Shown: positions 1-35,317 of the stretch, in pieces
How the letters are laid out: each line of letters begins with the position of its first letter
How positions within the stretch are numbered: the stretch's first letter is position 1
Source: Deltaproteobacteria bacterium
GTDB taxonomy: Bacteria; Desulfobacterota; Desulfobulbia; Desulfobulbales; Desulfurivibrionaceae
Assembly (NCBI GenBank): GCA_021811385.1
Contig: JAJZPC010000023.1
Span: forward strand, 1 to 35,317
Length of the DNA stretch: 35,317 nt
Direction of reading: 5' to 3'
Translations under genes and position numbers: made by a program
Notes under the pieces: model-generated
Database searches by the model: none
The model's input: only the letters and a program-made list of their open reading frames with translations
Told to the model about the DNA's origin: nothing

Positions 1-138
1 CTTCCGGCAGCCCCAGGATTGCAACCGTTCAGGAGTGCCGTAGATGCGCGAAAGAGGCCTGTTCGCTATACACCAGGTATGCGAACCAGGCCGATGACAA
101 AGCAGATGCGGTGCTCCTGGACGGTTACGGAGAACGCA

Positions 139-840
139 ATGGCCAGAGAAACCATCCTTGTCGTGGAAGACGATGAAAACATCCAGCAGCTGGTGGGCTA
201 CAACCTGGCCAAGGCCGGGTTCCATGTTCTCTACGCCGACAACGGCGAACAGGCGCTCAACGTCATCAAGCGGGAAAAGCCGGAGCTGATCGTGCTGGAC
301 CTCATGCTCCCGGGCCTCAGCGGCTTCGAGATCTGCAAGCTGGTGCGCAAGGACCCCAAGACCAAGAACCTGCCCATTGTCATGCTCACCGCCAAGAGCG
401 AGGAAAACGACATGGCCGCTGGCCTCGATCTCGGGGCGGACGATTACATCACCAAGCCCTTCAGCCCCAAGATCCTCATCTCCCGGATCAAGGCGGCCCT
501 GCGCCGCAAGGAGGGGCTGAGCGAGGAGGGGGGCGGCAGCAAGAAAACCGGGCCGCTCACCATCCACGGAATAACCATCGACCCCAACCGCTACGAGGTG
601 CTGGTGGGCGAGGAAGCCATCATCCTGACCGTAACCGAATTTTCCATCCTGGAGCTTCTGGCCCGGCGGCCGGGCTGGGTCTTCAACCGCCAGCAGATCA
701 TCGACGGGGTCCGGGGCTACGACTACGTCATCACCCCCCGCGCCGTGGACGTGCAGGTGTTCGGGCTCAGAAAAAAGCTGGGCGAGGCGGGCAAACACAT
801 CGAAACCGTGCGCGGCATCGGCTACCGCATGCAGGGCTAG
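139..840 (+). CDS. PhoB/OmpR-family response regulator
   Basis: DNA-binding response regulator of a two-component system, 233 residues, normal for the OmpR/PhoB family. The receiver domain (about 1-122) shows the acidic pocket VVEDDE (8-13), phospho-acceptor Asp54 in VLDLMLPG, Thr84 in MLTAK and Lys106 in TKPFSP. The C-terminal winged helix (about 135-233) ends with the family signature VRGIGYRMQG. I start it at the ATG at 139 because GGAG lies 6 nt upstream and the receiver fold begins there; the frame stays open further upstream without recognisable domain sequence. It resembles PhoB (phosphate regulon) most, but no partner kinase is in the window, so the stimulus is inferred only. Its last 33 nt recur at 11971-12003. 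The 138 nt before it contain no gene I recognise. Confidence 0.93.
   Translation: MARETILVVEDDENIQQLVGYNLAKAGFHVLYADNGEQALNVIKREKPELIVLDLMLPGLSGFEICKLVRKDPKTKNLPIVMLTAKSEENDMAAGLDLGADDYITKPFSPKILISRIKAALRRKEGLSEEGGGSKKTGPLTIHGITIDPNRYEVLVGEEAIILTVTEFSILELLARRPGWVFNRQQIIDGVRGYDYVITPRAVDVQVFGLRKKLGEAGKHIETVRGIGYRMQG
808..840 (+). repeat. 33-bp direct repeat, copy 1 (3' end of response regulator gene)
   Basis: These 33 nt encode the last ten codons plus the TAG stop of the response regulator. The same sequence occurs at 11971-12003 in the same orientation with two mismatches (C813 is T, and the T of the stop is C), including 24 consecutive identical bases. The similarity does not extend into the bases on either side. 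The two copies bracket the hydrolase genes and the GAK operon. Confidence 0.8.
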
Positions 841-878
841 GCGAGGTCTCGCTGTGATCGGCTGAAAATTCTTCCTCT

Positions 879-2525
879 TCAATCCACCACAACCCACCCC
901 AGCCCCCCTTCCCCCTCGCCCTGATATGCAGCCGCACGGTGATAGCCCTGACCTTCCGGGCCACCGGCGTCGAGGGCGAGCCGTTCGGCAGCGCGCTCAT
1001 TTGCGAAACGCACCAGAACATCCCATAATTCCATGGCGGGCTCCGGCGCGGCGAGGCCGATCCGGCGGCCGAAATATTCCCGCTGCCGGAGCGCCGGCGC
1101 CTTCTGCAAGGCGATGGTGTAGATCCCCTCCGGCACCGGCGTCACGGGACCCCAGTAGGCGGATTCCGGCAGGGCGGCCTTTACCCGGGCCAACTCCAGG
1201 CCGGTAATCTTCAGCCGGTAGAGGCTGGTGAAGCCGGGGGTGCCGGCAGGCTCCCGCTCCACCGGGAAGGCATCAAAAATATCCTGCCTGGTCAGGCTCC
1301 CCCGCCGCCACTCCTTGCGCACCGCAGGCAAACCGACAAAGGCCGCATCGACCTCCAGGGTTTTCACGGCGGCCCGAGCGGTGAGCAGGGCCATCTCCTT
1401 CCTGTTTTGATCGGCATGGAGATGGGTGAAGCCGTCGTTGAGAGCGGTCCGGTAGCTGTGCAAAATCCTCTTCACCTCCCTGTCGGTGGCCTCATCCACC
1501 GGTGTTTCCCCCTCGCGGTTCGGGATGAGGTAAAACGCACTGTGCCGGATGCATCTTTTTCGCAGATCATATTCGATGTCGAACCTGCCGATATTCTCCG
1601 CCTTGGCGCCGGCATGGATAATTGCCGTACCCCGCACCCGAAGAGGTTCCGCCATGACGGTATGGGTATGGCCCCCCAGGATCAAGTCGATGCCCTGCGT
1701 CTCCCCGGCCAGGCGAATATCCTCCTCTATCCCCAGATGGCTGACCAGGACCAGCAAATCGACTTCCCCCCGGTGTTGGGCGATGATCTCGCGGGCGACT
1801 TTCACACAATCAAAATCCGAGCGCAATTCCGGCATGCCGGGATAGAATTCCCCTTCGTACTGTTCATCCTTCTCATTCCAGGGCTTGGACACCAGGCCGA
1901 AAAAACCTATTTTCACCTGCCCCACCCGCAGGACGGCATAATCGGTCCAGCCCGGCAGCCTAGCGGCTTGGCCGCCGTAATTGCCTCCGGTCATTTTGGT
2001 GTTGGAAGCGAGAACGATTGCGGAGGGGTCGCGGCTGAAGGCCAGCAGCTCATCAATCCCCCAGGCGAAATCGTGGTTGCCGATGGTGCGCACATCGTAA
2101 TGCATCGCCTGGACTATCTCCCTGGTTACCAAGCCACGGGAAACCTCCTCGGCAATGGAGCCTTTTTCGTAGTCGTCCCCGGCATTGGTGAAGATCGCAA
2201 AAGGATTCTCCCTTCTCACCTGCTCGAAATAACCGCGCAGCCTCGCGACCGGACTCGATCCGCCCCGCACGGGATTATAGTTGGCATGAATATCCGAGAC
2301 ATGGACAAAGGAAATCTTCTGGGTTGCGGCGGCAACATCGCCGAACGGCCAGCGCGACGGATCCCGGGCAAAACCGCCTCCGGCCCCGCCGAGGGATGCT
2401 GTCCCGAAGGAAAACAAGCCTAAACAGGAAATGACGCAGGCCGCGAAGACATGGGCCCTCCCTCGTAGCTTCAGCCTGCGGATCGGCAAAACTCTCATCT
2501 TCTCGGCAACGATACTGTTCACCAT
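879..2525 (-). CDS. secreted 5'-nucleotidase-type metallophosphoesterase
   Basis: Bifunctional UDP-sugar hydrolase/5'-nucleotidase family protein, 548 residues, expected to remove phosphate from nucleotides outside the cytoplasm. The calcineurin-like metal site is complete: DIH (78-80), NAGDD (114-118), GNHD (149-152), SHLG (262-265) and GHTH (285-288). A C-terminal 5'-nucleotidase domain follows from about residue 350. The N-terminus is basic and then hydrophobic (VFAACVISCLGLFSFG, 26-41), a signal peptide or anchor. The ATG at 2525 has no good ribosome site; the ATG at 2498 is an alternative that keeps the signal. The gene converges on the response regulator gene and diverges from the metallohydrolase gene at 2788. 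A link to phosphate scavenging under the PhoB-like regulator is plausible but no Pho box is visible. Confidence 0.85.
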   Translation of the reverse strand: MVNSIVAEKMRVLPIRRLKLRGRAHVFAACVISCLGLFSFGTASLGGAGGGFARDPSRWPFGDVAAATQKISFVHVSDIHANYNPVRGGSSPVARLRGYFEQVRRENPFAIFTNAGDDYEKGSIAEEVSRGLVTREIVQAMHYDVRTIGNHDFAWGIDELLAFSRDPSAIVLASNTKMTGGNYGGQAARLPGWTDYAVLRVGQVKIGFFGLVSKPWNEKDEQYEGEFYPGMPELRSDFDCVKVAREIIAQHRGEVDLLVLVSHLGIEEDIRLAGETQGIDLILGGHTHTVMAEPLRVRGTAIIHAGAKAENIGRFDIEYDLRKRCIRHSAFYLIPNREGETPVDEATDREVKRILHSYRTALNDGFTHLHADQNRKEMALLTARAAVKTLEVDAAFVGLPAVRKEWRRGSLTRQDIFDAFPVEREPAGTPGFTSLYRLKITGLELARVKAALPESAYWGPVTPVPEGIYTIALQKAPALRQREYFGRRIGLAAPEPAMELWDVLVRFANERAAERLALDAGGPEGQGYHRAAAYQGEGEGGLGWVVVD

Positions 2526-2787
2526 GGGGGAAGATTAGATGTTGCATAGCTCTTTTCCTGTGTAGACCTTAAAGAATGTTTATTATGAACGGGTTACAAT
2601 GAGATGATATTTTCATCAGCTTGCTTTCTCTAAACAATCCATTACCGTTCCCTTACAAAAAACAAATAATTACCCGGTACATTATGCGTATGTCCTGCGA
2701 TTGTTTCGTTTTCATTAGACGTGACCAAGACATTATCCCCCCATCACCGCGAGACGAAAGCAACCACGAATTGCGGAACAGAACGCC
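2526..2787. other. AT-rich divergent intergenic region
   Basis: This 262-nt stretch separates two divergent secreted hydrolase genes and is clearly richer in A and T than the flanking genes, as expected for back-to-back promoters. A TACAAT hexamer at 2595-2600 could be a -10 box for the plus-strand gene, but no convincing -35 box sits at the right distance. No tRNA, open frame or clear hairpin is seen. Confidence 0.5.
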
Positions 2788-4416
2788 ATGAAAAATCATC
2801 GAGGCAAAACGACCAAGGGTGCGGCAGTCTGCCTGATGCTGCTCGGTCTCTCCCTGTGCCCGGCACCGCCGGTCAACGCCCTGGAAAACGGCCGTTGGCT
2901 GGCCGGGGATTTTCACAACCACACCTTTCTCACCGATGGCGGCATCGCGGCGGAGGAAGTTTTCTCCCAGGCGTTCCGCTTTGGCCTCGACTGGTTCGCC
3001 AACTCCGAACATGGCGGCGCCTATGGCCGGGGCCCTGACGGCCGTCCCTGGCCCGCTGCCAAAGCCAACTTTCTCGGCGACCCGCCCACGGAAAAGATGT
3101 GGCGCTGGCAGTCCCTGCTCCAGTATTCCTTTCCCCTGGTCGAAAAAGCGCGCACGGCCCATCCGAAAAAACTGATTATCCAGGGCTATGAATGGAATAT
3201 CCCCAGCCATGAACATGCCAGCGTCGGCATCATCGATACGGCGGAGGAAGAAGGGATGGCCATCGCCCGCCACGAATACCTCTTCGACGGTGAGGACACC
3301 GGCTCCACAGCGGACCGCCACCTCGCGGTCGAGGGCAAACAATTACGGAATGACCATGCCAAAGCCGTGGCAGGCGCTGCCTGGCTTGAGGAGAATTACC
3401 GAAAAAGCGCGTACTGCGTGCTCAACCATCCCTCCAGGCGCCTGAAATACTCCGTTGGAGACATCCGGGATCTCAACGATGCCGCGCCGCATGTCGCCTT
3501 CGGCTTCGAAGGCTTTCCCGGACACCAAAAGGCCGGATCCAGAGGCAATTACGATCAGGGGGCTTTCCTGGACTCGGCCGGAAACGACATCACCGCCAGG
3601 GCCCGCACCCATGGCGGCGCCGACCCCATGCTGGCACGAATAGGCGGCACATGGGACGCACTGCTCGGCGAGGGACGCCGGTTTTTCGCCTTTGCCAATT
3701 CCGATTTCCACAATTCGGAAAACGATTTCTGGCCCGGCGAATACACGAAAACCCACACCTTTGTCCGCGACCAAAATCAGGATGGAGAGTATTCCCAGCT
3801 CGAATTGCTGGAGGGGATGCGCTCCGGAAACTCCTTTATCGTGCATGGCGACCTGATCAACCGACTGCGCTTCACCGCGCAATCCCGGGGGAAAATGGCG
3901 GAAATGGGCGACACCCTCCAGGCTGCGGCCGGAGGCGAGGTGACGATCACGATCAGCTTCAAAAGCCCGGCCCGAAACAACCATGGCGACGCGGTGGCCG
4001 TGGACCATATCGAGCTGATCGCCGGCGAGATGAGCGGCCGGGTTGCCAGGCTGCTGGAGGACGGCCTAACCCCGAACCCCGGCTACGAAAAAGACGGCAA
4101 CGAGACCACCAGGGTGATCGCCACCTTCACCGTCAAGGATTGGCAGTCCGCCGGAGAAACCGGGGCCCCGGGGAATGGGGGGAAGAAAACCTCCGGCAAA
4201 AACGGTTGGCGGACGATCCGCTACCAAGTCAAACAGCTCCGGCACGACATGTACTTTCGCCTGCGCGGAACCAACCTCCGTTGCGGGGTCGCCGAAGAAA
4301 CCGACAGCGAGGGCAACCCGCTGGCCGACGAGCTTCAGGGTCCGAACGACCAGGACAAGGCCTATGCCGATCTCTGGTTTTACTCCAACCCGCTCTTTAT
4401 TCGGGTATCCCGCTAA
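2788..4416 (+). CDS. secreted CehA/PHP-type metallohydrolase
   Basis: Metal-dependent hydrolase of the PHP superfamily, CehA/McbA-like, 542 residues. The PHP metal-binding pattern is visible: DFHNHT (41-46), SEHGG (73-77), GYEWNIPSHEH, LNHPSR and a late FANSDFHN. The rest of the C-terminus (from about 350) looks beta-rich and may be an extra domain. A signal peptide is likely (hydrophobic 12-24, probable cleavage after VNA at 29-31), so it should act in the periplasm or outside. The substrate cannot be told from sequence; family members cleave phosphate esters or carbamates. Start at 2788 is weakly supported (GCGGAA upstream) but gives the signal peptide directly. It ends just before a nested-hairpin terminator, which separates it from the GAK operon. 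Confidence 0.75.
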   Translation: MKNHRGKTTKGAAVCLMLLGLSLCPAPPVNALENGRWLAGDFHNHTFLTDGGIAAEEVFSQAFRFGLDWFANSEHGGAYGRGPDGRPWPAAKANFLGDPPTEKMWRWQSLLQYSFPLVEKARTAHPKKLIIQGYEWNIPSHEHASVGIIDTAEEEGMAIARHEYLFDGEDTGSTADRHLAVEGKQLRNDHAKAVAGAAWLEENYRKSAYCVLNHPSRRLKYSVGDIRDLNDAAPHVAFGFEGFPGHQKAGSRGNYDQGAFLDSAGNDITARARTHGGADPMLARIGGTWDALLGEGRRFFAFANSDFHNSENDFWPGEYTKTHTFVRDQNQDGEYSQLELLEGMRSGNSFIVHGDLINRLRFTAQSRGKMAEMGDTLQAAAGGEVTITISFKSPARNNHGDAVAVDHIELIAGEMSGRVARLLEDGLTPNPGYEKDGNETTRVIATFTVKDWQSAGETGAPGNGGKKTSGKNGWRTIRYQVKQLRHDMYFRLRGTNLRCGVAEETDSEGNPLADELQGPNDQDKAYADLWFYSNPLFIRVSR

Positions 4417-4439
4417 AATACCTGTCCCTGGTCGCCCAC

Positions 4440-4515
4440 CGCATGCCTGTCCGGCGGGTGTTCCTCCGGAGAAGAGCGCCTCCCGCCCCCCCCTGTTCCC
4501 GGGCATGCGTTTTTT
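4440..4515 (+). terminator. probable intrinsic terminator with nested stems
   Basis: CGCATGCC at 4440-4447 pairs with GGCATGCG at 4502-4509, which is followed directly by six T residues (4510-4515). Inside the 54-nt loop, GGCGGG (4453-4458) can pair with CCCGCC (4482-4487), giving a stacked structure. It lies 24 nt after the stop of the metallohydrolase gene. The large loop lowers confidence. Confidence 0.5.
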
Positions 4516-4639
4516 CCTCCGGATTCTAATGAAAAACTAACACGGCTCTAACCGGTTACTATCCTCGGCCGGGTACGGTCCTTAATATTCGGCGCCTTGG
4601 CGCCCTGCCATCATCCATCCATGAGAAGGGGAACAAAAC

Positions 4640-5188
4640 ATGTCCGGCAAAGAGATGAAATTCGAGAAAGTGATGTCCGCCAAGAATGCCGCTGATTTCC
4701 TTCGCGCCTTGGCTCAGGAGATCGAGCACGGCAACCTGGAGGAGTTGAAGGAATTCGACCTGGCCTTCGACGATTTCAAGAAGATGAAGCTCGAACTGAA
4801 GCGGGAGGGCGACCAGCTCCATCTGAAGGCCAAGGCGAAGATCGTCGCGGCAGGGATGGTCTGCGGCGAGGCGGCCGGTGACGAGGCGGAGGCCGACGGC
4901 GAGCCCAAGTACAAAACAGTGAAGAAGCGGATGGACAAGTGCTTCAAATCCATGGGCGAGGCGCTCAAGAAGGGGCTCATGCCCGAAAAGGGCGAGGTGG
5001 CTCTGTTCATTGCCGACTCGGAACTCATGGTGGGGTATCCGGGCCACGGCGACGAGCACTATGACCAATACGCCAAACTCTGTGTCCAGCTCAACGTGGC
5101 CTGCGAGAATGGCGACCTTGCGGCCATGCGGGAAAAATACGGCGAACTCAAGGCGATGAAAAAGCTCTGCCATGAGCAGTACAAGTAA
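4640..5188 (+). CDS. GAK system XXXCH small protein
   Basis: Small charged protein of 182 residues, first gene of the GAK operon. The C-terminus carries the Cys-His pair KKLCHEQYK (Cys177-His178) for which the XXXCH domain is named. The first 66 residues (MKFEKVMSAKNAADFLRALA region through LHLKAKAK) resemble the amphi-Trp protein encoded at 6520, with the same helix then KREGDQLHLKAKAK-type strand pattern. There are also Cys75, Cys100, Cys147 and Cys154 as read by eye. No signal peptide or membrane segment is present, so it is cytoplasmic. AAGGGG ends 9 nt before the ATG and supports the start. Role is unknown; small size plus neighbouring kinases and an ATP-grasp enzyme makes it a candidate substrate or carrier (inference). 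Confidence 0.8.
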   Translation: MSGKEMKFEKVMSAKNAADFLRALAQEIEHGNLEELKEFDLAFDDFKKMKLELKREGDQLHLKAKAKIVAAGMVCGEAAGDEAEADGEPKYKTVKKRMDKCFKSMGEALKKGLMPEKGEVALFIADSELMVGYPGHGDEHYDQYAKLCVQLNVACENGDLAAMREKYGELKAMKKLCHEQYK

Positions 5189-5230
5189 TTCCCGGGCCGA
5201 ACCGCTTGCGTAACTTCGCAGGCGACCTCC

Positions 5231-5264
5231 GCCGGCGCCGCGATTTTTTTTTGCGGCGGCCGGC
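5231..5264 (+). promoter_or_regulatory. GC-rich hairpin with a T9 loop, intra-operon
   Basis: GCCGGCGCCGC (5231-5241) pairs with GCGGCGGCCGGC (5253-5264) with one bulged G. The loop is GA followed by nine T residues (5244-5252). It sits in the 105-nt gap between the XXXCH and PHP-like genes, the largest gap in the operon. Placing a T run in a loop rather than after a stem suggests alternative folds (attenuation or processing), which is inference. Confidence 0.5.
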
Positions 5265-5293
5265 ACAGCCGAGATACGGAGCAGGCAGCAGCG

Positions 5294-6460
5294 ATGAAAC
5301 TGGTCAAGCCGAAACATAAGTCGGAAGTGGTTCCCCACGACCTGCCGGAGGCGATTCCGGAGGAGGTCACCGAGAGCGACGCGCAGCGTTTTTTCGCCAT
5401 CATCTCGACGGAACTGACCCCCGAGCAGATCCGGCTGGTACTCACCCCGGAGAAGACCTACCCCCGGCAGCAGGGGGTCATGGCCCTCCATTGGCATCCC
5501 GAATTCGTACCCATGGAGCTGATCGCGCAGCGCATCAACGCCACCTTCCCCAACCGGAAGGAGGAACTGATCATCCCCACCCAGCACAACATGCTGCTGA
5601 GCTACGGGGACTATAGCGGGACCGAGGTGGACTGCTATTCCCGGGGATTCAACCGCAAGGTGCAGTTGCTGCTGCACTTCGAGAAGAGCAGGCTTGAGCG
5701 GGCCGGGGTTCTCAAGGCGCAGCTGGCCCATACCCGCAATTACCGGGCCTCCCAGCTTTTCGACTTCATCCACACCATCACCAATCCGGTGGAGGAACGG
5801 CTCGACGAGGCGGCCGGAGAAACCGGGGCCGATGCGGAGCTGGTCGGCTTTGTCCGCATCTATGTGCGCAAACTCAACGAGCTGCTGGACCGCCACATGG
5901 ATCAGGTACCGCCGGACAGCATCAAGAACAAGCTGCTGCGCGACTTTTTCGAAGCCCTGCGCCCGGATTACGGCGATGCGGTCATCAACCGCGCCCAGGC
6001 CTTTCTCAAGGCGGTCAAGGAGATCGTCAAACGGAACTTTTCCCCCAAATATTTCTACCGCACCTCGGAGATCATCGAGGAAGCCCGCGGCCTGGGGGCG
6101 GGGGTGGTCATTCCCCATCCGGAGCAGTTCTGGCCGATCCTGCTGGCCGACTATGACGTGGACGGCTATGAGGTCTGGAACCCCCAGTCACGGGAGTACA
6201 CCGATTTTCTCATCTCCGTGCTCAACCGGAAGAACCGGGAAGCCGGCCCGTCAAAAAAACGGCTGCTGGTTTTCATGGGGGACGACACCCACATGAGCGA
6301 GAAGACCAGGCCGCCGCACGAGCGCGATCACCTCAAGGTCTCCCGGGAGATCGGGGTGCAACCGCCCTGGAGCGACCTGGCCATCCGCAAGAAACTGGTG
6401 GTGGCCCACATGGACAAACACGACGTGCTGGAAGAGTACAAGGCCAGACTGGCGGGATGA
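5294..6460 (+). CDS. PHP-like metallo-phosphoesterase of the GAK operon
   Basis: 388-residue cytoplasmic protein with a PHP-type metal site spread along the chain: HWHPE (66-70), IPTQHN (94-99), EVDCYS (111-116), LLHFE (126-130), VVIPHPEQFW (271-280), GYEVWN (291-296) and GDDTH (329-333). This order (HxH, then single His/Glu, late His-Pro and final D-x-H) is what PHP phosphoesterases show, although overall similarity to textbook members is weak and about 100 helical residues (140-250) separate the halves. No signal peptide. Start at 5294 follows GGAG at 5278-5281. Its place inside the cassette suggests it removes or transfers a phosphate in the same pathway; that is inference. Confidence 0.65.
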   Translation: MKLVKPKHKSEVVPHDLPEAIPEEVTESDAQRFFAIISTELTPEQIRLVLTPEKTYPRQQGVMALHWHPEFVPMELIAQRINATFPNRKEELIIPTQHNMLLSYGDYSGTEVDCYSRGFNRKVQLLLHFEKSRLERAGVLKAQLAHTRNYRASQLFDFIHTITNPVEERLDEAAGETGADAELVGFVRIYVRKLNELLDRHMDQVPPDSIKNKLLRDFFEALRPDYGDAVINRAQAFLKAVKEIVKRNFSPKYFYRTSEIIEEARGLGAGVVIPHPEQFWPILLADYDVDGYEVWNPQSREYTDFLISVLNRKNREAGPSKKRLLVFMGDDTHMSEKTRPPHERDHLKVSREIGVQPPWSDLAIRKKLVVAHMDKHDVLEEYKARLAG

Positions 6461-6519
6461 TCCTGGGTTGTAACTATTGAACCTTCTTACGAAAAAGACG
6501 AACCATTCGAGGCATGCGC

Positions 6520-6792
6520 ATGTCCACCAAAAAGTTTGACTACGAATCACTGCAGGACGCCCACTCCATCAAGAGCTACCTGGTCTCCCTGATCGACTCC
6601 CTCGAGAAGGGGCGCATCATCCTCAAGTCCGACGGCGAGGAGCTGGCCATGCGGGTGGATGATCTGATGAAGTTTTCGGTGCAGGCCAAGAAAAAGGACG
6701 GGCAAAACAAGCTGTCCATAAAATTATCCTGGTCGGAGAGCAGACCGGTCATCAAGGACGAGCGCGCCTCCTCCATGAGCATCGGCTCGTGA
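6520..6792 (+). CDS. amphi-Trp domain small protein
   Basis: 90-residue protein with the amphi-Trp pattern: an N-terminal FDYES strand, a helix (YLVSLIDSLEKGRI), then alternating strands ending in KLSIKLSWSES where the Trp sits. Family members are small, cytoplasmic and of unknown function, and several sit near GAK genes as I recall. GAGG at 6509-6512 is 7 nt from the ATG at 6520 and only 1 nt from the ATG at 6514, so I start at 6520. The stop is 13 nt before the next start, implying co-translation. It looks related to the N-terminal half of the XXXCH protein at 4640. Confidence 0.75.
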   Translation: MSTKKFDYESLQDAHSIKSYLVSLIDSLEKGRIILKSDGEELAMRVDDLMKFSVQAKKKDGQNKLSIKLSWSESRPVIKDERASSMSIGS

Positions 6793-6805
6793 TGGCGCCC
6801 GCACC

Positions 6806-8455
6806 ATGCTGACCGCCGCGCTCAAGGAAAATCTCAGCTTCATGGTCGTCGAGGTGACGCGCCAGCTCGACGAGACCTTCGATCTCCTGGCAAACGGCGG
6901 GGCAGCCGCCTTCCAGAAGATCAACAGCCGGGACGACTACATCGACAACCTCAAGACGGTGATTGAGAACTGCTGTTTCACCACCTTGGGCGAGGCCAAG
7001 GCCATCACCCAGCGGGAGAGGGACAGCATCCAGGCAACCCACACCATCTGCGTCAACCTGGAGCGCATCGGCGACTTCTGCGTCAGCGCGGCGGACCAGC
7101 TCCACTACCTCAACAATCACGCCATCCTCCAGCATTTCGATTATCAGCGGATCTTCGACCTCCTTGCCGAACACCTGCAGGCGGTGATCCCGGTGCTCAA
7201 GAAAGGCGACATGGGCAAGGCCCTCGCCATCTGCCGGGCCGAAAACCAGATCGACGTTATCTACAAGGAAAACTTCGACAAGATCATGGAGGCGCTCCGG
7301 AGCGGCAAGGAGATCGAAAATCTGATCACCGTGCTCTTCATCTTCCGCTATCTGGAGCGGATGGGCGATTCGTTGCTCAATATCGGCGAGGCCTTGCTCC
7401 TTTCCATCCTGGGCGAGAAGATCAAGATCGAACAGTTCCAGGCCCTGGAGGAAACTCTCAGCAAGTCGGGATTGCGCGCCGACCTGGCCGAGGTGGAGTT
7501 TTCCTCCATCCTGGGCAGCCGTTCCGGCTGCCGGATCCGCAAGGTTCAGGGCCATGACGGGCAGCCGCTGATCGCCCCCCAGACCCAGAGCAGCATCTTC
7601 AAAGAGGGCAACAAGGAGAAGATCCTGGCCGAGAAGAAGAACCTGGAGCGCTGGAACGAGATCTTCCCCGGTCTGACCCCCAGGCTGTTCAGCCATCAGG
7701 AATCGGAGGAGACCGCCTCCCTGCTCGTGGAGTTTCTCCCCGGCCGGACCTTCGAGGCCATTCTCCTCAAGGGCGACCCCGACGAGTTGGACACGGTCTG
7801 CACCCTGCTGCACGCCACGGTCCTGGAGATCTGGCAGCGGACCAAAAATGAGGTCCAGGTCAAGGCCAACTTCATCCCGCAGATCATGGCCCGGATGCAC
7901 AGCGTGCTCAGCGTGCATCCCGACTTCCACCGGGTCCGCCAGGACATCGGTTCCTCGGAGGTCATGCCCACCGACGAGCTGCTGGCCAAGTGCCGCCGCA
8001 TCGAAGAGAAACTGGCCGCTCCCTTCTCGGTCTTCATCCACGGCGATTTCAACGTCAACAACATCATCTACAACGCCGCCCGGGAGCGCATCCAGCTCAT
8101 CGATCTCTACCGCTCCCGCGAGGCGGACTACATCCAGGACGTGTCGGTGTTCATCGTCTCCAACTTCAGGCAGCCGGTCTTTCAGACGCATCTGCGGGAG
8201 CGGCTCAACTGGATCACCCAAAATATGTACCAGATGGCGAAGGATTTCGCCGTCGAGCAGGACGATGAAACCTTCGAGGTGCGCATGGCCCTGGCCTTGG
8301 CCCGCTCCTTTTACACCTCCACCCGTTTTGAGTGGAACAACGAGTTTGCCCATGAGATGTTTTTGCGCTCCCACTTTCTGCTGGAAAAGGTGCTGGCCCA
8401 TCAGGACAAGCCATGGCGCACTTTTTCCCTGCCGTCCGGCATCATGTACTACTGA
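6806..8455 (+). CDS. PhoU-like / aminoglycoside-phosphotransferase-like fusion protein
   Basis: 549-residue two-domain protein. The N-terminal part (1-205) is helical and PhoU-like, with the paired metal motifs NLERIGD (84-90) and YLERMGD (182-188). The C-terminal part (about 255-520) is an APH/choline-kinase-like fold: the catalytic loop is IHGDFNVNN (411-419, His412, Asp414, Asn419) and the metal-binding Asp is in LIDLYRSREAD (431-441, Asp433). An N-lobe with lysines precedes it (KEGNKEKILAEKK, 266-278). This suggests a small-molecule kinase coupled to a phosphate-sensing or metal-binding module. Start is the ATG at 6806, only weakly preceded by a ribosome site, consistent with coupling to the upstream gene. 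The substrate is unknown; antibiotic resistance is unlikely given the operon. Confidence 0.75.
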   Translation: MLTAALKENLSFMVVEVTRQLDETFDLLANGGAAAFQKINSRDDYIDNLKTVIENCCFTTLGEAKAITQRERDSIQATHTICVNLERIGDFCVSAADQLHYLNNHAILQHFDYQRIFDLLAEHLQAVIPVLKKGDMGKALAICRAENQIDVIYKENFDKIMEALRSGKEIENLITVLFIFRYLERMGDSLLNIGEALLLSILGEKIKIEQFQALEETLSKSGLRADLAEVEFSSILGSRSGCRIRKVQGHDGQPLIAPQTQSSIFKEGNKEKILAEKKNLERWNEIFPGLTPRLFSHQESEETASLLVEFLPGRTFEAILLKGDPDELDTVCTLLHATVLEIWQRTKNEVQVKANFIPQIMARMHSVLSVHPDFHRVRQDIGSSEVMPTDELLAKCRRIEEKLAAPFSVFIHGDFNVNNIIYNAARERIQLIDLYRSREADYIQDVSVFIVSNFRQPVFQTHLRERLNWITQNMYQMAKDFAVEQDDETFEVRMALALARSFYTSTRFEWNNEFAHEMFLRSHFLLEKVLAHQDKPWRTFSLPSGIMYY

Positions 8456-8477
8456 AATTTCACAAAGAGGTGTTTCC

Positions 8478-9353
8478 TTGAAAAAAATAGGTGTTATCGG
8501 CATTCCCGGCGGCTGGTCGTCCGAGAAACTCGCCGATGCGGTGGCGGAGCGCACCGGTTTCCGCCTGCTGATGGATCCGGGCGCGGTGCGGCTCGATATG
8601 CCCTCGGGCCGGGCGTTCTCCGGCGGGGTGGAGCTCAATTCCCTGGACGGTCTGATCATCAAGAAGATCGGCACGGACTACTCCCCGGACCTGCTCGACC
8701 GGCTGGAGATCTTCCGCTTCCTGGCCGGACGGGGGCTGTCGATCTTTTCCAATCCGCTCAACATCATCCGGGTGCTGGACCGGCTCACCTGCACCATCAC
8801 CCTGCAGCTCGCCGCAATTCCCATGCCGCCGCTGACCATCACCGAGGATATCGATGCGGCCATGGACGCGGTGGCGACATATGGAGAGGCGGTTTTCAAA
8901 CCGCTTTACTCCACCAAGGCGCGGGGCATGATTGTGCTGCGGCCCGACAGGGAGACCCGGGCGGCCATCGAGAAATACAAAGCCGCGCACCGGATCATGT
9001 ACATCCAGAAGAAGATCGAGCTGAACGGCCGTGATCTGGGAGTAGTCTTCCTGGGCGGCCGGTATCTCACCACCTACGCCCGTACCTGCCGCAACGACTC
9101 TTGGAATACCACCACCGCCTCCGGCGGCAGGTACCAGCCCCACGAGCCGCCGGAGGAGATCATCGCCCTGGCGCATAAAGCCCAGGCCCCCTTCGGCCTC
9201 GACTTCACCTGCGTTGATGTAGTGGAGACCGCCGAGGGTCCTCGGGTGTTCGAGGTCTCCGCCTTCGGCGGTTTCCGGGGCATTCAGGAGGCCTGCGGCA
9301 TTGACGCGGCCAAACATTATGCGGACTATGTCTGCGGGAGGATTGGGGCATGA
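8478..9353 (+). CDS. GAK system ATP-grasp enzyme (RimK-like)
   Basis: 291-residue ATP-grasp ligase-fold protein. ATP-grasp landmarks: AVFKPLYSTKARGM (138-151, Lys141 as ATP-binding lysine with a following flexible loop), MYIQKKIE (174-181) as the hinge, VFLGGRYLTTYAR (190-202) and the metal-binding end GLDFTCVDVVE...RVFEVSAFGGFRGIQ (240-270, Asp247, Glu259). Such enzymes join a carboxylate to an amine or thiol via an acyl phosphate. I start at TTG 8478 because AAAGAGG (8464-8470) sits 7 nt before it and the Rossmann-like KKIGVIGIPGG follows at once; the frame is open far upstream only as a shadow of the previous gene. It overlaps the next gene by 4 nt (ATGA). Confidence 0.82.
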   Translation: MKKIGVIGIPGGWSSEKLADAVAERTGFRLLMDPGAVRLDMPSGRAFSGGVELNSLDGLIIKKIGTDYSPDLLDRLEIFRFLAGRGLSIFSNPLNIIRVLDRLTCTITLQLAAIPMPPLTITEDIDAAMDAVATYGEAVFKPLYSTKARGMIVLRPDRETRAAIEKYKAAHRIMYIQKKIELNGRDLGVVFLGGRYLTTYARTCRNDSWNTTTASGGRYQPHEPPEEIIALAHKAQAPFGLDFTCVDVVETAEGPRVFEVSAFGGFRGIQEACGIDAAKHYADYVCGRIGA

Positions 9354-10438
9354 AGGGAAACGCCACGGAACGTCACGAGATGGTGCAGCGCCTCCGCACG
9401 GAGTTTCCGGCTGCCCTGCAGCTTGTTCTCGCTTTTGATGACTGCCGGATCGGGGTGCGGACCAATTCCCTCGCCCTGACCGATACCCTGCGGGAGTACT
9501 TCAGCGATTTTCTTTCGGACGCCCCGGCCTGGGACATGCTGGTCACCGCCCATGAGGCGGAGCCGCCTCAGCTTCCCCATGCCTTCATGACCAAGGAGCC
9601 GGACCCGGGCAAGAACAAGATCAAGGAAGAGTTTGTCGATCTGGCCGACGGCCGCGTGGTGCGTAAGCGGCTTACCGGCATGGTCTTCGTCTTCGGCGGC
9701 GAAGACAGTCTGGCCATCGGCCCCTGCCTGGACAACGCCAACCAGGTGATCAACTTCATCAACAACCGCTTCATCAGCTGGAAACTCCGGCAGGGATGCC
9801 TGCTGGGCCATGCCGCCGGCATCGGCCTCCATGGCTGCGGGCTGGCGCTGGCCGGCTTCTCGGGCATGGGCAAGTCCACCCTGGCTCTGCACCTGATGAG
9901 CCGGGGCGCGGACTTCATCAGCAATGACCGGGTGCTGCTCCGGGAGGATGGCGCGGGCCTCTTCCTCTACGGCGTGGCCAAGCTGCCCCGCATCAATCCC
10001 GGCACCGCGCTCAACAACCCCGACCTGGCCGGGGTCATCCCGCCCCAAGACCGGGAACGGTTCGCCGGCCTCGCCCCTGAGGCCCTCTGGATCCTGGAGC
10101 ACAAGTACGACGTGTTCCTCGACCACTGCTTCGGCCCCGGCCGATTTACCCTGGCCGCCTCCATGGCCGGGCTGGTGATCCTCAACTGGCAACGAAGCCC
10201 GGCCCCTACCGTGTTGCGAGAGGTGAATATCCGGCAGCGGCGGGACCTTCTCCCCGCCTTCATGAAATCCGCGGGTCTTTTCTTCCTGCCGGAGCACGGC
10301 GAGGAGATCGATCATTCCGAGGAGGTCTATCTGGAGCGCCTCGTCAAAACACGGGTCTACGAGATCAGCGGCGGCATCGATTTCGACCGGGCCTGCGATG
10401 CCTGCCTGGGAATCCTGGCCGAATGCCGCGACCGCTGA
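9350..10438 (+). CDS. HprK-related kinase (type B, GAK system)
   Basis: 362-residue protein related to HPr kinase/phosphorylase. The P-loop GFSGMGKST is at 169-177, followed by the HprK-like FISNDRVLL (189-197, Asp193) that would act as catalytic base. A divergent N-terminal domain (1-150) replaces the usual HprK N-domain. HprK proteins phosphorylate a Ser in a small carrier protein; here no HPr is present, so the target may be one of the small proteins of the operon (inference). Its ATG overlaps the stop of the ATP-grasp gene by 4 nt, so the two are translationally coupled. GGGAG at 9336-9340 supports the start. Confidence 0.82.
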   Translation: MKGNATERHEMVQRLRTEFPAALQLVLAFDDCRIGVRTNSLALTDTLREYFSDFLSDAPAWDMLVTAHEAEPPQLPHAFMTKEPDPGKNKIKEEFVDLADGRVVRKRLTGMVFVFGGEDSLAIGPCLDNANQVINFINNRFISWKLRQGCLLGHAAGIGLHGCGLALAGFSGMGKSTLALHLMSRGADFISNDRVLLREDGAGLFLYGVAKLPRINPGTALNNPDLAGVIPPQDRERFAGLAPEALWILEHKYDVFLDHCFGPGRFTLAASMAGLVILNWQRSPAPTVLREVNIRQRRDLLPAFMKSAGLFFLPEHGEEIDHSEEVYLERLVKTRVYEISGGIDFDRACDACLGILAECRDR

Positions 10439-10460
10439 CAAACGAAACGGGCATTATCGC

Positions 10461-11654
10461 ATGAAGATCAAGGTATGCAGGGAGATAACCCTGCCGGACC
10501 CCGTTCGGGTGGCACTCTACCGGCGCAGCCCCGAACTGGGGCCGCGGCTGCTCTTCTTCAGCGGCGGCAGCGCCCTGCGGGGAGTGAGCCGGGAACTGAT
10601 CCACTACACCCACAATTCATGCCACATCATGACCGCCGTCGATTCCGGCGGCAGCTCAGCCACCCTGCGGCAGGCGTTTTCCATGCCCTCCATCGGCGAT
10701 ATCCGGGCCAGGCTCATGGACCTGGCCGATCAGAGCGTACAGGGCAACCCGGAGATGTACCGGCTCTTTGCCTACCGCTTTCCCAAGGAGACGCAACAGG
10801 AAGTGCTCCTCGCCGAGCTAAGGAGCATGGTGGCGGGACGGCACCGGCTGGTGTCGGTCATACCCGACCCCTTGCGCAAGATTGTCCGCCATCACCTGAA
10901 GATCTTCCAGGCCCGGATGCCGGAGAACTTTGCTCTGGCCGGAGCCAGTGTCGGGAACCTTGTGCTCACTGCCGGGTATCTGGATAACGGCCGGCACCTC
11001 GACACGGTGATCTTCCTCTTTTCAAAACTGGTCGAGGCACGGGGCACGGTCCGGCCGGTGCTCAACCGTTATCTTCACTTGGGGGCCTTGCTTGCCGACG
11101 GACAGGTGGTGGTGGGCCAACATCTCCTCACCGGCAAGGAGGTTCCTCCCCTGGAGAAGAAGATCGTTCACCTCTTTTTGAGCATGACAACCTCTCCCAC
11201 CAGCAAGGGCGCGGTCTGGCCACGGGTGCGCGACAAGCTCTCCAAGCTGATCCATTCCGCCCAACTGATCTGCTATCCCATGGGAAGCTTCTATTCCAGT
11301 ATCATTGCCAGCTTGTTGCCCGAGGGGGTGACCGAGGCCATCCAGCACAACATCTGCCCAAAGGTCTATATCCCCAGCATGAACAGGGATCCTGAGGCTG
11401 TTGGCCTGACACTCATGGACCAAATCGAAACCCTGCTGCGCTACCTGAAGAAAAACAACCCTGACATTCCAACCCGTCAGGTATTGAACTGTGTTCTGGT
11501 TGACTCAAAAAATGGAATCTATTCCGGGGAAGTGGACCAAAAACGGCTTCTGGAATTGGAAATTCAGTTAATTGACTGTCCGCTGGTCAGTGAAGAAAGC
11601 GCCCCCTACTGCGAACCGAGATTGCTGGTCCCCCTGCTGCTCTCGCTTTCGTAG
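10461..11654 (+). CDS. GAK system CofD/YvcK-like protein
   Basis: 397-residue protein of the CofD/YvcK fold. Signatures: FSGGSALRG (33-41), AVDSGGSSATLR (59-70), ALAGASVGNLVLTAGYL (158-174) and, late in the protein, CYPMGSFYSSIIASLLPEGV. CofD transfers a phosphate-containing group from a nucleotide-activated donor to 7,8-didemethyl-8-hydroxy-5-deazariboflavin (F420 pathway) and YvcK/GlmR-like members bind UDP-sugars. No other F420 genes are here, so an F420 role is not supported. The ATG at 10461 lies 22 nt after the previous stop; a second in-frame ATG upstream would overlap the HprK-like gene and is less likely. Confidence 0.8.
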   Translation: MKIKVCREITLPDPVRVALYRRSPELGPRLLFFSGGSALRGVSRELIHYTHNSCHIMTAVDSGGSSATLRQAFSMPSIGDIRARLMDLADQSVQGNPEMYRLFAYRFPKETQQEVLLAELRSMVAGRHRLVSVIPDPLRKIVRHHLKIFQARMPENFALAGASVGNLVLTAGYLDNGRHLDTVIFLFSKLVEARGTVRPVLNRYLHLGALLADGQVVVGQHLLTGKEVPPLEKKIVHLFLSMTTSPTSKGAVWPRVRDKLSKLIHSAQLICYPMGSFYSSIIASLLPEGVTEAIQHNICPKVYIPSMNRDPEAVGLTLMDQIETLLRYLKKNNPDIPTRQVLNCVLVDSKNGIYSGEVDQKRLLELEIQLIDCPLVSEESAPYCEPRLLVPLLLSLS

Positions 11655-11679
11655 CCAGATCATGACCGGAGAGGAAAGA

Positions 11680-11907
11680 ATGAATAAGCAGCACGGTGGG
11701 CAACAACCCGACCCAAAAAGCCTGGAAAGCATTGTCGACGATCTGGCCATGCAATTCCGGGTTCCGCAGGAAATCATCAGACCGTTATTACTATGCGCCT
11801 ATCAGGAGCTCATGACAGAGGCGGTGGTCAAGGATTTCGTCTCCATCTTTGCCATGCGCATGGTGCGTGACCGATTTGCAGCAAAGGGGAATGGCGGCGA
11901 GTGGTAA
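11680..11907 (+). CDS. DUF3562-like small three-helix protein
   Basis: 75-residue protein, last gene of the GAK operon. The tail ALCAYQELMTEAVVKDFVSIF followed by AMRMVRDRF fits the DUF3562 pattern of a three-helix bundle thought to dimerise. AGAGGA at 11669-11674 lies 5 nt before the ATG at 11680 and fixes the start; the gap to the CofD-like gene is 25 nt. No catalytic residues, signal or membrane segment. It may be an assembly or scaffold partner for the operon, which is inference. DUF assignment is from memory of the pattern. Confidence 0.6.
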   Translation: MNKQHGGQQPDPKSLESIVDDLAMQFRVPQEIIRPLLLCAYQELMTEAVVKDFVSIFAMRMVRDRFAAKGNGGEW

Positions 11908-11970
11908 GGCAAACACCGTAGACCGAGCCCTTTTCCCCTAAAGCAGTCGACTATACTTGATGTCAACGGT

Positions 11971-12003
11971 GTGCGTGGCATCGGCTACCGCATGCAGGGC
12001 CAG
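11971..12003 (+). repeat. 33-bp direct repeat, copy 2 (orphan response-regulator tail)
   Basis: This noncoding stretch repeats the last 33 nt of the response regulator gene (808-840) with two mismatches, and still encodes VRGIGYRMQG in one frame, but has Gln in place of the stop. Nothing before it resembles the rest of a response regulator. It lies 63 nt beyond the last GAK gene and 27 nt before the end of adenine deaminase. Confidence 0.8.
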
Positions 12004-12030
12004 GGCAGGATTGTCGATTTCCCGGGGATC

Positions 12031-13653
12031 TCAGACAAAGAGATCGGTCAGCTCGAATCTCTCCCCGTCAAAAAGGCCCAGGTCGGTGATTTTGAGGGCC
12101 GGGATCACGGGCAGGGCCAGAAAGGCCATGGTCATGAAGGGGGTCTGCAGGAAGCAGCCGTTCTCCTTGACCCCCTGCTCAATCCCGCTGTAGTTTCGGG
12201 CCATTTCCTCGCAGCTGCCCAACCCCATGAGGCCTGCCACCGGCAGCGCCATCAGGCGCTCCTCCCCGCCCTGCACGAAACAGATGCCGCCCCCGCTTTC
12301 CCCGAGCAGGTTCACGGCCCGGGCCAGATCCGTGTCGTTGCAGCCGACGGCAATGAGGTTGTGGGAGTCGTGGGCAATGGAAGAGGCCATGGCCCCGCGC
12401 TTCAAGCCAAAGCCCCGGACAAAGCCGATGGCCGGGGGCGCCGGCGCATAGCGGTTCTGGACCAGGATCTTCAACAGATCCGCGCACGGATCCGCCTCGA
12501 CCACGGTGCTGCCCAAAGGTACGGGGTGAGACCCGGCGCCGGTGACAATCCGGCCGTCCGTCACCTCGATGACCTTGACCCGCCCACCCCTTGCCTGCAC
12601 CTGCAGCTGCCCGGCCGTAAGCAGGGCCGCGCTGAAGCGGTTGATCGGCACAGGCGGCGCGGCTTCAAAAAGGACTTGCCCCCTGTCGCTGACCATCTCG
12701 CCATTGATCCAGACACCGCTGACCTCCAGACTCTCAAGGTCATCCACCATGATGAAATCGGCCGGATCCCCCTTTTGCAGCAACCCCACCCCGAGGTGGT
12801 AATGGCGCACCGGATTGACGCAGGCGCATTGCAGCAGGTCAAAAAGATCATGCCCCAGGCGGAGTCCCTGTTTGACCAGGAGGTTGATGTGGCCGCGGGC
12901 CAGGTCCGTTGGTTTCAGATCATCGCTGCAGAGCATGCATTGCCCGGGATGGCTGGTGACGAGCGGATGCAACACCTCGAAATCGCGGGCGCTCGAGCCC
13001 TGACGGAGCATGATCTTCATGCCCAGGGCCAGTTTCTCGTAACACTCCTCCAAATTGCCCGATTCATGATCGGTGCTGATCCCCGCCTGCACGTAGGCGA
13101 TCAGCGCCTCCCCCCGCAACCCCGGAGCGTGGCCGTCCACCCTTTTGCCCAGCTTCGCGGCCGCACCAAGCTTGGCCATGACCTCCGGATCCCGGCCGAT
13201 GACCCCGGGAAAATTCATCATCTCGGCAAGAAAGAAGATGTCCTCCCGCCGGAGCAGCGCTTCCACCTCCCGGGCGTCAAGGGTGGCCCCGGAGTTTTCA
13301 AACCCGGTGGCCGGCACGCAGGAGGGGGCGCCGAAATAAAACTTCAATGGCGCCTGCTTGCCGCTGTCGATCATGAAGTCGATGCCAGGGATGCCGAGGA
13401 CATTGGCGATCTCATGGGGGTCGGCCACCACGGCCACGGTGCCGTGGGTCACCGCTTTGGCGGCAAAGGCGGCCGGGGTGAGCATGGAGCTTTCGATATG
13501 GATATGGGAATCGATCAGCCCCGGCAGAATAAAGGGGCCTTTGGTCGCAGGGTCGGGAAGGATGTCGATGATCCGCCCCTGGTCGATCACCAGGGTGCCG
13601 GGGAATTGCCTGCGGGCCACGGGGTCAACAACAATGCCGGAGATCTTTTTCAT
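12031..13653 (-). CDS. ade: adenine deaminase
   Basis: Converts adenine to hypoxanthine and ammonia in purine salvage; cytoplasmic amidohydrolase of 540 residues, within the family norm of about 540-600. The metal site is visible in PGLIDSHIHIESSMLTP, followed by VADPHEIANVLG, DGHAPGLRGEAL and the late CSDDLKP. The C-terminal adenine deaminase domain carries the SIAHDSHNLIAVG motif. I start at the ATG at 13653, which has GGAG 5 nt upstream and overlaps the stop of the upstream gene by one base (TGATG); a GTG at 13656 is the alternative. It is the last gene of a four-gene overlapping minus-strand operon. Its end is 27 nt from the orphan repeat. Confidence 0.93.
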   Translation of the reverse strand: MKKISGIVVDPVARRQFPGTLVIDQGRIIDILPDPATKGPFILPGLIDSHIHIESSMLTPAAFAAKAVTHGTVAVVADPHEIANVLGIPGIDFMIDSGKQAPLKFYFGAPSCVPATGFENSGATLDAREVEALLRREDIFFLAEMMNFPGVIGRDPEVMAKLGAAAKLGKRVDGHAPGLRGEALIAYVQAGISTDHESGNLEECYEKLALGMKIMLRQGSSARDFEVLHPLVTSHPGQCMLCSDDLKPTDLARGHINLLVKQGLRLGHDLFDLLQCACVNPVRHYHLGVGLLQKGDPADFIMVDDLESLEVSGVWINGEMVSDRGQVLFEAAPPVPINRFSAALLTAGQLQVQARGGRVKVIEVTDGRIVTGAGSHPVPLGSTVVEADPCADLLKILVQNRYAPAPPAIGFVRGFGLKRGAMASSIAHDSHNLIAVGCNDTDLARAVNLLGESGGGICFVQGGEERLMALPVAGLMGLGSCEEMARNYSGIEQGVKENGCFLQTPFMTMAFLALPVIPALKITDLGLFDGERFELTDLFV

Positions 13654-14336
13654 CACTTCTCCGTTTTCCGGGCGATATACACCACATGCCGCCGCCCGCC
13701 CCGGCCAGGGCGTTGGCGGTTCACCGAAAACCCGGCCGCCTGCAGCCGTTTTTCAAAGGCCGCGTCCGGATCCTCGGACCACACCGCGAACACCCCGCCC
13801 GGCTTCAGGGCGTTTCGGCTTGATTCCAGCGCCTTCCTGCCGTACAGATAATCGCCCCTGCCCTGGTCCCCCTCGTAGGGGCCTTCGTACAGGTCGAGGA
13901 TGATGGCGTCAAAGCGCTGCTCCCTGCCCTGCTTCGCCGCCTCAGCAATCACCTTGGCCACATCGCTGATCTTCACCGTGACCCGGGGGTCGTCCACCGC
14001 CCCGTTGGTTAATTGGGCAATGGGCCCCTGGCACCAGGTGACCATGATCGGATTGAGTTCCGCCACCACCACCTCGGCCTCGGCAGGGAGATGGTCCAGG
14101 GCCGCCTTGAGCGTATACCCCATGCCCAGTCCGCCCACCAGCACCCTGGGCCTCTTGATCCGCTGCAAGGGGGCGCAGGCCAGCTCCGAGAGAACGATCT
14201 CGGAGCGATTGGCCGAGGAGGTCATCAGCACCCTGCTGTCGATGGTGATGAGAAAATCCGTCTCGCCCCGCTGCCGCAGATCAAGGAGCCCCTCGTCGGT
14301 ATCAATGCTGTCCACTATTCGCCATGGTTGCGCCAT
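13653..14336 (-). CDS. spermidine-synthase-like methyltransferase-fold protein
   Basis: 227-residue Rossmann-fold protein of the spermidine synthase family. It shows the S-adenosyl-binding glycine motif VLVGGLGMGYTLKAAL, the acidic VVVAELNPIM, and FDAIILDLYEGP, typical of polyamine aminopropyltransferases and their relatives. It is shorter than standard SpeE (about 280) and lacks the N-terminal beta-domain, so it may not make spermidine. The ATG at 14336 directly follows the ywbE stop (14337-14339) with GGAG upstream. Its stop overlaps the start of ade. Confidence 0.75.
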   Translation of the reverse strand: MAQPWRIVDSIDTDEGLLDLRQRGETDFLITIDSRVLMTSSANRSEIVLSELACAPLQRIKRPRVLVGGLGMGYTLKAALDHLPAEAEVVVAELNPIMVTWCQGPIAQLTNGAVDDPRVTVKISDVAKVIAEAAKQGREQRFDAIILDLYEGPYEGDQGRGDYLYGRKALESSRNALKPGGVFAVWSEDPDAAFEKRLQAAGFSVNRQRPGRGGRRHVVYIARKTEK

Positions 14337-14534
14337 CTATAATGCTCCGATTTTTTGCACCCGCCCCACTGCCCCGCTTTCCAACCGGACCTTGATGCCG
14401 TGGGGATGGGTGGGGGATTTGGTCAGGATATCCTTCACTATGCCCTCGGTGAGCTTGCCCGAGCGCTGGTCCTCCTTGAGGACGATGCACACCCGCAACC
14501 CGGCTGTGATCTCGCTGCGATTTCCGCCGCTCAT
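14337..14534 (-). CDS. ywbE: YwbE family protein
   Basis: 65-residue protein with the YwbE core RSEITAGLRVCIVLKEDQRSG then KLTEGIVKDILTKSPTHPHGIKVRLESG. Such proteins are small beta-rich and of unknown function. The start at 14534 overlaps the upstream stop by 4 nt and it abuts the methyltransferase-fold gene downstream, so it is translated as part of the operon. Confidence 0.85.
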   Translation of the reverse strand: MSGGNRSEITAGLRVCIVLKEDQRSGKLTEGIVKDILTKSPTHPHGIKVRLESGAVGRVQKIGAL

Positions 14535-14827
14535 GCCGATCCTCGCTTGCTTTCCCGCTGGATCAGCGCCAGCAATCCGGCAAAGGTATCGACAAAGTAA
14601 TGCGGCGTGGTCTGGCCAGGGCTGCTCGGGTTTTCCACGTTTACCCCGTACTGAAGCCCCTGTTCGGTCAGCGCCTTGTACTTTTTCATCTTGCCCGCGT
14701 ATTTGGCGCTGGGCCGCTCTTTCTCGGCCAGCAACCCAAGAGCCACCAGGATCTTGTTCGCCTTTACCGTGGAAATATCAACCTGATTAAGCTTCAGCAG
14801 GTTGGTGAGGGAATCTGTTTTTTCCAC
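14531..14827 (-). CDS. small protein of unknown function, winged-helix-like
   Basis: 98-residue protein, first gene of the ywbE-ade run. The N-terminal half is helical (LTNLLKLNQVDISTVKANKI) and is followed by LLAEKERPSAKYAGKMKKYKALTEQGLQYGVNVENP, a layout similar to the C-terminal domains of phage antirepressor-type proteins, where a helix-turn-helix is followed by a short wing. It starts at GTG 14827 with a strong ribosome site AAGGAGGA just upstream. It may be a DNA-binding regulator of the operon, but nothing shows this directly. Confidence 0.6.
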   Translation of the reverse strand: MEKTDSLTNLLKLNQVDISTVKANKILVALGLLAEKERPSAKYAGKMKKYKALTEQGLQYGVNVENPSSPGQTTPHYFVDTFAGLLALIQRESKRGSA

Positions 14828-14893
14828 CGCGTCCTCCTTGCAGGCCGTCTCCGGAAAACACCAAACCGGGAGGCGACCAGGTGTTGTTGGGCT

Positions 14894-16120
14894 TCAGCCG
14901 GACTGGCCCAAGCCGTCCGCCATAAGCAGGGTCTCAAGGCAATGCTCCCGGATACCGTAAAACTCCTTGATCCCCCGGATCTGGGCCAGCAGCTCCGCCT
15001 GCCTCGCCGCCCCCTCCCTCTTCACCCCCAGGATCATCTTGTTCTTGCTCGTGTGTTCCAGGGAAACGAACTCGAAGATCTGGGTCTCGTAGCCCGATGC
15101 CTCAAGGAGCAGCCCGCGCAGGGAGTCGGTGACCATCTCCGCTTCCTGGCCCATATGGATGCCGTGTTTGAGCATGGGTTTGAGCAGCTCGGGGCTGTGC
15201 ATCTGGGGACGGATCTGCTTGTGGCAGCACGGCGCGCACATGATGATGGAGGCCCCGGAGCGGATGCCGAGGTGGATGGCGTAATCCGTGGCCATGTCGC
15301 AGGCGTGCAGGGCGATCATGATGTCGATTCCCTTTGGCGTGTAGCTCCGGATGTCGCCCCGGACAAAGGAGAGGGTGTCGAGGTGCAGCCTCTGGGCCGC
15401 CTTGGCGCACAGATTGACAAGATCCTCCCGCAACTCCACCCCGGTCACCGTGGCGGTGAGCCCCAGGCTGGCGCGCAGATAGTCCTCCATGGCAAAGGTG
15501 AGGTACCCCTTGCCCGAGCCGAAATCAACCACCCGCACCAACGCCTGCTCCTTGAGCTTGGCATCCCCAATGGCGTGGTCCATAACCTCGATGAACTTGT
15601 TGATCTGCTTCCACTTGCGCGCCATGGAGGGGATCAACTGGTGCTGCGCGTTGACAACCCCCAACTCCTTGAGAAACGGCCGCCCGAGATCGAGAAAACG
15701 CTCCTTGGCGCGGTCATGCTCCTGGGGGGCGATCTCCCTCACCGCCCCCTTGCCCCGCTGCAGGGTGCACTTGCCCTTCTTGCTCCTGGACAACTGGATA
15801 TCCTCACCCACGGTCTGCAGATGCGCATTGTTGAACGAGGTGGCGCACAGCTCGCGGATGGCGGCGATGCCTGCGGGGATGGAGAGGTTTTTGGTGATGT
15901 CCCTGGTCTGGTAGCGGTAGAGAAAGGAGAGGTGTTCCCGCCCCTTCAGGGTGAGCCGCCGGACAAAGACCCGGTCCAACCCCGGTTCCGTACCGCAGTA
16001 TTTGCCCAAGATGAGTTTGACAAAGGTATTGCCGGCCAGACATTCCCCCAGCAGGCTGAAAAAAATCTCGCTCTGGCCCTCCATCCCTTGTACCCCTGTT
16101 TGCGTCTCAGTCGTCATCAC
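14894..16120 (-). CDS. class I SAM-dependent methyltransferase (Methyltransf_32-like)
   Basis: 408-residue protein. The methyltransferase half (about 190-370) contains VVDFGSGKGYLTFAMEDYL (SAM-binding motif I), TGVELREDLVN (acidic motif II), ALHACDMATDYAI and CAPCCHKQI, the Cys-Cys-His pattern of GSTCD-type methyltransferases. The N-terminal 150 residues are unlike any domain I recognise. No signal peptide. RNA or protein methylation is likely; the target is unknown. It lies 66 nt upstream of the ywbE operon in the same orientation and may head it. Confidence 0.75.
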   Translation of the reverse strand: MMTTETQTGVQGMEGQSEIFFSLLGECLAGNTFVKLILGKYCGTEPGLDRVFVRRLTLKGREHLSFLYRYQTRDITKNLSIPAGIAAIRELCATSFNNAHLQTVGEDIQLSRSKKGKCTLQRGKGAVREIAPQEHDRAKERFLDLGRPFLKELGVVNAQHQLIPSMARKWKQINKFIEVMDHAIGDAKLKEQALVRVVDFGSGKGYLTFAMEDYLRASLGLTATVTGVELREDLVNLCAKAAQRLHLDTLSFVRGDIRSYTPKGIDIMIALHACDMATDYAIHLGIRSGASIIMCAPCCHKQIRPQMHSPELLKPMLKHGIHMGQEAEMVTDSLRGLLLEASGYETQIFEFVSLEHTSKNKMILGVKREGAARQAELLAQIRGIKEFYGIREHCLETLLMADGLGQSG

Positions 16121-16233
16121 GCCCCGTTTGCATGCCTTGCCGATGTTGGTTCATGGTTGCTTTTGTATTCATATTTGCGCCGCAGCGCCAATGGTTTTTT
16201 TCTGTACCATAAATTGATGCCGCGCAACAACAC

Positions 16234-16338
16234 GTCACCCCGGCGGAGGCCGGGGTCCAGCCTTGCTGCAATTGACCGAAAAGACTGGATCGGAGTCTCG
16301 CTTCGCCCCCCTTACCTCCGGCCTCCGCCGGGATGGCG
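16234..16338. repeat. REP-like palindromic element (paired hairpins)
   Basis: A 14-nt sequence CCGGCGGAGGCCGG at 16240-16253 recurs as its exact reverse complement at 16318-16331, and the flanks (CACC on one side, GATGG on the other) also nearly mirror. Each arm can fold as CCCCGGC-GGAG-GCCGGGG on its own. This is the shape of REP/BIME elements found between genes. The rest of the 365-nt gap before the DUF2058 gene (16121-16485) holds no other structure I can support. Confidence 0.7.
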
Positions 16339-16485
16339 AAACAGAGCATTTCCCTCGTTGTCACGAGTCCATCATATCACTTTGCATCCCCTGACGAATA
16401 TGGTCAAATACCGCGCAGCAATTCGACTCTTCATGGGTGGAAAAAGCTTTTGCTGACCGCTGAACAATCTCGCAAGGAAACGCAC

Positions 16486-16956
16486 ATGGCAAACCCGTTG
16501 CAGGAACAACTTCTCAAGGCCGGGCTGGCCAGTAAAAAACAGGCCAAAAAGGCCGAGCACGAAAAGCGGATCAGCCGCAAGCAGCACAACGGCAATCCCC
16601 CCGCACCGGTCAGCAACGCAGCGCGGGAAGAACAGGCGGCCAAGGATCAGCGCAACCGCGAACTCAACCGTGAGCGTGCCGAGGAGAGCCGGCTGCGCGA
16701 GCAGAAGGCCCAGGTAAAACAGCTCATCGAGACCAATCGTCTGCCCAAGGATGACCGGGGCGAGCCGTACCATTTTGCCGAACAGAACAAGATCAAACGA
16801 ATCTTCGTCTCCGAGGAGATGGCCGACCAGCTCAGCCGGGGCCAGTTGGCCATTGTCAAACTCGGCGCAGGCTACGAGGTGGTCCCGGCCAAGTCGGCCC
16901 GCCAGATAGCGAGCCGCGACCAGGAAGCGGTGATTGTCTTTCACGAAAAGGCATAG
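16486..16956 (+). CDS. DUF2058 family protein
   Basis: 156-residue nucleoprotein/polynucleotide-associated enzyme family protein (DUF2058, YaiL-like). It is very charged, with a helical N-terminal arm (MANPLQEQLLKAGLASKKQA then many Lys, Arg and Glu) and a compact C-terminal part, LIETNRLPKDDRGEPYHFAEQNKIKRIFVSEEMADQLSRGQL. No membrane segment. I start at the ATG at 16486, where AAGGAAA precedes and the family N-terminus MANPLQEQLLKAGL begins; an upstream open stretch is not similar to the family. Function is unsettled. Confidence 0.85.
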   Translation: MANPLQEQLLKAGLASKKQAKKAEHEKRISRKQHNGNPPAPVSNAAREEQAAKDQRNRELNRERAEESRLREQKAQVKQLIETNRLPKDDRGEPYHFAEQNKIKRIFVSEEMADQLSRGQLAIVKLGAGYEVVPAKSARQIASRDQEAVIVFHEKA

Positions 16957-16992
16957 GAGGGAATCGTGAGCGAATGCTCCCGTTATGTGCAA

Positions 16993-17067
16993 TGGTGGGC
17001 GATACTGGGATCGAACCAGTGACCCCTGCCGTGTGAAGGCAGTGCTCTCCCGCTGAGCTAATCGCCC
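16993..17067 (-). tRNA. tRNA-Val (CAC anticodon)
   Basis: Reading the minus strand, GGGCGAT at the 5' end pairs with ATCGCCC at the 3' end, followed by the encoded ACCA tail. The D arm (TAGCTCAGCGGGAGAGCA), an anticodon stem CTGCC/GGCAG around the 7-nt loop TTCACAC, and the T arm GGTTCGATCC are all present. The anticodon is CAC, which reads GUG valine. Length is 75 nt including CCA. No selenocysteine or suppressor features. Confidence 0.95.
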
Positions 17068-17078
17068 TGATGATGTAT

Positions 17079-17107
17079 TGAATAATAGTATATTCCGCCG
17101 CCGTCAA
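17079..17107 (-). promoter_or_regulatory. candidate promoter of tRNA-Val
   Basis: On the minus strand TTGACG (17102-17107 on the plus strand as CGTCAA) precedes an AT-rich stretch with TATTAT-like hexamers about 14-17 nt further on, just upstream of the tRNA 5' end. The exact -10 box is ambiguous, so only the region is called. Confidence 0.4.
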
Positions 17108-17185
17108 CAACCGAACTTTGCCGCGGCAAAAGAAACTGGGGAGTATCCCTGATTTTCCCGGAATGCCATGGTTAGGAGTCGAGTC

Positions 17186-18025
17186 ATGCAACTTCAATCC
17201 GCTTTTTTCGAAACCCACGCCATCCGCCGTGTCTATGACGAGGAAACCGAAACCTGGTGGTTCTCGGTGGTGGATATCATTCAGGCGTTGACCCAGCAGC
17301 CGGATTTTCAGACGGCACGCAAGTACTGGAACAAACTCAAGGAACGGCTGGGCAAGGAAGGCAGTCAGTCGGTGACAAATTGTCACCGACTGAAACTGCC
17401 CGCTGCTGATGGCAAGAATTACCAGACCGACGTGGCCACCGCCGAGACCCTGCTGCGTTTGGTGCAATCCGTTCCCAGCCCGAAGGCGGAGCCGATCAAG
17501 CTCTGGCTGGCCAAAGTAGGCCACGAGCGCATGCAGGAAATGGCCGATCCGGCGCTGTCGCTGGAACGCGCTCGCGAAACCTGGCAGAAGCACGGGCGCA
17601 GCGAAAAATGGATCCAGCAGCGCATGACCGGGCAGGAAACGCGCAACAAGCTGACCGATTACTGGGCAAGCCACGAAATCACCAAAAAGGAGGAATTCGC
17701 CATTCTCACCAGCATCATCCACCAGGAATGGTCGGGGGTGAGCGTGAAGACGCACAAGGCGATGAAGGGTTTGCAGGATCAGAACCTGCGCGACCACATG
17801 AGCGAGGCGGAACTGATTTTCACCGCCCTGGCGGAGTTATCGACACGACAGATTGCCGAGACGGATGAAGCAACCGGGATGACTGAAAACAAGGGGGCGG
17901 CAAAAAAAGGCGGGACGATAGCCAAGCAAGCGCGCAAGGCGCTGGAGGCCAAGACCGGCAAAGCGGTGGTCTCCGGAGAGAATTTTTTGCCGCCCGCCAA
18001 GCCGCGCCCCAAGAAGAAGGGATAA
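17186..18025 (+). CDS. BRO/DinD-like DNA-binding protein
   Basis: 279-residue protein with an N-terminal BRO domain (about 5-110): AIRRVYDEETETWWFSVVDI, then the conserved VTNCHRLKLPAADGKNYQTDVA and SPKAEPIKLWLA. The middle is helical and the C-terminus is lysine-rich (KPRPKKKG), suggesting nucleic-acid binding. BRO/DinD proteins are found in phages, plasmids and accessory loci, and DinD is SOS-induced in E. coli. Start at 17186 has GGAG 7 nt upstream. It carries a 27-nt near-perfect palindrome inside the reading frame. No recombinase lies nearby, so it is not clearly phage. Confidence 0.75.
   Translation: MQLQSAFFETHAIRRVYDEETETWWFSVVDIIQALTQQPDFQTARKYWNKLKERLGKEGSQSVTNCHRLKLPAADGKNYQTDVATAETLLRLVQSVPSPKAEPIKLWLAKVGHERMQEMADPALSLERARETWQKHGRSEKWIQQRMTGQETRNKLTDYWASHEITKKEEFAILTSIIHQEWSGVSVKTHKAMKGLQDQNLRDHMSEAELIFTALAELSTRQIAETDEATGMTENKGAAKKGGTIAKQARKALEAKTGKAVVSGENFLPPAKPRPKKKG
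17366..17392 (+). repeat. 27-bp near-perfect palindrome inside BRO-like gene
   Basis: CAGTCGGTGACAA (17366-17378) is mirrored by TTGTCACCGACTG (17380-17392) around a single A. It codes for QSVTNCHRL, a stretch conserved in this protein family. It may be an autoregulatory operator within the coding region or a chance outcome of the protein constraint. Confidence 0.7.
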
Positions 18026-18063
18026 GCGATTGATATGACCTCCCCATCTCTCCCCGCACCATT

Positions 18064-18921
18064 ATGTCCCTGATCACTCTGTGGCTGGAAAGCCTGCTCA
18101 CTCCCTGCCCCCGGTATCTCCGGCGGATGGGTTTTCTCCGGGAACAGCTTGCCATCGAAGCCCGTTGCCAACGAAACCGCGCCAGCTGGGAGCCGCACCT
18201 CAAACGCAGCCGCGCCGCCATCCTTGCCGCAGCCGACTCCTGCAAAGAGCACGGCACCGCCCTGATTCTGGGGGGCGGTCTGATCAACGACGTGCCCCTG
18301 GCCGAGCTGGCCGGTCGTTTTCAGCAGGTGGTCCTGGCCGATATCCTGCACCTGCCCCGCAACCGCCGCAAAGCCGAAGCCGTGGCCCCCAACATCACCT
18401 GCCTTGATTTCGACTGCACCGGAGCGGTGGAGAAACTGTACCAGGCAGGCAATGCCCTTGACGACGAGACGGCGCTCACCCTTTTTCGCCAGGCATCCCC
18501 AATCCTGCCCGCTGGTCTCGCCACAGGCTGCGATCTCATTGTCTCCGTGAATCTTGCCTCCCAGCTCGGCTACCTGCCTGCCAAGTGGCTGAAGAAAGGA
18601 CGTGCCCGGGACGACACGTTTTCCCTGCATCTTCGGAGGGCCGCAGCGCTTCGGCATTTGGAGTGGCTGCGGGATCTGCCCGGAATACACCTCCTCATTG
18701 GAGACCGCGCCCTGGTGGTACGAGGCTTGGATGAAAGCGAGGTGGAGCGGGAGGTCATTCTGGGGGAGGGGGATCTGGAGTCCCCCTGTGATAGTTGGGT
18801 TTGGCGATTCGCCCCAGCCCCGGAATGGGATCGGCGTCACCACCTGGAACTTGAAGTTGGGGCCTATGTTCTCCAGGAAGGTCTTCCCGGAATTGCGCCA
18901 TCTGCCCCTCTCAATGAATAG
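18064..18921 (+). CDS. Rossmann-like protein of unknown function
   Basis: 285-residue protein that I do not recognise. The middle (about 60-175) looks like a Rossmann methyltransferase: [44 protein letters not shown] and a late [12 protein letters not shown]. There are no SAM-specific residues I can be sure of. No signal peptide or membrane segment. It starts 38 nt after the BRO-like gene with no clear ribosome site; its 3' end overlaps the YecA-like gene on the other strand by 11 nt. Confidence 0.6.
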
Positions 18922-19633
18922 GTACGATCTTCTCGTCCTTGAGGCAGCATTTCTTGTGCTTCTTGCCGCTGCCGCAGGGACAGGGATCGTTGCGACCCAC
19001 CTTGAATTCCCTGTTGCGTGCCGGCCTGGCAGCCGATCCTGCTTGTGATCGCTGCTCCAGCCAGTAGGCATGGATCTCCCTGACGCCGGGCGCGATGCCG
19101 TCCTGGAGGAGTTCCATCTCTTCGTCACCCAGTTCATGCCCCCGCCAGTTGGTGACCTCGGCAAAGGCGACTATGGGCGCCATCGGTCGCAACAGCCGCT
19201 CCATGGCAACGTTCCATTCTTTCGCCGCCAGGGTCACGCCCAGCCAGTACCCTTCACACCATTCATCGACAACGGTGTAGGTTTTGCCCTTGACCGTGCG
19301 CTCCATGAAAATCGGCTCGAAAACCTCCGGGTGTTCCATCAGCATCCAGGAAATCCCGTTCATGTGCCTCACCATCAACGAAAAGATCTCTTCGAATTCC
19401 TTCTCGTTTTCCCAGACCGGTTCGAAGTCGCCCCAGACCGCCGGCAGCCACTGCGAAGGCATGACCGACACCGGCCCGCTGACAATGGCGGTGAACAGCC
19501 CGTCCAGGGTCGAGATATCCAATACCCCCTCGTCCTTGCCTTCGGTGTCGGCGTCCTCGTCAATGCGATCCAGCAGGAAATCATCGAGGCGGTCGAGTTC
19601 TTTACTGCTTAACGGCGTGGACAAATTCTTCAC
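18911..19633 (-). CDS. YecA family (UPF0149) protein with SEC-C motif
   Basis: 240-residue YecA/UPF0149 protein. The N-terminal two thirds shows the YecA pattern ([31 protein letters not shown]) and the C-terminus is the SEC-C zinc motif, [19 protein letters not shown]. The SEC-C tail is also found on SecA and binds zinc. Start is GTG at 19633, after AGGAGG. It sits just after hsdS with an 18-nt gap and could be read from the same transcript. Function in vivo is unknown. Confidence 0.85.
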
Positions 19634-19651
19634 GGCTCCGCTCCTCCTGAT

Positions 19652-21397
19652 TTAAGCCACCAGAGACTGCCGGGACATGGCGTCGATCAGCTTTTCGCTC
19701 TGCTCCTGGGACTGGGTGAGTTTGGCTTTGAGCTGGTCGCAGAGGGCCATTAGTTCATCGACCTTGGCGACGATGCGGTGTTGTTCGGCGAGAGGAGGCA
19801 TGGGAACAATGCAACCACGCAACTGGGTTTTGTTGATAGAAGCCAAATTTGTTGTTTGCTTGCTTGAGTTGGCGAAATACTCACGGGCAATGAATGAATT
19901 CAGATACTTCTCCAGCCAAAACTCATTTTGCTCTTCGATGATAAGGCGAGCTTTGAAAACATGGTTTTGGTGAGCAACCAATGGCAGCTCACCCTTCCAT
20001 ATAGCGGTTCTTCCAACTTTGTCCCAATCACCGCCCTCTGTAACAAGGAGATCGCGGGCTACAACAGTAAATTTCTCAAGTTCTTCTTTGGGAATTTCGA
20101 TTTCCTTCATCATGCCTAACCCAAGAAAACCACGTTGAACATTTGCTACACGAAGATAGGGCACACTCACAACTTTACGACCGGCAAGTTTTCTGCCCTT
20201 TGTCACTCCGCTGGTGATGTTAACGATATTTTCAAATCTGGTGAACGCCCATCCTTTTGGAATGTCAAAAGACTCTTCCTCCTCCGTTATCTTCGGGAGT
20301 GGAGTTTCCTTCCTGATCTTCCCTTCCTTGATGAGCCGGGCCTTTTCCTTGACAATTTTTTCCAGCAGTACGCTGGCCGGTTCGTCGTTGGGGTCTTGGA
20401 GGACGAGTTTGCCCAGGACTGCCAGTTGGAGGATGGTTTGTTTGAGTTGGTCGATGGACTCTTCGGTGGTGAACAGGGTATCGAAGTGGATGGCGATCCG
20501 TTGCCAGGACTCGGCAAACTCCTGGTGGTCGGGTGCTGCGGTGAGGGTGGCAAGCAGGGTTTCCACCAGGGTCTGGTGGGTGGCGCTGCTGTCAGCCTGT
20601 TGCCGTTCCAACCGGTCGCAGAGGGCCATGAGTTCATCGACCTTGGCGACGATGCGATGTTGTTCGGCAAGGGGAGGAAGTGCAATTACAGCCTCAGATA
20701 TCTGCTTTCCGGACAGATGATCCACGGTCGTATATGCTTTTACACCCTGTAATTCAGCCAACCTAGCTTGTAGGCCTTCAGCTATAAATCTCTGCCCGAG
20801 AACATCATAAAAGAATATTAACCGTGCAACTCGTTGATTCAGCAAAGCAAGTTCGTTTACCCATGACGCCACACGGAATTGCCCATCCATGCCAACGAGA
20901 TAGTCCCCTGTTTTCACAAGAAATTCTTCTTTATATTCTCCAGAATAATAAGTGTTCGTAAACGGCTGGCCAACATCTCGGATTCGTATCAATGGCAATC
21001 CATCGCCATCTTCATTAAAATGCGTTGATTTGAATGCAAAGCCAGCTTGTACAACTGCGATATCTCCAAGCCTCGCCCATTCCCACCCCTTCGGCAGGTC
21101 AAACGGCTTTTCCTCGTCCCTGATCTCCGGCAACGACTTCTGTTTCTTGACCTTCCCTTCCTTGATGAGCCGTGCCTTCTCCTTGGCGATCTTGCCCAAC
21201 AGCACGGAAGCCGGTTCATCGTCGGGGTGCTGGGCCACCAGCATGCCGCGCACGGCCAGCTCCAGAATCAGCTCCCGCAGTTTCTTGATGCCATAGGGGC
21301 TTCGATTTGCCGCACTGACGCGGCCCCGGCCACCATTGGCCTTGGTCACCGGAGCAGCGGTCCAGATATCGAGATGTTCACCCAGCAGGTTCAGCAT
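19652..21397 (-). CDS. hsdS: Type I restriction-modification specificity subunit HsdS
   Basis: Recognises the DNA target for the Type I complex. It has 581 residues and two target-recognition domains, each introduced by a copy of the DEPASVLLxKIxKEKARLI...FDxPKGW segment and each followed by a PPLAEQHRIVAKVDELMALCD helix repeat. TRD1 follows FDLPKGWEWARLGDIA and TRD2 follows FDIPKGWAFTRFENI. The gene lies downstream of rhuM/fic; I start at the ATG at 21397, 8 nt past that stop, but the frame is open to a TTG at 21430 overlapping it. The TRD coding regions are AT-richer than the rest, typical of exchanged recognition domains. Confidence 0.88.
   Translation of the reverse strand: MLNLLGEHLDIWTAAPVTKANGGRGRVSAANRSPYGIKKLRELILELAVRGMLVAQHPDDEPASVLLGKIAKEKARLIKEGKVKKQKSLPEIRDEEKPFDLPKGWEWARLGDIAVVQAGFAFKSTHFNEDGDGLPLIRIRDVGQPFTNTYYSGEYKEEFLVKTGDYLVGMDGQFRVASWVNELALLNQRVARLIFFYDVLGQRFIAEGLQARLAELQGVKAYTTVDHLSGKQISEAVIALPPLAEQHRIVAKVDELMALCDRLERQQADSSATHQTLVETLLATLTAAPDHQEFAESWQRIAIHFDTLFTTEESIDQLKQTILQLAVLGKLVLQDPNDEPASVLLEKIVKEKARLIKEGKIRKETPLPKITEEEESFDIPKGWAFTRFENIVNITSGVTKGRKLAGRKVVSVPYLRVANVQRGFLGLGMMKEIEIPKEELEKFTVVARDLLVTEGGDWDKVGRTAIWKGELPLVAHQNHVFKARLIIEEQNEFWLEKYLNSFIAREYFANSSKQTTNLASINKTQLRGCIVPMPPLAEQHRIVAKVDELMALCDQLKAKLTQSQEQSEKLIDAMSRQSLVA
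19735..19792 (-). repeat. hsdS internal direct repeat, distal copy
   Basis: A 58-nt stretch encoding EQHRIVAKVDELMALCD at 19735-19792 recurs at 20614-20671 with three mismatches. A second repeated block (KEKARLIKEGK region) lies at about 20319-20394 and 21151-21228. Such internal repeats let recognition domains be exchanged or duplicated. Confidence 0.7.
20614..20671 (-). repeat. hsdS internal direct repeat, proximal copy
   Basis: Matches 19735-19792 with three mismatches, 879 nt away in the same gene and orientation. It lies between the two target-recognition domains in the protein order. Confidence 0.7.
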
Positions 21398-21404
21398 TGT
21401 CAGG

Positions 21405-22421
21405 TCATCCCGCACTTTCGCTGGAAGCAAGCAGATTCATGGTCAAACGGATCAGCAGATCCTTCTGCTTGGGGTCGCTTTCCGCGATCAGCAGGGCCAG
21501 GGCGACCAAGCCGTTGTCGTTGATGCCGGACCGGTCGAGCAGGTTGTTTTCCCGCAGGAAGAGCAGGAAGAGGAACGAGCCGATACGTTTGTTGCCGTCG
21601 CTGAAGGGGTGGTCCTTGATGACGAAGTAGAGGAGATGGGCTGCCTTTTCCTCGACGCTGGGGTAGAGATCCTGACCGCCGAAGGTCTGGTCGAGATTGC
21701 CGAGGATGGACTGAAGAGCGTGCTCCCGCTCCCGGCCGAACAAATCGGTGGCCTCGCCCCGGCCACTCAGCTCGGAGTGCAGGGCGGTGATGGCTGCCCG
21801 GGCCTGGTGATAATCAAAGGATTTCCCTGCACCGTGCCGATCCTTGGGCAGCTCCAACCTGTCTTCATCGTATTGCAGAAGCAGCGACCAGGATTTGGCA
21901 TAGCGGCTCACCACCTCCAGAACCGCCTTGCCCTCATCGGTCACCAGCTCATGGCGCTGCAAGGTCCGGGAGAGCAGGGCCACCGCCTGCTCCATTTCGC
22001 TCAGGCCTTTTTCGGCCAGGCGGTGGCGGTTCAACGTATAGCCCTGGATAAGATGCTGCTTTAAAACATTGGTGGCCCAGATGCGGAACTGGGTGCCGCG
22101 TGGTGATTTGACGCGGTATCCCACCGAGATGATGACATCAAGATTATAGAAGGCAACCGGCTTATCGGAGTTGGCAATATGCATTTTTTGCATATTGCTT
22201 TTCTCTTGCAGTTCTCCTTCCCGAAAAACGTTCCGGAGGTGGCGGGAGACAACGGACTGATCTCTCTGGAAGAGTTCCACCATCTGGGCCTGGGTCAACC
22301 AGACCGTCTCCGCCGCCAGATGCACATCCAGTATAGCCTGCCCGTCGCGGGACTGATAGATGATGACCTCGCCATGTTCAGGCTGCCCTGAATTCTGCAT
22401 TCTCAATTCTTCATTCTTCAT
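21405..22421 (-). CDS. RhuM-Fic domain protein inside the hsd operon
   Basis: 338-residue protein joining an N-terminal RhuM-like helix-turn-helix domain (about 18-150: TVWLTQAQMVELFQRDQSVV, then KPVAFYNLDVIISVGYRV) to a C-terminal Fic domain with the complete motif HPFSDGNKR. Fic enzymes AMPylate or otherwise modify proteins; no inhibitory antitoxin gene is evident. The ATG at 22421 overlaps the hsdM stop by 4 nt with GGGGAGG upstream, so it is translated with hsdM. A role as an accessory or toxin of the restriction system is inference. Confidence 0.85.
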   Translation of the reverse strand: MKNEELRMQNSGQPEHGEVIIYQSRDGQAILDVHLAAETVWLTQAQMVELFQRDQSVVSRHLRNVFREGELQEKSNMQKMHIANSDKPVAFYNLDVIISVGYRVKSPRGTQFRIWATNVLKQHLIQGYTLNRHRLAEKGLSEMEQAVALLSRTLQRHELVTDEGKAVLEVVSRYAKSWSLLLQYDEDRLELPKDRHGAGKSFDYHQARAAITALHSELSGRGEATDLFGREREHALQSILGNLDQTFGGQDLYPSVEEKAAHLLYFVIKDHPFSDGNKRIGSFLFLLFLRENNLLDRSGINDNGLVALALLIAESDPKQKDLLIRLTMNLLASSESAG

Positions 22422-23866
22422 TTATTCCTCCCCAGACAACCCATGAGCTCCTTCCTCAGCGCCTCGCGGGTTTCGGCCACCTCGGCTTGCAGCTTGCGAT
22501 ACTTGGCCAGCAGCTCTTCGGGATCGTGGCTTTCCTGCTCGCCGACATGGGGGTTCTTGATATCCAGGTTGTAGCCGGAGGCCTTGATCTGGCAGATATC
22601 CACCTTCCAGGCGTGTTCGTTTTCTTCGCGGTTCTCCCACCAGACTTTTTCCGGCCCGAACTCCTCGATGCGCATGGGCTTGGTCTTGGAGTAGGACTTG
22701 CAGCCTGCCGGATAGGGATGCTCGTAGTACCAGACCTCCCTGGTCGGCGTGCCCTTGGTAAAAAAGAGCAGGTTGGTCTTGATCCCGGTGTAGGGGCTGA
22801 ACACCCCGTTGGGCAGCCGAACAATGGTGTGCAGATTGCACTCTTCCAGGAGCTTTTCCTTGATCCGGGTCTTGACGCCCTCGCCGAACAGGGTGCCGTC
22901 CGGCAAGACGATGGCGGCCCGGCCGCCGTCCTTGAGCAGATGCATGATCAAAAGCAGGAAGAGATCGGCGGTTTCGCGGGTTCGGAAGGCGGCCGGGAAG
23001 TTGCCCTCGATGCCGTCTTCCTCCATGCCGCCAAAGGGCGGATTGGTGACCACCACATCCACCCGCTCCTTGGGGCTGTAATCGCGCAGGGGCCGGGCCA
23101 GGGTGTTGTCGTGGCGGATGTTGGAGGGCACCTCGATGCCGTGCAGCAGCATGTTGGTGGTGCACAAGAGATGCGGCAGGGCCTTTTTCTCCACCCCATG
23201 GACCTGCTGCTGCAAGACCTGCTCGCCTGCCGCGGTGTTGACGTACTTTCCCCTGACATGCTCGATGGTGCAGGTGAGAAAGCCGCCGGTGCCGCAGGCC
23301 GGGTCCAGCACCTTTTCGCCGAGCTTGGGGTCGATCATATCAACCATGAACTGGGTCACGGCGCGGGGGGTGTAGAACTCCCCGGCGTTGCCGGCGGACT
23401 GCAGGTCTTTAAGGATTTTTTCGTAGATATCGCCGAACTGGTGGCGGTCGGCGGAACGGTTGAAGCTGATCTCCTCGATCTTGTTGATCACCTGCCGGAT
23501 CAGGGTACCGTTTTTCATGTAGTTGTAAGCGTCCTCAAAAACGCCGCGCACCACCAACCCCCGGCCGTTGGTGCCGGAAGTGATCTGGATATCCTTGAGC
23601 GCCTTGAACAGCTTGTTGTTGATGAACTCCAACAGCTCTTCGCCGGTAATGCCCTCCGGGTCGGCGGCCCAACTGCGCCACCGCAGCCGCTCGGGGATCG
23701 GGGACTTGTAACGGTCGCTGAGCAGCTCCAGCTCCTGTTCCTGATCGTCGAAGATTTTCAAGAAAAACATCCAGACCAGTTGCCCGATGCGTTGGGCGTC
23801 GCCGTCAACCCCGGCGTCCTTGCGCATGATGTCCTGAATGGATTTGATAACGTTACCGATTGACAT
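22418..23866 (-). CDS. hsdM: Type I restriction-modification methyltransferase subunit HsdM
   Basis: Adenine-specific N6 methyltransferase of the Type I system, 482 residues. It shows the helical N-terminal HsdM domain (VIKSIQDIMRKDAGVDGD), SAM motif VLDPACGTGGFL and catalytic NPPFGG, plus the late RLPNGVFSPYTGIKTNLLFF. Start at the ATG 23866, with AAGGA upstream. It is 27 nt after hsdR and overlaps rhuM/fic. All essential motifs are present. Confidence 0.95.
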   Translation of the reverse strand: MSIGNVIKSIQDIMRKDAGVDGDAQRIGQLVWMFFLKIFDDQEQELELLSDRYKSPIPERLRWRSWAADPEGITGEELLEFINNKLFKALKDIQITSGTNGRGLVVRGVFEDAYNYMKNGTLIRQVINKIEEISFNRSADRHQFGDIYEKILKDLQSAGNAGEFYTPRAVTQFMVDMIDPKLGEKVLDPACGTGGFLTCTIEHVRGKYVNTAAGEQVLQQQVHGVEKKALPHLLCTTNMLLHGIEVPSNIRHDNTLARPLRDYSPKERVDVVVTNPPFGGMEEDGIEGNFPAAFRTRETADLFLLLIMHLLKDGGRAAIVLPDGTLFGEGVKTRIKEKLLEECNLHTIVRLPNGVFSPYTGIKTNLLFFTKGTPTREVWYYEHPYPAGCKSYSKTKPMRIEEFGPEKVWWENREENEHAWKVDICQIKASGYNLDIKNPHVGEQESHDPEELLAKYRKLQAEVAETREALRKELMGCLGRNK

Positions 23867-23893
23867 GCTGAATCCTTATGCTTCCCTGAATAC

Positions 23894-26263
23894 TCAGGCG
23901 ACTTCGTAGAGATGTGACTCCAGCTCGTGCAGGGCCTGTTCGTAGGCCCTCTTGCTGCCGAAGCTGTCGATGATTTCCTGGGGAGTGCCGAGCCGGTCCA
24001 GGGGATGGATCTTGAGGATCTGGATATCCTCGATGGCGGTGATCCCTTCATCGGCGTACTTGTCGAGCAGGGCATCCAGTACCGCCTGGGCCTTGGCTGC
24101 ATATTTGGCAAAGTAATTGCGCTTGCGGACCTGGGCAGCCCGCTCCCGACGGGTCAAGGGGGGCTGGCCAAAGGCGACATGACAGATCAGGTCGAAGGGG
24201 CCGTAATCGCGGCCCACTTCCTCGGAAAGAGCTTCGAGCAGAACACCCTGTTCTTCCAGCTCTTCGATGATCGCCTGTTTCTTCTCGGAACCGCTCCATT
24301 CCCGCAGGAAGTCATCCAACGAACCGTATTTCCGGCTGATCGCCTTGCGGGTGTAATCCTTGAGCGATTCAGTGATCAATTTGCCGTCCTGGCCGTAATA
24401 CTGCACCCGCTCGGAAACCACCAGCACTTCGACATCATTGATGACGTACCGGACCCGGCCGGGACCATTTTCTTCCACAGGGGTAAAGGGATCTCCAATG
24501 ATGCCGCCCTCTGAACCGGATCCAAAATCACCCGCCACTGGTTCAGCATCTGTTTCATCCGGGGGGACCGGAGAATCGTCAGGGCCGGGTTGGTAGATCT
24601 GGACCGGGTCGCCGTCGAAATCAGGATCTGCAAAGAGCTCGGTGGCCTTCTTGAAATCCATGATCGTGAAGTAGAGCTTGCCGTAATCCTCGTTGATTCT
24701 GGTACCTCGGCCGATGATCTGCTTGAAGGAGGTCATGGACTGGATGGATTGGTCGAGAACGATGAGCTTGCAGGTCTGGGCATCAACCCCGGTGGACATC
24801 AGCCGTGAGGTCGTGGCAATGACCGGATAGCGGCTTTCTGGATCGATGAAGTTGTCGAGTTCTGCCTTGCCCTCGTCGTTATCGCCGGTTATCCGCATCA
24901 CGTACTTGCGGCTTTCGACATTGAGATCGGGGTTTTGATTGACCATGGCCTGGCGCATCCGCTCGGCGTGGTCGATATTCTCACAGAAGATGATGGTTTT
25001 GTCGTAACGGTTGGTGGCTTTGAGGAACTCGCTGACCTTGCGGGCCACCAGCTCGGTACGTTTTTCCAGAATCAGATTTTTGTCGAAATCCTTCTGGTTA
25101 TAAATCCGATCTTCAACCTCCTGGCCGTACTTGTCGAGCTTGCCCTTTTCCGGGCGGTAGCCGGTGAGGTCTTTATCCAGATCGATCCGCACCACCTTGT
25201 AGGGGGCAAGAAAGCCGTCTTCGATCCCCTGTTTGAGCGAGTAAGTGTAAACCGGCTCGCCGAAGTAATGGATGTTGGAGATGTCCTTGGTTTCCTTGGG
25301 GGTGGCGGTGAGGCCGATCTGGGTTGCAGCGCTGAAGTATTCGAGGATCTCCCGCCAGGCCGAATCATCGGCGGCGCTGCCGCGATGGCACTCATCAACG
25401 ATGATCAGGTCGAAGAAATCGGGGGAGAACTGCCTGTAGATGTTTTTCTCCTCCTCGGTGCCGGAAACCGCCTGGTAGAGGGCAAGATAGATCTCATAGG
25501 ACTTGTCGACCATGCGGTGCTTGACCTTGGTCATGGCCGGGCCGAACGGCTTGAAATCGTTGACCATGGTCTGGTCGATGAGGATATTGCGGTCGGCCAG
25601 ATAGAGGATGCGCTTTTTGCTGCGGGATTTCCACAGCCGCCAGATGATCTGAAAGGCGGTGTAGGTCTTGCCCGTGCCGGTAGCCATGACCAGCAGGATA
25701 CGATCCCGGCCTTTGGCAACGGCCTCGATGGTGCGGTTGATGGCGTTCAACTGATAGTAACGCGGGTTCTTGCCTGCGCCGTCGAAATGGTAATCCTGGG
25801 TTACCAGGGGTTCGCTGATCTCGCTTATGCCCTTCCAGGAGCAATAACGCTGCCAGAGTTCGGCAGGAGTTGGAAAACCGTTCAGGGGCAGTTCCCGTTC
25901 CACCACTCCGGACGTAACGGTGCGGTCATGCTCCAGAAAGGAGTCGCCGTTGGAGCTGTACACAAAAGGCACATCGGCCAGTTCACCATAGGCCAGGGCC
26001 TGCAGCATACCGGCCCCGACGGAATGGGAATTGTCCTTGGCCTCGATGATGGCGATGGGGATATTGGCTTTGTAATGGAGGAGATAGTCGGCCCGCTTGA
26101 TGGAGCCGCGCTTGACCAGACGCCCCCGAACCATGACCCGACCGGCGGTGAGCGGAAATTCTTCGCGAATCTGGGTGTGGATATCCCAGCCGGCATCATT
26201 GGTCAGCGCCGGGGTGATGTACTTGGTGCAAATATCACGCTCAGATAATGCTTTCTTGCTCAT
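23894..26263 (-). CDS. hsdR: Type I restriction enzyme subunit HsdR
   Basis: Restriction and translocation subunit, about 789 residues, on the short side for HsdR but complete in motifs. The N-terminal endonuclease domain has [10 protein letters not shown] and [10 protein letters not shown] (the D...EAK catalytic pattern). The helicase has Walker [12 protein letters not shown], the DEAD-like DECHRGS and motif [17 protein letters not shown] helical C-terminal domain follows. ATG at 26263 has GTGGA 6 nt upstream and is preferred over the TTG at 26269. It is first in the order hsdR-hsdM-rhuM/fic-hsdS. Confidence 0.95.
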
Positions 26264-26508
26264 AAGCAATCCACGGCCCGAGACAGCTCCTCTCGGAAGG
26301 AGAAAGAGAGGAAGATTATCAACAACTACATTTCAGAAAACCAGTAGCATCCAATAGTTAATACCTTATTGCCTTCAAAATTACCTTTAAATTTCAAAAG
26401 ATTATTATTGGACGGGACAGCGCGTCGGGTTGTGGGGTTCTGACTTTTTTGGGCCATCAGTAAGCACAAAAAACGAGTTATGGCGTAACAAGGCAGGGAA
26501 GATATCAC
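26264..26508. other. AT-rich intergenic region upstream of hsdR
   Basis: This 245-nt gap between hsdR and the serine hydrolase gene is much richer in A and T than its neighbours and probably holds the hsd promoter. I could not fix a -35/-10 pair. No hairpin terminator or open frame is obvious, although a T6 run lies at 26444-26449. Confidence 0.5.
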
Positions 26509-28089
26509 TCACAGCAGATTGTAGTTGGCCTTCATCTCCTGATAGATCATGGAGGAAATCTTGCGGATCACGTTGCCCCGGGCCATTGCCCAATGCCCGT
26601 AGTTGCCGGCTGATCTTTGTTTTTCGATGATCCCGACCACCACATAGGGATAGCGGCGGCCGTTCTGCCCCTTGGGGGCCAGGATGCCCATATCCCCGCA
26701 GAGTTTCGCGGTGGTGCCGGTCTTGTTGTAGACCAGGGTGCCCTGGGGAATCGAAGTGCCGCAGTAGATCCGGTCGCGGCCGGGCAGGGCCATCAAGCGG
26801 CGCAGCTCATCGTCGTGGGGGAGTTCCTTGCGCCAGAGCGCCACCAGGAACCGGCCGTAGTCCTTGGCCGAGGCCTTGTTCCGGTAGGTTCTCCCGCCGC
26901 CTGGGATGTATTCGACAATGCTGGTTTCGCGGAGCAGCTGGCCGTAATGCTTGCGCAGAATCTTCTGCGCCGCCTTGGGGCCGCCGACCTGCTTTAAGAC
27001 CCAGTTGGTGGCAGCGTTGTCGCTGCGCTGGATCATCGCCTCCATTTTGCTGCGGGCCGTGGAGGAGTAAGTCTGTTTTCCCTCCTGGAGCTGCTGGAAA
27101 TAGGCGAGGGCGATGAACGGCTTGATCATGCTCGCGGCCTGGTAAGGGCTGTCGACGTTGATGTCGACAATGGTTTCCCCCTTGGTCAGATCAATGGCCA
27201 GCCAGCCGGTCCTTTCATCCTTATCGACCAGCCCCTTGCCCCGCAACTCATCGAGATACTCCTTCACCTTTTTTTCCAGATTGCTGCCGGCGGCGACGGT
27301 TTTGGCGACGCTTTTCTTCTTGTCGCCGGTGAGCACCGGAACCGGCTCAACGGGTGTTTTTGACTTTGCGGCCACAAGGGATTCCGGCGCGCCAGGCGCA
27401 GGAACGCCCTTCGGATCCTTTTCCTCGTGGTCAAGCAGGCTCGACTCGCCGAAAACCACCTCGTTGTTTTCCTCCCTGGTGATGGAGGCGGAGATGCCTG
27501 CCTTGGCCAGCAGTTTGGCGTGGAGGCGGGCCACGCCCATGGCCGACTGCTTATCCGTCTCCCGTCTGTAGATCAGGGTGAACTTGCCGTCTCCGCTCTT
27601 CTCGATAAAGAGATCCTGGCCGACCTCACTGCCCAGGTTGCGGTAGATTGTCCGATACTGTTCGGTCAAGGCGGCCAGGTTCGGGCCGTGGCCGTAACAG
27701 ACATTGTAGAGTTCGTGGTAATCCTCATCCTTGATGGCCCTGGCGTCGCCCAGCTCGACCTTGTCGAGGACGACGCTGTGACGGACCGCCAGCTTTGCCG
27801 CGGCAAGGGCGGTGGTGTTGCAGTCATAGATGATCCCGTACTGGTCGCCGCGCTGGATAAGGCGCAAATCCTTGGCGACCTCCGGGCCGAGCTGGGCCTC
27901 CAGCTCCTCCTTGTAATCCTGGAGGTTGCGCAGGTCAACGTCCCAGATATAGAGCACGTCGTAGCGGCTGTTGTCCGGGGCGGCCATTGCCTGCGAGGCA
28001 ACAGACAGGAGGAGCAGGGGTAGAAGACAGAGCGTGATCACGGCGTGGCGGAGGCAGGGGCGGAAATTTTTTCTCGATATGGGCAACAT
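26509..28089 (-). CDS. secreted serine hydrolase, class A beta-lactamase-like
   Basis: 526-residue protein with a signal peptide (hydrophobic 15-33, probable cleavage after QAMA at 36). The C-terminal half is a penicillin-binding/beta-lactamase fold: SMIK (320-323) with the nucleophile, SDN (356-358) and NKTG (455-458). The N-terminal 220 residues hold two similar segments (LRLIQRGDQYGIIYD and LFIEKSGDGKFTLIY, each followed by an alanine/lysine helix), which look like divergent SPOR-type repeats. A low-complexity linker (about 225-270) joins them. It probably acts on peptidoglycan or beta-lactams in the periplasm. The ATG at 28089 is chosen for the signal peptide; the frame is open to 28197 without one. 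Confidence 0.8.
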   Translation of the reverse strand: MLPISRKNFRPCLRHAVITLCLLPLLLLSVASQAMAAPDNSRYDVLYIWDVDLRNLQDYKEELEAQLGPEVAKDLRLIQRGDQYGIIYDCNTTALAAAKLAVRHSVVLDKVELGDARAIKDEDYHELYNVCYGHGPNLAALTEQYRTIYRNLGSEVGQDLFIEKSGDGKFTLIYRRETDKQSAMGVARLHAKLLAKAGISASITREENNEVVFGESSLLDHEEKDPKGVPAPGAPESLVAAKSKTPVEPVPVLTGDKKKSVAKTVAAGSNLEKKVKEYLDELRGKGLVDKDERTGWLAIDLTKGETIVDINVDSPYQAASMIKPFIALAYFQQLQEGKQTYSSTARSKMEAMIQRSDNAATNWVLKQVGGPKAAQKILRKHYGQLLRETSIVEYIPGGGRTYRNKASAKDYGRFLVALWRKELPHDDELRRLMALPGRDRIYCGTSIPQGTLVYNKTGTTAKLCGDMGILAPKGQNGRRYPYVVVGIIEKQRSAGNYGHWAMARGNVIRKISSMIYQEMKANYNLL

Positions 28090-28413
28090 GGGCTGGCTAT
28101 GGAAATTTATTTTTTTATGAAGGGAATGATTCCCCCTATGAAACCCGACTCCGGCAGGAATTGCAATGCTCCGGGGGGATATTTCTTGTCCGGGCAACGG
28201 AATTGCCTTGCCATCCGGTGCTGTTTTGATGGATCTTCAGGAAAGCAGAGTGGCCATAGAGAACAGCTTTATTTCCCACAATCGAGTAAGATGACACCCG
28301 GAATCCAGGGTAGTTTGCTTTTTCCGGACCGCTTTCGCCGGGGTGACGACACAAGCACGAAAAACATTTCCGGAACCGCCAAACTCTATTGGTCCCCCGG
28401 CAAGGATGCGCGC
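28090..28413. other. divergent intergenic region with REP-like element
   Basis: This 324-nt gap separates the serine hydrolase (minus) from the RlmA-like gene (plus). It holds the REP-like element at 28291-28350 and no other gene I can support. Short open frames cross it but start in poor context and have no recognisable sequence. Confidence 0.5.
28291..28350. repeat. REP-like element
   Basis: TGACACCCGG near 28292 and CCGGGGTGAC near 28338 form imperfect inverted ends, with CGCTTTCGCCGG inside. The sequence resembles the repeat at 16234-16338 and the one near 31905 (GTCATCCCGGC type). It lies in the divergent gap and could be a mobile palindromic repeat. Confidence 0.55.
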
Positions 28414-29289
28414 ATGACCTCCATTCTCCAGTGCCCCGTGTGCCGGAAACCGTTGTTTGCAACAGCTTCCGGCTACCGATGCGCCGCGATGCACAGCTTC
28501 GACGCCGCCCGCCAGGGCTATGTCAATCTCGTGCTTGCCCACAAAAAGCATTCCAAGGAGCCGGGGGACGACCCGGACATGGTCCTGAGCCGGAGGCGGT
28601 TTCTGGATCTGGGATATTACAACCCGATCTCGGACGGGATCAACGAGGCCATCCGCACCGTGCTCTCGGGATTGGCAAGCCCCAACGGACGCAGCGTTCT
28701 CGATGCCGGCTGCGGCGAAGGCTTTTATCTCCAGCGCCTCAAGGAGGCCCTGGCCCATGGCGCCGATCCGCGCCTCCCCATCGAGTACCACGGCGTCGAT
28801 GTGTCCAAGTTCGCGGTGCGTCAGGCCACGCAGCGGGACCGGACAATGGCTTGGTTCGTGGCCAGCATCAACGATCTGCCTTTTTTGGATTCTTCCCTGG
28901 ACATCGTGCTCAATGTCTTTTCCCCGGCACACATCACGGAATTTGCCCGGATCCTCAAGGAGAGCGGCAGCCTGGTCTTCGTAAGCCCAGGCCCCAAACA
29001 CCTCAACGGGTTGCGGGAGATCATCTATCCCATCACCAGGGAGCATGAGGCGCCCACCATCACCGGAAAGGCCAAGGAGCTTTTTTCTCCGGCCACGGTG
29101 GCGAGGATCACCTACCCGCTCGAACTTGCGGACAACCGGACGATCATGGACCTGCTGGCCATGACGCCCTATTACTGGAACATCGATCGGGAAACAAAAG
29201 GGAAGGTGGCGGCCCTGGAGCGGCTGCGGCTGGATGTCGATGTGGAGGTCCGGGTGTTTAAGAAAAAGAGCGGGGGTGGGACTCTCTAA
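28414..29289 (+). CDS. RlmA-type 23S rRNA guanine methyltransferase
   Basis: 291-residue protein of the RlmA(I/II) group, which methylates N1 of G745 or G748 in 23S rRNA. The N-terminal zinc finger CPVCRKPLFATASGYRCAAMHSFD (four ligands, C-x2-C...C...H) is followed by AARQGYVNLV. The SAM motif VLDAGCGEGFYLQRL and FDSSLDIVLNVFSP-like and acidic regions follow. ATG 28414 starts exactly at the zinc finger; the open frame before it is unrelated sequence. No ribosome site is obvious. It is followed by a perfect hairpin terminator. Confidence 0.82.
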   Translation: MTSILQCPVCRKPLFATASGYRCAAMHSFDAARQGYVNLVLAHKKHSKEPGDDPDMVLSRRRFLDLGYYNPISDGINEAIRTVLSGLASPNGRSVLDAGCGEGFYLQRLKEALAHGADPRLPIEYHGVDVSKFAVRQATQRDRTMAWFVASINDLPFLDSSLDIVLNVFSPAHITEFARILKESGSLVFVSPGPKHLNGLREIIYPITREHEAPTITGKAKELFSPATVARITYPLELADNRTIMDLLAMTPYYWNIDRETKGKVAALERLRLDVDVEVRVFKKKSGGGTL

Positions 29290-29296
29290 TAGGATA

Positions 29297-29325
29297 TTGA
29301 AAAAAGCCGTCCTGGCTTTTTTCAA
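29297..29325. terminator. bidirectional intrinsic terminator
   Basis: TTGAAAAAAGCC (29297-29308) and GGCTTTTTTCAA (29314-29325) form a perfect 12-bp stem with a 5-nt loop (GTCCT). The A6 and T6 runs give a T tract in both directions. It lies 8 nt after the rlmA-like stop and serves the opposing 29385-29657 gene as well. Confidence 0.85.
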
Positions 29326-29328
29326 CCA

Positions 29329-29385
29329 CGATCCATCCCTGGATCGCACGCAGGGCGTCGCAAAACGAGTTTTTCAACGCCCTGC
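29329..29385. repeat. tandem hairpins next to terminator
   Basis: CGATCCA (29329-29335) pairs with TGGATCG (29340-29346), and GCAGGGCGT (29350-29358) with ACGCCCTGC (29377-29385). With the terminator at 29297 this makes three perfect stems in 89 nt. The last one overlaps the stop codon of the minus-strand gene at 29385. Confidence 0.75.
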
Positions 29386-29657
29386 TAATCCCCTTTTTCC
29401 CGTTGAAACTTCTTCATCTTGTCCCCGATCCGGGTGGCTTTTTCGCACTGGGATCCTTGCTTGGGGTTGCAGTCGATGAGGATCCCCATCACCTTGTCGG
29501 CAGTTTTATAGCAGTGGGCGTCTTCCAGCCTTCCCAGGAGGTCGGACATCAGCTTGTTGAATTCCACGCATTTTTCGTAATCGGAAGAGGCGCGTTGGTG
29601 CAGGCCGGCCGCCTTTTCCAGATCTTCCTTGATGTCTTGCGGGATTATTTCAGCCAT
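29385..29657 (-). CDS. small cysteine-containing protein of unknown function
   Basis: 90-residue protein that I do not recognise. It is helical with four Cys (CVEFNK, HCYKTADK, DCNPKQG and QCEKATR), and begins with MAEIIPQDIKEDLEKAAGLH. AAGGATC lies upstream of the ATG at 29657. The gene begins 70 nt past topB in the same direction, so may be cotranscribed. No signal peptide. Confidence 0.6.
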   Translation of the reverse strand: MAEIIPQDIKEDLEKAAGLHQRASSDYEKCVEFNKLMSDLLGRLEDAHCYKTADKVMGILIDCNPKQGSQCEKATRIGDKMKKFQREKGD

Positions 29658-29727
29658 ATATTCAGATCCTTTGCGGGAAAACCGGGGACAATCCGGGATC
29701 AGGTCTTACAATCTCAGCTTTTCGGGG

Positions 29728-31809
29728 TCAAGGACGATCCGTTTTTTCCATTTTTTTCTGCCGCTCGGCCGAGGGCAGCCCCAGGTCCATGACCATGCCC
29801 TGGGTGGAGAGGATGAGCATGCGCGGCTCGTCCTCGATCCGCACCGGCTGCGGCAGGATGCGCTGCTGGAGCAGCACCTGAATCTGTTTGGCGGTAAGGG
29901 GTACCCCCTTGCACTCCGGTTCGAGCACAAATCCGCAGCCATCCTTCCAGCCCGAGCAGCCGTAGGCTCTTTTCCCCTTGACCACCTCCTTGCCGCAGAG
30001 CGGGCAGCTGCCCCAGCGGGCGGTGTCCAGCCTCTCCGCCGCGCCGCTTTTAATCAGGGTACGGATGTAGCCGGAGATGGTGGTCATGAACGCATCGGCA
30101 TCGAGCTGGCCGCGCTCGATCTGTTTCAGCTTTTCCTCCCACTCCCCGGTCATCTCCGGGGATTTCAGCAACGGATCCCGGATAAGGGCGATGAGGCAGC
30201 GGCCCATGTCGGTGCAGCGCAGCTGTTTCTTTTCGCGCTGGATATAGTTGCGGCCGAGCAAGGTTTCGATGATGGCCGCCCGGGTGGCCGGGGTGCCGAT
30301 GCCGCGCTCCTTGAGCGCTTCGCGCAGGCTGTCGTCCTCCACCAGTTTGCCCGCCGCCTCCATGGCCCCGAGCAGCGAGTTTTCCGTAAAATGCTTGGGC
30401 GGCACGGTTTTGCCTTCGCGCAGGGAGGGCTCGTGTCCCCCGGTTTCGCCTGTCTCAAAAAGCGGCAGGGTCTGCTCCTCGGCCGCCTCCTGGGCCTGCT
30501 TCCTGTTGGCAAAAAGCGCGGTCCAACCCGGCTCGACAATCTGCGTCCCCTTGGCCTCGAACCTTACCCCGTTGCTGACCCCATCCACCGTGGTGATGTT
30601 CTTGACGCAGGCGGGATAGAAGGCGGCGATGAACTGGGTGACAATCGCCTCGTACACCAGCTGTTCATGGGCGCCGAGGCCGCGCGGCGCGACCCCGGTG
30701 GGAATGATCGCGTGGTGATCGCTCACCTTGGTGTCGTCGATGATCCGCTTGCCAAAAGGCAGTTTCGCCAGGTTGAGGGGCGCGATCTCTTCGGGCCGCA
30801 GGGGCCTGAGCTGTTCGAGGATCTTGGGGATGCGCGGCTGCAGATCCTTGCTGAGGTAGCGCGAATCGGTACGCGGATAGGTGACGAACTTTTTTTCGTA
30901 GAGATTCTGGGTGGCGGCCAGGGTATCGGCGGCGGAAAGCCCGTGCCCCTTGTTGATTTCCCGCTGCAGGGTGGTGAGGTCGAAAAGCTGGGGCGGCTGC
31001 TCTTTTTTCTCCTTGGCCGCGACCCCGGTGACGGCAAAGGGCTGGTCCATGATCTTTTCCAGCAGCGCCTGGGCCTTTTCCGGTTTCTCAAACCGCTTGC
31101 CCGTGTATTTGAACACCACCTCCCGGTAGCGGGTGGTGAGTTCCCAGAACGACTGGGGCCGGAACTGGAGGATGGCGTCGTCGCGCTCCACGATCATGGC
31201 CAGCACCGGGGTCTGCACCCTGCCGATGCTCCAGAGCACCCGGTCGTTGGCGCCGCCGATCCGGCCGTGGCGGACCGTGTAGTACCGGGTGGCATTGAGG
31301 CCGACGATCCAGTCGGACTCGCTGCGGCAGCGGGCCGCGGCATAGAGCGCGTCGTAGTCGTGGCCGTCCTTGAGATCCTTGAACGCCTCAGAAATGGCAT
31401 CCGGGGTGAGCGAATTGAGCCAGAGGCGGCGGATCGGCTTGTCCTCGCAGTTGCACAGGGCCAGGATGTAGCGGAAGATCAGCTCCCCTTCCCGCCCGGC
31501 ATCCGTGGCGCAGATGATCTCATCGGCCTGTCGGCACAGGGTTTCGATGACCCGGAACTGCTCGTCCACCCCGCGGTTCTTGATCAGGGTGAGTTTGAAC
31601 TTCTCCGGCACAAAAGGGAGGGTATCGAGGGACCAGTGCTTGAGGGCCGGATCGTAGTCGCCCGGCTCCTGCAGGGTGACCAGATGGCCGAAGGCCCAGG
31701 TGATCGCGCAGCCGCGCCCCTCGATATACCCCTTCTTCTTGCCCTTGATCTCAAGAACCTCGGCAATGTCGCGGGCCACGGAGGGCTTCTCGGCAATAAC
31801 AACTTTCAT
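29728..31809 (-). CDS. topB: DNA topoisomerase III
   Basis: Type IA topoisomerase that decatenates DNA, 693 residues. The Toprim domain is at the N-terminus (VVIAEKPSVARDI, TDAGREGEL at 102-110), the active-site tyrosine is Tyr311 in FVTYPRTDSRYL, and a C-terminal zinc finger CPLCGKEVVKGKRAYGC...GCGF is present. Length is typical of bacterial TopB. The ATG at 31809 begins directly with the Toprim fold. It diverges from the GNAT gene at 31997. Confidence 0.95.
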   Translation of the reverse strand: MKVVIAEKPSVARDIAEVLEIKGKKKGYIEGRGCAITWAFGHLVTLQEPGDYDPALKHWSLDTLPFVPEKFKLTLIKNRGVDEQFRVIETLCRQADEIICATDAGREGELIFRYILALCNCEDKPIRRLWLNSLTPDAISEAFKDLKDGHDYDALYAAARCRSESDWIVGLNATRYYTVRHGRIGGANDRVLWSIGRVQTPVLAMIVERDDAILQFRPQSFWELTTRYREVVFKYTGKRFEKPEKAQALLEKIMDQPFAVTGVAAKEKKEQPPQLFDLTTLQREINKGHGLSAADTLAATQNLYEKKFVTYPRTDSRYLSKDLQPRIPKILEQLRPLRPEEIAPLNLAKLPFGKRIIDDTKVSDHHAIIPTGVAPRGLGAHEQLVYEAIVTQFIAAFYPACVKNITTVDGVSNGVRFEAKGTQIVEPGWTALFANRKQAQEAAEEQTLPLFETGETGGHEPSLREGKTVPPKHFTENSLLGAMEAAGKLVEDDSLREALKERGIGTPATRAAIIETLLGRNYIQREKKQLRCTDMGRCLIALIRDPLLKSPEMTGEWEEKLKQIERGQLDADAFMTTISGYIRTLIKSGAAERLDTARWGSCPLCGKEVVKGKRAYGCSGWKDGCGFVLEPECKGVPLTAKQIQVLLQQRILPQPVRIEDEPRMLILSTQGMVMDLGLPSAERQKKMEKTDRP

Positions 31810-31996
31810 TCTACGATTTTCTCGCGGTCGATATTTTCTTCTGTTACAAAGGAGACAGCATGGCCATTGACGCTCCGCCGCACATCCGGCGGTGCACCCT
31901 AAACCGGATTATTCCCTGACGCAAGCCGGGATGACCAAAAAAATAAAACGAACCGTTTAATTCCATGAAAAACAATACGTTACGAGCACAAAAACC
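31810..31996. promoter_or_regulatory. divergent promoter region with hairpins
   Basis: Gap between topB and the GNAT gene. CCGCCG (31875-31880) and CGGCGG (31887-31892) form a 6-bp hairpin, and a REP-like end (GCAAGCCGGGATGACC around 31921-31936) follows. No exact promoter boxes are fixed. Confidence 0.4.
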
Positions 31997-32536
31997 GTGA
32001 AGATACGTGCGCTCACCCCGGAAAATTACCCCAAGGCCGCCGCCCTGCTGCGCCAGGCATTCCCCCGCACCACCCATGAGGCGCAGTTGGTGGAAAACCT
32101 GCACAAGAATGGCAAACCGGTGCATGAATGGGTCTGTCTCCACATCAATGCGGTCATCGCCTATATCGCCTTTACCAATGCCTACAACGGCCCGACGGTC
32201 TGCGGCCTGCATCTGGCGCCGTTGGCCGTGAAGCCGGAGTTTCAAAACCAGGGAATCGGCTCCGAGCTGCTGCGCTTTGCCTTGCGGCAGGAGGCGATCA
32301 AGGATACGGCTGTCTTTGTCTTGGGTGATCCCCGTTTTTACCGGAAATTCGGTTTTGAGCCCTGCGCCATGCCGATCTGCCCATTCGACACCAACAATGC
32401 GCATTTCCTGAGCCTGCGCAACAGCACGACAAACCAGTTCACCGTGGGATATGAAGCGGAGTTTGGGGCGCCGGCCGGGCATGGGCGGGTATCGAAGGGC
32501 AAATGCCGGGGTAAATCCGTTCGGCCTAAGGGATAG
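31997..32536 (+). CDS. GNAT family N-acetyltransferase
   Basis: 179-residue acetyltransferase, YhbS-like. It shows the acetyl-CoA motif LAVKPEFQNQGIGSELLRFAL and the GDPRFYRKFGFEPC region typical of the family. Start is GTG at 31997. The C-terminal 15 residues are rich in Lys and Arg (KGKCRGKSVRPKG). The acceptor is unknown. It lies divergently from topB. Confidence 0.85.
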   Translation: MKIRALTPENYPKAAALLRQAFPRTTHEAQLVENLHKNGKPVHEWVCLHINAVIAYIAFTNAYNGPTVCGLHLAPLAVKPEFQNQGIGSELLRFALRQEAIKDTAVFVLGDPRFYRKFGFEPCAMPICPFDTNNAHFLSLRNSTTNQFTVGYEAEFGAPAGHGRVSKGKCRGKSVRPKG

Positions 32537-32568
32537 GACGCGGCAAGAAAGGGAGACTCTTCCCAGCG

Positions 32569-33105
32569 CTACTTCATCTTTGACTTCAACTTGATCCTTT
32601 CTCCCCCGACCATGAAGTTGCCGCTGCCGAGATGGTGGATCGTGCGCGGGTTTTTCACCGCAGGGTCGATCCAGGCCTTGACCACCTCAAGGACGAACAG
32701 GCAATACTTGGCCACCATCCCGGTGTCGGCCACCCGGCACTCGAGATTGGCAAAACACTCCTTGACGAGCGGCGCGCCGACCAGCGCGGCAGGCTCGGGC
32801 GTGAGGCCAAACCTCGCGAATTTGTCCAGGTTCGCCCCCGAGGTGTTGCCGCACCCCACCACCTTTTCCGCGATCTCCACCGTGGGGATATTGATGACAC
32901 ATTCGCTGGTTGCCCGCAGCAGGCCGAAGGAATGACTGCGATTGCCGATGACGCAGCCCACCAGCGGCGGCTCGAACTCAAGCATGGTGTGCCACGACAT
33001 GGCCATGATGTTTGGGCGCCCATCGCGGGCGGTGGTGAGCAAGACGACCGGCCCCGGCTCGAGCAAGCCGTATACCTTGGGCAAGGGAAAGGATTTCCTG
33101 GCCAT
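32569..33105 (-). CDS. flavin reductase family protein
   Basis: 178-residue flavin-binding reductase-like protein. The family pattern is visible: GPVVLLTTARDGRPNIMAMSWHTMLEFEPPLVGCVI, then SHSFGLLRATSECVINIPT and FGLTPEPAALVGAPLVKECFANLECR. These proteins bind FMN and reduce flavin or act as split-barrel oxidoreductases. The ATG at 33105 has the strong site AAGGAGGT just upstream, while the further open frame has none. Cofactor and partner unknown. Confidence 0.85.
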   Translation of the reverse strand: MARKSFPLPKVYGLLEPGPVVLLTTARDGRPNIMAMSWHTMLEFEPPLVGCVIGNRSHSFGLLRATSECVINIPTVEIAEKVVGCGNTSGANLDKFARFGLTPEPAALVGAPLVKECFANLECRVADTGMVAKYCLFVLEVVKAWIDPAVKNPRTIHHLGSGNFMVGGERIKLKSKMK

Positions 33106-33244
33106 GTCACCACCTCCTTGCGGCAGCAAGGCAACCGGTTGGGGGACACCACCCTCAATGGCATGTAATCCGGGAGGTATCCCCTGAACCCTGTTGCGAC
33201 AGCGCCGCCCTTCTTCTCCCCCCGGCATGGCCGGGAGCGTCGGG

Positions 33245-33730
33245 TTATTCCCTCACCCAGTTGAGGCGGATGCTTTTTTCGCCATCTCCGTAGGCAAAAT
33301 CGAGCTCGCCCTGGTAGGCGTTTTTCAAGGCCTCGCCGATCCGCCGGGCCAGGTGGATGCCGGTGGTGGTCACGAGGGTGCAATCCTTTTCCGCCGTGAT
33401 GGCCATGAGCCGCTCCATGGGATGCGCTTTCTTCTCCTGCTCCTCCAGGTTGCGGATCAGGTTGTTGATCTCCTCGCCATGGGTTCCGAAAAATCCCCCC
33501 CGGATCTCCAGGGTGCCGGCCGGAAAATTATCCTTGATCCGCTGGCAGGCCGGGCAAACGATGGCATGGGCATTGACGGCCGGATCCCACCACGCCCAGC
33601 GGCCCTCCAGGAATACGGCCCGGCATTCGCTGCACACCGTGGGCTCGGGCAACTTTCTCCGTTCATGGTAGGTGTCATGCCGCTTTTCCTGAATCAGCCG
33701 ATCCCTTCTTCCAAATTGGCCTTTGTCCAT
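33245..33730 (-). CDS. BCAM0308 family zinc-ribbon protein
   Basis: 161-residue protein of the BCAM0308 type. CSEC and CPAC form a zinc ribbon in the first third, followed by GTLEIRGGFFGTHGEEINNLIRNLEEQE and a C-terminal domain ending in SIRLNWVRE. AAGGAGA precedes the ATG at 33730. Function unknown. It lies 139 nt upstream of the flavin reductase gene in the same direction. Confidence 0.8.
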   Translation of the reverse strand: MDKGQFGRRDRLIQEKRHDTYHERRKLPEPTVCSECRAVFLEGRWAWWDPAVNAHAIVCPACQRIKDNFPAGTLEIRGGFFGTHGEEINNLIRNLEEQEKKAHPMERLMAITAEKDCTLVTTTGIHLARRIGEALKNAYQGELDFAYGDGEKSIRLNWVRE

Positions 33731-34033
33731 AAGGTTTCTCTCCTTGTCTTGTGCGGTTCACCTTCAGGCAGCATCACGTTTCAAGGGCAGGCTCGCCATG
33801 TCCGTATCGCCATGATGGTCACTCCCCATGTTTAAATTATACATCCAGCCGGAGGGTAAAACACAAGGACCAAATCAGATTTCTTCGCGCACCTCCGCAT
33901 CTGCCTTGCGGCACGAGGATTCCAAGGTATCCACCCATTTTTCCGTGGAAAGATCCGCTTGACATTCTCCGCCGTGATGATCCATCATCTTTACAGGGCA
34001 GATAAATTTTTCTTTTTTGGGGAGGGAATCGTC
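33731..34033. other. intergenic region with candidate promoter
   Basis: A 303-nt region between divergent genes with no coding sequence I can support. It contains an AT-rich patch (TTTAAATTATA, 33831-33841) and a candidate plus-strand promoter at 33959-33988 (next entry). Confidence 0.5.
33959..33988 (+). promoter_or_regulatory. candidate sigma70 promoter for the SAP-like gene
   Basis: TTGACA (33959-33964) matches the -35 consensus fully, and CATCAT (33983-33988) lies 18 nt beyond as a 4-of-6 match to -10. The ribosome site GGGGAGGGA is at 34018-34026 and the ATG is at 34034. Confidence 0.45.
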
Positions 34034-34522
34034 ATGGACATGTCGAAAATCAAGGAAAAGGCAAAACAGCTTGGCATCCAGGCCGGCAAGATGAAGAAGG
34101 TGGACTTGATCCGGGCCATTCAGAGCAAGGAGGGAAATTTCCCCTGCTTTGAAACGGCAAAGGATTACTGCAACCAACTCTCCTGCGCCTGGCGAAAGGC
34201 TTGTCTGCCCTCGAAGGATCTTGAGAAGAAATACGAACAGACCAAAAAGCTCTACCTCAAAAAAATAAAGGCGGAGCTGGAAACCCTCACCACCAAGCTT
34301 GCCGACCTGAAGAAAAAATCACAGAAAACCATGGGGGCCGGCAAGACGGAGGCGCTCGCCGACATCCACAAGCTGGAAAAGAAGATCGAGGATCTCAAGA
34401 AAAAATCCCATGGCCTTGCGGCTGCAAGCGAAGATGCCTGGAACATCACCAAACAGGGGGTGGACAGGGCATGGGATGAACTGCGCAGTTCGGCCAAGAA
34501 GGCCTTGGCGAAATTCAGCTGA
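34034..34522 (+). CDS. SAP/Rho-N-like coiled-coil protein
   Basis: 162-residue protein with an N-terminal SAP/Rho-N-like segment, MDMSKIKEKAKQLGIQAGKM and KVDLIRAIQSKEG, usually a nucleic-acid binding fold. A Cys-rich patch (PCFETAKDYCNQLSCAWRKAC) follows, then a long helix-rich, coiled-coil-like stretch (about 65-130). The C-terminal part (AASEDAWNITKQGVDRAWDEL) is amphipathic. The ATG at 34034 follows GGGGAGGGA and is chosen over an upstream ATG. Role unknown; a DNA-linked structural protein is possible. Confidence 0.65.
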   Translation: MDMSKIKEKAKQLGIQAGKMKKVDLIRAIQSKEGNFPCFETAKDYCNQLSCAWRKACLPSKDLEKKYEQTKKLYLKKIKAELETLTTKLADLKKKSQKTMGAGKTEALADIHKLEKKIEDLKKKSHGLAAASEDAWNITKQGVDRAWDELRSSAKKALAKFS

Positions 34523-34532
34523 ATGGCTGGGG

Positions 34533-34572
34533 TCTTTTGCGGATGATTCCCCGGCCGGACATCCGCAAAAGA
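34533..34572. terminator. bidirectional intrinsic terminator
   Basis: TCTTTTGCGGAT (34533-34544) is exactly mirrored by ATCCGCAAAAGA (34561-34572) around a 16-nt loop that holds CCGGCCGG. It lies between convergent genes, with a T4 run on both sides within the stem ends. Confidence 0.75.
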
Positions 34573-35247
34573 TCACAGGGCGATGGCGAAATCCCACCCC
34601 ATCTCAATGGCCAGCCACTGCGGAAGCAGCATGAGTGTCCGGCTGAAATCCAGGCCGTTTTCCTCGATGTGATCCCGCATCACCAAGGAAAACGGCCCTG
34701 CCGCCGCCACCACCGACTTGAGCACCACCGGAGCATCTTCCCCGGAGCCGGGATCGTTTGGCGCATTGCAGTATCGGGGATGCGAAGAGACAAAATGCGC
34801 CCGGCACACCACCGGCCTCACCGGATAGACGCTGCAGGCGCCATTGACCACCAGAGGGCAGCAATGCTCGTAGTTGGAAAGATCCGTCTGCTCGTTGACG
34901 ATGGCCGACGGCCTGCCCGGTCTGGAATTATCCCACTCATGCCATTGCCGGGTTCGCAGCCGCAGATCGTCTATCTGTTCCGCGGACAATTCCCGTTTGA
35001 CGTATTGCGCCAGGGTCTGGGCCTCGGAGATGTTGGTCAGGATATGATAGCGGCAGCAGTGGCAACAGCCCGACTTGCAACTTGATACAACGCCATCCTC
35101 GTTGCGCAGCCGCAGCAATTCGCAGGCAGTCGCCGCATCCACGGAAGAATACACGTTGTTGACGAAGTTCTCTTCCGGGGCAATCGGCATCTCGGCCCCC
35201 CATTCCTTCCGGGCCGCAGCCAAACCGCTCATCTCAAGCAAAGGCAT
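34573..35247 (-). CDS. YkgJ family cysteine-cluster protein
   Basis: 224-residue protein with the YkgJ metal-binding pattern: CKSGCCHCCRYHI, then CCPLVVNGACSVYPVRPVVCRAH. These Cys likely bind zinc or an iron-sulfur cluster. ATG at 35247 has GGAG 4 nt upstream; a GTG at 35250 is the alternative. It converges on the SAP-like gene and shares the terminator. Function is not known. The last 70 nt of the window hold its upstream region. Confidence 0.85.
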   Translation of the reverse strand: MPLLEMSGLAAARKEWGAEMPIAPEENFVNNVYSSVDAATACELLRLRNEDGVVSSCKSGCCHCCRYHILTNISEAQTLAQYVKRELSAEQIDDLRLRTRQWHEWDNSRPGRPSAIVNEQTDLSNYEHCCPLVVNGACSVYPVRPVVCRAHFVSSHPRYCNAPNDPGSGEDAPVVLKSVVAAAGPFSLVMRDHIEENGLDFSRTLMLLPQWLAIEMGWDFAIAL

Positions 35248-35317
35248 CACTCTCCATTTTTCTTAACAGGACTTCAGGCAGGCAACAAGTAGGCGGGCAC
35301 CATACTTAATTCCGGGG

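Follow-up and report, generated by a model that had tools for sequence, protein, structure and literature searches.

The GAK operon described here most probably belongs to the Pho regulon, as a phosphate-stress module under the control of PhoB. Comparative sequence analysis points there because PhoB-type repeats with an 11-bp period precede the operon in this genome and in many relatives, because it sits among pst/phoU/phoB, phosphonate, or lipid-remodelling genes in some of these, and because a PhoB-type gene is present in the window (the whole stretch of 35,317 nucleotides analyzed). On phosphate depletion, PhoB would switch on the operon, whose cytosolic products would act as a phosphate-stress response unit. 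The mechanism is much less certain. The one tentatively preferred is a cytosolic phospho-relay, in which two kinases, the APH-type one fused to PhoU and the HprK-type one, would phosphorylate small amphi-Trp proteins, from which the PHP-like protein would take the phosphate off again. In addition, the ATP-grasp enzyme would add an amino acid; the YvcK-like protein may read the nucleotide-sugar level.

All eight plus-strand ORFs that an earlier note on this DNA had placed in a tight cluster at 4640–11907 were confirmed. They encode an XXXCH protein (4640–5188), a PHP-like protein of unproven fold (5294–6460), an amphi-Trp protein (6514–6792), a PhoU-APH fusion predicted to be a kinase (6806–8455), a GAK ATP-grasp enzyme of the RimK/MptN-like type (8478–9353), an HprK-related kinase B (HprK-B; 9350–10438), a GAK CofD-like protein (10461–11654), and a small, lineage-specific DUF3562/three-helix dimerization protein (11677–11907). 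The claimed short gaps were also borne out (105, 53, 13, and 22 nt between the first five genes, an overlap of 4 nt between the fifth and the sixth, and 22 nt at each of the last two junctions), assuming that the ATP-grasp gene starts at the TTG at 8478, just 5′ of which lies the ribosome-site-like AAAGAGGTG. The GAK cassette is complete, as had been proposed: in the NCBIfam scan, five proteins scored far above the curated cut-offs, and every GAK model was among those exceeded (TIGR04358, XXXCH, 99.3 bits, cut-off 40; TIGR04354, amphi-Trp, 65.9 bits, cut-off 31; TIGR04356, GAK ATP-grasp, 453.1 bits for the protein scored from 8484, cut-off 300; TIGR04355, HprK_rel_B, 525.2 bits, cut-off 200; TIGR04357, CofD_rel_GAK, 507.2 bits, cut-off 340). 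The labels given to three of the proteins held as well. The amphi-Trp protein also matched PF20068 (34.9 bits), the PhoU-APH fusion contained both PF01895 (78.3 bits, cut-off 23.5) and PF01636 (40.9 bits, cut-off 23.2), and the last protein matched PF12085 (27.6 bits, cut-off 26.3), with NF046112 at 24.5 bits (cut-off 25). The gene for the latter was found only in the window and in loci L052, L053, and L054 (four ORFs in all).

Gene-order comparison showed that the GAK genes are linked in other genomes, too. The usual order in 80 related loci is PHP-like, amphi-Trp, PhoU-kinase, ATP-grasp, HprK-like, and CofD-like; the arrangement is not due to chance, as it was met again in relatives whose labels span several phyla. 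Among assessable loci, ATP-grasp was present in 77 of 78, CofD-like in 58 of 69, amphi-Trp in 63 of 67, PhoU-APH in 65 of 67, and PHP-like in 55 of 60. XXXCH is optional (present in 30 of 46 full-context loci, missing in the other 16), which reverses the earlier view of XXXCH as a defining part and of amphi-Trp, PhoU-APH, and PHP-like proteins as additions. HprK_rel_B exceeded its cut-off in 20 of the 297 genomes of the phylum, and the GAK ATP-grasp protein was found at E ≤ 1e-70 in 21 (20 over the cut-off), which are the same 20 and one more. The notion of a linked set has to be qualified insofar as the CofD-like gene occurred without HprK-B in 9 of 25 genomes and XXXCH in 8 of 21, and the set was divided between two loci in G277 and in G213. 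A search by name in the papers covered returned no functional role for GAK.

The Pho-box-like array of the window (4526–4563, plus strand) consists of four direct repeats (CTAAT, CTAAC, CTAAC, and CTATC) with an 11-bp period, 76 bp before the XXXCH start. In Desulfovibrio vulgaris, the PhoB box, validated by EMSA, consists of repeats of (c/t)GT(n)AC (excerpt of PMC3333781). The perfect form, YGTNAC-N5-YGTNAC, was found upstream of 17 of 61 assessable GAK operons and of 21 of 613 flank ORFs, nine of the latter being the same GAK region. Either this box or its CTAAY variant preceded 29 of the 61 operons (17 of the 39 clusters formed at 70% HprK-B identity), compared with 2 of 635 control ORF upstreams, 2 of the 347 controls whose gap was 100 nt or more, and 0.11 in shuffles of the 61 upstreams (maximum, 1); 32 upstreams had neither. 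In a spacing scan, TGTNAC pairs were perfect in 15 of the 61 loci at a gap of 5, in two at a gap of 4, and in none at the eight other gaps, and CTAAC-N6-CTAAC occurred in eight, including the window, with none at any of the remaining eleven gaps in the range 2–13. Irrespective of motif, 5-mer direct repeats had period 11 in 35 of the 61 and period 22 in 25 (each other period, in 4–16 loci); within −200 to +10, such repeats were present in 26, whereas shuffles gave 7.7 ± 2.6 (maximum, 14).

The CTAAY variant was first spotted in these GAK loci, which makes the count there partly post hoc; the independent check is pstS. Triple CTAAY repeats were located 5′ of pstS, or of the pst operon, in sister genomes (5 of the 10 that were searched). 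The pst operon of the window's own genome (contig C52) had no such repeat before pstS; one of the two pst sets of D. vulgaris likewise has no PhoB box, according to the excerpt of PMC3333781. The published YGTNAC consensus had no mismatch-free match in the window and a single one-mismatch match, at 25914. Across the 2.6-Mb genome, CTAAY-N6-CTAAY was not enriched (four places, two of them in the array, versus nine for the reversed control pattern). When 16 box places in relatives were opened, eight had no Pst, PhoU, PhoB, DUF47, PiT, or GAK gene, as called with profiles built in this analysis.

Three genes precede the array. The PhoB-type response regulator of the OmpR family (139–840, plus strand; ORF open to the contig start, ATG probably at 139) had TIGR02154 PhoB as its best NCBIfam match, at 231.9 bits and thus below the cut-off of 296.2. 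It is followed by two neighbors: a UshA/SoxB-like metallophosphoesterase that is not part of the core (879–2525, minus strand; PF00149, 40 bits; TIGR04486 and NF041198 below their cut-offs) and a CehA/McbA-type metallohydrolase (2788–4416, plus strand; NF038032, 75.6 bits, cut-off 80), which recurred outside the window only as a fragment, in L052. In that locus, whose HprK-B is 91% identical, pstB-phoU-phoB occupies the place of the PhoB-type regulator. The pst/phoU/phoB genes adjoined GAK in 11 of 81 loci compared with 1 of 40 controls, which is modest by locus and was obtained with profiles derived from the flank copies themselves. Other neighbors were phnG, phnH, phnI, and an alkaline phosphatase gene (L059), an OlsF-like protein (eight ORFs versus none in controls; 392 bits against a cut-off of 620), and a GT4 glycosyltransferase fusion (11 versus none). 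In G161, a GAK CofD gene directly follows pstB-phoU without other GAK parts, and six of seven opened places with CofD-like genes but no HprK-B had no Pst or PhoU neighbor. The earlier interpretation did not include a phosphate link.

The kinase motifs were counted in favor of the main explanation because they are intact in the aligned proteins: all 66 PhoU-APH proteins keep HGD and the second Asp, and all 81 HprK-related kinases B keep the P-loop Lys, His, and Asp, which are catalytic in HprK/P. A known HprK runs backwards as a phosphorylase at high inorganic phosphate, and GAK might conceivably, though rather improbably, be a second cytosolic phosphate-sensing relay beside PhoR-PhoB. Its HprK-type kinase/phosphorylase switch would read the balance of inorganic phosphate and ATP, the PhoU-fused kinase would tie it to Pst, and a family of at most three amphi-Trp proteins would be the output, carrying phosphate and perhaps an amino acid ligated to them; one of these would have a former cytochrome c′-like sensor half. 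None of ten proteins scanned contained an HPr domain. As for the putative phosphatase of the relay, the label “PHP-like” stands on its conserved order of His, Glu, and Asp, which is suggestive, and no Pfam or NCBIfam model supports it. The 58 relatives, aligned with a mean column identity of 64%, had no family match in Pfam, a structure search returned no solved relative, and the PHP-like half of the neighboring GT4 fusions aligned over 41 columns (hhalign probability 0.3, E 0.18). Invariant, in the numbering of the aligned stretch, are H59, H61, E63, H91, E104, H121, H268, E286, D323, and H326.

It is possible, if doubtful, that GAK instead performs the Pho-regulated biosynthesis of a small phosphorus-sparing or -storing metabolite or peptide-like tail, made by the kinase, the YvcK/CofD-like protein, and the ATP-grasp ligase and carried by amphi-Trp and XXXCH proteins. 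The co-occurrence of ATP-grasp and HprK-B (20 of 21 genomes), the OlsF-like and GT4 neighbors, and the nearest solved chains of the ATP-grasp enzyme, which are of the LysX/RimK type (RimK/MptN/LysX ligases), are consistent with this. However, its metal motif is E-V-S in 76 of 77 proteins rather than the E-x-N of RimK, and the ten annotated recurring neighbor clusters contained no further pathway enzyme. The proposed CofD-like transferase step was weakened, too. The broad CofD family PF01933 matched (127 bits), but at E ≤ 0.01 NCBIfam yielded just two families, the GAK one and YvcK (TIGR01826, under its cut-off at 115 bits). The five structures matched are either UPF0052 proteins (2e-19; among them 2o2z and 2hzb), which we take to be YvcK, or uncharacterized. 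A place in the CofD 2-phospho-L-lactate transferase subfamily found no support, no CofD-transferase model being among the NCBIfam matches. The protein thus looks YvcK-type, and we know of no transferase reaction in the YvcK family.

The N-terminal half of the XXXCH protein is an amphi-Trp domain of divergent sequence (24.1 bits against a cut-off of 31; 90%, 1.5e-6 by hhalign), and the other half resembles cytochrome c′/b562. Conceivably, though we regard this as unlikely, the protein is a cytosolic heme or metal sensor, a b562/c′-like bundle whose invariant Met and His would pass a redox signal into GAK. Among 38 sequences, only F123, M130, and H178 are invariant, and CH is kept in 37; PF01322 matched 14 and PF07361 eight at E ≤ 1, and the profile found cytochrome c′ in the PDB. 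Yet most E-values are weak (best for PF01322, 7.6e-6; PDB, 0.0032), none of the 38 has the CXXCH heme-attachment motif (Lys replaces the first Cys in 34) or a hydrophobic N-terminus, and XXXCH is missing from 16 of 46 loci with full context.

Least credible is that Pho neighbors and boxes are incidental and that GAK serves the cell envelope or redox under an OmpR-family regulator with an 11-bp repeat. Such regulators often bind direct repeats, about half of the upstreams are boxless, one XXXCH half resembles a cytochrome, and where XXXCH genes lie apart from GAK their neighbors are different (no Pst or PhoU at ten opened places), some of them resembling menaquinone genes; but it was with PhoB itself that the YGTNAC box was validated (excerpt of PMC3333781), the CTAAY variant precedes pstS, and pst, phoU, or phoB lie near GAK in the 11 loci mentioned.

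So far, GAK has been a name without a condition or role. Placement under PhoB would supply a condition (phosphate limitation), a regulator, and candidate substrates (amphi-Trp and XXXCH proteins), and phosphate starvation as a switch makes the role directly testable. It suggests that phosphate-poor anaerobes may hold, beside Pst uptake and phosphorus-free lipids, one more multi-enzyme unit against phosphate stress, with a kinase fused to PhoU.

Compared with the Desulfovibrio Pho regulon (PhoB DVU1083; excerpts of PMC3333781 and PMC6456213), box geometry is the same and the perfect consensus of the 17 GAK loci is identical, whereas the window carries the CTAAY variant; the excerpt of PMC3333781 does not name GAK among PhoB targets. 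The cluster agrees with the GAK families TIGR04355–04358 and amphi-Trp TIGR04354, with five models passed in one linked cluster, and the usual set here also includes the PHP-like protein and the PhoU-APH fusion. XXXCH proteins lack the CXXCH of class II cytochrome c (c′), whose four-helix fold their C-terminal half may share. PhoU-APH has two PhoU stretches, which matched structures 4q25 and 1t72, but differs from PhoU proteins by its fusion to an APH-type domain, whose HGD and Asp are intact. HprK-B shares the aligned and invariant P-loop, upstream His, and following Asp with HprK/P, although just 48 residues align with the best HprK/P chain (E 0.0007), and it is set apart by a long N-terminal part and a conserved KLPRINPGT. 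The CofD-like protein, finally, shares PF01933 and the UPF0052 structures with YvcK/GlmR and CofD but forms its own subfamily, TIGR04357.

Comparison of upstream regions, neighbours and protein motifs makes it quite probable that the Grasp And Kinase (GAK) system belongs to the phosphate (Pho) regulon, which is the main result of this analysis. In the window, an ORF check confirmed the eight same-strand, closely spaced GAK genes described in the earlier note (4640–11907, plus strand), and the XXXCH, amphi-Trp, ATP-grasp, HprK-related kinase B (HprK-B) and CofD-like proteins all scored well over curated cut-offs; in the PhoU-APH fusion both Pfam domains were matched. The label PHP-like found no such backing, as none of the Pfam or NCBIfam models matched the protein. 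His, Glu and Asp residues are kept in a fixed order across an alignment of 58 PHP-like proteins, and a profile–profile match, itself non-significant, brings a PHP-type motif into register.

The P-loop Lys, an upstream His and an Asp of HprK-B are kept in 81/81 proteins, and the HGD motif and second Asp of the APH part of PhoU-APH in 66/66; judged by sequence, both kinases look active. The GAK ATP-grasp protein is RimK/LysX/MptN-like. The RimK motif is E-x-N, and at this site 76 of 77 GAK proteins carry E-V-S. XXXCH proteins consist of an amphi-Trp half and a half resembling cytochrome c′/b562 with invariant Met and His. The first Cys of CXXCH is missing in all 38 of them, and this complete lack of the motif (0/38), together with the lack of an exported N-terminus, rules out a true c-type cytochrome. 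No membrane or export segment was found by hydropathy in the eight window proteins. The amphi-Trp protein encoded downstream of HprK-B/CofD often bears a Lys/Ala/Pro-rich, histone-H1-like tail (L060, L065, L073, L074, L110 and other loci), which could bind polyanions.

An HprK-B alignment, scanned against a single genome of each species, yielded 427 relatives, and because only the best 80 of these were used, the sample of 81 loci (window included) leans to close relatives. These 80 are mostly labelled Deltaproteobacteria or sulfate reducers, a few being labelled Zixibacteria, Nitrospinota, Nitrospirae, Phycisphaerae, Spirochaetia, Lambdaproteobacteria or Alphaproteobacteria. Cultured sulfate reducers among the GAK carriers are Desulfatibacillum alkenivorans (L082) and Salidesulfovibrio brasiliensis (L074). 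Counted with our own profiles, and only in loci long enough to be judged, the partners were ATP-grasp (77/78), PhoU-APH (65/67), upstream amphi-Trp (63/67), PHP-like (55/60), CofD-like (58/69), a downstream amphi-Trp gene (36/61) and XXXCH (30/46). The linkage that the earlier note expected in other genomes is thus borne out insofar as the GAK genes recur together in relatives; against it, genomes G277 and G213 each have the set divided between two loci. PhoU-APH, PHP-like or CofD-like genes are fragmented in L045, L067, L074 and L093, owing to assembly errors or decay. In a set of 297 genomes from the phylum, 20 had HprK-B over its cut-off; GAK ATP-grasp (E ≤ 1e-70) occurred in the same 20 plus G118 (21/297), GAK CofD (E ≤ 1e-70) in 25, of which 16 are shared with HprK-B, and XXXCH (E ≤ 1e-8) in 21, of which 13 are shared. 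Because of these occurrence counts, ATP-grasp and HprK-B are regarded as a near-obligate pair, and CofD-like and XXXCH proteins can stand alone. In G118, the sole genome with GAK ATP-grasp and without HprK-B over cut-off, the locus (L255, contig C235) keeps a PHP-like gene, and minus-strand genes of another kind come next. In the papers searched, none on the GAK system was found under its family names.

Many of the recurring non-core neighbours of GAK are of phosphate type: pstC/pstA, pstB, stand-alone phoU and PhoB-type regulators (223–268 bits against a cut-off of 296 for the PhoB label; PstB, PhoU and PhnC exceed theirs). Phosphonate transport genes lie beside GAK in L117, with PhnC over cut-off, and likewise in L099; L059 has the C-P lyase genes phnG, phnH and phnI and an alkaline phosphatase, and L070 homologues of some of these. 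Other recurring neighbours are an OlsF-like ornithine-lipid synthase (392 bits, under the cut-off of 620), a low-molecular-weight (LMW) phosphatase/ArsC-like protein (108.5 bits, cut-off 174), PhoH, and a GT4 glycosyltransferase fusion of 610–906 aa with PHP-like motifs in its N-terminal half (L084, L088, L092, L097, L099, L107, L117, L119, L121, L127 and L128), perhaps an enzyme of phosphorus-free glycolipids. For D. alaskensis G20, OlsF and a group-1 glycosyltransferase of Agt type have been proven to be lipid genes of phosphate limitation (PMC5193443); their families may or may not be those of the GAK neighbours.

The controls were 40 randomly positioned 20-kb regions from eight GAK genomes, the number per genome being chosen by us; two pairs overlap (L135/L138 and L149/L150). 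The comparison covered 689 flank and 688 control ORFs, region L172 being included in the 688 but not in the counts. With score thresholds set after the scores were seen, flank against control ORFs numbered 5 versus 1 for PhoU, 4 versus 1 for PstB, 10 versus 1 for PstC/A (all three control ORFs lying in a single region), 6 versus 0 for PhoB-type regulators (>250 bits) and 2 versus 0 for PhnC (>400 bits). OlsF (8 versus 0), PhoH (8 versus 0), the GT4 fusion (>800 bits, 11 versus 0) and LMW phosphatase (>200 bits, 8 versus 0) were picked for recurring, which leaves Pst/PhoU/PhoB/Phn as the sole class chosen beforehand; moreover, flank copies score high by construction because the neighbour profiles were built from them. 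Counted by locus, Pst/PhoU/PhoB neighbours occur at 11/81 GAK and 1/40 control loci, an enrichment that is modest when taken alone.

The window's contig opens with a gene (139–840) for a PhoB-type regulator (best model TIGR02154, 231.9 bits, under the cut-off of 296.2). The relative L052, whose HprK-B is 91% identical, has pstB-phoU-phoB at this place, followed by homologues of window genes; pst is not visible in the window because its contig starts inside this region. The window genome, estimated to be 75% complete, has a second pst-phoU set on contig C52, which was ruled out as the continuation of the window start because its own phoU lies in the middle of 30 kb. Beyond the operon, the window encodes an adenine deaminase scoring over cut-off (12031–13656), a spermidine-synthase-like protein (13653–14336) and a methyltransferase (14894–16120), all on the minus strand, and tRNA-Val(cac) (16993–17067). 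A minus-strand type I restriction-modification set (19652–26269) comprises HsdS (19652–21430), HsdM (22418–23866) and HsdR (23894–26269), with a 338-aa ORF between HsdS and HsdM; a protein with a Beta-lactamase2 domain (26509–28197) and a bacterial DNA topoisomerase (29728–31809) are encoded on the same strand.

Stand-alone GAK-type genes were considered as further Pho links by opening 10 places of XXXCH genes away from GAK and 7 of 9 CofD-like genes without HprK-B, where the ORF choice labelled the respective gene in 5/10 and 4/7 stretches. Support came from one, G161, in which a GAK CofD gene directly follows pstA-pstB-phoU, and not from the others: no Pst or PhoU context was found at the 10 XXXCH places or at most of the CofD-like places. 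In G235 (L249), a PiT-like gene (97 bits) lies close to a stand-alone CofD-like gene. Five loci of one genus, g70 (L248, L249, L252, L253 and L254), have a GAK-type CofD gene without HprK-B; at several of them the neighbours are, as we take it from their sequence starts, yidC-, jag- and mnmE-like. In the genome of L055, an XXXCH-domain gene (L225, 4260–4820) adjoins a PiT-like transporter and a DUF47-like gene, both named by sequence starts.

The region upstream of GAK could be judged in 61 of the 81 loci. The E. coli-type Pho box (CTGTCAT repeats) reached 11 of 14 matches in 4/61 (0.93 expected) and was never higher; it is rejected as the wrong consensus. A TGTNAC form was spotted in the output of that search and then scanned: perfect pairs with a gap of 5 lie upstream of 15/61 operons (0.00 in shuffles), 2/61 have a gap of 4, and the remaining eight gaps between 2 and 11 yielded none. 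Only after this was the D. vulgaris consensus taken from the literature and tested; its form YGTNAC-N5-YGTNAC is present in 17/61 GAK upstreams and 21/613 flank-ORF upstreams, 9 of these 21 (hand-counted) being the intergenic region common to GAK. Free of any motif, 5-mer direct repeats recur with period 11 in 35/61 and period 22 in 25/61 GAK upstreams, compared with 4 to 16 at other periods from 8 to 23. Within 200 nt, period-11 repeats occur in 26/61 (7.7 ± 2.6, maximum 14, in 200 shuffles), that is, in 42.6% against 19.1% of 596 other upstreams; other periods gave 9.6 to 25.2% in the same test.

A CTAAY variant of the same period is shared by a group of loci that includes the window (CTAAT 4526, CTAAC 4537, CTAAC 4548 and CTATC 4559). 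CTAAC-N6-CTAAC precedes GAK in 8/61 loci, and no further gap between 2 and 13 gave any. The window genome (2.6 Mb) has four copies of CTAAY-N6-CTAAY, two before GAK, one inside a called ORF (C63) and one seemingly between genes (C80); because the reversed control pattern is commoner (9), the place of the copies and not their number is informative. Allowing ≤1 mismatch, the triple CTAAY gave 54 matches in ten relatives' genomes (19 for the reversed control). Among 16 regions opened, it stands before pstS in G297, G298, G299 and G306 (PF12849 identifies the gene in G297 and G306; in G298 and G299 it is named by its place and the start of its sequence), before a pst operon in G302, a DUF47 (PhoU-like) gene in G301 and GAK in G303, and near PiT-like and DUF47-like genes in G305; in the remaining eight regions our own profiles found no such phosphate or GAK gene. 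In L218 (G306, C308), a triple box lies near putative phosphonate genes, presumably of PhnW/PhnX type judging from gene starts. Either box precedes 29/61 GAK operons (200 shuffles: 0.11, maximum 1), or 17/39 HprK-B clusters at 70% identity, and neither was found in the remaining 32/61. Control ORF upstreams had either box in 2/635, or 2/347 with ≥100 nt free upstream, although control L152 contains a pst operon with box matches alongside (4725 and 6148) that do not enter the ORF count.

As to what the operon does, a CofD-transferase or F420-like pathway was dropped as first choice because the GAK CofD-like protein is YvcK-type, by NCBIfam scan and solved-structure matches; the YvcK model's description speaks of a UDP-GlcNAc binder, and Pfam's broad CofD family also matches. 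The reading we prefer is a cytosolic phospho-relay in which amphi-Trp proteins would serve as carriers, a small-molecule pathway being only slightly less probable. The phospho-relay is preferred because of the kinase motifs, the protein parts and the missing membrane or export segments. HprK/P turns into a phosphorylase when stimulated by inorganic phosphate (PMC4393010), and a GAK HprK-type enzyme with such a switch would suit a phosphate-stress unit.

The boxes can be compared with those of D. vulgaris. No box was found before the C52 pst operon of the window genome, and in D. vulgaris, according to PMC3333781, one of two pst sets likewise has none. The D. vulgaris PhoB box consists of EMSA-validated (c/t)GT(n)AC repeats (PMC3333781), one PhoB-bound site being given also in PMC6456213, and the gap-5 TGTNAC repeats of GAK follow this same consensus.
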